Assembly: GCA_027483445.1 (NCBI GenBank)
Contig: JAIXUS010000008.1
Coordinates: forward strand, 1-60,486
Direction: 5' to 3'
Length of the DNA stretch: 60,486 nucleotides
Source: Bacteroidota bacterium
Lineage (GTDB): Bacteria; Bacteroidota; Bacteroidia; M30B66
Shown here: positions 1 through 60,486 of the stretch, one piece after another
Layout: every line of letters starts with the position of its first letter
How positions within the stretch are numbered: the first letter of the stretch is position 1
The notes under the pieces: generated by a model
The model's input: the letters and a program-made list of their open reading frames with translations, nothing else
Told to the model about the DNA's origin: nothing
The model's database searches: none
Position numbers and translations under genes: made by a program

Positions 1-7777: not shown

Positions 7778-8334
7778 GCCAAAACAAGTCCGCTCTGTTT
7801 GGCCAATGAGCCAATCAAGCTTGTGAATTCGACCAAAAACAGTTTCATGTCCCCGGTGGTTAATGGCTTACCGGGGACAATTCTTTGGTAAAACACATCG
7901 GCCATCACGTCAAATAGCTGGGCGGCGAAGGAGTAGTCCTTTTCTTGTTGTATGTAGCTGGCCCAAACCGGTAAGATAGCGTCTCTAACCAGGGCATTGG
8001 CGTGCTGGAAGGCCAACAGGTAGGCCGGGTTGTTGCGATGAATTCTCAGCTGGCGGTTTACAAAAAGGTCGTTCTGATGTTCTTGCAGCAATTCCACGAA
8101 ATCGCCATCCATGCTTTTGCAGGCCTTTACTTTATGCGCCAGCTGAAGACCGCGGTTGCAGTGGTGCTGGAGCAGCAGTTCCATAAAGATTTCCCAATCG
8201 TAAAAATGGTGGTAAAACGATGAGCGAGCCACACCCAACATTTTTGCGAGGGTGTCGATTTTCACACCGGGCGGTCCTAGCTCACCAAGACATTGGTAGC
8301 CGGCCTCAATCCAACGTAGCTCAGCAGGTTTCAT
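7768..8334 (-). CDS. TetR-family transcriptional regulator
   Basis: 188 residues from the ATG at 8332-8334; the longer frame to 8469 adds 45 residues unlike any TetR N-terminus. The helix-turn-helix is at about residues 20-50 (VKIDTLAKMLGVARSSFYHHFYDW), with the SSFYHHF recognition helix typical of the family. The remaining helices form the ligand/dimer domain. The 3' end overlaps the delta-60 gene end by 10 bases in convergent orientation. A 20-bp perfect palindrome about 167 bases upstream (8501-8520) is a candidate operator. Ligand and target genes unknown. Confidence 0.88.
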   Translation of the reverse strand: MKPAELRWIEAGYQCLGELGPPGVKIDTLAKMLGVARSSFYHHFYDWEIFMELLLQHHCNRGLQLAHKVKACKSMDGDFVELLQEHQNDLFVNRQLRIHRNNPAYLLAFQHANALVRDAILPVWASYIQQEKDYSFAAQLFDVMADVFYQRIVPGKPLTTGDMKLFLVEFTSLIGSLAKQSGLVLAYR

Positions 8335-8500
8335 ATAGGCTGCATGAAAGTAAGGAAATTTAGCTGAAGATAAGGCTGAAGTCCGGGTGGATTGTTTTAA
8401 ATGTGTAGTGAATTCGGGGATTTCGGGTGGCGGGCTTGCGGGGGCCTCCAACCTCCTCCCCAGAGTCAAGAACGTGAATTCTCAAAATTCCTGCAAGCGT

Positions 8501-8520
8501 TAAACGTTTATAAACGTTTA
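8501..8520. promoter_or_regulatory. 20-bp perfect palindrome, candidate operator
   Basis: TAAACGTTTATAAACGTTTA is self-complementary and consists of two copies of the palindromic decamer TAAACGTTTA. Size and symmetry suit a TetR-type dimer (or pair of dimers). It lies about 167 bases upstream of the TetR gene start. Binding by that regulator is inference. Confidence 0.45.
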
Positions 8521-8734
8521 GATATCAACACTTTGGTTAATAACTCTTTTCATAACTTTCAGCGATTGCGCTTGTGTGGATCCTTGGCTTATCGAAAGCT
8601 ATGCAAAGCCTAATGTTGCGACGCGTGGATTTTATCGGGTCAAGATTTGTCCTCAACCAGTTTTGATTGCCCTTATGAATACGGCTTCCGTGGATTGTTG
8701 AACGATAACTCGTATTTGAGTACTTCCGTAAAAT

Positions 8735-8761
8735 GAAAAAGGCGGCTTATCAGGCCGCCTC
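8735..8761 (-). terminator. Rho-independent terminator after the DUF4625 gene
   Basis: On the minus strand a GGCGGC stem (GAGGCGGCCTGATAAGCCGCC) is followed by TTTTTC. It lies about 29 bases after the lipoprotein stop and ends the TonB-receptor operon. Confidence 0.85.
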
Positions 8762-8789
8762 TTCAAGCAAATTTGCGTTTTTAAGCCGC

Positions 8790-9536
8790 TTAGTTTACTG
8801 TAATCTCCACATCGGTGTCGGAGTGGTTCATCACATGGTCGTAAGCCTTTACCTCAACTTTATAAGTTCCGGTCGACCAGCCTGTGGTGTTTATGCTGTG
8901 CTCGAGTGCGTAATTGGCAATTGTAGTTTCTGTTTCCCACTCATACACCAAAGTGCTTCCGCGGTAAACCATCACCTTTACCTCATACAATTCGTCATTG
9001 TCGGCAATGTTACCGGCTACCATAAGCATGCTTCCTGAGCTGATGCTGCTTCCCGCTGCCGGACCGGTAAGCGTAATTACCGGTGCAACCAGGTCGCCTG
9101 AATTCAAAATGTAAACATCGCGCTCGGTGATTGCACTTTGATTTCCAGCCTTGTCAACCGCAGTAATAATTACATGGTATTTTCCGGCAGCAGCTGTTGT
9201 AGGAATGTCGATGTGCTCGTGCATATCGAACGAGGTTCCCGAAACATTTACAATGCGGATTTCTTCCCAATAGGCACCGGCCGCAATTTTACCATGACTA
9301 TGACCGTCTTCGGCCGAGTGGATGTCGATCTTCACCTGCGAAAGGCCTTCGTTGTCGGTTACTTTTAAGTCGACATGCAGCTCGTTGCCAGTGTATAAGG
9401 TGTCATCATTCAGTGGCTCTTCCACCGAAACAATTACCGGCGCCTCGGTATCCGGGTCATCTTTCTTGCAGGAGGTAGAAAAGCTAATGATGGCAATTGA
9501 AAAAAGGGTTAGAATGGATTTGATTTGAATTTTCAT
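8790..9536 (-). CDS. DUF4625 lipoprotein, probable zinc-related
   Basis: 248 residues with a lipoprotein signal (SIAIISFSTSC, Cys about residue 23), followed by an Ig-like DUF4625 domain (TEAPVIVSVEEP... SQVKIDIHSAEDGHSHG... WEEIRIVNVSG) and a second Ig-like segment (DLVAPVITLTGP to the end). The HSHG stretch and acidic residues suggest metal binding. Third gene of an operon headed by a TonB-dependent receptor and followed by a strong terminator. Given the divergent Fur-family regulator and the palindrome between them, a role in zinc acquisition at the outer membrane or cell surface is likely; direct evidence is lacking. Confidence 0.82.
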   Translation of the reverse strand: MKIQIKSILTLFSIAIISFSTSCKKDDPDTEAPVIVSVEEPLNDDTLYTGNELHVDLKVTDNEGLSQVKIDIHSAEDGHSHGKIAAGAYWEEIRIVNVSGTSFDMHEHIDIPTTAAAGKYHVIITAVDKAGNQSAITERDVYILNSGDLVAPVITLTGPAAGSSISSGSMLMVAGNIADNDELYEVKVMVYRGSTLVYEWETETTIANYALEHSINTTGWSTGTYKVEVKAYDHVMNHSDTDVEITVN

Positions 9537-9581
9537 CGGTTTGAATTGAATGCGTTTAAAATGAATTGAATGCGTTGTTTG

Positions 9582-9896
9582 CTAGGCAAATTGGAAAGGT
9601 GGACCTCTAAGCCGGCAAAACAGCGGGTCGCGATGTTCTGACGCTGAATCTCTGATGAAGTAGGGGCGCTTTTGGATGGATGGCACAGGCGATTGCGTCT
9701 GCCATCCGCCGCTTTCGGCGGGCATCATAAATTCCCAACCGGTAATGCAATGCTGATGCGGTGTGTCAAAGGCCGTGGTGCCATCCAAAACATGCACGCG
9801 ATGCTCGTGCTGATGCACCAAATGATGCCACTGCTCCGGTACATGAACGTGGAGCAAAGCCAACAGCCATAAGCGAATCAAAAGAGCTCTGATCAT
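9582..9896 (-). CDS. Small His-rich protein in the metal-receptor operon
   Basis: 104 residues with a hydrophobic N-terminus (MIRALLIRLWLLALLHVHV) and a dense histidine cluster (EQWHHLVHQHEHRVHVL), then a CITGWEF segment. The ATG overlaps the stop of the TonB receptor (ATGA), and the DUF4625 lipoprotein follows 45 bases later. Such His-rich proteins often accompany metal receptors and may hold or transfer zinc after uptake. The C-terminal third (RDPLFCRLRGPPFQFA) is unremarkable. The family is not recognised beyond this context. Confidence 0.7.
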   Translation of the reverse strand: MIRALLIRLWLLALLHVHVPEQWHHLVHQHEHRVHVLDGTTAFDTPHQHCITGWEFMMPAESGGWQTQSPVPSIQKRPYFIRDSASEHRDPLFCRLRGPPFQFA

Positions 9897-12283
9897 TTTG
9901 TTTCGCCTCCTTTCAAGTGCTTTTGAAATGGAACCACTATGGTAACCATCACATTTCTGCCCGCCTCCGGAAGATTCAGCATTCGGTATCTGTTGAGATG
10001 CGCGTAATACCTACTGTTCAATACATTCTGAATATTTAGTATGCATTGCAACTTAGTTTTTCCGATACGCACAAAGCTACCTGCCGACAGATGCACAAGT
10101 CCGAATGCGGGCGTTGCCGGTTCGTTGCGGGCCACACGATTCTGAGCCGCCGCACCATGAAGCTGAACACCGGCAAAAACTTCGGTTAACCGCTTGTCTT
10201 TTCGCGCCCAGGTATACTCGGCCTCCAACCGCGCCTGAGCAGGCGGCGTAAAGGGTAGGGGGTACCAGGTTTCGAGATTGGTGCCTTGCACAAACTGCGC
10301 GTTGAACGCTAAATGCAGCGCATCGGTTAGATGCAGGTCGGTTTGTAGTTCAGCTCCAACATGCAGGGCATCGGCCTGGTTGAAGCGATAAATCAGACCT
10401 GCATCAGGAAGTGGCGAAAAGAAAGGCTGCGGGTCTAAAAAGATGAAATCTCTGAAGTAGTTGAGGAATGGACTAACGCTAAACTCCCAGCGCTTGTTGG
10501 TATAATTTAAGGCAAGGTCGGTCTGCAATCCACGCTCAATTCCCAAAAGTGAGTCGCCTTGTTCGTGACGGAACGAACCATGGTGAACACCATTGGCAGT
10601 TAGCTCTGGTGCCGTTGGCATTCTGTAACCGGAGCCTAGATTTAATTTAATGTTCCACCGTTCGGATGGCAGCCACGAAAGACCTGCACTGCCCGAAAGG
10701 GTGCGGAAAAAGCGGTTCAGCTCGGGACTGGCCTGAACATAACCCAAAATGGTTACCGAGTCGGCATATACAGCCCTCATAAACCGCTCGGTGCGGACGT
10801 TTCCGTAGTCGAAGCGAATGCCGGCATTCCAAATAAACTGCTCGTTAAGCTCATGTTTTCGAAAGGCAAACAAACCGGCTGTTCGGGTGCCAAAGTTGGG
10901 AATAAGGAAAGAAAATCCCCCGATTTGGTTCTCCTGAAATGTCCCCTGCGCGCCTAGAACCCACGCTGCACGGTTGGACTCTTTAAGATGGTAGCGAATA
11001 TTACTACTGTAAGTGCGGAGGCTGAATTCCAACTCCAAATTGCCTGAAGGGGTTGGTCCTACACCATGAGCATGTGGGAACGAAAACTCCCGTCTGTAGT
11101 TATCCTGAAACCCAAGATCAATCTCCATCCAGTGTTTACCCAACAATACGCTGGTGTTAGAAATAATCTTGTTGTGGATGACCCGCTGGCGGGGAAGGTC
11201 AATGTTACGCACATCGCCATCATCGATCAACTGATAGCTACGCGGAATTCCATGTGCACCTGAAAATAGTCCAACCGATTGATCAAACCGACTTACTGTG
11301 ATGCTACTTGTTCCCCATTTGCGGGTGATTCCAGCCATCATTTGCACGTTGCGCTCACGGCCTGCTGTGTTCTTCAGCCTTCGGTTAACCAATGGCAGAA
11401 TGTAGGTGTTGTAGAGGAATGAATCGGCCGGTATGCGATAGTCGGCATAGTCTTGTGTCGACAGGCGAATCCTGAAAAAGTTGTCGTTGCGATTAACGCC
11501 TACAGCCACCGAGTTGGCTTCAAAATCGTTTACGCTTCTGGCAGTTCCCAACCAGGCTCCTTCAACGGTATTTCGGGCAGGGGCAGGGGCTGGACGAATA
11601 CTCACCACGCCTCCGATTCCGTCGGACCCATACATCAGCGAGGCCGGACCTTTCAATACTTCTACACGTTCAACTGCAAATTGATCAATCTCAAGCCCAT
11701 GGTCGCCACCCCATTGCTGTCCTTCTTGCTTGATACCGTTTTCGGCAACCACCACGCGATTAAATCCTAAACCCCGAATAACCGGCTTCGAAACGCCCAT
11801 TCCAGTGTTAATGCTGTTGATACCCGGAATGCTCTCAAGCATCCTCACCAACGATGCATTTCCGTTCTTCAACATAGCCGCTTTATCCATCACTGCTAAA
11901 GTCTGACTTTGCTCTCTGCGTGCTGTTTTTAGGATGCTTTCTTCGATGATGATGTTTCGCAGTTCCAGTGCCGCCGGAACCATAACAAACTCAAGGCGAA
12001 GCGGAGCTGTGCCTACGTGAATGTCTTTGTCGAGGGCATGGTAGCCCAAAAGCTGGAGGTGGAGATGGTATTTCCCGGACTTTACTTTTTTAAATTCAAA
12101 TTCTCCCTTTTCGTTCGTTTGGGTGCCTTTGGATAACTCATGCAGAAGTACTGAAACTCCCGGCAGCGGCTCCTTTTCAGGCGTAACTACCACGCCAAGA
12201 ATCTCCACATCCTGCGCGAGCAGCGAAGCAGAAAACAAGCATAGTAATGCCGGCCCGACAAGTAAAAACAATCGCCTCAACAT
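9893..12283 (-). CDS. TonB-dependent outer-membrane receptor, probably for zinc
   Basis: 796 residues. Signal peptide (LLVGPALLCLFSASLLA|QD), then a carboxypeptidase-like beta-sandwich domain (VEILGVVVTPEKEPLPGVSV... residues about 25-105), a plug domain (LVRMLESIPGIN, VIRGLGFNRVVVAENGI, VERVEVLKGPASLMYGSDGI; about 125-235) and a 22-strand barrel ending in an aromatic-rich C-terminus. It transports a small ligand across the outer membrane using TonB energy. The plug stretch GQQWGGDHGLEID and the barrel histidines suit a metal or metal-chelate ligand. Divergent from a Fur-family gene with a palindrome between them; a ZnuD-like zinc receptor is the best guess. Confidence 0.92.
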   Translation of the reverse strand: MLRRLFLLVGPALLCLFSASLLAQDVEILGVVVTPEKEPLPGVSVLLHELSKGTQTNEKGEFEFKKVKSGKYHLHLQLLGYHALDKDIHVGTAPLRLEFVMVPAALELRNIIIEESILKTARREQSQTLAVMDKAAMLKNGNASLVRMLESIPGINSINTGMGVSKPVIRGLGFNRVVVAENGIKQEGQQWGGDHGLEIDQFAVERVEVLKGPASLMYGSDGIGGVVSIRPAPAPARNTVEGAWLGTARSVNDFEANSVAVGVNRNDNFFRIRLSTQDYADYRIPADSFLYNTYILPLVNRRLKNTAGRERNVQMMAGITRKWGTSSITVSRFDQSVGLFSGAHGIPRSYQLIDDGDVRNIDLPRQRVIHNKIISNTSVLLGKHWMEIDLGFQDNYRREFSFPHAHGVGPTPSGNLELEFSLRTYSSNIRYHLKESNRAAWVLGAQGTFQENQIGGFSFLIPNFGTRTAGLFAFRKHELNEQFIWNAGIRFDYGNVRTERFMRAVYADSVTILGYVQASPELNRFFRTLSGSAGLSWLPSERWNIKLNLGSGYRMPTAPELTANGVHHGSFRHEQGDSLLGIERGLQTDLALNYTNKRWEFSVSPFLNYFRDFIFLDPQPFFSPLPDAGLIYRFNQADALHVGAELQTDLHLTDALHLAFNAQFVQGTNLETWYPLPFTPPAQARLEAEYTWARKDKRLTEVFAGVQLHGAAAQNRVARNEPATPAFGLVHLSAGSFVRIGKTKLQCILNIQNVLNSRYYAHLNRYRMLNLPEAGRNVMVTIVVPFQKHLKGGETK

Positions 12284-12314
12284 TGCTGCGCAAAATTAGA
12301 GCAATATCGTTGCA

Positions 12315-12333
12315 AATGCAATAGTGTTGCATT
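12315..12333. promoter_or_regulatory. Candidate Zur box between receptor operon and regulator
   Basis: AATGCAA-TAGTG-TTGCATT is a perfect 7-bp inverted repeat with a 5-base spacer. It overlaps a second palindrome (TTGCA-AA-TGCAA, 12310-12321). It lies 32 bases upstream of the receptor start and 26 bases upstream of the Fur-family start, so one site could control both divergent genes. Confidence 0.6.
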
Positions 12334-12358
12334 GTTTATTCCCCTTACATTTGCATAC

Positions 12359-12769
12359 ATGGAATCGACCAGTCTTCTTAAGCGCCACGGTTTGCGCAGC
12401 ACGCCTGTGCGTCGGTTATTGCTCGAAATTATGGATGCTACTGAACACGCCGTTTCGCATGCCGATCTCGAGCAGAAGGTTGGGGGAGAGGCCGATCGGG
12501 TAACACTCTATCGCGCGCTGAACACTTTCGAAGAGCATGGCATCATTCATAAAGTGCTCGACCGTGAAGGTGTGGCCCGCTTTGCTCTATGCATGGATAA
12601 CTGCAGCACCCACACGCATGTCGATGAGCATTTGCACTTTCAATGTACAGTTTGTAGTAATGTTTACTGTTTGCCTGTAGAGCACTATCCGCGAGTGGCA
12701 ATGCCCACCGGGTTTAACCTGAGCCGACTAAGCCTGGTGGCCGAAGGGGTGTGCAAGCGCTGTAACTGA
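12359..12769 (+). CDS. Fur-family regulator, probably Zur
   Basis: 136 residues from the ATG at 12359; a TTG nine codons upstream would place the coding sequence on top of the palindrome. The winged-helix domain (LKRHGLRSTPVRRLLLEIM, then ADRVTLYRALNTFEEHGIIHKV) is followed by the metal-binding dimer domain with THTHVDEHLHFQC and two CxxC pairs (CTVC, CKRC) that form the structural zinc site. It represses when loaded with metal. Divergence from a TonB receptor operon with a His-rich protein and DUF4625 lipoprotein argues for zinc (Zur) rather than iron sensing, but Fur or another subtype is possible. Confidence 0.88.
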   Translation: MESTSLLKRHGLRSTPVRRLLLEIMDATEHAVSHADLEQKVGGEADRVTLYRALNTFEEHGIIHKVLDREGVARFALCMDNCSTHTHVDEHLHFQCTVCSNVYCLPVEHYPRVAMPTGFNLSRLSLVAEGVCKRCN

Positions 12770-12834
12770 TTTTCGGCTGCAAATCGTCCATATTCAAGGA
12801 TGAATTCAGGCCGATTTTTCTGCATTTTTGCTTT

Positions 12835-15225
12835 ATGTATCGCATTTTATCTTCTGCACTGGGACTATTTATGTTCGCCTCTGTTGGCATAGCCCAACAT
12901 ACCGGTTGCTCCCACAAATCAGCCATTCGCACGCCCGACGCTGCTGCACTCGATCCGCGTTCCGACAGTATCGACATCACCCGATATTCTATTCGTCTCG
13001 ATTTCTCCGCCTTGCCTGCACAGGTTCTCGACGCCTCTTGTGTGGTTTTTTTTAAGGCAAAGGTGGATGACATCACGCTCCTTACACTCGACCTCGAGGC
13101 CTTAACGGTAGACTCGGTGAAATCGGGAGGTAATAATCTGGTATTCAGTCAACAAGGAGCAAAACTGAACATTACGTTGTTGCAAAACCTCAGCACCAAC
13201 GAAGTTGATTCGGTAGAAGTGTTTTACCGCGGAACTCCCGTTGAAGATGCTTCAGGATTCGGCGGATTCAGTTTTGAAAGTGGGTATGCATTTAACATTG
13301 GCGTTGGCTTTCTGGCCGATCCACACAATTTCGGCCGAGTGTGGTTTCCGTGTTTCGACAATTTTGTAGAACGCAGTCTTTACGACATTACCGTAATCAC
13401 ACCTGAAACTCAGCGTGCGTACTGTGGTGGTTTGCTGATTTCCGATACTGTTCAAGGTGGCCTGCGCACACGGGTGTGGAAGCTCAACCAGGAAATTCCA
13501 ACATACCTCGCTTCTGTGGCTGTAGCGGGCTACACCGAGGTAAACGACACCTACAACTCAATGCTGAATCCAGAGCTCAACGTAAAACTCGTGGCGGCTC
13601 CTGCCGATACCACGCCGTTGAAAAATGCCTTTGTGAGCCTTGAACCCATCTTTCACGAATTTGAGGAGCATTTTGGGCCGTATCGCTGGGATCGTATTGG
13701 CTACGTGGCAGTGCCTTTCCAGGCCGGAGCCATGGAGCATGCCACCAATATTGCCTACCCGCGGGCCCTGATTAGTTCGGGCGCTGCAGCCAACCAGCAC
13801 ATCATGGCGCATGAGCTGGCGCACAGCTGGTTTGGAAATTTGGCCACTTGCCGCACGGCTTCCGAAATGTGGCTCAACGAGGGCTGGGCTTCTTATTGTG
13901 AGCGGCTTTTCGATGAATGGATAATTTCCCGACAGACCTACGACAACAACGTTCGCTCTAACCACCGCGAGATGCTCAACTTTGCGCACGTTCGCGATGG
14001 TGGCTACTGGCCGCTTAGCAATGTGCCCCATGAGTACACTTACAGCAATCACACCTACGAATTGCCATCCGACAAAATACACACCCTGCGCACCTACATG
14101 GGCGACACGCTTTTCTTTGAGGGATTGAGTAACTATCTGAATAACTTTGCCTTTAACCACGCCACTTCCAACGACCTTAGAGATGCCCTGGAAGCTTCAA
14201 GCGGCCTTGATCTAGACGATTACTTTACCGATTGGGTTGATACACCCGGCTGGGCTGGTTTCGAAGTTGACTCGTTCCGATACGATGGCGCTCTGGTGAA
14301 GGTGTGGTTTCGTCAAAAATCGGCCGGAAACACCCATAACTACCGGAACGTACCCTTTCAAATTAGTTTTCGCGATGCTGATTTAGGAATAGAGCATCGT
14401 CAGGTAAGCCTCAGCGGACCCCTCGACAGTGCTGAGTTTGCGCTCGATTTCAGTCCGCTCATGGTGTATCTCAACCGCAATGAAGCCATCTCGCAGGCTG
14501 TTACCGCCGAAGAACGATTCATCAAAAATACGGGCAACGCAAATTGGCTTAACGCCTTGCTGGAAGTGAACACTACTGCTGTGCAAGATTCGGTGTTTTT
14601 GAGGGTGGAGCATTACTGGGTTTCACCCGACCCATTTATCTCACCGTCAGTTCCTTATCGACTCTCACCGAACCGTTACTGGAAGGTCGATGGACTCCTC
14701 AATTCCGACTACAGGGCCTCCTTGAAGTTCACGTTTAATGGTCGTACACTGGGGACCAATTCCGGTTGGCTCGACAACGATTTGATAACCGACGAAACCA
14801 AGCTTCAGCTGCTGTGGCGCCCCAACAATCGCAGCGACTGGGAAGTGCTGCCCGCTACCAGAACCACCTTTAGCAGCACAACCGATAAGTTTGGGAATTT
14901 CGTGCTCGACAGCCTTCGACTTGGCGAATACACCTTCGCAGAGCTCGACAGCAGTCTCGGCATCGCGAAACCCATCGGCAGCACACAACCGTCATTGCAG
15001 CTCTTTCCAAACCCTGCCAACGAAGCGGTGCAAATAAACTTCAATGGCGAGAGCCCAAGTTTGCTTGAGCTGGTAAGTATCGACGGACGGATTTTGGCCG
15101 CCGCGACCATCGCCAGAAATGCCGAAATGCACACATTTCCGCTGGGTCATCTTGCCGCAGGCATATACCTCATTCGCTGTCGCTTCGAAGACGGCCGATT
15201 TGAGGCGCAAAGCTTTGTAAAATAG
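12835..15225 (+). CDS. M1-family zinc aminopeptidase with T9SS signal
   Basis: 796 residues. Signal peptide (SSALGLFMFASVGIAQ), M1 N-terminal domain, exopeptidase motif GAMEH (GAMEN variant) at about residue 301, and zinc site HELAHSW followed by EMWLNEGWASY (HExxH-18-E) at about 328-355. After a linker there is a C-terminal sorting domain (LQLFPNPANEAVQINF... HLAAGIYLIRCRF), so the enzyme is probably secreted or surface-bound through T9SS. It releases N-terminal amino acids from peptides. The Asn-to-His change in GAMEN may shift specificity. A CATTTTTG box just upstream is the likely promoter -7 element. Confidence 0.94.
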   Translation: MYRILSSALGLFMFASVGIAQHTGCSHKSAIRTPDAAALDPRSDSIDITRYSIRLDFSALPAQVLDASCVVFFKAKVDDITLLTLDLEALTVDSVKSGGNNLVFSQQGAKLNITLLQNLSTNEVDSVEVFYRGTPVEDASGFGGFSFESGYAFNIGVGFLADPHNFGRVWFPCFDNFVERSLYDITVITPETQRAYCGGLLISDTVQGGLRTRVWKLNQEIPTYLASVAVAGYTEVNDTYNSMLNPELNVKLVAAPADTTPLKNAFVSLEPIFHEFEEHFGPYRWDRIGYVAVPFQAGAMEHATNIAYPRALISSGAAANQHIMAHELAHSWFGNLATCRTASEMWLNEGWASYCERLFDEWIISRQTYDNNVRSNHREMLNFAHVRDGGYWPLSNVPHEYTYSNHTYELPSDKIHTLRTYMGDTLFFEGLSNYLNNFAFNHATSNDLRDALEASSGLDLDDYFTDWVDTPGWAGFEVDSFRYDGALVKVWFRQKSAGNTHNYRNVPFQISFRDADLGIEHRQVSLSGPLDSAEFALDFSPLMVYLNRNEAISQAVTAEERFIKNTGNANWLNALLEVNTTAVQDSVFLRVEHYWVSPDPFISPSVPYRLSPNRYWKVDGLLNSDYRASLKFTFNGRTLGTNSGWLDNDLITDETKLQLLWRPNNRSDWEVLPATRTTFSSTTDKFGNFVLDSLRLGEYTFAELDSSLGIAKPIGSTQPSLQLFPNPANEAVQINFNGESPSLLELVSIDGRILAAATIARNAEMHTFPLGHLAAGIYLIRCRFEDGRFEAQSFVK

Positions 15226-15245
15226 TAATTTGCACTTGGGTTCGG

Positions 15246-15908
15246 CTACGCGGGGATGACAATTCGTTCGCCTAAAAACCGCGGTTTTGCCCCGAACCAC
15301 ACGTCGAGCATTACCCGTACACGGGCTAAATATTCTCTGAACCTGGTTTTCATCCCGCCGGAGGCGCCAACATTTCGGGCATTAAAACCAATGGCCCGCA
15401 AACCCAACGATTGCGCGATATAAACTGCACGTTGAGTATGAAATTCCTGCGAAATAATGGTGAAGGCCTTCTGTCCGAAAATGGCCTCCATCCGATACAC
15501 CGAGTCAAAAGTGCGGAATCCTGCATAATCAAGATGAATCCGGTCTTCCGGAATACCTCGCTTGAGCAGCTCATTTTTCATATCCACGGGCTCATTGTAG
15601 TTAATGTTGCCATTGTCGCCACTCAGCACAAGATGCTCCACTTTGCCTTGCTTAAACAAAGCTTCCGCAGCATCCATTCGGTACTTGAAATAAAGATTGC
15701 TTTGCCCACTCCTTACTTGCTTTGAAGTGCCTAATACCAGACCAACACGTTGGAAAGGAACCTGATCAACCGCATCAAAGGTGAAGCGCTCCGTTTGCGC
15801 CTCAACAACCGAATTACAAACCACCGCTGCTAAAGCCATCAAAACCAGCGAACAGAGCATAAACACGCCCGTTCGCCTAAGCCACTTCCGAGAAATGCTG
15901 CGTTGCAT
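15246..15908 (-). CDS. SanA-like DUF218 membrane protein
   Basis: 220 residues with one N-terminal transmembrane helix (TGVFMLCSLVLMALAAVVC). The DUF218/YdcF-ElyC-SanA domain follows: VGLVLGTSK, FKYRMDAAEALFKQGKV, LVLSGDNG, PEDRIHLDYAGFRTFDSV and FTIISQEFHTQRAVYIAQSL. This is the SanA branch, linked in enterobacteria to vancomycin resistance at high temperature and cell-envelope integrity. The enzymatic activity is not established. Convergent with the M1 peptidase gene; monocistronic. Confidence 0.88.
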   Translation of the reverse strand: MQRSISRKWLRRTGVFMLCSLVLMALAAVVCNSVVEAQTERFTFDAVDQVPFQRVGLVLGTSKQVRSGQSNLYFKYRMDAAEALFKQGKVEHLVLSGDNGNINYNEPVDMKNELLKRGIPEDRIHLDYAGFRTFDSVYRMEAIFGQKAFTIISQEFHTQRAVYIAQSLGLRAIGFNARNVGASGGMKTRFREYLARVRVMLDVWFGAKPRFLGERIVIPA

Positions 15909-16063
15909 AACTGACTAAAGTTGTATTGGTGGATTTAACAAAGTGTTGAAAATGAAGTTTTAATGGAGGTGCTCGCAGCGAATGCTAATGGTTTCAAAAG
16001 CTAAAATTCACCTTGTAAAAGCGAACGTCCCAATAGACATCCTGTTCTGACAGAAAACGCAAC

Positions 16064-16996
16064 TTACAGATTGCTCAGCGCATCAATCAACGCACTATCG
16101 GCAATTGGATTCATGGTTACTTCAACACTGGTGTTTCCGGCGCTCACATTGAGGTCCTGAATAAAAGAGAACATTGCACCGGATTGGTTTTGTGCAAAGC
16201 AAACAAGCTTTAAGGGGACTCCCGGCGGCAGAGGAATGGCGCTGTTTCCGTAAATCTGAACCACCGAGTGTATCGATGGAATGTAGATGAACTTCACTAC
16301 GCCACTAAGGTCGTCGGTGGAGGAAATCAGACTGATATTGACATTTCCGCCGCTCCAAGTGTATAGGAAATCCATGTTTAGCCAGCCCAATGCGGGCGAA
16401 AGCACAGTGTAGTAGCCCGAATCGGGTTGAGCCTCTACGGTTTCCAAAGCGTCGATTCCTGGATTGCTCGAGACCGCCGATGCCAGGTCGAACCAATCTA
16501 CCACGCCATCGCTCTCTTTGCCGTACCAGAGCGACATCAATGGGTTGGGGTCATCCGCAGGCATGCGTACCGGAAAAACGCGATCGGGCTTCAGCAGTAG
16601 CTCAACGCCGTCTTTAAAGGCCTTCACCCGAATTTCGCCATCGCTGCCCAGCGGCGCACCTTGGGCAACAGTTGGCATTTCGTACAGCATCATATCCTTA
16701 GCTGTGTAAATCTCAATGAGCTTAATGACAATCGGGTAGGGTACATCGCCTCCTCCGGGAAACATAAAAATTGTGCTGTCGAGCCAAAGGTGCGTGCCCT
16801 GGTTGCCAATGATAGGTCCGGCAGAGTCGCCTGTTAGCACGAATGTTTGCTCTTCTGGACGGTTGTCGAACATGAACTTTTGCGGATAGCTGTAGGTGTT
16901 CAGTTCTGGCTCTTCGGTGCGTTGCTTGGAGCAGGAAATCACCAAAAGACTTAGGCAAGAAAGTAGGCCGAGGTGTAAAAAGAGACGCTTTTTCAT
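16064..16996 (-). CDS. Hypothetical lipoprotein
   Basis: 310 residues from the ATG at 16994-16996. The longer frame adds 60 residues overlapping the upstream gene, whereas this start gives a clean lipoprotein signal (KKRLFLHLGLLSCLSLLVISC, Cys about residue 21). The mature part has a repeated beta-sandwich feel (FVLTGDSAGPIIGNQGTHLW, PYPIVIKLIEIYTAKDMM), resembling Bacteroidota lipoproteins with two Ig-like halves. No catalytic motif is visible. It follows a beta-barrel gene with a 16-base gap, so the two are probably one transcript for an envelope function. Confidence 0.75.
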   Translation of the reverse strand: MKKRLFLHLGLLSCLSLLVISCSKQRTEEPELNTYSYPQKFMFDNRPEEQTFVLTGDSAGPIIGNQGTHLWLDSTIFMFPGGGDVPYPIVIKLIEIYTAKDMMLYEMPTVAQGAPLGSDGEIRVKAFKDGVELLLKPDRVFPVRMPADDPNPLMSLWYGKESDGVVDWFDLASAVSSNPGIDALETVEAQPDSGYYTVLSPALGWLNMDFLYTWSGGNVNISLISSTDDLSGVVKFIYIPSIHSVVQIYGNSAIPLPPGVPLKLVCFAQNQSGAMFSFIQDLNVSAGNTSVEVTMNPIADSALIDALSNL

Positions 16997-17012
16997 ACGC
17001 GATTTTTCGGGA

Positions 17013-17579
17013 TTAAAGATAAGCTGGACAGGCGTTTGGTTTTCGCCTGAATCCGAATTTACCCTTGCTGGTGTAAAACATGGCACCGAGATGAATGGTT
17101 CCTTCTTGCCAAATGGGATTGTACCGGTGCTCTGCGAAGAAGGCCACATTTCTCTTTCGAACTGAAATTCCAGCACCCAACTCGGCCAGAAAATTCAGCG
17201 CTCTGGCCTGCGGAAATGGCGAAGCGGCATAGCTAAACCATTGATTCACCGAGGCTCCTGCAATGAGGTACGGAGTGAAACGGCCAAGCCTGATGGGATG
17301 GAAATGTAAATTCACTTGTCCATGCAACTCATGCACAGGATTGAACGCGAAAAAATAAGTTGCCTGGGGAACCAAACTGAACGATTTGCCCAGCGGAACC
17401 GAAGCACGTATTCCCGCTCCAATCGACTCGGTTTGGAAGTTGTAGGCTGCCGAAAAGCCAAGACCGAAGGTGTTTTTATACCTTTTTTGGCTCATTAACG
17501 ACTGGCAGTTGCATAAAACAGCGCAAGTAATAAAAGCAACCAAATAACTCCGGGGGCTGGAAAGCATAAGTAGTTTCAA
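17013..17579 (-). CDS. Small outer-membrane beta-barrel protein
   Basis: 188 residues. A signal sequence (SYLVAFITCAVLCNC, possibly a lipobox at Cys 25) precedes alternating amphipathic strands (NTFGLGFSAAYNFQTESIGAGIRASVPL, RFTPYLIAGASVN, LGAGISVRKRNVAFFAEHRYN) as in eight-strand outer-membrane barrels. The C-terminus is basic rather than ending in an aromatic residue. No substrate can be inferred. Cotranscribed with the downstream lipoprotein. Confidence 0.72.
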   Translation of the reverse strand: MKLLMLSSPRSYLVAFITCAVLCNCQSLMSQKRYKNTFGLGFSAAYNFQTESIGAGIRASVPLGKSFSLVPQATYFFAFNPVHELHGQVNLHFHPIRLGRFTPYLIAGASVNQWFSYAASPFPQARALNFLAELGAGISVRKRNVAFFAEHRYNPIWQEGTIHLGAMFYTSKGKFGFRRKPNACPAYL

Positions 17580-17762
17580 AGGATAATGCAGGAAACCGCA
17601 GTTTCGTATGCCCGCGATTTCTTTCTACAAAAAAACGATACACAACCACCAACATGGGCAGGTATTCCTGAAATCTATTCACCAGGCACTGTGAACATTT
17701 TCAAGACCTTCGATTTCGCCATCAGGCAATGCCCAACAAAACTGCCTTGAATTTTAGTCCAT

Positions 17763-17788
17763 AAAAAAAGCCTCCGTGTTGGAGGCTT
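17763..17788 (-). terminator. Terminator downstream of tRNA-Met
   Basis: On the minus strand AAGCCTCC-AACAC-GGAGGCTT is followed by a run of T. It sits four bases after the tRNA 3' end. Confidence 0.85.
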
Positions 17789-17792
17789 GTTG

Positions 17793-17866
17793 TAGCGGGG
17801 ACGGGAGTTGAACCCGTGACCTCAGGGTTATGAATCCTGCGCTCTAACCATCTGAGCTACCCCGCC
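17793..17866 (-). tRNA. tRNA-Met (anticodon CAT)
   Basis: Minus-strand sequence starts GGCGGGGTAGCTCAGATGG, with acceptor stem GGCGGGG/CCCCGCT, D-loop, anticodon loop TTCATAA, variable loop, and T-arm GGGTTCAACTCCC. 74 nt with discriminator A; the CCA end is not encoded (ACA follows the stem). The acceptor pair 1-72 is a G-T wobble rather than the open mismatch of initiator tRNA, so elongator methionine is more likely; a tilS-modified isoleucine tRNA cannot be excluded. Confidence 0.93.
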
Positions 17867-18009
17867 GAAATGGGCTGCAAATATACAGGTTTAGCTATAT
17901 ATCGCAATAGTTCCATTAAAATGACATAAGTTGCAGATTTTCAGTGCGAAACATTTGTGAGAATTTCGTTAAGCCTTATTCTCTGTACCATTCCATTTCG
18001 CGTTTCGAT

Positions 18010-18017
18010 TACCTTTG
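18010..18017 (+). promoter_or_regulatory. -7 promoter box of the PAP2 gene
   Basis: TACCTTTG fits TAnnTTTG and ends six bases before the ATG at 18024, implying a very short leader. Confidence 0.45.
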
Positions 18018-18023
18018 CGGCTC

Positions 18024-18662
18024 ATGCGGCGTTCCAGCTCAATTTTTCTTGGCCTTATCTCCTTGGCGCTGTTGGCTTTGGCTAGCTTGGTGGTTTTTAT
18101 GCCCAAGGCTGATGGCTTCACGGTCCTCAACACATTTTTACTCAAGGTTCCCATTGCGGTTTGGAAAGTGTTTACGCATGGTGGTGATGGCCTTATGGTT
18201 TGGTGCGTAGCAATCGCTTTGTGGATAGCCCGCCGTCGGCCTGAAGCCCTTTTTTTGATTTTCGGCTGGGCCATCAGCGGAGCGCTTGTTCAGCTCTTCA
18301 AAAACCTCGTATTTGCCGATGCGCTCCGCCCTGTTGCCTGGTTTGAGCTTCAGCAAATCAGCCTCAGCATTCCGGATGGTTGGACGCCTCACCGCAATTT
18401 CAGCTTTCCCTCAGGCCATACAGCCACGGCCCTTGTTTTGGGATTCACACTCAGCAAATCCGGGAATCACGTGAGTTGGGCTTTCGCCGCCGCTTTGCTG
18501 ACTTTATCGCTCGGATTGTCGCGCATTGCCCTTTTTCAGCATTTCCCCGAAGATGTGTTGGCCGGGGCTGTGCTTGGACTCGTTTCGCTTTGGCCTGCCG
18601 CACTGTTGCTTCGGCCATTGCTTAGAAAATGGCCTCATCTCCAAACTTCATCTACCAATTAG
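18024..18662 (+). CDS. PAP2-family membrane phosphatase
   Basis: 212 residues from the ATG at 18024 (a TTG three codons earlier lies inside the promoter). Five to six transmembrane segments. Catalytic motifs of the acid phosphatase/vanadium haloperoxidase fold: K-N-L-V-F-A-D-A-L-R-P, FPSGHTATA, and SRIALFQHFPEDVLAG (S-R-x5-H-x3-D). The family dephosphorylates lipid phosphates such as undecaprenyl pyrophosphate or lipid A. The next gene, a polyprenyl-phosphate-dependent glycosyltransferase, begins five bases after its stop, so the pair probably works on lipid-linked substrates in the inner membrane. Confidence 0.9.
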   Translation: MRRSSSIFLGLISLALLALASLVVFMPKADGFTVLNTFLLKVPIAVWKVFTHGGDGLMVWCVAIALWIARRRPEALFLIFGWAISGALVQLFKNLVFADALRPVAWFELQQISLSIPDGWTPHRNFSFPSGHTATALVLGFTLSKSGNHVSWAFAAALLTLSLGLSRIALFQHFPEDVLAGAVLGLVSLWPAALLLRPLLRKWPHLQTSSTN

Positions 18663-18667
18663 TTGGC

Positions 18668-20338
18668 ATGACTACCCTACAATATCGATTGCTGCTTTTT
18701 GCTTTGGGAGCCTTGTTTTTTCTCCCTTTTTTGGGTGCAGCACCCTTGTTCGACTGGGACGAGGTGAATTTCGCTGAGTCGGCCCGCGAAATGCTCATTA
18801 CCGGCGATTATTCAAGGGTAAGGGTAAACTTTCAGCCGTTTTGGGAGAAGCCGCCGCTCTTTATTTGGATGCAGGCCGCTTCAATGCACATTTTCGGCGT
18901 TAATGAATACGCCGCACGATTTCCCAATGCGCTGTTTGGCATATTGAACCTATTGCTGTTGTTTGAGTTGGGTCGGCATCTTCGTTCCGACCGTTTCGGC
19001 TTTCTCTGGGCCATGGGTATGTTTGGAGCCCTTTTGCCACATGTCTACTTCAAGTCAGGCATTATCGATCCGGTTTTCAACACGTTCATCTTCCTCGCAA
19101 TCTGGTGCATTTACAAGGCAGCCCGGCAATATGGCAAGCCTCAGGCACGGAGCATGTGTATCGGCGCCGGCATTTTTATGGGGCTTGCAGTGCTCACCAA
19201 AGGACCGGTAGGCATTCTTCTTCCGGTAATTACCACCGTGGCTTTTTGGGTGTTTTCGCGCATGAAACCCCTGGTGAGTCTGCTTAACCTTTTGTATTGT
19301 GCAGTTGCGGTCTTTCTGGTTTCGGCAGTTTGGTTTGGACCGGAAACTTTGCGCAACGGCACTTGGTTTCTGGAGGAGTTTATACGGTATCAAATCCGTT
19401 TGTTCTCAACTCCTGATGCCGGTCATGCCCAGCCTTTTTACTATCATTTTGTGGTGGTGCTTATCGGTTGCTTTCCTATCAGCATCTTGGCTTTGCGTGT
19501 GTTGTTTCGACCGGCCGAAGCACGCCTCGAAGATCCCGATTTCAGCTTATGGATGAAATGTTTGTTGTGGACGGTACTCCTGTTGTTTTCGGTCGTAACA
19601 ACCAAGATTGTCCACTACAGCTCTATGGCTTATCTTCCTTTGGCGGCCCTGGGAGCCATATCGATGGAAGAATTTTTACGTGGCCGCCAAAGCTGGCCTT
19701 TCTGGAAAGCATTGGGTTTCCTGATTCCGGGATTGATTCCGGGATTGGCCTTGCTGGCCTTGCCCTACATTGGCCGGAACCCTGAGCTTGTTATTCCGCT
19801 GATTAAGGACCCTTTTGCTGTAGCCAATCTTACCGCGCCGGTAGAATGGCCACTTTGGTGTTATTTACCCGGCATTGTTTGGATAAGTGGTGCGTTGCTC
19901 ACCTGGTGGTATTTATGGCAGCAGCGCCGTGTACAGGCGTTAACCGCGATGTTTGCCCTGTTTAGCGTATCCATTGGCTTCTTTCTAGCCATCTTCCCGG
20001 CGAAAATTGCCGGCTACACCCAAAATACCGCCCTCAATTATTACCACACACTGAAAGCCCAAAACGTGTACATCGAAACGTTGCGTTTCAAGAGTTTTGC
20101 CCAGTATTTCTATGGAGAAAAAAGGGGCTTCAGTAAAGCCGAAGCGGCGCATTGCAAAGATGCTGATGGAAACTACCACATTGATGTGTTGCGACAATGG
20201 TATTTGGAGGGCGATATCGACAAACCGGTGTATTTCGTGGTGAAGTCGATACACCTCGATGAGTACATTCACCTTCCACAACTCGAACTGCTGCAAAACA
20301 AACATGGTTTCGCTTTGCTGAAGCGTGAACCGAAATGA
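18668..20338 (+). CDS. ArnT/PMT-type glycosyltransferase (GT39/GT83)
   Basis: 556 residues from the ATG at 18668; the extension upstream overlaps the PAP2 gene in another frame. Integral membrane protein with about ten to twelve hydrophobic segments and the catalytic first periplasmic loop DWDEVNFAESAREML (acidic DE pair) typical of glycosyltransferases that take sugar from a polyprenyl phosphate. YFKSGIIDPVF and VLTKGPVGILLP match the ArnT-like branch. Acceptor (lipid A, glycoprotein or other glycan) unknown. Operon with the PAP2 phosphatase. Confidence 0.9.
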   Translation: MTTLQYRLLLFALGALFFLPFLGAAPLFDWDEVNFAESAREMLITGDYSRVRVNFQPFWEKPPLFIWMQAASMHIFGVNEYAARFPNALFGILNLLLLFELGRHLRSDRFGFLWAMGMFGALLPHVYFKSGIIDPVFNTFIFLAIWCIYKAARQYGKPQARSMCIGAGIFMGLAVLTKGPVGILLPVITTVAFWVFSRMKPLVSLLNLLYCAVAVFLVSAVWFGPETLRNGTWFLEEFIRYQIRLFSTPDAGHAQPFYYHFVVVLIGCFPISILALRVLFRPAEARLEDPDFSLWMKCLLWTVLLLFSVVTTKIVHYSSMAYLPLAALGAISMEEFLRGRQSWPFWKALGFLIPGLIPGLALLALPYIGRNPELVIPLIKDPFAVANLTAPVEWPLWCYLPGIVWISGALLTWWYLWQQRRVQALTAMFALFSVSIGFFLAIFPAKIAGYTQNTALNYYHTLKAQNVYIETLRFKSFAQYFYGEKRGFSKAEAAHCKDADGNYHIDVLRQWYLEGDIDKPVYFVVKSIHLDEYIHLPQLELLQNKHGFALLKREPK

Positions 20339-20490
20339 GGTTTGAAGGCTTTTTGACGATTCCTAAACGGCAAATCCTATTGCTTAGCGATAAGAGGGCC
20401 ACCTCAGGTTCGTTTCTCTTTCAACTTAAAACAAATAAGGCGATAAGCCTCTAGGTTGATAATCAATTTGAAAGGGCTTAAATTTGTGAT

Positions 20491-20721
20491 GTGGAATTGA
20501 GATTCAATATACCGTTTCAAGAACTGTTAAACCTTGTCAAAGGGCTTTCTCCTAAACAAAGGGAAAGACTCAGACAAGAGTTGAATTGTGAAGAGCCAAC
20601 TCAGGACAAGAATGATGAATTTATAGATTTCCTGCTGAATTGACCTGTTTACAGTAAAGAAGAGATTAAAGAAATAGAGAGAAATAGAAAAAGTATATCT
20701 GAATGCAGGAGGAAAAGTTAA
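20491..20721 (+). pseudogene. Decayed VapB-type antitoxin
   Basis: From GTG at 20491 the frame reads VELRFNIPFQELLNLVKGLS, the N-terminus common to small Bacteroidota antitoxins paired with PIN-domain toxins. After 50 codons there is a TGA (20641-20643), then the same frame continues with PVYSKEEIKEIERNRKS to TAA at 20719, which is the expected C-terminal toxin-binding part. A single base change (for example GGA to TGA) explains the break. The toxin remnant overlaps it downstream. Confidence 0.7.
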
Positions 20722-21104
20722 CCATCGATACATCATTTTAAATTGATTATTTCAGAAAGAAAGACAAAGAAAAATCAAGGCTGGTAAGTCATTTTCGCCA
20801 TTATCATAAATTATACATATCCAGCATAATTGAGTTCGAAATTTACAACGGCGCTACTGAAGCAAATCGTGCATTTTGGGACCAAATGCTAAGCCATATC
20901 GTAGTATTGGATTTTGATAGCATGGCCGCAAAAGAAGCCGCAAGAATTGTTTCAACGTTAAAGCTCAAAAGAAAAACCATCGACAAACCTCATTTATTTA
21001 TTGCAGCAACGGCTATCGTTCATGAGTTGACATTCGATACATTGAACGTTAAACACTTCAGACATATAGATGAGCTTAAATTATTGAATGTTGAGCATGT
21101 TTGA
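20703..21104 (+). pseudogene. Decayed VapC (PIN-domain) toxin
   Basis: From ATG at 20703 the frame encodes TIDTSF, then TAA (20739-20741), then IDYFRKKDKEKSRLVSHF and onward without interruption to TGA at 21102. This is a PIN-domain ribonuclease of normal length (about 133 codons) broken by one nonsense codon right after the first catalytic Asp motif (IDTSF-x-IDYF). The C-terminal part (IDKPHLFIAATAIVHELTFDTLNVKHF) carries changes at positions normally occupied by catalytic acidic residues, consistent with relaxed selection. The downstream piece alone (20886-21104) could not form an active enzyme. Confidence 0.75.
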
Positions 21105-21246
21105 GGTTCTTCTTCAGTTTGGAGTGTATTCTTCAGTATCCATCCTTTGTTTCGGTAATTCTTGAGGTTCGCAGACTTAAAGCGGCAAGAAGTTAAGCAT
21201 CTCTAAACTATTCGCCCGAATTACCGGTGTGTAATCAATCTCAACC

Positions 21247-21254
21247 TATCTTTG
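21247..21254 (+). promoter_or_regulatory. -7 promoter box of the PTPS-folE operon
   Basis: TATCTTTG fits TAnnTTTG and lies 16 bases before the ATG at 21271. Confidence 0.5.
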
Positions 21255-21270
21255 CGCGCTCGAATACACT

Positions 21271-21681
21271 ATGATTTACCTTACCCGCAAGGAACACTTC
21301 AACGCTGCGCACAAACTCGCACGTCCTGATTGGTCGGAAGAAAAGAATATCGAAGTATTTGGGAAGTGTGCAAACCACAATTGGCATGGGCATAATTTTG
21401 AGCTGTATGTCACCGTAAAAGGCACTCCAAATCCTGAAACCGGCTTTGTAATCGACCTCAAAAAGCTCAGCGTGATTGTCCGCGAGCACATTGTAGAAGC
21501 GCTCGATCACAAGAACCTCAACCTCGACGTTCCCTTCATGCAGGGCGTGATGCCATCCACCGAAAATTTAGCCATTAAAATTTGGGAAATCCTCTCTCCA
21601 CTGGTCGAAGCTGAGGGCTGCCACATGCATTGCATTAAGCTGTACGAAACCCAAAACAATTTTGTAGAATACTTTGGGTAA
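21271..21681 (+). CDS. 6-pyruvoyl-tetrahydropterin synthase-type enzyme
   Basis: 136 residues. The PTPS/QueD fold is recognised by FNAAHKL, the zinc site [36 protein letters not shown] and the final [11 protein letters not shown]. The Cys-to-HGH spacing (C-x5-HGH) and the strand LYVTVKG resemble the eukaryotic-type PTPS of tetrahydrobiopterin synthesis more than E. coli QueD (C-x3/4-HGH). The substrate is 7,8-dihydroneopterin triphosphate, which the adjacent folE product makes. The folE ATG lies one base after its stop, so both are one operon. A role in queuosine synthesis remains an alternative. Confidence 0.88.
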
Positions 21682-21682
21682 G

Positions 21683-22303
21683 ATGGCAGACGAAGGCAAA
21701 AATGAACGGTCGTATCAGCGCAACGACCACTATTCGGAAGAAAATACCAAAGCACTCGCAGCAGCCTATGCCGAGGTTATTCGGCTTACAGGTGAAAACA
21801 TTCAGCGCGAAGGTTTGCTAAAAACACCCGAGCGTGCTGCCAAAGCCATGCAGTTTCTCACGCAAGGCTACGAAATTAAGCCGGCCGAAATTCTGCGTTC
21901 GGCCATGTTTGCCGAAGACTACAGCCAGATGGTTATCGTGAAAGACATCGAAGTGTACTCGCTCTGTGAGCATCACCTTTTGCCATTCTTCGGAAAGGCG
22001 CATATCGCCTATATTCCAAATGGTTACATCGTGGGCTTGAGCAAGCTTCCCCGTTTGGTAGATGCCTTTGCCCGACGCTTACAGGTGCAAGAGCGACTCA
22101 CTACACAAATTCGAGATTGCATTCAGGATACACTAAATCCGGCTGGCGTTGCTGTAGTTATCGAAGCACAACACCTCTGCATGCAAATGCGCGGTGTTCA
22201 AAAGCAGAACAGTGTAACCACCACTTCGGCCTTCACCGGCGAGTTTAACCAGGAGAAAACCAGGGCCGAGTTCATCAGACTCATCGGCTCTAACCTGCAT
22301 TAG
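21683..22303 (+). CDS. folE: GTP cyclohydrolase I
   Basis: 206 residues from the ATG at 21683. The enzyme converts GTP to 7,8-dihydroneopterin triphosphate for folate, biopterin or queuosine. Motifs: [15 protein letters not shown], the zinc Cys in [39 protein letters not shown] and [14 protein letters not shown] with the second zinc Cys. The N-terminal 25 residues are charged and variable as usual. Coupled directly behind the PTPS gene. Confidence 0.97.
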
Positions 22304-22435
22304 TTTTTTGGGGTGTTGATGACATTCACCACCGCTTGTAGGCTTCAGATTCGATATACCCTTCGATTCTTGAAATAAGCGGCAAAGCGGCTCTTTAAAT
22401 GCCGAAAACTACAGAACGGAACTCATCAAAGGCCA

Positions 22436-22795
22436 TCAAGGCATCGGTGCCGCACTGAGCGGAGCCCTGTCGTACTTGCAGCACTCATGCAAACCGGCAT
22501 ACGCCTGATCGTTTCCACGAACGCCCTCATTGTCGTAGCCCGCAGCGGCAATGTATTGTTGAATGTCCTGAAGCTTAATTTGAGCTGTGTCGAACGAAAC
22601 CTTCATTTGCTTCGTTTTCACGTCCCAAGCGGCTTCCGCGATGCCGGCCTTATCTTTCAATGAAGTCTCAATCGTTTTCTTGCACATTTTACAATTGCCC
22701 CAAACCTTAAAGGAAGCCTCGGCATTTGCATTCTTTTGGTTGCAGGCCGTTAGCGTTGCCAGGCCTAGCATTAAAACGGAAAGAAATTTTATCAT
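22436..22795 (-). CDS. Lipoprotein with heavy-metal-associated (HMA) domain
   Basis: 119 residues. Lipoprotein signal (LSVLMLGLATLTAC, Cys 18) and a single HMA ferredoxin-like domain with metal site GNCKMC (C-x2-C) at about residues 34-39, then a tail containing HECCKYD and three prolines. It probably binds copper in the periplasm. The start overlaps the stop of the MauG-like peroxidase gene by four bases, making it the last gene of the MbnP-peroxidase operon. Confidence 0.88.
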   Translation of the reverse strand: MIKFLSVLMLGLATLTACNQKNANAEASFKVWGNCKMCKKTIETSLKDKAGIAEAAWDVKTKQMKVSFDTAQIKLQDIQQYIAAAGYDNEGVRGNDQAYAGLHECCKYDRAPLSAAPMP

Positions 22796-23844
22796 GGCGC
22801 TGAAAAGTTAGGGTTTTGGGTGAGTGAATAATCGGTAAGCGTGTTCAAAAATGCCACGATGGCTTCCATCTCCGCCTGAGTCATCCGTCCGCGTTCCTTT
22901 GTAGCAATATTCGGATCTAAATTCGGATGGTTGTTAAAACCACTATTGTAGTGCTCCACACATTCCATTAAGGTGTTGAAGCGTCCATCATGCATGTAGG
23001 GCGCGGTGAGTGTAATGTTTCTTAATGAGGGAGTCTTGAATTTCCCGGCATCATTCGGGTTTAAGGTAATGGAGGCCAGTCCTTCATCGGAATACACCAT
23101 ATCAAGGCCAGTATTCCTGAACTCATAATCGGTAAACAAGCCATTCATCGTGTGGCAATGAAAACAGTCGCCCTTTTCCACATCTAAAAAAAGTGCTAAA
23201 CCTTGCTGCTCTTGGGCTGTAAGGCTTTCTTCGCCCCGTTGATAACGGTCAAACTTGGAGTCGGCCGAAACAATGCTCCGTTCGAACTGGGCAATGGCCT
23301 TTACCACCATGGCCGTTTGGATGGTACTGCTGCCAAAGGCCTTCTGAAACAATGCCGGATATTCAGGGTGCGCATTGAGCTTGGCCAGCATCTCGCTGAG
23401 GGGCTGATGCAGCTCAATCGGGTTTACAATGGGGTCGATGGCCTGCGACTCCAGGTTGGTTGAGCCTCCGTCCCAAAAGAAATGACGATCCCAGGCCAGG
23501 TTGAACAAAGGCATGGAGTTCCTGCGGCCCTGAATGGAATCGATTCCTACGCTGAAGCGACGAGGGTCGGTAAATGCGTGGCTTTGAAGATGACAATTGG
23601 CGCAGGACATGGTGTTGTTGGCCGAAAGCAGATTGTCGTAAAACAACCGTCGACCCAGCGCTACACCCTCAACAGTCATGGGGTTATCGGCCGGAATTAC
23701 CGGTTTCGGAAAGCCTGGTGGAACTACCAGTCGGTACGGGGTGGCACCGGTAAATTCAGCGGTATTTACACTTTCGATTTCCTTGGTACAGGCGTTCAGA
23801 AAAATTACCGCTCCCAAACACCCAATCAAACCCCACTTTTTCAT
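22792..23844 (-). CDS. MauG/CcpA-like di-heme cytochrome c peroxidase (MbnH-like)
   Basis: 350 residues from the ATG at 23842-23844, giving a lipoprotein-like signal (KKWGLIGCLGAVIFLNAC). Two heme c motifs: CANCH (about residue 80) and CFHCH (about 225), within the conserved CCP framework (LGRRLFYDNLLSANN, YMHDGRFNTLMECVEHY). The gene overlaps the MbnP-like gene stop by one base (TAATG). In methanobactin-linked systems the MauG relative MbnH oxidises a tryptophan of its partner MbnP to kynurenine; the pairing here suggests the same chemistry, although no methanobactin genes are nearby. Confidence 0.9.
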   Translation of the reverse strand: MKKWGLIGCLGAVIFLNACTKEIESVNTAEFTGATPYRLVVPPGFPKPVIPADNPMTVEGVALGRRLFYDNLLSANNTMSCANCHLQSHAFTDPRRFSVGIDSIQGRRNSMPLFNLAWDRHFFWDGGSTNLESQAIDPIVNPIELHQPLSEMLAKLNAHPEYPALFQKAFGSSTIQTAMVVKAIAQFERSIVSADSKFDRYQRGEESLTAQEQQGLALFLDVEKGDCFHCHTMNGLFTDYEFRNTGLDMVYSDEGLASITLNPNDAGKFKTPSLRNITLTAPYMHDGRFNTLMECVEHYNSGFNNHPNLDPNIATKERGRMTQAEMEAIVAFLNTLTDYSLTQNPNFSAP

Positions 23845-24596
23845 TATTCGGCAATTTCGATTGTAAAGGCATCCAAAAGGTTGGCCGATAGGCTGGCTAA
23901 CCAAGGAATGTCTTTAGCGGCAAAAGATTGTTGATTGCTGTATTCGTTGAGGTTGATGCTATCGGGATTTCGGAAAATCTCATTGAGGTTGAAATACATT
24001 CTCAACTTCCGGGTATTGCCATCCACCTTTAGGTTATTGAGCGGAAGCTCATACCTCACCTGCGCTCTCATGGTGCCGAAGTGATAAATCAGCGGCGTTT
24101 CCTCTCCATCCATATTGATGAATTCACCTTCCAGCTTTAGGAAAATATAGCCTGTACTCCAGGTCCAAATCATTCCGTTCGAAGGGTCCAAATCGCCATA
24201 GTTGGCCAGGGTGTAATTCGATAAAGAATCCATGCCCAGAAAAAAGCGAATTTTGGTGTAGTTCCCTGCGGGGATGGAATCAAAGTTCATTGTGCAGGTT
24301 GCAGGGTTCAAGGCGTCGATCAGTTCATAGTTGCCCGGCCGGTAGGTTTCGCCTTTGTCGTTCACCAATTCCCAATTGGTTAACAGGTATTTCAGGAGGT
24401 TGAAGGAATACTGGGTTCCCAAAGGATGGGTGTAAGTAACCCCACTTTGGGCGGCGGCGCCATCCACTTGATTAATCAACTGAACTTCAATGTTTCCGGT
24501 CGTTTTGGGGATTTCTTCTTCCTCGTCTTTTTTGCAGCCCACAAAGCTCACCACCACAAGGGCCATTAGCAAAACGAATCTGATGGTTTTTGTCAT
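23844..24596 (-). CDS. MbnP-family copper-binding lipoprotein
   Basis: 250 residues. Lipoprotein signal (RFVLLMALVVVSFVGC) then the MbnP domain: IEVQLINQVDG, YSFNLLKYLLTNWELVND, YELIDA, GNYTKIRFFLGMDSLSN, and MIWTWSTGYIFLKLEGEF followed by YHFGT. Tryptophans (NWEL, WTWSTGY) are candidates for oxidation by the adjacent MauG-like enzyme. First gene of the operon MbnP, peroxidase, HMA lipoprotein. A -7 box (TACTTTTG on the minus strand, 24601-24608) ends only four bases before the ATG. Confidence 0.88.
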   Translation of the reverse strand: MTKTIRFVLLMALVVVSFVGCKKDEEEEIPKTTGNIEVQLINQVDGAAAQSGVTYTHPLGTQYSFNLLKYLLTNWELVNDKGETYRPGNYELIDALNPATCTMNFDSIPAGNYTKIRFFLGMDSLSNYTLANYGDLDPSNGMIWTWSTGYIFLKLEGEFINMDGEETPLIYHFGTMRAQVRYELPLNNLKVDGNTRKLRMYFNLNEIFRNPDSINLNEYSNQQSFAAKDIPWLASLSANLLDAFTIEIAE

Positions 24597-24600
24597 AGCT

Positions 24601-24608
24601 CAAAAGTA
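24601..24608 (-). promoter_or_regulatory. -7 promoter box of the MbnP operon
   Basis: Minus-strand TACTTTTG, four bases from the ATG at 24594-24596, implying a leaderless or nearly leaderless transcript. Confidence 0.5.
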
Positions 24609-24619
24609 AGCAAATTTCA

Positions 24620-25567
24620 CTAGGCTACCCTAATTTTCCGTCCAGGCTTTAATCGGGCCTTGGTCGAAATACCATTGATTTTGCAGAGCTTTTTTACTGT
24701 GGTGCCATGACGCTTGGCAATCTTTCCTAAGGTATCGCCACGGCGCACCTTGTAGTACTTTCGGCTTGCCAATGCGGCCTTTTGGGCGTCGGAAGCCTTT
24801 AGGTAATTAAACGATTGGGCTGTAACCGGGTACTGCTTCGCTGCAGCCATAAACTGATCGAAATCAATCACCTCACGCGGGTTAATTTGCTGCCCTAAAA
24901 AACGCACTTCGAAATGCAGGTGAGATCCTCTTGATCGTCCTGTATTTCCGCCTAAGCCCAGCAAGTCGCCCGCTTGCACATACTGCCCGGAGCTCACCAG
25001 AATTTTCGAAAGATGGGCGTAAAGAGTTTCCAGTCCGTTTAAGTGGCGAACAATTACGTAATAGCCATAAGTGGGACTGTACCGTGCAATGCGCACCGTT
25101 CCTTCGAAGCACGACAGCACGGCATCGCCTGTTTCTAAATCTACGTCGATGCCGTAATGATAGCGGTTGCCACGCATACCGAACTCAGAAGTCACAATTC
25201 CGCAAACCGGATGCGCATAGTCGCAGTGTTCATCGTGAATGAGTTGCAGCAGTGTGGTATCCGACTTTAGCCGCATGTTTACCCGGTAAGGATTGATGTT
25301 GAGCGTATCCCAGATTTCGTAGTACTGGTCGTAAGAAACCGCTTCACAGTATTCAATGCCGTTGATGTCATCCACGAAGTGGTCGGCATGCTCCTCTTCA
25401 GCCAACGTGCTGTCGTCGGGGTAATACTCGTCTGAAACCAAAATGAGCCAAGGCAAGGTATCGGGAGGAGCCGGCTGCAAGGTATCACGGCTAAGGTCAT
25501 CCGCCGCGTGAGCGGAAAACACCATGCCCGTGATAAGCCAAAAACCGAGGAACAGATACGCCTTCAA
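24620..25567 (-). CDS. M23 peptidase with C-terminal LysM domain
   Basis: 315 residues if translation begins at TTG 25565-25567, which gives the signal peptide KAYLFLGFWLITGMVFSAHA. No ATG is suitably placed, and a -7 box at 25586-25593 supports this start. The peptidase domain has zinc ligands in MRGNRYHYGIDVD (H-x3-D) and HLHFEVR, with GYYVIVRHLNGLETLYAHLS between; Cys-containing insertions precede it. The C-terminal LysM (YYKVRRGDTLGKIAKRHGTTVKKLCKINGI) binds peptidoglycan. A cell-wall endopeptidase or regulator of one. Confidence 0.9.
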   Translation of the reverse strand: MKAYLFLGFWLITGMVFSAHAADDLSRDTLQPAPPDTLPWLILVSDEYYPDDSTLAEEEHADHFVDDINGIEYCEAVSYDQYYEIWDTLNINPYRVNMRLKSDTTLLQLIHDEHCDYAHPVCGIVTSEFGMRGNRYHYGIDVDLETGDAVLSCFEGTVRIARYSPTYGYYVIVRHLNGLETLYAHLSKILVSSGQYVQAGDLLGLGGNTGRSRGSHLHFEVRFLGQQINPREVIDFDQFMAAAKQYPVTAQSFNYLKASDAQKAALASRKYYKVRRGDTLGKIAKRHGTTVKKLCKINGISTKARLKPGRKIRVA

Positions 25568-25585
25568 ACCGCTATTTTTGTGCGG

Positions 25586-25593
25586 CAAAAGTA
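25586..25593 (-). promoter_or_regulatory. -7 promoter box of the M23 peptidase gene
   Basis: Minus-strand TACTTTTG fits TAnnTTTG. It lies 18 bases upstream of the TTG start and inside the longest open frame, so it decides against the longer protein. Confidence 0.5.
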
Positions 25594-25631
25594 GTGGAAA
25601 CACGCCACACGACGGCAAATAATTGTCAACA

Positions 25632-26120
25632 ATGGAGTATACCCCCGAATCCATCCGCCGCAAAGGCATGGAGCGAAAAAAACAGGCAAAAAAGCTCCTC
25701 GACGGACTGGCGAAAAATCCGCCACCTAAGCTCGATTACATTATGCAAGAGCTTCACGATGAAGCATTTGCTGGCATTGATTGCCTCACCTGTGCCAACT
25801 GTTGCAAAACCACCAGTCCGATTTTTCGCGATCGTGATATCGAGAGAATTGCCCGACACCTCAAAATGCGTCCGGCTCAGCTTATTGAACAGTATTTGAT
25901 GCTCGACAGCGACGGCGATTACGTGCTTCGCTCTGCTCCATGTCCATTTTTAAGGCACGATAACTACTGCTCTATCTATGCGGTGAGGCCTCAGGCCTGC
26001 AGCACCTATCCGCATACCGACCGGAAAAAGTTTCACCAGTTAACGCGGCTTACTTACGAAAATAGCTTTATCTGTCCGGCCGTACAACAAATCCTCGAAG
26101 CCCTCGAGAAACGGTTGTAA
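25632..26120 (+). CDS. YkgJ-family cysteine-cluster protein
   Basis: 162 residues from the ATG at 25632. Cysteines are arranged as CLTCANCCKT (C-x2-C-x2-CC), then CPFLRHDNYCSIY and PQACSTYP, and a late Cys in FICPAVQQ, the pattern of the YkgJ/UPF0153 family, which probably binds zinc or an iron-sulfur cluster. The biochemical role is unknown. Divergent from the M23 peptidase gene. Confidence 0.88.
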   Translation: MEYTPESIRRKGMERKKQAKKLLDGLAKNPPPKLDYIMQELHDEAFAGIDCLTCANCCKTTSPIFRDRDIERIARHLKMRPAQLIEQYLMLDSDGDYVLRSAPCPFLRHDNYCSIYAVRPQACSTYPHTDRKKFHQLTRLTYENSFICPAVQQILEALEKRL

Positions 26121-26241
26121 CCTGATCGGGAACATTGTTTTCCCCAATCAGCGCAAACATTCTGTTCAAAAGTCGGCTTGAGTATTGGCCGGCAACCTGG
26201 GCACAATTGATAATTTGCAGGCTCCAGAACCTATCAATTCT

Positions 26242-29200
26242 ATGTTTCGTATTGCCTTGCTTTTCTGGCTCCTGGCCGGCATATCTCCATTGTTTTCACA
26301 ACCTCTGAAATCGTTTTCGACCAGCGGAGAGCCCTTCATTAAAGAGCTTTCTGCCTTTATGGAGGCAGCCGACAAAAAAGCCACCAAGGAACTCATGGAA
26401 AAGTTTGAGCCTTTGTGGATGACTCGTTTCACCGCAGGGCAACAACAATCGGTTTCGACTACCGCCAATGCGATGCTTAAAAAGCGGATGGCTGCCTTTC
26501 CCAACTTTGCCAACTACCTCCGCAGCTTGATAGCCTGGGACGAAGGGAAAAAGAGCGCTCAGCAGCTTAGCGATTGGCACATGACGCTCGACAAGTCTAT
26601 CCTCAAGTTCACCACCGGAAAATACGACCAGTATCTTCAGCTTTCGGCCGACCTTTTTCGCGAAAACGCCCTATATAAAAGCGAAGCGGTGAGCTGGATT
26701 GTTGAACGGGGCGATTTCAGTTTTGCATTCGACTCCTTGCCCAAAGTAAACATCGAAACCACAAACCTCATCGGGAAAAACCGAAACGACACCTCGCTGA
26801 TTCAGTTTACCTCCGGCGTTTTTGTGCCTTCAGAATACAAGTTTTACGGAAAGGGTGGAAAGCTCTTATGGACGCGCGTTGGATTGCCGGAGGCTGAAGC
26901 CAATGCACGATTGAAAAATTACGTGCTTACCGTTAAAACCACCCGTTTCACGGCCGATAGCGCCACGCTTAATTATCCTAAATACTTTAAAGAGCCGCTT
27001 TTGGGAGAAGTAAGCGATAAACTCACCGATGCGCCCCAAACCCGAAACGCCAACTATCCACAGTTTAAAACTTACAACAACTCATTTACGATTAATGAGA
27101 TTTATAAAAATGTGGATTACACCGGTGGTATTACCATCGAAGGGCGGAAGCTCCTGGGCTCAGGAAGTCAGGAAAACCTCGCCACTTTTGTGTTTAAACG
27201 GGATGGGAAGCCCTTTGTAGAAGCGCGCTCACGAACCTTTCTAATTGAAGACAAAGCCCTGCAGTCGTCGATGTCGCAAGTGAAACTACGGCTGGATACC
27301 GATTCAATCGTACATCCCGGACTCATCTTCCGGTACTTCGACGATAAAAAACAAATGTACCTGCTTCGCAACCAGGAAGCGGCTTCCAAAACTCCGTACT
27401 TCAACTCGTTTCACCAGCTCGATATGGACTTTGAAGTGCTCGAATGGAACGTCGAAGAACCTACCATACGTTTTAAAGCCATCGCCGGAGCGGTGGAGTC
27501 GAAAGCCCTTTTCGAATCGTCGGATTACTTTCGGGAACAACGCTATATCGAAATTCAGGGCATGGACCAGGAAAGTCCCTTGGTTGTGCTCCGTAAACTT
27601 GCCGACAAAACCGGACGTGAGCAATTCAGCGCCCGTGAAGTGGCGAACCACTATAAAATTGAAGTAACTCAGGTTCGACACATCCTGAGGCGCCTGTCTT
27701 ACATGGGTTTTATCCTTTTCGACGAAGAAACCGAAATGGTTACCCTCAAGCCTCGATTGCGGAAATATCTGCTGGCCGTAAATGGGCGCGCCGACTACGA
27801 TGTGATTCAATTCTTTTCCAATGTGGGCGGCGCAGACAACAATGCTGAGCTCAGCCTGCTGAATTACGACCTTCGGATGCATGGCGTTGAGCGCATCTTT
27901 TTGAGCGATTCACAGAATGTGATCATTTATCCGAAAAACCAGGAACTCATCGTGCATAAGAACAGAAACTTCGACTTCGCCGGTCGAATTATGGCCGGTA
28001 GATTCGAGTTCTTCGGGAAGAAATTTGATTTCGACTACGGTAAATTTAAAATCAACCTCGAGAATGTCGACTCACTTCGTTTGCGTGTAGAGAGTGAAGA
28101 GAAGAACGAGTTTGGCGAGAAAACCCTTCGAAAAGTTAAAACGGTTATTGAAAACGTAATTGGCGAGATCCTTATCGACCACCCGTTCAATAAAAGCGGA
28201 ACCCGGCCACTGGCGCAATACCCCGTGTTTATCTCGGCCAAAAACTCCTATGCTTACTACGACAAGCGTTCTATTTTAGGAGGCGTCTACAACCGCGGTA
28301 ACTTTTACTTTCAGCTCGACCCTTACACCGTCGATAGCCTTGACAATTTCAAAAACGAAGGACTTGTATTCGACGGAACCTTCGTGTCGGCAAATATTCT
28401 CCCGGAAATCCGCGAACAGCTTAAGTTGCAGGAAGACTACTCGCTCGGTTTCAAGCGCCTCACCGGTGAAGGTGGAATTCCAATCTATCAAGACAAAGGA
28501 TCCTTCATCAACAAGCTTCAGCTGAGCCACCGCGGTTTACGAGGCGATGGGGAGATCAATTACATCACCACCAATGCGAAGTCGAACGACTTTGTGTTTT
28601 TCCCCGACTCGGTAAATGCCTTCTGCCGAAGCCTTACTGTAAAACCCGATACTCGCGGTAAAGTAGAGTATGCCGATGTAGAAGCTGCCGATGTAAAGTT
28701 GCACTGGGAACCTTACCAGCCCAACAAATTTGTGTTTGAGCAAACCACCACGGCCATCTCCATGTACTCGGGCGAATCGAAGCTCAAAGGGAAAATTAAT
28801 ATTGGCGAAAGTGGGATGACCGGTTCCGGTACCCTCGAATTTGCAGCTGCCGAGATTGCCTCCAAGGAATTCCGCTTCCGGAAAGAAGACTTTAAGTCCG
28901 ATACCGCCTCATTCGCCTTTACGGCCCGCGATGCGGTGAATGCCGACGGAACCAAGGAAGTAGCCATCAAAACCGATAACGTAAAGGCCGATGTGAGCTT
29001 CAAAAATCGAATGGGGCAGTTTAAATCGAACGCTGCCGACTCCTACATCGAATTCCCGGTGAATAAATACATCGCTTACATGGATGAGCTTCGCTGGTAT
29101 ATGGACAAAGACGAGGTTGACATGAACTCTTCCATGAACGAAATCGACTTGATTGGTTCTCGCTTCGTTTCAACCCGGGCCGACCAGGACTCGCTCACTT

Positions 29201-30669
29201 TTGTGGCCCCACGTGCTAAGTACGCCATGGCCGACCGTACCATTCGAACCGAAGGCGTGAAACTCATCCGCGTAGCCGACGCCACCATTTACCCCGACAA
29301 AGAAAAGGTGAACGTGGAGCGAAACGCGGTGATGACAACCCTCACCAATTCGCGTATCAATGCGAACAACGACCTGAAGTACCACGACATCTACAACGCC
29401 ACCATCGACATTCTCGGGAGAAAGAAATACACCGCAGCCGGCGATTACGACTATGAAGATGCGGCCGGTAAGCTTCAGAAAATTTCATTTACCACCATCA
29501 GTCAGGATACCGCCGGAAATACCATCGGAACCGCCGATATCTCCGAAGGACAAAACTTTACATTCAGTCCCGAATTCGAATTCAAAGGCAAAGCCCGACT
29601 CTTTGCTCCGGTGAAAAACCTCAATTTCGAAGGCGGCGTGCGCATCGTGCATACCTGTGAGAAGGTGAACCGCAACTGGCTGAAATTCAAAGCCGACATT
29701 GACCCCGGAAATGTGATGATTCCTGTAGATTCATTCCCGAAATCAACCGACTCTGATCGCCTTGTAGCCGGTTTGGTGCTGGTTAAAGATTCAACCCATG
29801 TTTACCCGGTGTTTATGTCGAAAAAACAAAAAGCCGCCGATCAGGAAATCATGACTTCACGCGGCTTCCTGCGCTTTGACAAAGGAACCGGTGAGTACCG
29901 CTTAACAACCAAGGAAAAGTTCGACAACCCACAGCTTATCGACGATTACCTGGCCATGAAACAGGCCAACTGCGACATGAACGCGGAAGGGAAAGTGAAC
30001 TTCGGCCTCGAGCTCGGTCAGGTGAAAATCAACGCTTACGGAAAAGGCTCGCACAGCATCGTTACCGACGAAACCAAGTTTAAAACCACCATCGCCATCG
30101 ACTTTTTCCTCGCTCCTGAGCTGCTTAAAATCATGGAGGAAACCATTGCCGGAACGTCAGGATTGCAGCCTTCCGACGTAGGTTCAGAAGAGTACAAGAA
30201 GGCCATCACCGCCCTTATTGGAAAAGAGCCCGCCGACAAAATGTTTAAGGAAATGGGAACCACCGGTATTATCAAACGTTTCCCCGACGAACTCAACCAT
30301 ACTCTCGTGTTTACCAACGTGGAGCTAAAATGGAATACCGAGAGTCGCTCCTACGTTTCCGAAGGCTGGCTCTCTCTGTCGAACCTCGGAAAAACCCCAT
30401 TTAACAAGGTGATAAAAGGAAAAATCGAGCTCGTTAAAAAACGGGGTGGCGACATCCTCAACATCTACATCGAACCCGAATCACAGAAATGGTTCTTCTT
30501 CAACTACAGCCGCAACGTGATGAACGTGATCGGGGGCGACGAAAACTTCAATAAAACCATCCGCGAACTCGATTCTAAAAAACGAACCGTCGATGGTGAA
30601 AATGGAGCGCCTCCATACCAGTTTATGATCGGCGTTGAAAAGCGCAAACGCGATTTTGTCGACAAGTAA
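26242..30669 (+). CDS. Very large secreted protein of unknown function (1475 aa)
   Basis: Start at ATG 26242 gives a signal peptide (FRIALLFWLLAGISPLFS|QP); the open extension upstream is non-coding in character. A helical N-terminal part (about residues 20-180) is followed by long stretches of beta-rich sequence with repeating short strands (FKGKARLFAPVKNLNFEGGV, AGRIMAGRFEFFGKKFDFDY, GKINIGESGMTGSGTLEF), reminiscent of LptA/OstA-like or jelly-roll stacks. At about residues 450-515 (27585-27790) lies a winged-helix-like segment, FSAREVANHYKIEVTQVRHI. I do not recognise a named family. NhaA follows 44 bases later. Confidence 0.8.
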   Translation: MFRIALLFWLLAGISPLFSQPLKSFSTSGEPFIKELSAFMEAADKKATKELMEKFEPLWMTRFTAGQQQSVSTTANAMLKKRMAAFPNFANYLRSLIAWDEGKKSAQQLSDWHMTLDKSILKFTTGKYDQYLQLSADLFRENALYKSEAVSWIVERGDFSFAFDSLPKVNIETTNLIGKNRNDTSLIQFTSGVFVPSEYKFYGKGGKLLWTRVGLPEAEANARLKNYVLTVKTTRFTADSATLNYPKYFKEPLLGEVSDKLTDAPQTRNANYPQFKTYNNSFTINEIYKNVDYTGGITIEGRKLLGSGSQENLATFVFKRDGKPFVEARSRTFLIEDKALQSSMSQVKLRLDTDSIVHPGLIFRYFDDKKQMYLLRNQEAASKTPYFNSFHQLDMDFEVLEWNVEEPTIRFKAIAGAVESKALFESSDYFREQRYIEIQGMDQESPLVVLRKLADKTGREQFSAREVANHYKIEVTQVRHILRRLSYMGFILFDEETEMVTLKPRLRKYLLAVNGRADYDVIQFFSNVGGADNNAELSLLNYDLRMHGVERIFLSDSQNVIIYPKNQELIVHKNRNFDFAGRIMAGRFEFFGKKFDFDYGKFKINLENVDSLRLRVESEEKNEFGEKTLRKVKTVIENVIGEILIDHPFNKSGTRPLAQYPVFISAKNSYAYYDKRSILGGVYNRGNFYFQLDPYTVDSLDNFKNEGLVFDGTFVSANILPEIREQLKLQEDYSLGFKRLTGEGGIPIYQDKGSFINKLQLSHRGLRGDGEINYITTNAKSNDFVFFPDSVNAFCRSLTVKPDTRGKVEYADVEAADVKLHWEPYQPNKFVFEQTTTAISMYSGESKLKGKINIGESGMTGSGTLEFAAAEIASKEFRFRKEDFKSDTASFAFTARDAVNADGTKEVAIKTDNVKADVSFKNRMGQFKSNAADSYIEFPVNKYIAYMDELRWYMDKDEVDMNSSMNEIDLIGSRFVSTRADQDSLTFVAPRAKYAMADRTIRTEGVKLIRVADATIYPDKEKVNVERNAVMTTLTNSRINANNDLKYHDIYNATIDILGRKKYTAAGDYDYEDAAGKLQKISFTTISQDTAGNTIGTADISEGQNFTFSPEFEFKGKARLFAPVKNLNFEGGVRIVHTCEKVNRNWLKFKADIDPGNVMIPVDSFPKSTDSDRLVAGLVLVKDSTHVYPVFMSKKQKAADQEIMTSRGFLRFDKGTGEYRLTTKEKFDNPQLIDDYLAMKQANCDMNAEGKVNFGLELGQVKINAYGKGSHSIVTDETKFKTTIAIDFFLAPELLKIMEETIAGTSGLQPSDVGSEEYKKAITALIGKEPADKMFKEMGTTGIIKRFPDELNHTLVFTNVELKWNTESRSYVSEGWLSLSNLGKTPFNKVIKGKIELVKKRGGDILNIYIEPESQKWFFFNYSRNVMNVIGGDENFNKTIRELDSKKRTVDGENGAPPYQFMIGVEKRKRDFVDK

Positions 30670-30713
30670 GCGCGGCCAATCGGCATTCCAGTTCAACACC
30701 CAACACACAGCCA

Positions 30714-31892
30714 ATGAATAAATTCAAGCAAAGCGCTCCCGTAATTCGCACCACAAAGCTCTTCCGCGAATTCTTTGAAAGCGAGCGCTCGGGCGGCTTG
30801 TTGCTCATTGCCTGCACGCTTATTTCCTTGTTGCTCGCCAACAGCAGTCTGGGCAGTGCATACATCCATTTTTGGGAGCACGACTTAGGCGGCACACCCA
30901 TCAGCCACTGGATTAACGATGCCCTCATGGCTGTGTTTTTCCTCCTGGTAGGCCTCGAGCTCGAGCGCGAAGTTTACATCGGCGAGCTGTCTTACATCCG
31001 AAATGCCTCCCTGCCCATTGCCGCCGCCCTTGGAGGCATGCTGGTGCCCGCCGCCATTCACCTCGGGTTTAACTACGGACTCCCAACAAGCAGTGGGGCA
31101 GGAGTGCCCATGGCCACCGACATTGCCTTTGCCATCGGCGTGCTGTCATTGCTGGGCAACAAGGTGCCGCTCGGCCTTAAAGTTTTTCTCACAGCTTTGG
31201 CGGTAATCGACGATCTCGGCGCCATTCTCGTCATTGCCCTGTTCTATTCTTCCGGCGTCGATTGGCTAAACCTGGGCATTTCGCTGGGCATCTTTGGCTT
31301 TCTTATTTTGCTCAACCGCCTGCGTGTTATGCGCATGTGGCCTTACCTCATTGCCGGCGTGTTTATGTGGTATTTTATGCACCATTCGGGTATTCATGCC
31401 ACCATTTCGGGCGTTTTACTCGCCTTTGCCATGCCCTTTGGCGATGGTAAAAAGAACTCCACCTCTTACCAGCTCCAGCACGCCTTACACCAGCCCGTAG
31501 CCTTTGTTATTTTGCCCTTGTTTGCCCTGGCCAATACAGCCGTGGTTTTCGAGCCCGGCTGGCAGGCCGATGTCTTTAGCCTCAACAGTTTAGGCATCTC
31601 CCTCGGACTTTTAATCGGAAAGCCGATAGGCGTCGTGTCCTTCTCCTATCTTGCGGTTCGCCTGCGCATTTCGGCCCTGCCGCAAGGCATACAGCTGAAA
31701 CACATCGCCGGCGTGGGCATACTTGCCGGCATCGGCTTCACCATGTCCATTTTCATCATTTTACTCGCCTACACCGACCCAGGCCTCATAGCTTCCTCAA
31801 AGCTGGCCGTTTTGTTCGCCTCCTTCACCGCAGGTTTAATCGGTTATCTGGCCCTCAACAGCCTGTTAAACAAGAAGCGCAGCAAGCAATAG
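30714..31892 (+). CDS. nhaA: Na+/H+ antiporter NhaA
   Basis: 392 residues, twelve membrane segments. NhaA exchanges cytoplasmic Na+ (or Li+) for two protons. Signature elements: VFFLLVGLELEREVYIGEL, GVPMATDIAFAIGVLSLLG with the conserved Asp, and the ion-binding pair in LTALAVIDDLGAILVIALFY. C-terminal GIGFTMSIFIILLA is also typical. Downstream of the large secreted protein on the same strand with a 44-base gap. Confidence 0.96.
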   Translation: MNKFKQSAPVIRTTKLFREFFESERSGGLLLIACTLISLLLANSSLGSAYIHFWEHDLGGTPISHWINDALMAVFFLLVGLELEREVYIGELSYIRNASLPIAAALGGMLVPAAIHLGFNYGLPTSSGAGVPMATDIAFAIGVLSLLGNKVPLGLKVFLTALAVIDDLGAILVIALFYSSGVDWLNLGISLGIFGFLILLNRLRVMRMWPYLIAGVFMWYFMHHSGIHATISGVLLAFAMPFGDGKKNSTSYQLQHALHQPVAFVILPLFALANTAVVFEPGWQADVFSLNSLGISLGLLIGKPIGVVSFSYLAVRLRISALPQGIQLKHIAGVGILAGIGFTMSIFIILLAYTDPGLIASSKLAVLFASFTAGLIGYLALNSLLNKKRSKQ

Positions 31893-32293
31893 TGCGCATC
31901 AAGCCAAATCCCGCGTAGCAGCAACAAGCAATCGTTTTTCCGTCGTTTTATGCTTTGGGCGTTCCCACGGTACCCGTGGTCGGGCTTTCCATTGCAAGTC
32001 CTCACACACTCCGCTCCGCTGCGTGTGTTCCGGGCTTTCCATTGCAATCCCTAACGCTAGGCCCACGGTAAACCAGTGGCTATCTCGGTCCTCAGGAGAA
32101 CGCTCAATCGGTTTACCCCAGAAACCTTTAGAATCCGTTTGAATCTAGTTTAATCCTTGGGTTTTTAGTTCGACTTTCAAAAACCCAGGCATTCCTGAAC
32201 TCATTAAGCTCAATTTTTCAGTAGTCAAAAACGCAGCATCTGCTTTGTTGCCCGCGGCTTTCAGTATTCATTGTACAGTTTTGACTTGTCGCC
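31893..32293. other. Intergenic region with GC-rich repeat
   Basis: About 400 bases without a gene. The first part holds the GC-rich modular repeat (31950-32060). The remaining 32060-32290 is low-complexity, contains no frame of note, and ends abruptly at the truncated T9SS gene. Confidence 0.6.
31950..32060 (+). repeat. GC-rich modular intergenic repeat, copy 2
   Basis: Begins TTTGGGCGTTCCCACGG, has a small inverted repeat (CCACGG at 31965, CCGTGG at 31974), then CGGGCTTTCCATTGCAAGTC (31981-32000), a hairpin with arms ACACAC (32004) and GTGTGT (32023), and a second CGGGCTTTCCATTGCAA. Shares block order with the copies near 3100, 49800 and 52200. Confidence 0.5.
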
Positions 32294-33214
32294 TTGTCAT
32301 GGGCTCAGTTCATCCGCATACAGGATGTGAGTCCTCGCGAACCCTTCGCAAACGTTGGACACATTGCCGATGGATACGATGTAGACGGTATTGAGTGCCT
32401 TAACGGTGCCGCGCAAAACCCTGTAGTTCAAACATCAAACTGCGAGTTTGCCGTGTCGATCGTAGAGTATAACCGCGGTCTTCGCAAAGATGGTCAGCCT
32501 ATCGTAGCCGAACGCACCAATCCTGCCAATGCACTGGGAGTCCCTCAGCGTGCTGATGCCATCAACTTCGTTTCTCTCGGTTTTGGCGGTAACTTAATCC
32601 TCGATTTGAATTGTGTAGTATTCGACAAGCCGGGTATGGACATCGAAGTGGTAGAAACCTCTTTCGGTTCGCCAAGCTGCGCCAACTATCCCGAAACTGC
32701 AAAAATCGAAGGTTCACTCGATTTCCTTTCTTGGCAGGTACTCGATGAACTTTGCCTCGACGGTTTCATCGACCTCGCCGGTAAAATGCCGGTTCGCTAC
32801 CTCCGCATCACCGATATGTCTAATCCTAACTCTTTCGGCAACTCAAATACAACCGATGGTTATGATGTAGATGGCGTAGTAGTGCTTCAGCCCGGTTGCA
32901 GCACTTCAGGTGCCGCTCGATTTGCCGCACCAACCCTTATCGAAACCTCTGTGGCTAAGGCTAAAACTAACATCTATCCAAACCCATTTTCTCAGCAGTT
33001 CAATCTGCATTTCACCGCCGGCGAGCAAGCTGAAGATGTACAAGTGAATGTGTTCAATGCACTTGGCCAAATCGTTCTCACAGAGTCATTCGTGGCCGAT
33101 CGCCATAGCGAAGTAAATACAAGCCTGAGCCTCGATACACAAAGCCAAGGCATCTACTTCGTAACGGTTATCCGCAACGGAGCTTCGGAAGCCTTCCGCC
33201 TAATCAAGCAATAA
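32294..33214 (+). pseudogene. 5'-truncated T9SS cargo protein
   Basis: 306 codons open from a TTG at 32294, with an in-frame TGA at 32282 just upstream. There is no signal peptide; the frame begins directly inside a folded domain (WAQFIRIQDVSP). Two halves repeat a DGYDVDG motif (residues about 27-33 and 190-196), and a C-terminal sorting domain (NIYPNPFSQQFNLHF... SQGIYFVTVIRNG... FRLIKQ) marks it as a T9SS substrate. A T9SS cargo without a Sec signal cannot be exported, so this is most likely the remaining 3' part of a longer gene whose 5' end was lost by rearrangement. A strong terminator follows. Confidence 0.7.
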
Positions 33215-33235
33215 CAAAAAAGAGCAACCACTTAA

Positions 33236-33275
33236 GCAAAGCCTGCCTCTTTTGAGGTGGGCTTTGTTGTTTTTG
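33236..33275 (+). terminator. Terminator after the truncated T9SS gene
   Basis: Stem AAAGCCTGCCTC / GAGGTGGGCTTT with a TTTT loop followed by GTTGTTTTT. Confidence 0.85.
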
Positions 33276-33778
33276 AATACTTTAACATTCATACTATTTC
33301 CTTAGGCTATTATTGAATTATATCTCCTTGAAAAGCGGGTATGCTTTCTTGACAGTGGAATCTTGAATAAGCCATTCAATGTGCATGATTAATCATTCAT
33401 TAAGTACATTAAAAACCAATAACGAATGATAAAACATTCATACAATAGTCCTAATTCTTATTTTCAGCTTCCGGATTAAAGAAAATCAGTTTATTCCATC
33501 ACGAAGTTTTGTGTTGTGGCCATCACCTGCCCAAAGCCAACCATTCAAGGTAAGGCTTTTAAGCTTCATCTGGTCGAAGCGTTGCCGAGTTTCCAATTGA
33601 CTCTACTTATGGCTAACTGAAAAAGACATACACTGCACTTCTGGCAAAGCAAATAGCAATCGTTACAAATTCAGTATGCATGAATTTTCAAAAGCCAGAT
33701 ATTAACCTTGCATTAAGCATCATTCAATCACGGGTTAAAGTGTTATGAATTACGCCGGTGAGCATTTTTTGTCAGGCT
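33276..33778. other. AT-rich intergenic region
   Basis: About 500 bases between the truncated T9SS gene and hipT. It carries short repeated CATTCAT words (CATTCATAC twice, near 33290 and 33445) but no frame, hairpin or promoter that I can support. Confidence 0.5.
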
Positions 33779-34720
33779 CTATTTTAAGCGATGCATTCTT
33801 TCCATGAGCATTTCTTTATACTTCTCCTTAAACTCATTACTCAGAAAGCTCATGTCAATTAAATCAATCCAATTGGGCAAAGCTTTTTCCATCTTATTGA
33901 AAATGTTTTGCTGTTGCTTTTCTTCTATCTTCAATGTGTTCATTGCAGCCACGAAATCCTGTTTCTTCAGCTTTTTCTTTTTCCCGTTTAAGGTCAAGGC
34001 CATTTCTTCTTCATCGGCCGGATTTACCAACGATGTATTTACCAAATCATAAGCGGGCGATAAGGTCATGCCCAAACCGGGCTGCTCCAGCAATGAAAAA
34101 TTCTTCAAATGCATATCGGCATTGCCCGTGATAAAAGAGAACAGTACCAATTCCCAAAAGTTAACAACATCCAGCCCCGGCATGGCTGAATATTTCAGAA
34201 TGGCTTTACCGATTTGCTCATAGCTGCCATGGTATTTATCTTCTGTGAGCCGTTCAGTTAGCTGACAAAAATCTTCCATAGCCAACTTCCCTTTTGGGGT
34301 TCGGTCAACGCGTTTGGTCAGATATGCCCGATTGCCCGATTGCAGCCGAATGAGGCTATGGGGTGCCGTTTTAATTTTGGCAACAGCGGCGAGGTGCATG
34401 GTAAGATCTTCTACCTCCGGCAGTTGCGGATATAGTGCTGTAGGTGGTTTCAAAATATACCCACCCCACAAACCTACAATGGTAAATCTTCGTTCTGTAC
34501 CTCCATTATTGCTTCCGGTAATGTGTAATGATAGTTTAGCCTGGACACCGGTTACCGCAGTCTGACTTTGTATGATTTCTTTAGCCAAGGGTTCTAAATC
34601 AACTTCTGAGTAGGGTAACACCGGAGGAATTGGTTGCCCGAATACTTTCTTTGAACAGATCGCATGAAAGTCCTGCTCGTTTTCAGCCAATGGCCTATAG
34701 CAGTATAAACATCTCCTCAT
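33779..34720 (-). CDS. hipT: HipA-family kinase toxin (HipT-like)
   Basis: 313 residues, a HipA-type serine/threonine kinase lacking the usual N-terminal subdomain, which is encoded separately just upstream. Visible: a CxxC near the N-terminus (CLYCYRPL), the ATP-loop region GVQAKLSLHI, the catalytic loop FITGNADMHLKNFSLL (D-x-H-x-K-N) and the metal-binding SPAYDLVNT. In known HipBST systems HipT phosphorylates tryptophanyl-tRNA synthetase and HipS neutralises it; E. coli HipA targets glutamyl-tRNA synthetase. The target here is unknown. The ATG overlaps the hipS stop by one base. Confidence 0.88.
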   Translation of the reverse strand: MRRCLYCYRPLAENEQDFHAICSKKVFGQPIPPVLPYSEVDLEPLAKEIIQSQTAVTGVQAKLSLHITGSNNGGTERRFTIVGLWGGYILKPPTALYPQLPEVEDLTMHLAAVAKIKTAPHSLIRLQSGNRAYLTKRVDRTPKGKLAMEDFCQLTERLTEDKYHGSYEQIGKAILKYSAMPGLDVVNFWELVLFSFITGNADMHLKNFSLLEQPGLGMTLSPAYDLVNTSLVNPADEEEMALTLNGKKKKLKKQDFVAAMNTLKIEEKQQQNIFNKMEKALPNWIDLIDMSFLSNEFKEKYKEMLMERMHRLK

Positions 34721-35049
34721 CAGTTATCCTCCTCTTTTATTTCTTGTACACTTACAGCTCCTATGCAATCTTTACAACAGGCCAGTAATAAACCCATTCG
34801 GTCTCGCGGGTTGAGTTTCCAATTTTTTTCGGCGATATCCAACAACCAGCCTTCGGGTATCAGTCCATCAAAAAACGGAAACAAGACCTTAGCGTTGAAA
34901 GCGGCTTCCTGGATGGGCAAGGTTAAACTCACCGGACGTGCATTGGGCTGTGCTGCATACGCTTTGTCGTACACAAAATGATACCCTTGCTCATCCTGAC
35001 TGAGCCAGCCGACCAATCGGTCATCTATTTTTATCGCGGCTTTTCGCAT
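34720..35049 (-). CDS. hipS: HipS-like protein (separate HipA N-terminal subdomain)
   Basis: 109 residues matching the N-terminal subdomain 1 of HipA: VGWLSQDEQGYHFVYD, RPVSLTLP and FFDGLIPEGWLLD. In HipBST operons this small protein, not HipB, acts as the antitoxin for the kinase. It lies between hipB and hipT and is translationally coupled to hipT. Alternatively it could simply be a split HipA whose two halves reassociate. Confidence 0.85.
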   Translation of the reverse strand: MRKAAIKIDDRLVGWLSQDEQGYHFVYDKAYAAQPNARPVSLTLPIQEAAFNAKVLFPFFDGLIPEGWLLDIAEKNWKLNPRDRMGLLLACCKDCIGAVSVQEIKEEDN

Positions 35050-35094
35050 CTTGAGGAAATTGGAATTTTCTAAACTGTTAACTGGAATCAGCCT

Positions 35095-35304
35095 TTAAAA
35101 CTCAGCCTTGGATGTCTTAGGTACGGCACCCACCTGGTAGCCGAACAGTTGTAGTACCTGGTTCACTTTGTCTAACCGCAGACTTTCCTTGCCCTGCTCG
35201 AGTTCACGAATGAAACGCAAACCCACACCGGCTTTCGCGGCGAGCTCGGGCTGAGTGAGTTTCACCAATCTACGCTTGTCTTTTACGAAGTCTGTCAGAT
35301 TCAT
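35095..35304 (-). CDS. hipB: HipB-like HTH repressor
   Basis: 69 residues from the ATG at 35302-35304; a 16-codon extension would read through the first operator. XRE-type helix-turn-helix (KLTQPELAAKAGVGLRFIRELEQGKESLRLDKVNQVL). First gene of the hipB-hipS-hipT operon, 45 bases before hipS. Four operator-like palindromes lie upstream, the first starting within three bases of the start codon, indicating tight autorepression. Confidence 0.88.
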   Translation of the reverse strand: MNLTDFVKDKRRLVKLTQPELAAKAGVGLRFIRELEQGKESLRLDKVNQVLQLFGYQVGAVPKTSKAEF

Positions 35305-35309
35305 TGTAT

Positions 35310-35443
35310 ACCCTTTGGGGTGCAAATATAGTAAAATGTTGCACGAATACACCCTTTAGGGTATAATTATGTGGAAATATTTCTGAATATACCCTTTCGG
35401 GTACGCATCAACTTATAATGGTATTCATTATACCCGAAAGGGT
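35310..35443. promoter_or_regulatory. Four-operator array of the hipBST promoter
   Basis: Four copies of the palindrome ACCCTTTNGGGT: ACCCTTTGGGGT (35310-35321), ACCCTTTAGGGT (35351-35362), ACCCTTTCGGGT (35391-35402) and ACCCGAAAGGGT (35432-35443). Start-to-start distances are 41, 40 and 41 bases, close to four turns of DNA, so bound dimers would lie on the same face. Immediately upstream of hipB; presumably HipB binds here. Confidence 0.8.
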
Positions 35444-35774
35444 GCATTTTCGATCGGAAATCCATAAACCAAGAAGGAGCAATAGCCGTTCCGCTGAACA
35501 CCGGCCTGCTGCAAAACCCTGAACCATGAATGAAGGAGAGGTTAAGGGCGTTGTTTGGGGAATCCAATTCCCAATAGCGACTATGGCTCCAAAATCTATT
35601 TGCTCCTTGAAGTCTTTGAAATCCAGGAGCCAGGCCACCAACCCGCCAACCCTCAAGCCACGCCAGCCCGGTGACCCCTAGTTATATCGACTACGCCTTT
35701 AACCAACCGCCAGTTTACGTCCTTCGTTGAGGAGTTCGGCGGGGTTTAAGTAGACCTTATTAGCTCAGCGACAC
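35444..35774. other. Intergenic region between hipBST and the MORC operon
   Basis: About 330 bases. A minus-strand frame (GGLVAWLLDFKDFKEQIDFG...) and a plus-strand frame are open but have no protein family character, and the downstream part is neutral. No terminator recognised for the AIPR gene. Confidence 0.4.
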
Positions 35775-38150
35775 CTACGCTTTAATTCCAAATTTCTTCA
35801 ACTTATCAATTGCAGTTTGCGTTGCCTGAAGTCGTTTCAGGTCAATTGTTTCCCTACGTTTCAGTTTTTGAATAACTGTCTTCAAAACGCTAATTTCGTT
35901 GAAGCTTAATGTGTTGGTCTGCTCTCCAAGATCGAGTATTTGCTTCCAGTTATCATCAGTTAAACGGCTTAAGCGGTTATAAAGTGTAGATGGGTCAATT
36001 AACTCTTTGTCATCCAGCTTACTCAGAGCTGTAATTTTTTCAAAATCTATTCCTTTTTCAGTAATCAGATCAACAATCTCAACACCTCTCTGAACGAGAT
36101 TATCCGTCATTGTACCATATTCTTTCAGTGTTTTACGAATCATTGAGACATTCGTTTCTTGGTATTTTGAGAGGATTACTGAATTCAGGTTATACAGGTA
36201 TAAACCATCCCAGAATCGAATACCAAGGGAAGTTATCTTTTGCAATGCATCGTATTTATGTACTTGTTCTGTATCGACTTTCTCTGCGTCATATCTTGCC
36301 TTAAATGCAGCATCTGAAATTAGATATTTTTTAATTATCTCAAAATTCATTGGATGATTTGATTGAGCCGTTAGCAAGGTCCAAGTTTTTTCTGCCTTTG
36401 CTGCCTCGCTAATGAGTGCAACATCTAAATTATTTAGAAAATCATAAACGAATTTTAATCCTTTTTTTAATTCTATTTGGAGTTCTTCAGGCACAGCCTG
36501 AGTGGACCAAATCTGCTCAAGATTTAGCCGATTTCCGGTTAAAAAGTGTAGGTAGGATAGCGTGTACGCAACTGTTTGAGATTTAATGTTGGTATCTCCG
36601 ATTGGTTCATGGTTTTTTCTACCAAAAAGGTTATCAGCGGCTTGAAATAATATTGCATTCGCCACAATATCCTGCCAGTAGACACGATCCGGTTTTTTCT
36701 TTTTGAAATCCTTTTCAATATCTTTCAAAAATTGAGTGTAATTTTTTTGAGCCCCTTTCGCAACATGAAATGGCTGTTGATGCCACGTGTTCATGTACTT
36801 CGCAATTTCTGACTTGATGATAACTTGATTTCGCGGAAATTTTAATTTAAAAGCCTCCTGCTTGCTTTTTGTAGGCTCTTTGTTTAAGGCTTCCTTATAC
36901 TGCCCCTGAACTCTCTCAAGGAACCATATTGTTTGTTTATTAGGATCAGCTGGATCAATGGCGTATGTAGTTCTTGACAATTCTTCGAGACGCTGCAAGA
37001 AGGGGTTGTTTGAAGTCAAGTCAAGTTCAGATACCTTGTTTTGACTATTGGCATACCTAGAAATGAATGGAACCGTTTGATTCTTCTTGTCTTCATCTTT
37101 AATCACCGTAAGTTTCATTTGAACAAAGACTTGCGACAAATCGGCTTTAAACTTTTTCTCGGTATGAAATAAAGAGGCTGTAGTCTGCCCCCCGTTTACA
37201 ATCTGAAAATCCTTCACTGCTGTAATAACGAGTTGGCCGTCCTCCCGTTTTCCCGTTTTAACTGCCTGCGCTGTAGTAGCAAGACCATTGTTGTATGGAA
37301 GAAACATATATGGTTCTTCCCTGATTGTATCACGGATACCTTTATTTATTTTTCCAGTTTGTTGAAGGAATGCCCTTACATTACTTTCCAATAACCTTGT
37401 GCCGTAATTCCTATATAAAGTGGAAAGAACACTCCCTGGCACTATTGCCAAGTAGCATTCATACAAGTCATTTTGAGATGGCATTGCAAGGCAAGGGATA
37501 ACCTCACCAAGTGTTTCTGTGAAATCTATTTCAATAGGTTCCCTGTTGTACTTTGATTGGGCTAACCTTTTTAGCCTCTCTGCATCCCAAACGTGATATA
37601 TGAATGTGACATTGTCTAAGCCTTTGAGAGTATAATTTTTTGGCGGATCATGTGAAATGCTGCCATTTGATAGAATAAAAATATTAATGCGATCAATTTC
37701 TTTATAGTTATCTTTTATCAATTTAGCTAAGCCATACGCTTCCGTAGAAGGTTCAATGTCTTCAAGGTGACCTTTGAACGCAGCATTGAGAAAGGAGGTC
37801 GGCCACTTCAGTAGTTTCTCAAAATCGGGTTTGCTAACCCGGTATAGTCGATTGGTATCTTGATAATGAGTAATAAAAATGTGAAGTGTTTCGTATCCTT
37901 CTTCAATACCATAACCATTGATTTTAAATTGAATATTCTCAAGCTTATTTTCCTTTATATACGGACATAATCTAATACTTTCTGTTTCTCCAGCTTCTGC
38001 CAATAGTTCCATTACATATTCAGTAAACTTATTCTCTTTGGAGGCTCCATCATCATCAGCATATACCAATGAATTAACCTCATGATATAGCTCCTGAAGA
38101 TATTGTTCCAGTTCAAAGTCGGTATTTATTGTTGAAATTGGCTGGTTCAT
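35775..38150 (-). CDS. AIPR-family protein (abortive infection phage resistance)
   Basis: 791 residues. The AIPR domain occupies roughly residues 210-560, with RLLESNVRAFLQ (252-263), PYNNGL (285-290) and IVNGGQTTASLFH (318-330) as conserved blocks; an N-terminal domain with a VYADDDGASKENKFTEYV start resembles those of other AIPR proteins, and the C-terminus is helical. AIPR is named from a lactococcal abortive infection protein and recurs in defence operons; its activity is unproven. Last gene of the operon; it overlaps the nuclease gene stop by four bases. Confidence 0.88.
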   Translation of the reverse strand: MNQPISTINTDFELEQYLQELYHEVNSLVYADDDGASKENKFTEYVMELLAEAGETESIRLCPYIKENKLENIQFKINGYGIEEGYETLHIFITHYQDTNRLYRVSKPDFEKLLKWPTSFLNAAFKGHLEDIEPSTEAYGLAKLIKDNYKEIDRINIFILSNGSISHDPPKNYTLKGLDNVTFIYHVWDAERLKRLAQSKYNREPIEIDFTETLGEVIPCLAMPSQNDLYECYLAIVPGSVLSTLYRNYGTRLLESNVRAFLQQTGKINKGIRDTIREEPYMFLPYNNGLATTAQAVKTGKREDGQLVITAVKDFQIVNGGQTTASLFHTEKKFKADLSQVFVQMKLTVIKDEDKKNQTVPFISRYANSQNKVSELDLTSNNPFLQRLEELSRTTYAIDPADPNKQTIWFLERVQGQYKEALNKEPTKSKQEAFKLKFPRNQVIIKSEIAKYMNTWHQQPFHVAKGAQKNYTQFLKDIEKDFKKKKPDRVYWQDIVANAILFQAADNLFGRKNHEPIGDTNIKSQTVAYTLSYLHFLTGNRLNLEQIWSTQAVPEELQIELKKGLKFVYDFLNNLDVALISEAAKAEKTWTLLTAQSNHPMNFEIIKKYLISDAAFKARYDAEKVDTEQVHKYDALQKITSLGIRFWDGLYLYNLNSVILSKYQETNVSMIRKTLKEYGTMTDNLVQRGVEIVDLITEKGIDFEKITALSKLDDKELIDPSTLYNRLSRLTDDNWKQILDLGEQTNTLSFNEISVLKTVIQKLKRRETIDLKRLQATQTAIDKLKKFGIKA

Positions 38151-39130
38151 AATATTGTTTTTATCACGTTTTCCGTTAGAACATCAAATGAGTTGCAGGC
38201 TGAAATGTCAATCTGATATTTTACATTATAGATGGCATCACTAATCAGGTGCTCTTTCAAAATTAAGGGAAAGCCTTCCTCTATGCGAAAGTACCTTTGG
38301 TTGTTAACTGAATAACTAATCTCATTGTAATTTTCAATCATATCATTACTCAATCCAACACGTTCAAGTCTGGTTTCAAATTCCTGTAGCAATTCAAAGT
38401 CATGAACAATAAGATCTTTAATTTCTTTTATGATGCCCGCAAGTGAATTCTGATTACCTGTTGTTTCAGTTACTAAAATAAGTCCAAGAAAAAGGTTGTT
38501 CCAAGAAGTAAAATCAAGCTGTTGTTCATTAGATATGTGAACCGAGGGGTTACTTGCTTTGGATGTTTTTATCTCAACTGCGTTTCGGTTTCTTGCGAAG
38601 TCCTGATTTGCGCTCTCAGCACCCCTCCAAGAAAGCATAGCCTCTCTAAACTTGGTGGTAGAAAGCAAGAGTTGCCTTAGGAAAAACAATTCACCAAATA
38701 AACCTCGTTGTTTTTCGGTGGATAATAATTCGCCTGTTGCTTTTGAAAATAACTTTTTCCAATAATTTACTCTTTGGTTGATTAATGTCAGAGCCTCGTG
38801 GTTCTCTGATATAGAATGGAGTTTTTCAACGATGTCCTCGATGAACATTGTAAAAATATCAGTCAAATCTTTTTCAAGGAGAATAATAGTGAATTCAGTT
38901 TTTGTTTGGTTAAATGGGATTGCTTGTATTTCAACACCTCTAAACTTGCGCAAGAAGTTTTTACTTAAAGAGGTGTTTGAGTCAAGCTCCAGTTGAAACA
39001 TTCTTGCGCCTGTTGCACCAATTAGCCCAATAAAACAATTAAGCCCAAGAATAGATTCAATTCGTGTTTTTACTACATCTTTTTTGGATGAAGACTCTTG
39101 ATCCAACCAAATTTTTTTTAAATCAATCAT
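38147..39130 (-). CDS. PD-(D/E)XK nuclease-like protein (DUF4420)
   Basis: 327 residues from the ATG at 39128-39130, overlapping the Z1 gene by eight bases; a second ATG three codons earlier is possible. The middle carries RGLFGELFFLRQLL (conserved Glu), WRGAESANQDFARN (Asp) and AVEIKTSKA (E-x-K), the active-site layout of PD-(D/E)XK restriction-like endonucleases. In the predicted MORC-Z1 restriction systems this is the DNA-cutting subunit. The C-terminal third is variable. Cutting specificity would depend on the methyltransferase and partner proteins. Confidence 0.88.
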   Translation of the reverse strand: MIDLKKIWLDQESSSKKDVVKTRIESILGLNCFIGLIGATGARMFQLELDSNTSLSKNFLRKFRGVEIQAIPFNQTKTEFTIILLEKDLTDIFTMFIEDIVEKLHSISENHEALTLINQRVNYWKKLFSKATGELLSTEKQRGLFGELFFLRQLLLSTTKFREAMLSWRGAESANQDFARNRNAVEIKTSKASNPSVHISNEQQLDFTSWNNLFLGLILVTETTGNQNSLAGIIKEIKDLIVHDFELLQEFETRLERVGLSNDMIENYNEISYSVNNQRYFRIEEGFPLILKEHLISDAIYNVKYQIDISACNSFDVLTENVIKTIL

Positions 39131-41945
39131 TAACGTCATCGTGGTCGTCACTTTGTTGTGGTTCTTCTTCTGCGTCAGAGTTTTTCGGAGGCCTTGCAGC
39201 ATATTCAAATTTCACCTCATTTTCCAGTTCAGGAAAAATTATTCCAAAGCCCAATAAGGGAGTGTCATGATTTAATCTTGACGAAACTCTTGGGTCTAAA
39301 GGCATAAAAACTAAAAGGGGTGTTCCTTTTGCTTTTCTCAGCTTCTTTATTTCTAACTCATCTGTATTAACATCGGCATCAAGATCAACAATTCGCGACG
39401 CTTTATCCAATATGGCATTTGAAGAACCTTTTGTTGCAAGTTCATTTTGACCCTCCTTCAAGTCTCGAAAAGCAACGCCTGAATTTTTAAATGATTCGTC
39501 TATTGATGATAAATCAGTTCTGAATGTTGGTAATCCGTGCAAACGATGATTTACTTCTTTTCTTGTGTTTTTTTCTTTTTTAGAGCTTTTGACTGTGCTA
39601 CTAGAAGTGAGTCTAAGTGATACTGACCAATTCTGGAAGACTCCTGATTGGTTCTGTCTTTCAATATAGTCCCTTATGATATCGAGTCGTATTCTATTAC
39701 TTGTAAGCTTGTAGGAATCAAGGAAGGCTAGAATTATGTCGCTACTTACGTTTTCCCAAAGCACCGTGCTTTTACCAAGGCTTTTTCCGAGTTTTAATTT
39801 TTTTAATGTTTCATGTAATAAATTGAAATTATGATCAACGCTAACTTGATTATTATCAAACTCGAACGTTTGTTTTACATCACCTGAAAATGAAAGTTGA
39901 ATTTTCTCATGATCTCTCATTTTAGTTAGCGAAGTTATTGTCAACATTCCTGAGTGTGTTCTCACTTTTAACTGAAAATCTTCTGGTCGCATATCTTTTG
40001 CGGCCAATTCATCAAAATCGGCTCTCATTTCTTCTGTAGCCATGGTTACATGGCGATACCACCCAACTAGATCCTCGGTAGTATATAATCTGCACAGGTC
40101 AATATAGCCAGGTCTGTAACCAAACCATCTGCCCATTTGCATAAGTGAATCATACATTCGAGTTGTTCGCAAATAATAGCTGACCGACAATCCTTCTAGG
40201 GTAATTCCTCGGGCAAGTTTATTTCCACCAACAGCAATAACCGAGAGGTTTGTACCTGCATCTTCATACTTTTTATAATTGATTTCTTCAATGTTGTGGT
40301 ATTCCAGATTTCTTGTATTGTTGGTTCCATGTACAGCACGGACTTCTATTTTATTAACCGCATTAGTTAATTCGGATTTTACCTGATCCCACGAATACGT
40401 TTTGATCTTCGGATCTCTATATGACAGGTTTTCAAGCACATTCTCAGTGGTTACAATAAAATCGTTTTTGTAAAGGTTTTCCAGATCCAAAAGAATGCTT
40501 CCTTGCCCTGATTTGATCTGCCTTTTGTAATCTCTTAGAACTTCATTGACTATCCATGCAATTCGGTCGATCCAGGCTACCCTCAGGGCAACATGAATCA
40601 ACATTGAGTTGTGTTTTTTTTCATGGCCTCTTAAACGCCTTACCGTGCAGGTGAGAATAAAGGACTTTATTGATTCTTTAAGTGATCTTGGGATATCATC
40701 CGGAAGGAGATCTCTATTTTCCCGGTTTATTGTTTTAGGGAACCAGGGTTCCTGATCTTCCGCAGGCCTGATAATATCCAACCCTTCAAATGTTTCATTG
40801 GTTTTTTCATTCTCAAAACCAAAAACTTGAGCAGCACCAATGTAATTGGATGGCGGTGGAATATTAATAATGAAGTCTCGTGGAAACAGATCTTCACCAA
40901 CTTTTAGAGTCACATCCTTAACCATTGTTTCGAGTTCTTCGCTCCATGTTGAAGGAATGAAGAGATTTGCGTAAGGTGTTGCTGTGTAGCCAATGAAGGT
41001 ATTCTGATTAAATAAGTTAAGCAATGTCCTTATGAGGCGGTTAATTGTCCTTACATCTATTTCTGTTCCTGAATTGACTGATGCATTGTCGGCTTCATCA
41101 TCAATTACAAGCACCGGTACATTGTGAATCTTTCTGTTCCCTGAAGAGTCATCCACGGCGAACTGATTTAGCCAGAGAATCAGGTTTTCCAAGACACTCT
41201 TGTTCTTTTTTATCACAAGAACTGTTGGGCTGTTACCACCGATTGGTACATTTAAACGTGTTGCAATACCTCTGTTAAAATCGCCTTTGTCATCAGAAGA
41301 AGTGTAAGAATAAATTTCTGTATCGACTTTGTATTCCCCAACTCCTATTTTATTGTTTTTATGCCTCAATATAAAATCCGCGCTATTTCGGCCTATGTAA
41401 CCCTCGTCAATTCTAACTTGGGTCTGGGACCGTAATGTATTGTGCACTCCAGCAATAACAATTATCAGTTTATAACCAGCATCTGTAGCTTTGTTGATCA
41501 GTCCAGTATAGTTTGCTGTTTTGCCAGACTGAACATTACCGACAACCATGCCGCGACGATCCCATCTTCCCTGAGTTTTAGGGTTAACACACTTGTCAAG
41601 TATTTTATTCGTCAAGTCATCCAGATTGTCTATCGGAAAAGAACCATCCTTTGTTTTGAGCCAAGATCGGTATCTTTTCCAAAGCTGCCATGGATAATTG
41701 CCTGGGATATCGTGTAACCAAGGTTTTACATCTGCGTTGACCAATTGAGTTGCTTGCCCTTGAAAAACCTCAAAGTCATATTCCAATTGTTCAATCAGGT
41801 CGATTAAATCAACATTAGGGTACTGCTGTTTTATTAAAGGGTTTTCAGCTACAGCTCTAATATCGTCAGAGTCGATTTCACGTATTCTCTTAATATCTCC
41901 TAAGAATATATGGCAGACATTACGAGCGCTTTCTAATTCTTTCAT
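39123..41945 (-). CDS. Z1-domain superfamily II helicase
   Basis: 940 residues. Walker A GNVQSGKT (136-143), Walker B LVIDDEADNASV (DDEAD at 282-286), motif III-like FIGYTATPYANLF (about 320), and motifs V/VI in GGNKLARGITLEGLSVSYYLR and MQMGRWFGYRPGY (about 600-640), with the Z1 domain between. A DNA-dependent ATPase that presumably translocates or opens DNA for the associated nuclease. Starts one base inside the MORC gene stop (TAATG) and overlaps the nuclease gene. A charged C-terminal tail (DAEEEPQQSDDHDDVND) is notable. Confidence 0.92.
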   Translation of the reverse strand: MKELESARNVCHIFLGDIKRIREIDSDDIRAVAENPLIKQQYPNVDLIDLIEQLEYDFEVFQGQATQLVNADVKPWLHDIPGNYPWQLWKRYRSWLKTKDGSFPIDNLDDLTNKILDKCVNPKTQGRWDRRGMVVGNVQSGKTANYTGLINKATDAGYKLIIVIAGVHNTLRSQTQVRIDEGYIGRNSADFILRHKNNKIGVGEYKVDTEIYSYTSSDDKGDFNRGIATRLNVPIGGNSPTVLVIKKNKSVLENLILWLNQFAVDDSSGNRKIHNVPVLVIDDEADNASVNSGTEIDVRTINRLIRTLLNLFNQNTFIGYTATPYANLFIPSTWSEELETMVKDVTLKVGEDLFPRDFIINIPPPSNYIGAAQVFGFENEKTNETFEGLDIIRPAEDQEPWFPKTINRENRDLLPDDIPRSLKESIKSFILTCTVRRLRGHEKKHNSMLIHVALRVAWIDRIAWIVNEVLRDYKRQIKSGQGSILLDLENLYKNDFIVTTENVLENLSYRDPKIKTYSWDQVKSELTNAVNKIEVRAVHGTNNTRNLEYHNIEEINYKKYEDAGTNLSVIAVGGNKLARGITLEGLSVSYYLRTTRMYDSLMQMGRWFGYRPGYIDLCRLYTTEDLVGWYRHVTMATEEMRADFDELAAKDMRPEDFQLKVRTHSGMLTITSLTKMRDHEKIQLSFSGDVKQTFEFDNNQVSVDHNFNLLHETLKKLKLGKSLGKSTVLWENVSSDIILAFLDSYKLTSNRIRLDIIRDYIERQNQSGVFQNWSVSLRLTSSSTVKSSKKEKNTRKEVNHRLHGLPTFRTDLSSIDESFKNSGVAFRDLKEGQNELATKGSSNAILDKASRIVDLDADVNTDELEIKKLRKAKGTPLLVFMPLDPRVSSRLNHDTPLLGFGIIFPELENEVKFEYAARPPKNSDAEEEPQQSDDHDDVND

Positions 41946-43420
41946 TATTCAAAGTACTCAATTAGTTGTGTATACTGGTTGAAGGGTTCGATGTTGAAAA
42001 TCTGTTTTATGGCCAGTTCGCGATCCAGACCACTTGATTTAAGTGAACGGTACATCATTTTGGCTAGTTCAATTGTACCAGAATCGGGTTCAGCTTGGTT
42101 CTGTCTAAGTTCATGACTATCTGGTTCTTCACTATGAAATTGAATAATAGACTCAACAGGCGTAGTCTCTCCAATCAATTTAAGTGCTGTTCGAAATTCA
42201 GAAGCAGATATAGATTCTTTATCTAGAAGACTTTTAATAACTGCATGTTCTTCATTGATGTAATAATGCCGCACATCATCACGGGTCTTTCTTGCCTTCC
42301 AGACAGGTTGAAATTCAAAACTTGTTATAGAATCATCAAGCATGATTTGATTTCCTCTGAACCGGTGAACTGCTCCAGCTGCTTTTCTTGTCATCTTTCC
42401 GAGACGAACGAGATCCTTTCTAACTGTAAGTGAAGGTGTAGCTGTAGCTTTCTTGATGTCGATTTTCCAATCGTGATCCAAAGTGTTGGGAATATCAACT
42501 AAAATTCTGGCGTTTTTGAAATGTTCATTCTTAGGAAACAGACCAAGCCAGTCACCATATAGCAACAATCGGCTGTTACGATAAATGTAGAAGCCTTGAA
42601 AACGATACCAATCATCGGCTTTTGCACTTTTACGCTCCTCTGGATTCAGCTTGGATATGTGAGGCAAAACGTAACATTTTACTTTTACCTGATTACGGTC
42701 CAGATCCTCTTGCGCGATTAGTTGTCCTCCATCAGCTTCTTTCATAAAAGGGTCCCATGGTGTCAACTTATTCCCATTCACACAAATAGTCAACTTCTTT
42801 TTTTCCAGATAGCGATGAAAGACTAAACTGAGGTGATCCTCCACTTTTTCAAACTCTTCGAGAAAGACGATTCTTGCCGCTTCATTTTTAATGTTGGCAT
42901 TACCGACTAATCTGTCTAACTTTTCCCATAAGACCGTGGTACCATGATCGAGCTTTTCCAAAGGCTCCTGAAATACTCCGTCGGATAAATAATCGAGCAG
43001 ATTCCACTTACCTGTTTCGTTTACAAAATCTAAATCCCAATGTCTCTTAATAACATTATGATCTTTTTTCCTTGATAGAACGGTAAGTGCTTTACATTGA
43101 GAAAATGATGAGGTTTTTAATCCAAGCCCGAATCTACCCAAATCATGTTCTTCACGATCGTCTTTAGGATCTTTACTGCCCGGAGTCATGGCTTCAATCA
43201 ACTCGTTACGATTCATTCCTTCACCATCATCAGTTATGGAAACCCATGATTTTTCACCAGCCCATTCATACTGTATCCAGACATTATTTGCCCGTGCAGA
43301 AATGCTGTTGTCGATTATATCCGCAATAGCTGTTTGCAGATTGTAACCGAATGCCCTGAAAGTGTTAATCATGGCTCTGGCTTTGGGCGGAGTTTCTTCA
43401 GCTATTTTTTGCATATACAT
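41945..43420 (-). CDS. MORC/MutL-type GHKL ATPase
   Basis: 491 residues. ATP-binding GHKL motifs: N-box AIADIIDNS (34-39), G1 DDGEGM (64-69), G2 LGRFGLGLKTSS (94-105) and HGTTVLW (about 165). After the ATPase the S5-like domain contains DHDWKIDIKKATATPS with the conserved Lys. Bacterial members of this group were identified as the precursors of eukaryotic MORC proteins and sit in predicted restriction-modification operons with Z1 helicase, nuclease and methylase. Likely a DNA clamp/loop-forming ATPase. A 139-base gap separates it from the KaiC-like gene; it is coupled to Z1. Confidence 0.92.
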   Translation of the reverse strand: MYMQKIAEETPPKARAMINTFRAFGYNLQTAIADIIDNSISARANNVWIQYEWAGEKSWVSITDDGEGMNRNELIEAMTPGSKDPKDDREEHDLGRFGLGLKTSSFSQCKALTVLSRKKDHNVIKRHWDLDFVNETGKWNLLDYLSDGVFQEPLEKLDHGTTVLWEKLDRLVGNANIKNEAARIVFLEEFEKVEDHLSLVFHRYLEKKKLTICVNGNKLTPWDPFMKEADGGQLIAQEDLDRNQVKVKCYVLPHISKLNPEERKSAKADDWYRFQGFYIYRNSRLLLYGDWLGLFPKNEHFKNARILVDIPNTLDHDWKIDIKKATATPSLTVRKDLVRLGKMTRKAAGAVHRFRGNQIMLDDSITSFEFQPVWKARKTRDDVRHYYINEEHAVIKSLLDKESISASEFRTALKLIGETTPVESIIQFHSEEPDSHELRQNQAEPDSGTIELAKMMYRSLKSSGLDRELAIKQIFNIEPFNQYTQLIEYFE

Positions 43421-43559
43421 TTATTAATTAACATTCAGTCAAAGAAGCGACGGAAAAAGCTCAAAAAACTTTCCTTATCGAATGTTATTCGAGGTTCTTT
43501 AAGGCAATAATTATTTTCTAAACTTTTAACATACACAAAAAAACTAAGGTGTTTATGGA
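43421..43559 (-). promoter_or_regulatory. Intra-operon gap with inverted repeat, possible internal promoter
   Basis: The only sizeable gap in the eight-gene operon. It contains TCGAAT-GTT-ATTCGA (43478-43492) and an AT-rich stretch with a TAnnTTTTTTG-like word near 43541-43552 on the minus strand. It could hold a second promoter for MORC-Z1-nuclease-AIPR. Evidence is weak. Confidence 0.35.
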
Positions 43560-46040
43560 TTATACTTCTTCGTAAATCGTTAAATCTTGCCTATTCCATC
43601 TTAATAAACCATTTGGAGGATTTTGTCTTGAGCTTCTTACAGAAATTAAATATTCGCGATTGTTCTTTTGTTTATTTAATCTGTCTTCCTCTAACATTAA
43701 AAAATAATCTGCTGCTCTAACAATTCCATGTAGAAATGGTTTTTGCGCGGTTTGATATAGCATAAAATCCTGTGGTGTTTGGAGCTGAGAACCTGATTCT
43801 TTATTATCTAAATCAATTAATGATATATTGGTGAATGTTGTCACTACAGTAACAGAATACCGTTTTAAAATGCTGTATAAAAGCGGCCAAATCATGTCAG
43901 ATTCTTGTAACTTTTTAAACTGTAAAAATACATTGTGTAATCCATCAAGTAAAACTCCAGTGAAAGGCTCTCCTTCCAGAGAGGCCTCTTCTAATAATCT
44001 AACAATTTTATTTACAAAGTCTTCAGCAGTGAGGAAACCAGGATAAAAGGACTGCACTTTTATCATACTATTCCGCGGATAATACCCTTGAAAAGTGTTT
44101 ATGAATTGTCGATCAAGACGGTCTTTTAATACTTGATAGTAGTCTTCAGGATATAAAAAAGATAGAATGAGGACTTTACGAAGTTTTTGAGATTTAAGCT
44201 GTATCTTATTTTTAGTGAAACTCTTTATTCTTATATCGACTAAAGATTCTTTATCTATAATTGGTGTTAAAAGGAGTTTAAGACCAAACCCTGCCTTGCC
44301 AGAACTGCCATGGCCGTGCACTAATATTTGAGAATTGCAAGCCACAGGAAGAAAAGGCTTGTATATAACTATGTTTCCATCATGCTGAATATCCAATGTA
44401 TGAATGAAGTCGATATTTGATGGGAGATTTATTCTTATTCTCTCCCTCTTATCGAGTTGCGATGGAACTTGCGGACTAAGACGAAATCCATTACTACTGG
44501 AAAGGTGGAATACATGCGCTCCCTGCCGCGAAATCTGGTGCCGCGTTTTTAGTAACTGAAAAACACGAATGGGCTTTTCATATTTGTTGTCTATCCCTTC
44601 TTGCTTTAATTGTATTGCGACGTCAACCAAATAATCCAACTTAAACTTCCCAGGAATTTCTTCTGCAGCAATAAGAACAACCAATGCTCCCATATTCCTG
44701 CATTGCTCAATAAATTTCTCTATTTCATCATACAAAATATCTTTATTGAACAATTCATTGACATTATCAATTACCAATAGTAGTGGACATGTTGCTGGTA
44801 TCTGAGACAGCACAGCAGCATCATTAGCAACTTGATTTTTTATATCTTTTTGAAGGGTTTTTAGAACATCTGTGATTTGGGTTATGGTTAAACTCTCATA
44901 AAACTTTAATGCCTTGAACCATGCTAATTGATGATCATTAGCTTTGCCTAATTTGAGATTATTTCTATTATTCTCAAAGACCCTCATTTTTCTCAAATAG
45001 TCGGGCACCAAACTGTTAAGACGAGTTTGTAAATCTTCTGGATTTTCTTCAAGACTTATGTATAGCGTTTTTGTTCCTAAAGGTTCTAAAACAGCAGCAA
45101 GTGAGAGAGCCGCAGAGGTCTTACCAGTGCCAGGCTGCCCATGTAAGCTAAAAACAAGGCCATTAGTTGACGTTCTTTTCAGTCCTCCGAAGAATAAAAG
45201 ATCCGCACCTCGCCATGGAACAGGGATACCGAAAATCCAGTTGTTAATCTCTGCTGAGTCTGGGAGCTCTGTATACAAGCTGGAAACCCTGAAACTATAC
45301 TTTTCAGTGGATGAGTTGTTGCTGTATCGGTCTGACAGTTCCTGCCTACTTGTGCTATTGGGTTGACAAAAAAACTCAAGATGATTTTCATTCTTAAACC
45401 ATAAATAAGCAAAACCTTTAACTGCCAAAATATGTCCGGTTAAATAATTTATCCTTGAGGTAACCGTTCTTGGGTTGACATTCTTTCTAATATCCGGCCA
45501 TCTTGCATAAATATCAATGTTACTTTTAAATGAACTAATCGCTTTTTGTATGTCTTCTTCTGAAAATTCATCCATGTAAGGTGATATGGATTTCAATTCA
45601 GGGTGTCGAAAATGCAATTTAAGGAAATGGAAGAGCATTCCTCTACAAAGCACGAAGGAGTATGAAGCTGTTTGTGGTTCCTCTGGGACAGTAAGGGCAT
45701 GATACAGTATGTGAAGTGGTGAAGGTAGAACATCACTCGATTTCTCATTGTTTCTAACTCGATTAAACGCATGAATTACTAGCTTTACAATTCTTGGAAA
45801 TTCATTTAATTTTCTCCTTCTTGTTGCACTTGTCGTTAATCCCTTGATAATATGGCCATCAAGGCCACTTGCACTAATTGATTTTACTTTTATATATCTT
45901 TCAAAGATACCACTTAAGTTTTCATCGTCTTCTCTAAGTTCTTTTCCAGATTTGTGCTGAATGTGGCAATACCACAGCGCCTTGTGAATGGCAGTAACCA
46001 AATCATCAAACAATTCAATGTATGGCAGTGAATTTTTCAT
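43560..46040 (-). CDS. KaiC-like tandem RecA-fold ATPase, unrecognised family
   Basis: 826 residues. An N-terminal helical domain (about 1-250) is followed by a RecA/KaiC-type ATPase: Walker A GQPGTGKT (301-308), TLYISLEENPEDLQTRL as in KaiC, Walker B CPLLLVIDNVNELF (about 418-431) and a KaiC-like closing segment IRVFQLLKTRHQ... (491-525). A second RecA-like domain has a degenerate P-loop GHGSSGKA (576-583) and Walker B-like FTGVLLDGLHNV (693-704). Tandem KaiC-like domains are known in KaiC itself and in archaeal signalling ATPases. Within this operon it sits between two unknown proteins and MORC. Role inferred only as ATP-dependent oligomeric switch or sensor. Confidence 0.82.
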   Translation of the reverse strand: MKNSLPYIELFDDLVTAIHKALWYCHIQHKSGKELREDDENLSGIFERYIKVKSISASGLDGHIIKGLTTSATRRRKLNEFPRIVKLVIHAFNRVRNNEKSSDVLPSPLHILYHALTVPEEPQTASYSFVLCRGMLFHFLKLHFRHPELKSISPYMDEFSEEDIQKAISSFKSNIDIYARWPDIRKNVNPRTVTSRINYLTGHILAVKGFAYLWFKNENHLEFFCQPNSTSRQELSDRYSNNSSTEKYSFRVSSLYTELPDSAEINNWIFGIPVPWRGADLLFFGGLKRTSTNGLVFSLHGQPGTGKTSAALSLAAVLEPLGTKTLYISLEENPEDLQTRLNSLVPDYLRKMRVFENNRNNLKLGKANDHQLAWFKALKFYESLTITQITDVLKTLQKDIKNQVANDAAVLSQIPATCPLLLVIDNVNELFNKDILYDEIEKFIEQCRNMGALVVLIAAEEIPGKFKLDYLVDVAIQLKQEGIDNKYEKPIRVFQLLKTRHQISRQGAHVFHLSSSNGFRLSPQVPSQLDKRERIRINLPSNIDFIHTLDIQHDGNIVIYKPFLPVACNSQILVHGHGSSGKAGFGLKLLLTPIIDKESLVDIRIKSFTKNKIQLKSQKLRKVLILSFLYPEDYYQVLKDRLDRQFINTFQGYYPRNSMIKVQSFYPGFLTAEDFVNKIVRLLEEASLEGEPFTGVLLDGLHNVFLQFKKLQESDMIWPLLYSILKRYSVTVVTTFTNISLIDLDNKESGSQLQTPQDFMLYQTAQKPFLHGIVRAADYFLMLEEDRLNKQKNNREYLISVRSSRQNPPNGLLRWNRQDLTIYEEV

Positions 46041-46045
46041 CTTTG

Positions 46046-46813
46046 TTACATTAAAACATGACTTGGCGATATAATAGGTAGTTTATCGCTAAAGGTTGAG
46101 AGGTGTGGTGAATTTTTGAAATCTTTTGATTCGTGAATTTGTGAATTTAAATCCAACTCTGCATTTACTGCAACAAGCTGCTTTAATTTAAACTCCAATA
46201 TTGCCTTAACGTCTTCATAATTTAAAATCAAAGGAAGTAGCTCCAAGCTCAGCCGTCTAAATAATTTAGGATCTGATTTTTCAGTCCAAATCAAAATCAA
46301 TTCAGTAAGTGCAGATATATCAGGCATAAATCCTTCTTTAAGTTTGTAGATCACAAAATCAAAAACATAATAATCTTTATCCACAGGTGCATATAGTGCT
46401 GCGAATGTCCATGGGTCATTGGTTTTAAGATAGGCAAGACCAATGTTGATAGTATCAGGCTTTACAAGTTCAGGAGCTTCTCTTAATACACAACGGATAA
46501 GTTCTTCCTTTTGGTAAATGTTTAATTTAACATTACCATTCTCCAACAATGAAATACTATCTTGTGCAAGTTGCTTACTATTTAGGCCAGCGCGACGTGC
46601 ATACTCAAAAAGCCTAGTTATGTTTGATGCATCATATTCGGCTATTTGATTCAGAATATCAAGAACCGTTTGCATTTCAACAATTCTATCTTGCATGGCT
46701 CGAGAGTTTCGATAAAAATCAGCCCGTCTATCCAAGTCACTCAGTCCGTTAACATCATGTAGGCCTGGATTCATGATCAAATTTTCTAGTTCTTTTCTGC
46801 CTTGTGCTTTCAT
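46046..46813 (-). CDS. Unrecognised helical protein, 255 aa
   Basis: No signal peptide or membrane segment. It is predicted mostly alpha-helical, with repeated hydrophobic-acidic helices (VEMQTVLDILNQIAEYD, ALTELILIWTEKSDPKLF, YEDVKAILEFKLKQLV) that resemble HEAT/ARM-like or adaptor proteins. No catalytic motif. Its start overlaps the stop of the 275-aa gene by four bases and its stop is five bases from the KaiC-like gene, so the three are made together and probably form a complex. Function unknown. Confidence 0.75.
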   Translation of the reverse strand: MKAQGRKELENLIMNPGLHDVNGLSDLDRRADFYRNSRAMQDRIVEMQTVLDILNQIAEYDASNITRLFEYARRAGLNSKQLAQDSISLLENGNVKLNIYQKEELIRCVLREAPELVKPDTINIGLAYLKTNDPWTFAALYAPVDKDYYVFDFVIYKLKEGFMPDISALTELILIWTEKSDPKLFRRLSLELLPLILNYEDVKAILEFKLKQLVAVNAELDLNSQIHESKDFKNSPHLSTFSDKLPIISPSHVLM

Positions 46814-47637
46814 TTTCCCTCTTTTTGAATAATGTCAATCTGCACTATGGATTTGTATAGATTTGGAGTATGCACGTATTCCTCAAGTCCATTCTGTTCT
46901 TCGCACTCCTGTAATGGCTTGGTCATTCCCCCAGGCTTGAATTGGGGGTAAAACTCAGCATCGAAAATTGTTGGTTTTGTAACCTTATGGCAATGCTTAA
47001 TATTATGTGAGTATAGGACTTTGTCTAGATCTTGATTTTCGGACAGTCCCGCGCGGCAATCCAAGGAGTTTTTTGAACTATTTGAAAAAACATCCTCTGT
47101 TTCATTACTTGGATAACTCCATTCAATATATGAACCTGTTTGAGCCTCTCCTAACTCAGGTTGCAGACCCGCAGGTAAAGCTGGCTTACCCAAATAGTAG
47201 TTAGCTTTATCAGGTTTATGCAGAATATCCTCTTTAATTGGTTCTGATAAAATTGCTTTGTAAAGCGCATTTCTGACCTTGATTGGTATATCTGGTTTTA
47301 ATAACTCTTTAACTCTTCTGGAAACGTCCCTTTTAGTGATTTCATTAATCCGTCCCTTAAAACGATTTACATCGTTTATTCTAATAAACAACGTAGCGCT
47401 TCCGCAATAATCTGAGCCAACTTGTTTTAGCATTCGAATGAATTCAAGGGAATATTCCAAAACTTCTTGACTTGAAGATGAAAACTGGCTGAGATATTGC
47501 AGGAACTGCATTTTTATGTTATTGTCTAACTGTTCATCGCTCTCAAAATTTTTCACAAATTCGGGTTTAACTTTTTTCAATTCAAGATAGCCTTTATTAT
47601 CCTTCATATTTTTGAACATGTTTAGAAAAAAGAGCAT
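46810..47637 (-). CDS. Unrecognised protein, 275 aa
   Basis: The first ATG (47635-47637) is 18 bases after the methyltransferase stop; internal ATGs at residues 7 and 11 are alternatives. The N-terminal half has a KGYLELKKVKPEFVKNF start and basic helices (NRFKGRINEITKRDVSRRVKEL); the C-terminal half is proline/aspartate-rich with scattered Cys and His (CRAGLSE, HNIKHCHKV, LQECEE) and ends in a beta strand (SIVQIDIIQKEG). I do not recognise a family. Fixed position between methyltransferase and KaiC-like ATPase suggests a structural or target-recognition role; this is inference. Confidence 0.72.
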   Translation of the reverse strand: MLFFLNMFKNMKDNKGYLELKKVKPEFVKNFESDEQLDNNIKMQFLQYLSQFSSSSQEVLEYSLEFIRMLKQVGSDYCGSATLFIRINDVNRFKGRINEITKRDVSRRVKELLKPDIPIKVRNALYKAILSEPIKEDILHKPDKANYYLGKPALPAGLQPELGEAQTGSYIEWSYPSNETEDVFSNSSKNSLDCRAGLSENQDLDKVLYSHNIKHCHKVTKPTIFDAEFYPQFKPGGMTKPLQECEEQNGLEEYVHTPNLYKSIVQIDIIQKEGK

Positions 47638-47655
47638 TGAGTCGTTTTAGTTAAT

Positions 47656-49248
47656 TCATTTTGGATTGATTACTTCAAAAACAATTTCACCAAGCAACTT
47701 TGCTAAATATGGAGGCACAGCGTTTCCAACTTGATGATACTGTGCGGTACGTGATCCACAAAATAAATAATTATCTGGAAATGTCTGTATTCTAGCCGCC
47801 TCACGAACGGAGAGACTACGACATTGTTCAGGGTCATAATGGATAAAATAATGTCCATCTTTTGCAATGTGACTTGTAACGGTAGTGGCAGGTTGGTCTG
47901 GGACTTGAACCCTGAATCTGTCTGAAAACTTCCCGGATTTTGCATTTACATGATCAGGCATTAATTCACTACTATGCAACTCAAACTCGTGTAATCTAGG
48001 AAACCGTTTATATTTTCTTGTGTAAAGACTTGAAAACATATATCGTTTCAAATCCTCAACAAGGTGTGAACGTGATTCATGGTTTGCTGCTCCTTTCATT
48101 TTTGGATCGTGATACCAACTGAACATCGGGTTCTCTTTGGAAGGAGTCTCGCAGGGGACAAACTCAGATCCAGTACCATTTGGTGGTGGAGAAATCCGTG
48201 TCTGAGGGCACTTTTTCTTTAATCCGTTCAAGTATTCAATTTCATTTCTGAATGAATTTATAATCTCAGACCAATTCTCATCAGTATCTTTTACATTCCG
48301 GTAAAATCGCTTTTTTTTATCATTTGAAATTAGACAACTATCTAGTGATCTGTTTATACCGCTTCTTATTTTGGGTAAATCTCCAATAATTTCCTCGAGT
48401 GTTATATGTTTTTCAGCCTTTTTTAATATTCTTGGTAAAGCTGATATGTCTTCACGGACTCCTAACAAAATAACACGATGTCTTTTTTGCGGAATACCGT
48501 ATTCTTCTGCACGAATAAGATAATCCCTATTATTATTATAAATTGGGTGTTTCTGATCAAACTTAGTGGCTTCGGTTGTAAGCGAAAAAATTTTATACTT
48601 GGGACACTTGCCTCTTTTAAACAATTTCGAAGGATTCTGAAGATCTCTTTTTATCAGATCAAACATTTTTTCACCATCTAAAACTGAAGAGAGTAATCCT
48701 TTTACATTTTCCATAACAAAGACCGCAGGATGATGCTTAGCGATAATTCTTAAGTATTCTTTGTAGAGGTACACCCTTTTGTCTCCATTGTCAAGTCTAT
48801 CTCCCCATTGTCTTCGTGAACGTCCGACAATGGAATATGCTTGGCATGGGGGGCCTCCGATTAAAACCCAATTCGTTGAGTGATTCAAAGCTTTTTTAAT
48901 TCTATAATCTACAAGCTCCGGAGGAAAATCTTTGTGCCCTAGTTCTGCGCACCATGCCTCTTCTTTTGCTTTTTTTGCTTGTGATGCATATTTCTCATAC
49001 AACTCTACTCGCAACCTTTTCTTAAGCTCTGAATCGGTTTGCATGACCATGTCGTAGTATTCGCTAGGCACTTGGTTGATAGGGAATTTTCTAAAAAAGC
49101 TCCTTAGTTCAAGAGTTTTGTGTGCGTTAATCTCCATTTCGATGGAAAGTCGAATATCAAAAACTCTTTTATTTCGTCTAACAACTGAAGAAAATCCTTC
49201 TCCAAGGCCTCCAGGTCCAGCAAATATGTCAATTACAGGAATCCCCAT
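47656..49248 (-). CDS. C5-cytosine DNA methyltransferase
   Basis: 530 residues. Transfers methyl from AdoMet to cytosine C5 in DNA. Motif I DIFAGPGGLGEGF (7-19), motif IV GGPPCQAYSIVG with catalytic Cys135, motif VI FVMENVKG (178-184), motif VIII QKRHRVILLG (about 257), a target-recognition region (about 290-450) and motifs IX/X in RSLSVREAARIQTFPDNY and YHQVGNAVPP. An insertion of about 60 charged residues lies between motifs I and IV. First gene of the operon; presumably protects host DNA from the DUF4420 nuclease. Recognition sequence unknown. Confidence 0.95.
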   Translation of the reverse strand: MGIPVIDIFAGPGGLGEGFSSVVRRNKRVFDIRLSIEMEINAHKTLELRSFFRKFPINQVPSEYYDMVMQTDSELKKRLRVELYEKYASQAKKAKEEAWCAELGHKDFPPELVDYRIKKALNHSTNWVLIGGPPCQAYSIVGRSRRQWGDRLDNGDKRVYLYKEYLRIIAKHHPAVFVMENVKGLLSSVLDGEKMFDLIKRDLQNPSKLFKRGKCPKYKIFSLTTEATKFDQKHPIYNNNRDYLIRAEEYGIPQKRHRVILLGVREDISALPRILKKAEKHITLEEIIGDLPKIRSGINRSLDSCLISNDKKKRFYRNVKDTDENWSEIINSFRNEIEYLNGLKKKCPQTRISPPPNGTGSEFVPCETPSKENPMFSWYHDPKMKGAANHESRSHLVEDLKRYMFSSLYTRKYKRFPRLHEFELHSSELMPDHVNAKSGKFSDRFRVQVPDQPATTVTSHIAKDGHYFIHYDPEQCRSLSVREAARIQTFPDNYLFCGSRTAQYHQVGNAVPPYLAKLLGEIVFEVINPK

Positions 49249-49947
49249 TTCTTTTTTGCTTTTAAAGTCATTTTGTCTGAACTCAATTCCATTTAAGGTT
49301 TAGATTGCTAAATTTAAGCTAATCATCATATCGTTTACTGCATCCTTAACACCACTTTTATCTAAAGCCAATAATAGTGAATTATTTTATTCACGCATCA
49401 TATTTGTAATTTTTAACGCTAAATGGTCTAAATGAATTGGTGTTGAGGGTCTTGATTTTTCATATAGCCTGAAATAGGCGTCACTATATCTTCATTGAAG
49501 GAGAACTAAAGGTATATAATTTATATTTTATTTAACAAGCCATACAAAGTTTGCTTGGCGCCACCCCATGAGAGCGATCCACACTTAGTTTCCTAAATTT
49601 TGTAATGTATTTACCTAAATACTTTTGTAGAATCTGAAGCTTTTTATAAGACCATCATCTCCTGTGCTATGCGCTTTCTTTTTAATCTCAACAGCGATTG
49701 AAATTGTCTCTTTCATAGTGTAATTCTACAATATTAACCTTTAGTATAAAAACTTCTCAAAACAAGTCTCCCCCCCCCAGCGCCACTGATCGCAGCCGGC
49801 AGCGCCGCCGGGGACTGCGAAGCAGAGGCAGGCCCCGGCGGACTAAAGGCGGAGAGCAGGATGCCCCACCCGTAAAGCTCAGCTTACCGAGGACTTAAGC
49901 TGGGCAGGCGCCCAAAAAAACATGCAGGAGAGGAAGCGCTGAAGTCG
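49249..49947. other. Intergenic region between methyltransferase operon and S9 peptidase
   Basis: The AT-rich part (49249-49769) probably holds the promoter of the methyltransferase operon. A 33-codon minus-strand frame (49615-49716, MKETISIAVEIKKKAH...) may be a fragment but is too short to judge. At 49770-49778 there is a run of nine C, after which composition switches to GC-rich repeat sequence (49780-49925). Confidence 0.5.
49780..49925 (-). repeat. GC-rich modular intergenic repeat, copy 3
   Basis: Minus strand begins CATGTTTTTTTGGGCGCCTG (49904-49923), continues with GGGCATCCTGCTCTCCGCC (49848-49866) and a perfect 9-bp stem CCGCCGGGG/CCCCGGCGG (49805-49813 with 49833-49841) whose loop contains a CTGC-GAA-GCAG mini-hairpin. 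The opening block matches the plus strand at 52180-52196, so the S9 peptidase gene is flanked by inverted copies. It could also serve as the transcription end of that gene. Confidence 0.5.
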
Positions 49948-52098
49948 CTACAAGTGCTCCATCAGGTAGCGTAGCACGGTTTGGTATAAATGCAGCCGGT
50001 CGCGGCCCGTTACGTTGTGTGGGTGCTCGGGGTAGATCATGTAGTCGATGAGTACGCCTTCGTCGACGCATTTTTTAAGCATCTCCTGGCTGTGTTGCCA
50101 TACCACCACATCGTCGACCGTGCCGTGGATGAGCATGAGGCGGTCTTTGAGGCTTTTGGCCGTGTTGAGTAGGTTCGCCTCCTCGTAGCCTTTGGGGTTT
50201 TGCGCCGGCGTGTCCATGTAGCGCTCGGTGTACATCACCTCGTACAGCGCCCAGTCGATAACCGGTCCGCCGGCCACTCCGGCTTTGAACAGCCCGGGAT
50301 TTTTGCTCATCATCAAAGTGGTCATGAAGCCGCCAAAGCTCCAGCCGTGGATGCCCATCCGCGAAACATCGGCCATGGGCAGGGTTTTCAGGTATTCGAT
50401 CCCGAGGAGCTGGTCTTCCATCTCCACTGTGCCCAGCCTTCCGTGTATCACCTGCTCGAATTCGAGTCCACGGTCTGCCGAGCCGCGGTTGTCGAGCGTC
50501 CACACCACATAGCCTTGAGCGGCGAGCCAGCTCATCCACAGCGAACCGCCGGCCATCCAGCTGTTGGTCACCATTTGGGCATGCGGACCGCCGTAGACGT
50601 AGATCACCACCGGGTATTTTTTGCCGGATTCCACATTTTTAGGGAGGTACAGGCGGCCGTTGAGGGGCGTTCCGTCGGCCGCCTTGAGCTGTACGATGCC
50701 CGGTTTGGGCAGATTGTAGCCCAATGTAGGGTCTCCGGAATCCTGCAAGCTGAGTACAATGCGGCCATCGGTTTGCTGCACCAGCGCTGTGTATGGATTA
50801 AACACGCTAACCTGAGCGATTTCAGCGCTGCTAAACTCATCGAGCAGATGCGTGCCGCTCCGGTTGATCTGCACCCTGTGCGTGCCATTGGCCATCTGGA
50901 GGCGCGAAGCCTTGCCGCTGAGTGCAATTTTCCAAACACCGCGCTGCAAACCGTCTCTTTCCGAAACGGTCACAAACAGTGTCTTTCCGGCTTCATCAAA
51001 ACCGTGGAAATCGGTCACAATCATTTTCTCGGGGCACAAAGCCTTGATGAGCCTGCCGTCGAGCGCATAATGGTAGAGTTGCGTGTAGCCATTGCGCTCG
51101 CTTTGCCAGATAAACTCGTTGGGCCGCCCCGGAATAAACACCGCAGGATGCTCAGGTTCAACCCATTGAGCATCAGTTTCGGTGAAGAGCGTTTTCACAA
51201 AGCTGCCATCGGCCACACGGTATTGGTTGAGCTTCATCTCGTTCTGGTCGCGGTTTACCACCGCTACGAGGATGAATTGCTCGTCGGGCGTCCACGCCAC
51301 ATTGGTGAGGTACTGCTCTTTCGGCTCGCCGGTTTGGAGGTACACAATGTTGTCGCTTGCCCAGTTATACACGCCAATGGTCACATGGTGGCTCGCCTGA
51401 CCGGCCATCGGGTATTTGATGTTTTGAAGGGTGGCAGGTTTGCTGCCCAGATGCACAAGCGGATAGTCGGTGACCATGCTCTGATCCATGCGGTAAAAGG
51501 CCAGCTGCGTGCCGGTCGGACTCCAAAAGGTGCCTTTGCTGATGCCAAATTCGTTGCGGTGCACCGATTGCCCGTAAACGATGCCTGAATTGCTTTCGCG
51601 GCTGATGTTGCGCACCGTGCTGCCTTCCTGCACAAACAGGTCGTTTTTCTGCGTAAAAGCCACGCGATCGTAAGTGCTAGTAAAATCGGGGTTTTCGGCC
51701 TCCAGGCCAATGTTGAGTTGCGCTTCTTCGCGCTTCGTTTGCCAATTGTAGCGTATCAGTTTGCCTTTGAAGAGGTAGGTAAAACGCGCTTCATCGAGCC
51801 AGTTGATGAGCGGGAATCGTTTCAGTTCAGCATTCAACTCGCTGAGGTTGAGCACCGTGTCGGGCTTAAACTTTTGCGACCCTTTGGCATTCAGGTCGAT
51901 GGTATGCACAATCAGTTTCTCTTTGGCCACCCAGCTCACGCGGTTATTGGTGCCGGCCCATTTCAGCTGGCGGAGGGTCACCGGATTGAGTTCCGGTTTG
52001 CGAAAAACATCTTCGAGACTGAGGTTTTTCTGTGCAAAAGAAGCGAGCGCGATACTAACAAAAAGCAGCAATAACAGCGGTTTCCGAACGTGTTGCAT
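49948..52098 (-). CDS. S9-family dipeptidyl peptidase IV-like serine protease
   Basis: 716 residues from the ATG at 52096-52098, giving a clear signal peptide (KPLLLLLFVSIALASFA|QK). An eight-bladed propeller domain (about 30-470) precedes the alpha/beta hydrolase domain with nucleophile GWSFGGFMTT, catalytic Asp in HGTVDDVV and His in YPEHPHNVTG. It removes Xaa-Pro or similar dipeptides from peptides in the periplasm. Base composition is GC-rich like the core genome, in contrast to the accessory genes on both sides. Confidence 0.94.
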   Translation of the reverse strand: MQHVRKPLLLLLFVSIALASFAQKNLSLEDVFRKPELNPVTLRQLKWAGTNNRVSWVAKEKLIVHTIDLNAKGSQKFKPDTVLNLSELNAELKRFPLINWLDEARFTYLFKGKLIRYNWQTKREEAQLNIGLEAENPDFTSTYDRVAFTQKNDLFVQEGSTVRNISRESNSGIVYGQSVHRNEFGISKGTFWSPTGTQLAFYRMDQSMVTDYPLVHLGSKPATLQNIKYPMAGQASHHVTIGVYNWASDNIVYLQTGEPKEQYLTNVAWTPDEQFILVAVVNRDQNEMKLNQYRVADGSFVKTLFTETDAQWVEPEHPAVFIPGRPNEFIWQSERNGYTQLYHYALDGRLIKALCPEKMIVTDFHGFDEAGKTLFVTVSERDGLQRGVWKIALSGKASRLQMANGTHRVQINRSGTHLLDEFSSAEIAQVSVFNPYTALVQQTDGRIVLSLQDSGDPTLGYNLPKPGIVQLKAADGTPLNGRLYLPKNVESGKKYPVVIYVYGGPHAQMVTNSWMAGGSLWMSWLAAQGYVVWTLDNRGSADRGLEFEQVIHGRLGTVEMEDQLLGIEYLKTLPMADVSRMGIHGWSFGGFMTTLMMSKNPGLFKAGVAGGPVIDWALYEVMYTERYMDTPAQNPKGYEEANLLNTAKSLKDRLMLIHGTVDDVVVWQHSQEMLKKCVDEGVLIDYMIYPEHPHNVTGRDRLHLYQTVLRYLMEHL

Positions 52099-52177
52099 AA
52101 CATTAAAACAGAACGCCAAACCTACACTTTTCTATGGCACAGCTACACAATGTCACCCGGTTTGAGCACTGCTTTGA

Positions 52178-52332
52178 TGCATTTTTTTGGCGCCTGCCTG
52201 CCCGAGCTCTCGTGAGCAATAGAGCCCCATTTTCAGGCATCCCGTTTTTCGCTGCAACGCCTCATGCCATCGCTCAAAAGCTAACGCCATTCGGGGTTTC
52301 CGCTTCAACCGGTGGCGCGAGGCTTTTTCGGT
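52178..52332 (+). repeat. GC-rich modular intergenic repeat, copy 4
   Basis: Plus strand: GCATTTTTTTGGCGCCTGCC (52179-52198), GGCATCCCGTTTTTCGCTGC (52237-52256) and TCGGGGTTTCCGCTTCAACC (52291-52310). The first block matches the minus strand at 49904-49923, the last the minus strand at 3092-3119. Confidence 0.5.
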
Positions 52333-52378
52333 GAAAAGAGAGGGAAGTATAACTTAGCCTTTCAAAGCCCAAAAACCA

Positions 52379-52400
52379 ACTGGCGATTGTGCGCTGTTAG
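52379..52400 (-). repeat. attC-like repeat, copy D (partial)
   Basis: Only the arm next to the gene remains: AACTGGCGATTGTGCGCTGT then TA, matching the end of copies B, C and E. The other arm is replaced by the GC-rich repeat. The esterase-family stop codon lies 12 bases from it. Confidence 0.5.
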
Positions 52401-52410
52401 TGGCATTTTT

Positions 52411-53880
52411 TTATTTAGCATATTGTCCTTTTTTAAAATTTTCAGCAGGACTTGTCTTGTCAACATAAATTATCCCATCAAATAGTTCATAAAGGTTAGT
52501 TGTCCAAAGAGCTGATTTTTCGTTGATGTAAACTGCTCCTGCTTCATAATGCTCGTATTCTCTATTTACAAAATCTTCTAACTTTTTGTCACTTGAAATT
52601 TCTTTTAAGTCAACAAAGAATATTGGTGTTTCTAATTTTGAAAATGTATTTGTCAAGTAACTTTTGGGGTGAGGTTTTACAAAATTATCGGAAACAAGCC
52701 AAAGTTCGTCTTGAAAAAGACTTTTTCCAAAGCTGTACATTAAGTAAAAAATATTCGTAGAACTAGGACTTTGAGCAACAAAACCGCCTTCGCTAAAACT
52801 AAAACCTATATTATAGTATTTATCTTTGTAAATATCTTTCAAATGTGTTCCCATCCAATTACCTGACTTGAAGTCGTCTGAAAAACTACCTTTCCCGATA
52901 TGACCATTATGAGCCCAGAGCATTATTTTTGCATCGTTGTTAATGTCTCTAATCCATTTAATGTTTTCAGCCATTGATTTGTCCCGGAAATTATAAGCAG
53001 TATCAAAATCTTTATTTCTAAAATAACTTAATTTTTGTCCAAGCACTTTCATTGATTGTTGAGCGAATATATAATCATATTGGTTTTGAGATTTCAAAAA
53101 ATCTTCCCGACTGGTAACAAATGCTTCCAGTTTTTTTAGTTTGTCTTGATTTTCTTTTTGAAGCTTTTCTAAGCCAATATCATCTAACTCTTTCAATTTA
53201 TTGGCGTCATTATCAAATTTTGCAGGCAATAAACTTTTATCAAAATTTGGAATTGATTTAGAAAGATATCTTTCAAGCCAAGCAATTTCCGATGTCGCAC
53301 TTTGCATGTCGTAACCATAAAATTGAGTTTGTGCTTCCTTCGGTTTTCCTATATTGTAATTTCTCATCCATTCAATCAGGTCTAAAACTTCTTGTGATTG
53401 CCAAACCCAATACCCATTTTTTGATAATGCTTCTTTTGCATTTCCTTCCCCATAAATTACATATTTATTTATGTCATAACAAGCTCCAAAATTAGCTTCT
53501 ATGCCAAATAGCTTTACATTGTGTTTTACTACTAAATACTTAAATAGTTTTGCTTTTAACTCAAAAAACTCTTTTGTTCCGTGTGTTGCTTCGCCAAGTC
53601 CAATTACTTCGGCATTTTTTATTTTATCATCAAGAAAGGATAATTCCGCTGTGTCAACTTTTGTGGTTGATTGAATTGTGTGAATGAGTGTTTTAAGTTT
53701 GGATAGACTTTGTTCGTCCAATGAAACTTCTTTTTCCTTTTTTGAAAAAATGGAAGTCAAGGTATCGCCAAAAAATGGTTCACCTAAAACAGCCATTGCG
53801 AAAATTCTTGTAATTAAAGTGCCTAACAATAAAATAATTATCACGGAAATTATTAGTCTTTTCTTTGTTTTGGGTTTCAT
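52411..53880 (-). CDS. Erythromycin-esterase family protein
   Basis: 489 residues with an N-terminal transmembrane anchor or signal (RLIISVIIILLLGTLITRIFAMAVLG). The erythromycin-esterase domain shows EVIGLGEATHGTKEFFELKA (conserved Glu and general-base His), LFGIEANFGACYDINKYV, GYWVWQSQEVLDLIEWMRNYN, FYGYDMQS and IMLWAHNGHIGKG. Relatives include macrolide esterases EreA/EreB and many proteins of other or unknown function; resistance cannot be assumed. AT-rich and flanked by attC-like repeats D and E, so probably acquired as a cassette. Confidence 0.87.
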   Translation of the reverse strand: MKPKTKKRLIISVIIILLLGTLITRIFAMAVLGEPFFGDTLTSIFSKKEKEVSLDEQSLSKLKTLIHTIQSTTKVDTAELSFLDDKIKNAEVIGLGEATHGTKEFFELKAKLFKYLVVKHNVKLFGIEANFGACYDINKYVIYGEGNAKEALSKNGYWVWQSQEVLDLIEWMRNYNIGKPKEAQTQFYGYDMQSATSEIAWLERYLSKSIPNFDKSLLPAKFDNDANKLKELDDIGLEKLQKENQDKLKKLEAFVTSREDFLKSQNQYDYIFAQQSMKVLGQKLSYFRNKDFDTAYNFRDKSMAENIKWIRDINNDAKIMLWAHNGHIGKGSFSDDFKSGNWMGTHLKDIYKDKYYNIGFSFSEGGFVAQSPSSTNIFYLMYSFGKSLFQDELWLVSDNFVKPHPKSYLTNTFSKLETPIFFVDLKEISSDKKLEDFVNREYEHYEAGAVYINEKSALWTTNLYELFDGIIYVDKTSPAENFKKGQYAK

Positions 53881-53984
53881 GAAATTGCTTTTTGGGTTTG
53901 AAAAATGGGACGATTAATCCTCTAAATTGTTACACAAATTTTAATTCGTTTGTTAAATCTGTTGCGATTCGGTAAATTTGTCAC

Positions 53985-54110
53985 TAACGGTTCGCGCATA
54001 AACGCCGGTTGGGTTTGATGAACGAAAGTTATCAGTTCACCACGAAATTTCCAAAGATCGCGAGCTTAAATTTTCCACCAAAAAAAACAACTGGCGATTA
54101 TTCGCTGTTA
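53985..54110 (-). repeat. attC-like imperfect palindromic repeat, copy E
   Basis: 126 bp, same length as copy C. Plus-strand ends TAACGGTTCGCGCATAAACG and GGCGATTATTCGCTGTTA; central block ATCAGTTCACCACGAAATTT is shared with copy B. Lies between the erythromycin-esterase-family gene and the next beta-barrel gene. Confidence 0.65.
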
Positions 54111-54141
54111 TGAGGAGCAATTCTATCTTTTGTTGTAACAA

Positions 54142-54660
54142 TTAATACCGAAATCCTAAAGTTAGAGGTAATAAAAAAGCCTGCTGAGTTAGTAATATTC
54201 CAGACTTAATGTATATGCCAAATTTTTCATTGATTTTGTAATTTATGCCAAGTCCAACTTCTGTGTGTATTGAACCTGTCCCACCTGCATATTGATTCCA
54301 AATATGATTATATCCCAATCTTAAATTAAATAGAGGTGTTACTCTGTTTTTTAATGGCAAATAATCGAAATCCCCAATTATCGAAAACCCATTAACACCT
54401 TCAAAATTATAGAATCCTAAACCAATTCCTGTATGCAGTTTTCTGTCATTAAACGTCAGCCCATTTATGAAAAAGAGAGCAATGCCGTTCTGCCTATTGT
54501 TAAGATGATAACCTCTCCAATTAATTCCTGGGTCAACAGTAATAGTCCGTAATAAATAATGCTGATAACCGGCCTCTAAATGTCCGGAATATGCTATTTG
54601 AGCTTCTGTCGGTAAAGTCAAGCCAACCAAAAGGGCAAGAATTGCTATGGAGTGTTTCAT
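54142..54660 (-). CDS. Secreted beta-barrel-like hypothetical protein, 172 aa
   Basis: Signal peptide (KHSIAILALLVGLTLPTEA|Q) followed by alternating strands (YSGHLEAGYQHYLLR, HTGIGLGFYNF, PLFNLRLGYNHIW, HTEVGLGINYKI) ending in the outer-membrane consensus aromatic (LTLGFRY). Probably a small outer-membrane beta barrel. Its stop lies 31 bases before attC-like copy E in gene orientation, making it the upstream cassette of the second array. Function unknown. Confidence 0.75.
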   Translation of the reverse strand: MKHSIAILALLVGLTLPTEAQIAYSGHLEAGYQHYLLRTITVDPGINWRGYHLNNRQNGIALFFINGLTFNDRKLHTGIGLGFYNFEGVNGFSIIGDFDYLPLKNRVTPLFNLRLGYNHIWNQYAGGTGSIHTEVGLGINYKINEKFGIYIKSGILLTQQAFLLPLTLGFRY

Positions 54661-54776
54661 TTTAGCGATATGATCCTTTTTATTGTAACACTAGTCAACA
54701 ATTATCTAGTAAACAATTGAGTGTTTTTCATTAGGATACCAAATACCACAGAGGCTTTAAGCAGGCAGAAATATAT

Positions 54777-55178
54777 TTATTTCTTAAATTTATTTAATCT
54801 CAAGCCTAAACCAATGCCAATTTGCCAACTTCCATTCTGTGAGGCTGTTTTTGCATTGTAATAAAGAGGCACTTGAACTGCAATTAGTTTGTAAATGTAT
54901 GTGAAGCCTATCCCAAGATTTGGAGTTACAAATGAATTTTTGGGCGTCGAATTGTCTTTCTTATAACGTAAAGAAGGCAATGCTCCTAACATGAATTTTG
55001 AGTTCTTGTAAGTTAGATTAATGTTAGGTCCGGTGAAATTAGAAAATCCGCCATTATCAACATAACCAATTACAACCACGCCTTCATAGGCTGAAACTCT
55101 TACTTTAGATTCTTGACCAATACATATTGAACTTTGTATGAAAACGTAGATTAGTAATTTGCCAATTGCTCGAAACAT
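54777..55178 (-). CDS. Secreted beta-barrel-like hypothetical protein, 133 aa
   Basis: Signal peptide (AIGKLLIYVFIQSSICIG|Q) and glycine-rich amphipathic strands (VVVIGYVDNGGF, FVTPNLGIGFTYIYKL, GSWQIGIGLGLRLN). Similar in style to the neighbouring 172-aa protein but no clear sequence match. AT-rich. No attC-like repeat is visible on either side, so membership in the cassette array is uncertain. Function unknown. Confidence 0.7.
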   Translation of the reverse strand: MFRAIGKLLIYVFIQSSICIGQESKVRVSAYEGVVVIGYVDNGGFSNFTGPNINLTYKNSKFMLGALPSLRYKKDNSTPKNSFVTPNLGIGFTYIYKLIAVQVPLYYNAKTASQNGSWQIGIGLGLRLNKFKK

Positions 55179-55411
55179 TGTTCAATGAATTTTGATTATT
55201 CAGTAGTCAAAAATAAAAATTAATAATAGCTAATGAAAACTGCATTGGCTTTCAGGATTTTAAACGAACATTATTCAAACCTGATGATGGATTTTCTTTA
55301 TACATAGCAGGAATTCCTCAGATGTTTATTGAACAATAGTACTCGAAACAGAACTACTCAGAATCAAATTTCCGTTCGAGGCTTACTATTTTGTTTTTCA
55401 GTAAGCCCTTC

Positions 55412-58400
55412 TCATCTAAACAAACTCAGCGTTCCCATGTAAGTGCGGCTTTCACACTGCGTTTCTACCTGAACACGATATACATAAACTCCATCCGAAA
55501 CAGGCGCATTTAAATAATTACCATCCCATCCCAATTCCTTATCCTTCCACTCAAACAACAACTCGCCCCAACGGTTATAAATCATCGCGGTAAACTTAGG
55601 GCTACCTGCCGTGTAAATCTTAAACTCACGATTCACCTGGTCTTCGTCAGGTGTAAACGCATTGGGAATGTAAACCGGATCGTTTTCAAGGATGCTGATC
55701 CGCGCGGTATCACTCAGCAATGTGCTCCCACACCCCGAAATGGCGCACTGCAGCACCAAACCATTCGCCTCCGTAACTGCCTGAATGGTTAACACCGGAC
55801 TATCCGTTCCGCCAAACAAGCCGCCCTCCTCTAATTCCACAAACTCACCGCTTTCATCTCTCACTTGCCAGGTGTAGCTAATGCCTTCGCCACTCGATCG
55901 CGCCTCAAGCGGAAAGGTGCCGCCCGAACACACCGATAAATTGCCGGGTTGTACAATAAACGAGGGTAAATTGTTTACAAACAGCGAGGCCGCACTCGAG
56001 CTCACATCGCCACAAATACCGCTTACCACACATCGAAACAAGGCCGTATGAAAATCGCTGCTCACCGGGTTTAAACTCAGCACCGCCGTTGAAGAACCGC
56101 CCACACCATTACCATCGATCAAGGCCGTAAAGCCGCTGCCGGTGTTAACTTCCCATTGGTAGGCACTGGCGTTGATGGCCGTAACGCTAAATTGGGCACT
56201 TTCGCCCTCGCAAACCGATGCCGGAGCCGAAAACCCTGTTATCGATACTTCAGGCAATAAAGTTAAAACAGCCGATTCTGTAAGCACCGAAGTGCCACAG
56301 GCTTCAAATTCGGCCCGAAATAAAGCCCCATTCAATCCCGCCTGAATATTACTTAAAACGAGGTTCGCCGTAGCGCTGCCTCCAATTCCATTGCCATCAT
56401 TTAAGGCACTAAAACTGAGTCCGCCGTCGGTGCTGATTTCCCACTGCCAAACTCCGCCGCCATTTCCCGAAGCCGAAAATTCAACACTTGAACCCGCGCA
56501 AGCTTCAGCATCAGCGGGCTGTGTAGCTATAGAAGCTGCACCCTCAATGTTGAGCACAGACGCCGTTCCGGTTAACGGACTGTTACAATCGCCCGTAAGC
56601 ACACACCTGAAAAGCGCCCCATCAAGGGTCGAATTTGCGGGATTAATTACCAGCGCGTTGGTATTTACCTGAGCATAAGGCGCGCCCTCGCTGAGATTCA
56701 CGAAGCTAAGCCCGCCATCGGTACTGATTTGCCATTGATACGCTACTCCCGCGCCTGTCGCATTGATCGAAAACCCCGCTGTGCCTCCTTCACAAACCGT
56801 CTGATCAATGGGTTCATTCACGATTGCCAGACTTTCAACAAGGGTTAATGTGGCCGCGTTGCTGATGACATCACCGCTACAACCTCCGCTCACTACACAT
56901 TGAAAAACATACACACCCGGATTTAAATTGGCCGTTACAAGGCTCAGGCTTGCCGTTTGGGTATTCTGATAGCCCAAAGCAGGATTCTCAGTCAAATTAA
57001 CGAAGCCCGCACCGTTGTCGATTTGCCATTGATAGCCTGTTGCACCGCTGGCCGAAACACTCATCGAGCCCGGCTCTCCGCTACAAAGGGTTAAACTCTG
57101 TGGTTGAGAATTCAACACAAGGGGCTCTGCGGGCAAAATCTCCACTTCATCTGAAGTAATACCTCCGCCACAACCGGTAATCTGCAAACGATACACATAA
57201 CCCGTAACACTTGCCGGAGGATTCGTTAAGACAAGCTGGGGCGTATCGGCTCCGCTGTAAAGCGCCGAATTATTCACAACCGTAAATGTATTTCCGCCAT
57301 CCGTGCTCATCACCCATTGATAGAGCAAGCCGCTACCGTTGGCCTGCGCTGTAAAAACAATATCCTGTCCTGCACAATAGGCAACATCCTGAGGCTGCAA
57401 AGTAATGGTTGGTGTTGATGCAACCTCCAGACTAACAGTATCTGAATTCAACGGATTTCCACAACTGCCCGAAATCTGGCAGTAATACAATTGGCCATCA
57501 AAATTAAGCGGAACATTCGTTAACGAAAGGGTAGAAGTGGCACTACCACTATAGTTCACATTGTTACTCAAGGCTTGAAAACTGTTCCCATTGTCGGTAC
57601 TCACAAACCACTGATAAACCAGTCCGGCCGACGCTGCTCCAACACTAAAGCTTCCACCCTCGCCGGCACAGAGCGACAAATCGGTCGGATTTCCGATGTT
57701 TAGTGCGCCCAATGGAGTAACCGTAAAAGTCATCCGAGCATCGGCTGGACGTTGAAAATATTCAATCATCAAATCGGTCGGACCCGACAGGCAAATACCA
57801 TTCGGAAAGGCTGCATTCGTGCTTCTCAAACTGGAGGCATAGGTTTGCTCCTGCCAGGCGCTTAAAACCCAGGTTACACCGCCATCTAAACTGAAACGAA
57901 TACCGTCATCACCCTGAATACTAAATTGGTAGAAACCCGGTGCAAAATTCTCCGTGCGTAGCAAACGCATGCTAAAATTCTGGCTGTAATTGTCGCCACA
58001 GGAAATAGAGGTTCCATTATTCGCCGTGCCGGGAACACCGCCGGTATTGGTAAAATTCACATCGAACGATAAAGGATTGTAAATCACATGTCCTTTGTAA
58101 TTCGCCGGTAGAAAAAAGCTCTGTGCATTCACCAGGGCTGGCGTGTTTAACAATCCGCCGGTGGTAGGCGTCCAGGTATACACATGCCCAAACCACTGGT
58201 TAGTTCCTGCTGTTCCGGCCGCTACACCGGGCAGCGGGGGCACAAATGGAGTAATGGTAATGCTGTTTGATGAGCTGCATTGAAATAAATCGTTGGCCAC
58301 ATAACCGTTGCTGGCCCGCATGCGGATGGTGTAACCGTTACCCGGAGGTGTGCCGCCGGGTATGATAATCTCTATGTATAAATCGTTGATGTTGTTGCTA

Positions 58401-58693
58401 AATGTGTAAACGCCCGGCGTCCATGTTGTGCCTTGATTCGTGCTGTAGCTGTTCGATGTCAATATTTGTGTTCCGGAAGCAAATGAGCCCGCCGCATTCG
58501 ACAATTCGGCCTGAATGATAGCTCCATTGGGCAAATTCTGAATCTGTGGAACTTTGAGAATAAGCCTTCCGCTGGCACATACCGACGGACAGTTGTACGG
58601 AACAGGTTCGCTGCGGGAGATGTACTGCGCCTCAACTTCTATCGTGAAAAAAAGCCCCAACACCCAAATCAACAGCTTAAAAAATGGCTTCAT
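55412..58693 (-). CDS. Large T9SS type B surface protein with Ig-like repeats
   Basis: 1093 residues from the ATG at 58691-58693 (signal: KPFFKLLIWVLGLFFTIEVEA|Q). An N-terminal region of about 370 residues (YISRSEPVPYNCPSVCASG... and a PA14-like part with DDGIRFSLDGGVTWVL) is followed by about eight Ig-like repeats of 80-90 residues, each with CEG/CAG near the start and YQWQ-STDGG in the middle. It ends in the gliding-motility-type C-terminal domain (IPNAFTPDEDQVNREFKIY, YNRWGELLFEW, SDGVYVYRVQV, GTLSLFR), the T9SS type B signal. A surface adhesin is likely. Confidence 0.9.
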   Translation of the reverse strand: MKPFFKLLIWVLGLFFTIEVEAQYISRSEPVPYNCPSVCASGRLILKVPQIQNLPNGAIIQAELSNAAGSFASGTQILTSNSYSTNQGTTWTPGVYTFSNNINDLYIEIIIPGGTPPGNGYTIRMRASNGYVANDLFQCSSSNSITITPFVPPLPGVAAGTAGTNQWFGHVYTWTPTTGGLLNTPALVNAQSFFLPANYKGHVIYNPLSFDVNFTNTGGVPGTANNGTSISCGDNYSQNFSMRLLRTENFAPGFYQFSIQGDDGIRFSLDGGVTWVLSAWQEQTYASSLRSTNAAFPNGICLSGPTDLMIEYFQRPADARMTFTVTPLGALNIGNPTDLSLCAGEGGSFSVGAASAGLVYQWFVSTDNGNSFQALSNNVNYSGSATSTLSLTNVPLNFDGQLYYCQISGSCGNPLNSDTVSLEVASTPTITLQPQDVAYCAGQDIVFTAQANGSGLLYQWVMSTDGGNTFTVVNNSALYSGADTPQLVLTNPPASVTGYVYRLQITGCGGGITSDEVEILPAEPLVLNSQPQSLTLCSGEPGSMSVSASGATGYQWQIDNGAGFVNLTENPALGYQNTQTASLSLVTANLNPGVYVFQCVVSGGCSGDVISNAATLTLVESLAIVNEPIDQTVCEGGTAGFSINATGAGVAYQWQISTDGGLSFVNLSEGAPYAQVNTNALVINPANSTLDGALFRCVLTGDCNSPLTGTASVLNIEGAASIATQPADAEACAGSSVEFSASGNGGGVWQWEISTDGGLSFSALNDGNGIGGSATANLVLSNIQAGLNGALFRAEFEACGTSVLTESAVLTLLPEVSITGFSAPASVCEGESAQFSVTAINASAYQWEVNTGSGFTALIDGNGVGGSSTAVLSLNPVSSDFHTALFRCVVSGICGDVSSSAASLFVNNLPSFIVQPGNLSVCSGGTFPLEARSSGEGISYTWQVRDESGEFVELEEGGLFGGTDSPVLTIQAVTEANGLVLQCAISGCGSTLLSDTARISILENDPVYIPNAFTPDEDQVNREFKIYTAGSPKFTAMIYNRWGELLFEWKDKELGWDGNYLNAPVSDGVYVYRVQVETQCESRTYMGTLSLFR

Positions 58694-58695
58694 CT

Positions 58696-60270
58696 TTAAC
58701 GCAACAATTGAACGTAACCATTCTTTTTGACCTGTTCTCCGTTCCAGATGTACTCGAGAAGGTAGAAATAAGTGCCATCCGGCGCAGCCTTGCCCGCAGT
58801 TTTTCCGTCCCAACCGCTTTCGGCATCGTCGCCCGAATAAAAAAGTTGGCCCCAACGGTCGAAAACCTTGAGCGAGAATCCCTCCAGCTTGCAGGTAGCC
58901 ACCGGGTAAAAAAGGTCATTCTTGCCATCACCATTCGGACTAAAGGCGTTGGGTGTTGGGTTTAACAAACAAACGGCCCCGCATTCGGGAGAAGTGGCAG
59001 ATGTTTTCACCTTCAGAGCAGCGGTGTCTGAAGGGGTTTGATTGCTGCACTCGCTTGTAAACAGGGTTCGGAAAATGGCCTGATGCAAAGCGCTGGAAGC
59101 CATCATGATTTTGAGCGTATCGGAATTTACCCCGCTAAAAACAGCGTCGTTGCTGAGATTGTTGAATGTGAGGCCACCGTCGGTGCTCATCTGCCATTGC
59201 ACGGGACTCAGGCTTCCGCCTTGAGAAAACACAAAGCTGACGGGGTCGCCCTCGCACACGGTTTGAGATTCGATGGGTTCGAGGTTGAGTTGCGATAAGC
59301 TCAAAACCCTGAATGTGAGGCGGGCATCGGCCGGTCGCTGGAAATACTCAATCACAAGATCCACATTTCCGGCGAGGCAAACTCCGTTAGGGAAAGCCGT
59401 ATTGGTGGTTTTAAAGCTGCTTGTATAGGTTTGCTCGATGAAACTATCGAGTAGCCAGGTTTGTCCGCCATCGATACTCAGGCGGATGCCATCATCGCCC
59501 TGAATGGTGAGCACGTATCGCCCCGGACTGAAGAACTGCCGACGTTTCAGCCGTAAACTGAAATTGGTGCGCATTGCATTGTCGCAACCCAAACTACCAC
59601 CTTCGGAAGCCGATCCGGGAATGCCTCCGGTACTGGCGAAATTCACATCTAAATTGAGCGGGTTGTACACCAAGTGTCCTTTGTAGTTGGAAGGATTGAA
59701 GAAATTCTGCTGGTTCACCAAGTTGGGTGTCGATAAAATTGAACTCACCGTGGGTGTCCAACTGTAGGCATGACCATACCACCTGTCAATACCAAATGCA
59801 TCCTGCGCTACAGCCGGATCGGCCTGTTGAAATGGTGTAATTGTAATTCGGTTGTTGCCTGAACATTGAAAAACATCATTGGCCGTGTAGCCGGTGCTGC
59901 TCCGCATGCGGATGGTATAGCCATTTCCGGATGGAAGGCTTTGCGGAAACTCAACCTCCAGAAATAGGTTGTTTTGACTACCACTGAAGCTATACGGACC
60001 GTTAATCCAACTACTGCCTTGGTTTAAGCTATACCGCACCGGCGTGAGTGTTGTGGTGCCACTATTGAAACTGCCCTGCGGATTCGACAGCCAGGCCTGA
60101 ACCAAAGCTCCCGCACTTAAATTCTCCACTTGAGGCACTTTGAGCACTAATTTCCCACCCGCACAAACGGTTGGACAATCAAAGGGAACCGGTTCGCTTC
60201 TCGAAATGTATTGGGCGCTCAACACAACATGAACGAGGCTCAGAATGAAGGTGAAAGTTAACTTTAGCAT
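58696..60270 (-). CDS. T9SS type B surface protein, short paralogue
   Basis: 524 residues; signal peptide LTFTFILSLVHVVLSA|Q. The first ~370 residues are clearly paralogous to the next protein (YISRSEPVPFDCPTVCAGG, GDDGIRLSIDGGQTWLLDSF, EYFQRPADARLTF). It has one Ig-like repeat (CEGDPVSFVFSQGGSLSPVQ) and the C-terminal type B domain (NPTPNAFSPNGDGKNDLFYP, FDRWGQLFYSG, PDGTYFYLLEY, GYVQLLR). The gene ends two bases before the start of the longer paralogue, so both are probably expressed together. Confidence 0.9.
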   Translation of the reverse strand: MLKLTFTFILSLVHVVLSAQYISRSEPVPFDCPTVCAGGKLVLKVPQVENLSAGALVQAWLSNPQGSFNSGTTTLTPVRYSLNQGSSWINGPYSFSGSQNNLFLEVEFPQSLPSGNGYTIRMRSSTGYTANDVFQCSGNNRITITPFQQADPAVAQDAFGIDRWYGHAYSWTPTVSSILSTPNLVNQQNFFNPSNYKGHLVYNPLNLDVNFASTGGIPGSASEGGSLGCDNAMRTNFSLRLKRRQFFSPGRYVLTIQGDDGIRLSIDGGQTWLLDSFIEQTYTSSFKTTNTAFPNGVCLAGNVDLVIEYFQRPADARLTFRVLSLSQLNLEPIESQTVCEGDPVSFVFSQGGSLSPVQWQMSTDGGLTFNNLSNDAVFSGVNSDTLKIMMASSALHQAIFRTLFTSECSNQTPSDTAALKVKTSATSPECGAVCLLNPTPNAFSPNGDGKNDLFYPVATCKLEGFSLKVFDRWGQLFYSGDDAESGWDGKTAGKAAPDGTYFYLLEYIWNGEQVKKNGYVQLLR

Positions 60271-60355
60271 GCGAGGTAAAGATGCAAAATTTTAGTGTAT
60301 GAATGACACCAAGCTCTCTCTTTTCGGGTTCATGCGCTTTGTTTACTTTAGCGGT

Positions 60356-60486
60356 GTGAGAAAACGATTTGCGGGGATTTTCCTCTTTCTGACCTCTATG
60401 GCCGTACAGGCTCAGCTCGACACCATAAGCCTGCTGCATTACAACATTTTACGCTTTCCTGAAGGCAATGCCAACAAGGCGCCGCT
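60356..60486 (+). CDS. Secreted protein, 5' part only (runs off the window)
   Basis: Best start is GTG at 60356, giving the signal peptide RKRFAGIFLFLTSMAVQA|Q; in-frame ATGs at 60299 and 60332 would add residues before the signal. The mature part begins LDTISLLHYNILRFPEGNAN, the opening expected for an endonuclease/exonuclease/phosphatase-type domain (LLHYNIL). The window ends after 43 codons. Confidence 0.6.
   Translation, partial: MRKRFAGIFLFLTSMAVQAQLDTISLLHYNILRFPEGNANKAP

Follow-up and report, generated by a model that had tools for sequence, protein, structure and literature searches.

The window, by which we mean the whole stretch of 60,486 nucleotides analysed here, carries an operon on the minus strand that is transcribed in the order methyltransferase, ORF275, ORF255, KaiC-like gene, MORC, Z1, DUF4420 and AIPR. 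Its components are as follows.

47656..49248, minus strand: C5-cytosine DNA methyltransferase, 530 aa (PF00145, E = 1.6e-46; TIGR00675 above cut-off)
46810..47637, minus strand: ORF275, an orphan protein; 18 bp 3′ of the methyltransferase gene, with a 4-bp overlap with ORF255
46046..46813, minus strand: ORF255, an orphan protein, predicted to be all-helical (repeat-like); the KaiC-like gene follows after 5 bp
43560..46040, minus strand: KaiC-like protein, 826 aa, with a predicted helical N-terminal region (1–264), domain 1 (265–530) and a putative degenerate domain 2 (540–826)
43421..43559, minus strand: 139-bp gap separating the KaiC-like gene from MORC, which may hold a promoter for the MORC-Z1-nuclease-AIPR genes
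41945..43420, minus strand: MORC-type GHKL ATPase, MzaB-like, 491 aa (PF13589; NF041932, 402.6 bits, cut-off 850)
39123..41945, minus strand: Z1-domain SF2-type ATPase, MzaC-like, 940 aa (PF10593, E = 1e-77; NF041933, 610.6 bits, cut-off 1500)
38147..39208, minus strand: DUF4420 PD-(D/E)XK nuclease-like protein, MzaD-like, start codon uncertain (PF14390, E = 2.3e-62; NF041934, 115.4 bits, cut-off 420)
35775..38150, minus strand: AIPR protein, MzaE-like, 791 aa (PF10592, E = 2.2e-89; NF041935, 391.4 bits, cut-off 1050)

The core genes MORC, Z1, DUF4420 and AIPR are named MzaB, C, D and E by the PADLOC library, and with PADLOC and Pfam the combination that marks an MZA system is found here within one operon. 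The NCBIfam models for MzaB–E match all four core proteins, each below its equivalog cut-off, and we therefore call the operon MZA-like rather than a strict MZA operon. The sigma factor MzaA is absent from it, and the slot that lies between the methyltransferase and MORC is occupied by the trio of the KaiC-like gene, ORF255 and ORF275, packed co-directionally with the methyltransferase gene with spacings of 18, −4 and 5 bp. The initial annotation had described a KaiC-like gene embedded in a restriction operon, and the co-directional, MZA-like arrangement seen with Pfam, PADLOC and NCBIfam bears this out. HipA-type genes lie directly beyond the operon (33779–35049 of the window), with the HipA N- and C-terminal domains on two separate ORFs, and an erythromycin esterase family protein is encoded upstream of the island at 52411–53880.

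The 139-bp gap includes the palindrome TCGAATAACATTCGA at 43478–43492, which could be an operator or a chance occurrence. A promoter scan gave 43 sites against 42.2 in shuffled sequences, which is no excess, and a repeat search around the trio gave nothing readable as transposon ends.

The KaiC-like ORF comprises 826 codons with an ATG start and no internal stops. Its two P-loops are GQPGTGKT at residues 301–308 (K307) and GHGSSGKA at 576–583 (K582). Domain 1 matches the Pfam KaiC family PF06745 with E = 5.3e-11 and 42.8 bits, above the gathering score of 26.6, over residues 280–520 and profile positions 9–225 of 231. Our reference set was six two-domain KaiC proteins from other genomes, with pooled, CI and CII HMMs. 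Compared with these six, domain 1 gives an hhalign Prob of 91 (E = 1e-6), and none of 1000 shuffled versions of the domain reached the real score with any of the three HMMs. In the alignment, domain 1 still has K307/T308 of Walker A, E331/E332 as the Glu pair, D425 of Walker B and K498-x-R500, residues whose functional roles we take to be those of their KaiC counterparts; in place of the G and H found after K-x-R in all six KaiC proteins it has H501 and S504. The assignment of residues 265–530 as a KaiC-type ATPase domain is well beyond chance at the level of sequence; the canonical, KaiC-style first P-loop that had been read from the DNA stands, and the domain is apparently active as an ATPase.

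RecA-superfamily membership could also suit an additional motor or assembly ATPase, working on DNA with MORC, Z1 and the nuclease like its RecA, DnaB or RadA relatives. DnaB-like phage helicases are matched more weakly (PHROG 243, E = 4.4e-7; NCBIfam DnaB, 0.014), and precedent is provided by the Z1-type ATPases of CglI and NgoAVII, which drive cleavage at high ATP cost, restriction by CglI being powered by heavy ATP use (PMC4267653). Yet the best Pfam family is KaiC, matched at full length, with no DnaB, RecA or RadA model among the Pfam matches listed; moreover a Z1 motor is already present, and many of the related operons lack an insert altogether. We consider a motor function unlikely.

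The second domain matches far less well. Residues 540–826 align in register with KaiC CII, placing GHGSSGKA as P-loop and GVLLDGL at 695–701 as a Walker B-like segment, but on its own the domain gives an hhalign Prob of only 1.5, and 2, 33 and 36 of 1000 shuffles scored at least as high against the pooled, CI and CII HMMs, respectively. In-register placement together with this weak score is what points to a KaiC domain. The earlier proposal of a second RecA-like domain is tentative, its P-loop lying where it was said to be. At KaiC columns the Walker A Thr is replaced by A583, the first Glu by P631 and the K of K-x-R by S800; E632, the second Glu of the pair, and R802, the R of K-x-R, are kept. 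The comparison is no more than suggestive of a KaiC-like second domain with its active site gone. Residues 1–264 gave a single, weak PHROG match (0.0054). A single-sequence model of the protein, made without an alignment, has a mean pLDDT of 34, and the N-terminal region is mostly helical in it at a confidence too low for use.

Could the protein be a circadian or light-clock KaiC? Beyond the family resemblance, the evidence points the other way. The S/T pair of CII, which we take to be its phosphorylation site, is absent, the aligned columns being V774 and R775 in a part where the alignment is uncertain. The NCBIfam KaiC equivalog PRK09302 is not reached (30.7 bits against a cut-off of 408), and we found no KaiA or KaiB partner, the neighbouring ORF255 and ORF275 matching no Pfam family of the KaiA/KaiB kind. 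A clock is therefore disfavoured, to the point of being scarcely credible. Against Pfam as a whole ORF255 has no match, and ORF275 has only weak, unrelated matches. A single-sequence model of ORF255 is helical, with a pLDDT of 60 that is near 75 at residues 141–210 and lower elsewhere; a fold search with it gave PPR-type helical repeats as the best match, at E = 0.079, and nothing at 0.001.

How widespread is the trio? A total of 1,483 genome look-ups from overlapping draws yielded no orthologue of the KaiC-like protein, and neither did the genome-contig, plasmid, phage and viral collections, of which the genome-contig and viral-contig scans detect close relatives only. The look-ups covered 60 relatives, 395 genomes of the phylum and 395 of the class (the genome of origin being counted in all three sets), 20 MZA-bearing genomes, 194 from the order of Algoriphagus, and 200, 111 and 108 from the phyla of three MZA-bearing genomes; the empty result carries no weight for the sets of 20, 194, 111 and 108. 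Besides the genome of origin, four places passed the limits (L046, L047, L128 and L155), each matching only the P-loop stretch, residues 278–343; L047 is RadA-like by eye and L155 is a KaiC-like protein with two P-loops. Searches with ORF255 and ORF275 were empty; among whole genomes they covered the genome of origin, for ORF255 alone. When the three proteins were compared with all ORFs of 100 MORC-Z1 loci, 80 of them the best of at least 591 matches, nothing was found at E ≤ 1, and against the inserted ORFs alone at maximum sensitivity the best E was 0.19. One candidate in the 100 loci was discarded. This was a 243-aa P-loop protein adjoining MORC in L086, the sole match to a KaiC HMM below 1e-3, which is the IstB of an IS21-type element (transposase plus IstB, upstream of MORC at L086:5912-8216) and not a KaiC.

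The trio is therefore known from one instance. A single instance, together with the loss of catalytic residues from domain 2, is what might be expected of a neutral in-frame insertion or a decaying one with no role in defence. We find this very improbable, since the three ORFs are intact, tightly packed and share the codon usage of the operon, and domain 1 retains the catalytic positions that were checked.

To place the trio in context we compiled 100 loci of MORC-Z1 type. Twenty are stretches around MORC matches in class-level relatives, taken from 23 places minus the window itself, G138 and G003, and 80 are the best of at least 591 Z1-alignment matches in genome contigs, so that the sample is biased to relatives of this Z1. 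Removal of the exact duplicates L050 and L074 left 98 distinct loci, among which L122 and L123 overlap in 57% of sampled 31-mers. Slot genes took their labels from a phmmer comparison with a single representative of each kind, itself named by Pfam. In this sample, which includes the best 80 of at least 591 matches, the methyltransferase is directly upstream of MORC with no insert in 40 of 98 loci; methyltransferase, insert and MORC follow one another in 16; 22 have other co-directional genes upstream of MORC; 12 have nothing co-directional within 320 bp of it; and in the remainder MORC lies at the end of the stretch (4), there is no Z1 ORF (3) or no MORC is in view (1).

The occupants of the slot are diverse. 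Again with the best 80 of at least 591 matches in the sample, an ankyrin-sigma70 protein (MzaA) lies immediately upstream of MORC in 14 of 98 loci, the gene run upstream of MORC includes a GHKL protein with a partner in six, and a NOV_C protein is present in four more as well as in one of the GHKL loci. The GHKL proteins of these pairs (L081, L086, L091, L094, L104 and L115) are 706–753 aa long. A receiver (‘RR’) identity for their partners was abandoned, there being no Pfam receiver match among the partners scanned, and a provisional label HTH255 for certain slot proteins was dropped when Pfam identified them as NOV_C. Similar GHKL proteins are found downstream of AIPR in L058 and L067. In Algoriphagus (L049:3602-8508) a 409-aa orphan shares the slot with a 1225-aa protein in which kinase and ORC-CDC6-like domains are recognised. 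Other inserts seen once each are an EndoIII-like gene (L067), a methyltransferase with an HNH gene (L059), two of no known kind (L039, L069) and one that we take, by its sequence, to be Vsr (L072). L061, L064 and L069 are variants in which additional genes lie around MORC and Z1 (a 483–532 aa family and a 174–177 aa protein), and after Z1 neither DUF4420 nor AIPR was recognised in these three. Given that the slots of relatives are empty or hold kinase-NTPase, ankyrin-sigma70, GHKL plus partner or NOV_C genes, we read the slot as variable and the KaiC trio as one of its contents.

The same variability is seen within the genome of origin. It has a second operon of MZA type at L033:519-13113 (G000:C81), in which MORC is preceded by WYL and ankyrin-sigma70 (MzaA-like) genes and the methyltransferase lies downstream in inverted orientation. 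Thus a single genome contains two operons of this type that differ in their slot genes.

We examined the history of the operon using a tree of MORC plus Z1, made from 70 rows, those among 91 usable ones whose slot state was defined, by a quick search under LG+G4 with no mixture model; several rows have long branches flagged by the program. Closest to the window is Cyclobacterium xiamenense L048, whose slot is empty (SH-aLRT 99; 81% identity in MORC-Z1 over 1376 columns). Next outward come Algoriphagus iocasae L049, with the kinase-NTPase slot (SH-aLRT 100), and then L026, empty (97). These belong to a six-row group that includes L025 (empty) and L051 (NOV_C), with support of 100 and four slot states. 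The ankyrin-sigma70 gene requires one change on the tree, while the GHKL pair (6 changes in 6 rows) and NOV_C (4 in 4) scatter as much as shuffled labels. Overall there are 18 changes of slot state against a shuffled mean of 29.3, so inheritance also accounts for part of the pattern. In codon usage the trio correlates closely with the core genes (r = 0.947) and the methyltransferase (0.939), in contrast to the flanking genes of 50–51% G+C (r = 0.524 and 0.288); the G+C content is 36% for the trio and 38% for the core. Since the trio fits the core and is unlike the flanking genes, the operon and trio probably came from elsewhere together.

The position of the trio is an observation, from which we infer its function. 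We judge the chances to be even that the KaiC-like protein, ORF275 and ORF255 make up a cassette that regulates, or senses for, an MZA-type restriction system. Such a role is plausible and gains weight from the variability of the slot, which in related operons is home to modules of a regulator-like kind, the ankyrin-sigma70 MzaA among them. The packing of the trio, the other slot occupants, the empty or kinase-NTPase slots of the nearest operons, the shared codon usage and the different slot of L033 all count in its favour. The initial annotation had suggested a pair of active and inactive domains in a regulatory role; the motifs and the variable slot agree with this, and the KaiC identity of domain 2 remains provisional. 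Phage sensing or gating of MORC-Z1, which it also raised, would be candidate roles, and a hexamer a candidate form. Counting against the cassette, neither partner protein has a recognised domain, no orthologue was found, and 40 of the 98 loci, in a sample with the best 80 of at least 591 matches, have no insert.

Other evidence could favour a separate small defence module or cargo, independent of the restriction machinery and sited there for shared expression. Position is no proof of function, and elsewhere the slot takes genes that look autonomous or auxiliary (the kinase-NTPase with its 409-aa neighbour, HNH with a second methyltransferase, Vsr, IS21), with DNA-repair or restriction genes (Vsr, EndoIII-like, HNH) among its occupants. 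The 139-bp gap parts the trio from the core genes, and the trio is missing from the nearest operon, L048. But the trio has at most weak matches to any effector, toxin or defence family in Pfam, PADLOC and NCBIfam, and no homologues were found elsewhere in the genomes searched. We therefore think an independent module rather unlikely, while still a contender.

For the regulatory cassette, the gene order, the domain 1 match, the motifs kept and lost, the slot variability and the common codon usage are direct observations; on these we build a model that would also specify an oligomer, its partners, a signal and a direction of control. Domain 1 would bind and hydrolyse ATP within a ring or filament. 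The dead domain 2 and the helical N-terminal region would pass the nucleotide state to ORF255 and ORF275, acting as partners, and to MORC or its promoter, for which the 139-bp gap would leave room. The cassette would set when the core set is made or active, so that the MORC-Z1-DUF4420-AIPR machinery would be switched on or licensed under certain conditions only. A machine that is costly and potentially lethal needs control, and Z1-type ATPases are heavy users of ATP in CglI and NgoAVII. More broadly, and more tentatively, MZA-type operons may possess an exchangeable input slot next to MORC, in which a KaiC-type switch with two partners licenses restriction; this would be the first KaiC-type gate in anti-phage defence, and we regard the proposal as possible but somewhat doubtful. 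For restriction systems that contain a component of the suicide type (AIPR), what keeps them silent and later sets them off is largely open. If the slot is an exchangeable input, nature has already swapped it around one core (empty, KaiC-like, kinase-NTPase, ankyrin-sigma70, GHKL plus partner), and the input is thus testable by exchange. A KaiC-type ATPase in this slot would widen the known uses of that family of switches.

In the MZA system (mzaABCDE), reportedly described by Gao et al. 2020 and cited to them in PMC9523054, the gene order is, we take it, MORC, Z1, DUF4420 and AIPR; MORC, Z1, the DUF4420 nuclease and AIPR are common to both operons in the same order. MZA has the ankyrin-sigma70 protein MzaA, whereas the operon of the window lacks it and has the KaiC-like trio and methyltransferase upstream. 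Compared with two-domain KaiC, our protein shares the domain 1 motifs with the full-length Pfam match and a domain 2 in register; it differs in an N-terminal extension of about 260 aa, the degenerate domain 2 and the missing phospho-sites.

In the relevant section of Miller et al. 2022, MzaA is given as a sigma factor, and a putative defence system ‘type II’ comprises Z1, PD-(D/E)XK, cytosine methyltransferase and AIPR, associated with MORC (PMC9523054). All five are found in the window, whose operon fits the type as described there; that section mentions a ‘putative transcriptional regulator’ and does not name a KaiC-type protein. The MORC operons of Iyer et al. 2008 likewise combine MORC, SFII helicase, RE-fold nuclease, DNA methylase and AIPR, and MORC has been proposed to loop DNA in such operons; the word KaiC is absent from that text (PMC2292703). 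No KaiC-type protein in a restriction system was found in searches of the open-licence PMC literature (including PMC5512222), which agrees with the initial annotation, to which none was known. CglI and NgoAVII use a PLD-type nuclease, and the three genes that the abstract names include no MORC, AIPR or KaiC-type protein; what they do have, like the operon described here, is a Z1-type ATPase motor, a separate nuclease and a C5 methyltransferase (PMC4267653).

Follow-up and report, generated by a model that had tools for sequence, protein, structure and literature searches.

The window analyzed here, a stretch of 60,486 nucleotides, carries on its minus strand an operon in which two open reading frames and a KaiC-like ATPase gene are found between a DNA methylase gene and a gene for a MORC ATPase. 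The question raised by this locus is what the two unrecognised proteins, termed p275 and p255, are, and what they and the ATPase contribute to the operon. The gene order on the minus strand is methylase, p275, p255, KaiC-like ATPase, MORC, Z1, DUF4420 and AIPR (Table 1).

Table 1. Features of the operon and of its immediate downstream neighbours; positions are those of the window.
Feature	Position	Strand	Remarks
C5-cytosine DNA methylase	47656–49248	−	PF00145 E = 1.6e-46; PCQ and ENV motifs
p275	46810–47637	−	275 aa, unassigned to any known family; helix predicted over the N-terminal ~130 aa; Cys/His in the C-terminal half
p255	46046–46813	−	255 aa, no known family; predicted all-helical, solenoid-like; possibly a diverged p275 paralogue
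KaiC-like ATPase	43560–46040	−	826 aa; PF06745 E = 5e-11, 42.8 bits
Gap, KaiC-like gene to MORC gene	43421–43559	−	139 nt; RNA fold −27.7 kcal/mol
MORC/GHKL ATPase (MzaB)	41945–43420	−	PADLOC MzaB E = 7e-98
Z1-domain SF2-type ATPase (MzaC)	39123–41945	−	PF10593 E = 1e-77; PADLOC MzaC E = 3e-156
DUF4420 PD-(D/E)XK nuclease (MzaD)	38147–39208	−	PF14390 E = 3e-62; PADLOC MzaD E = 6e-16
AIPR protein (MzaE)	35775–38150	−	PF10592 E = 2e-89; PADLOC MzaE E = 7e-89
HTH protein	35095–35352	−	HipBST-like set
HipA N-terminal domain protein	34720–35049	−	HipBST-like set
HipA_C kinase-like protein	33779–34720	−	HipBST-like set

The reading frames of p275 and p255 overlap by 4 nt (positions 46810–46813, ATGA), p275 begins 18 nt past the methylase gene, and 5 nt separate p255 from the KaiC-like gene. 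The coordinates given for the pair in an earlier note on this DNA are exact, and the tight coupling it described is real. A codon model trained on the remaining operon genes gives in-frame log-odds of +0.19 for p255 and +0.16 for p275, compared with +0.12 to +0.17 for six neighbours and −0.20 to −0.64 for the other five frames of the two genes. The coding signal is even along both. p275 and p255 are intact, real genes, and are neither pseudogenes nor chance open reading frames.

The description of both proteins as unrecognised also holds: neither has a significant match in Pfam, NCBIfam, PHROGs, PADLOC or the PDB. A Pfam match of p275 to Glyco_trans_4_3 (E = 0.004) is below the cut-off and is judged to be due to chance. 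p275 had been characterized as having a basic N-terminal half and Cys/His residues in the C-terminal half. The N-terminal half is only mildly basic (net +5), but the Cys/His bias of the C-terminal half is real (3 Cys and 5 His), and to our knowledge this set of residues matches no recognised zinc pattern.

p255 had been called helical, which fits its AlphaFold2 model. This single-sequence model is all-helical with 12 helices and is of low confidence (pLDDT 58), with values of about 69–79 across residues 141–210. The structures closest to it are those of PPR, ARM and designed repeat proteins. The best Foldseek E-value is 0.03, and the VIA Z-scores, from a model of this low confidence, reach at most 8.1, which is in the range usual for helical models; both lists are read as indicating a helical repeat arrangement only. 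The p275 model (pLDDT 35) is not usable.

The two proteins may be related to one another. Positions 11–181 of p255 align collinearly with positions 4–178 of p275 with a BLOSUM45 score of 99, compared with 48 ± 7 for shuffled sequences (Gumbel p about 2e-4), and the pair ranks first against 370 unrelated real proteins, the best of which score 81 to 90. The signal drops with BLOSUM62 (p about 0.006, rank 2 or 3), and the BLASTP alignment, which covers 186 residues, has E = 0.27. These values come from trials of several matrices and pairs, and significance is reached only with the matrices suited to distant homology. The alignment suggests, but does not prove, that the two proteins are tandem paralogues that have diverged.

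The KaiC-like protein is placed in the KaiC family by the Pfam criterion, as its PF06745 score exceeds the cut-off of 26.6 bits. Its first RecA domain displays an intact Walker A motif (GQPGTGKTS, positions 301–309), a pair of glutamates at positions 331–332 and a Walker B motif, VIDN, with D425. The C-terminal half has a degenerate Walker A-like sequence, GHGSSGKAG, at positions 576–584 and an LLDG stretch that is a possible Walker B. These features suggest a degenerate second RecA domain, although the C-terminal region has no significant match to KaiC domains or to Pfam. The N-terminal 265 amino acids, searched separately, have no Pfam match either. Neither kaiA nor kaiB is found among the genes of the operon.

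That the block is set within a restriction or defence operon is supported by the PADLOC and Pfam matches to MzaB, MzaC, MzaD and MzaE. The methylase, MORC, Z1 and DUF4420 proteins each have the catalytic motifs that were sought in them. The annotated start of MzaD is uncertain, and the real start may be further downstream. Mza (mzaABCDE) is reportedly an anti-phage system, a description attributed to Gao et al. in 2020. None of the proteins of the operon matches the sigma-like MzaA in PADLOC, and since MzaA is missing this is not a canonical mzaABCDE operon. By its gene content it is a predicted defence system of the Mza type, which fits the MzaA-less form of the MORC/AIPR-bearing “Type II” systems with methylase, Z1 and DUF4420 (PMC9523054).

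Taken as a whole, the operon forms an island. Its G+C content is 37%, as against 48% over the initial 33 kb of the window and 55% and 50% in the genes on the other side, and the neighbours of the S9 peptidase gene differ in five family members.

Two other features of the window are of note. A tripartite set of HipBST-like toxin-antitoxin genes (33779–35352) follows the Mza operon immediately on its downstream side and shares its strand. In addition, three minus-strand repeats, at 1408–1275, 54110–53980 and 52399–52270, run for about 130 nt, share the sequence TAACAGyGnAnAATCGCCAGTT and begin 10–32 nt after stop codons. Two of the three end in AACC(A/G)GCGTTT..GCGCGA(G/A)CCGTTAG. They look like integron attC sites, and if so, the ParE-like toxin pair (1418–2046), the 172-aa gene (54142–54660) and the erythromycin-esterase-like gene (52411–53880), which lie in low-GC stretches, would be gene cassettes. 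Among the loci compared, the attC-like pattern is found only in L085, which is the genome of the window itself.

The operon was compared with MORC-Z1 loci from two sources: genomes of the phylum supplied about 12, one of them on another contig of the same assembly, and viral contigs about 16. p275, p255 and the KaiC-like gene have no match in any of these approximately 28 loci. The methylase gene directly precedes MORC in seven of them (L036–L039, L060, L067 and L068). In L035 and L043 a vsr gene, encoding a Vsr endonuclease, is located between the two, and most of the remaining genome loci have a vsr gene nearby; none is found in the window. The two proteins had been described as fixed between the methylase and the KaiC-like ATPase, but this arrangement is seen at the present locus only. 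Because in relatives the methylase gene abuts MORC or has vsr intervening, the three genes and the 139-nt gap that follows them, about 4.1 kb in all, appear to have been inserted at a single site of an operon that is conserved in other respects. The G+C content of the block is 35%–36%, similar to the 36%–40% of the remaining operon, and this makes a very recent acquisition from an unrelated donor less likely.

Several of these loci, and other MORC loci, have features of their own. The locus on the second contig of the assembly (L034, contig C81) is a canonical Mza locus with a WYL protein, MzaA, MzaB (E = 5e-199), Z1, DUF4420 and AIPR; its methylase gene is on the opposite strand, and the contig could be an assembly contaminant. 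L038 (positions 9242–11687) is an Mza operon with Vsr, and further upstream it has a SMODS nucleotidyltransferase and an S_4TM effector, a CBASS-like pair. The other MORC loci, L074–L078, L044 and L045, have MORC without Z1, in a different set of small genes consisting of methylase, a protein of ~180 aa, MORC, and proteins of ~275–290 aa and ~600 aa, which is a separate type of MORC operon.

Searches for the block beyond the MORC-Z1 loci were negative. For the KaiC-like protein no homologue was found in 395 genomes of the phylum, 395 of the class and 10 of the order, nor in the orders and class of the Mza-bearing relatives. p255, p275 and the N-terminal region of the KaiC-like protein gave nothing in 296 genomes, and a p255/p275 profile nothing in 133. 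These genome searches number close to 2,000 in overlapping samples, all inside the phylum of the window. Plasmid collections yielded no homologue, phage collections only generic DnaB-like P-loop matches, and viral contigs only short P-loop matches. A scan of 84,980 species was made with a hand-made degenerate alignment of the KaiC motifs (its second row synthetic), reduced finally to two short patterns, and it excludes close relatives only. Its single match, in a Desulfosporosinus MAG, is an ordinary two-domain KaiC beside signalling genes. Other weak matches proved to be RadA (G090 and G048) and the C-terminal end of an ABC transporter (G745), and a match of 57 residues in G625 covers the same P-loop stretch and is taken as generic. 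The three-gene set, which had been suggested as one that might travel without MORC/Z1, was found neither without nor with them in genomes, plasmids, phages or viral contigs. At tblastn sensitivity the block appears to be rare in the phylum of the window and to be missing from the collections of plasmids and phages, which is not to say unique in nature. It is most likely a lineage-specific add-on to an Mza-type operon.

The explanation preferred here, tentatively and at somewhat less than an even chance, is that p275, p255 and the KaiC-like protein form an accessory module that gates or directs restriction, its genes having been inserted after the methylase gene and before the MORC-Z1-DUF4420-AIPR arm. 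The KaiC-like protein would act as an ATP-driven motor or switch of the RecA type and may assemble into a ring; one of its halves would have a working ATP site and the other would be degenerate. Its partners p255 and p275, which may be tandem paralogues that have diverged, would serve as helical adaptors, produced in amounts matched to it, and would connect it with DNA or with the machinery of methylase, MORC and Z1. The module would be co-expressed with the methylase, and the switch with its adaptors could gate the MORC/Z1/DUF4420 machine or load it on DNA. Complex formation, the adaptor role and the gating role are inferences. The MORC/Z1/DUF4420 arm is itself probably a restriction machine, by analogy with the CglI and NgoAVII systems, in which the Z1 ATPase works jointly with a separate nuclease and ATP hydrolysis is required for cleavage (PMC4267653).

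Evidence counted in favor of the accessory module is the overlap and spacing of the genes, the coding signal, the matches to MzaB through MzaE, the KaiC domain match and its intact motifs, the apparent insertion at a single site as judged from relatives, the operon-like base composition, the predicted helical, solenoid-like nature of p255 and the collinear p255/p275 similarity. Against it, the block is seen at a single locus, so conservation lends no support to a joint function of the three genes or to one with Mza; the 139-nt gap could separate the block from the restriction arm, and the p255/p275 similarity is significant with distant-homology matrices only. The predicted RNA fold of this gap has a z-score of −3.3 relative to shuffled sequences, none of which folds equally well. 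There is no Rfam match across the operon region 33000–50000, which includes the gap. It is possible that the gap is a regulatory element.

The gap also enters into a second explanation, in which the block is an independent defence or toxin module, introduced between the methylase and MORC genes, that shares only the promoter and does not act through Mza. Its internal overlaps and the gap with RNA structure after it speak for such a unit, as does its absence from all other Mza loci seen, and unrelated defence genes adjoin Mza elsewhere, as does the SMODS synthase and S_4TM effector pair beside L038. However, the block has not been found alone anywhere either; it starts 18 nt past the methylase stop codon, and no promoter of its own is apparent above chance. 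A free-standing module is possible but rather unlikely.

The position of the block bears on a third explanation, replacement of the sigma-factor-like MzaA by a regulatory module in which the KaiC-like ATPase and its helical partners control the expression or timing of the restriction arm. In L034 MzaA, a sigma-70-like protein with ankyrin repeats, is encoded just upstream of MORC, the place held here by the module, and the structured 139-nt gap would be a leader between the module and MORC. Such a replacement is nevertheless improbable: no DNA-binding domain is recognised in any of the three proteins, and many Mza-like loci have neither MzaA nor a substitute, mzaA being present in only a few (PMC9523054).

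The proposal of the earlier note, that p275 and p255 supply target recognition or phage sensing or form a bridge to the methylase, is consistent with their co-translation and their location next to the methylase gene. It is distinctly improbable, as relatives encode the methylase and the DUF4420/Z1 proteins in operons that lack p275 and p255, and neither of these two matches a nucleic-acid-binding family. That the two are orphan genes without a defence role, recently formed or acquired, would agree with the lack of homologues in every search but is very improbable: codon usage is normal over the full length of both, their stop and start codons are coupled, they may be paralogues of each other, and the operon around them is intact.

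With the accessory module as the preferred reading, a more far-reaching proposal is that the p275-p255-KaiC-like set is a new kind of ATP-driven accessory module, in which a KaiC-type motor works with two helical adaptors paralogous to each other, and which is added to Mza-type restriction operons to control or redirect the MORC/Z1 machinery. This is unlikely. Mza-type systems bring together a MORC ATPase, a Z1 translocase-like protein, a nuclease and AIPR, and the presence of a KaiC-type ATPase and two unmatched proteins at one exact point constitutes a natural experiment on the control or sensing parts that such systems accept. The operon could also link RecA/KaiC-type switches to restriction, a claim limited by the single example.

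In comparison with known systems, the KaiC-like protein resembles the KaiC/RadA/DnaB-type RecA ATPases (PF06745) in its first domain, where it has Walker A, the glutamate pair and Walker B. Unlike these, it adds the unmatched 265-aa N-terminal region, has no second KaiC domain recognisable by sequence, and is not accompanied by kaiA or kaiB. MORC operons with a distinct SF2 helicase, displaying the motif DThhQXuRhFG, are described in the portion of Iyer, Abhiman and Aravind (2008; PMC2292703) drawn on here; the Z1 protein of the window carries the sequence DSLMQMGRWFG. MORC, that helicase, a nuclease of the RE fold and a methylase are common to the MORC-associated restriction operons of that portion and the present operon, and the same portion names neither a KaiC-like partner nor small proteins similar to p275 and p255. 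The three-gene CglI/NgoAVII system, like the window operon, pairs a Z1-domain ATPase with a separate nuclease, alongside a C5 methylase (PMC4267653), but its nuclease is of the PLD type instead of PD-(D/E)XK and it is without MORC, AIPR and a KaiC-like gene. The closest likeness is to the Mza and “Type II” systems (PMC9523054), in which MORC, Z1, DUF4420 and AIPR occur in the same order together with a cytosine methylase. The window differs from these in having no MzaA and in having p275, p255 and the KaiC-like gene between methylase and MORC, as in no other locus seen. The kind of operon is already known, and what is unusual in it is the three-gene block.
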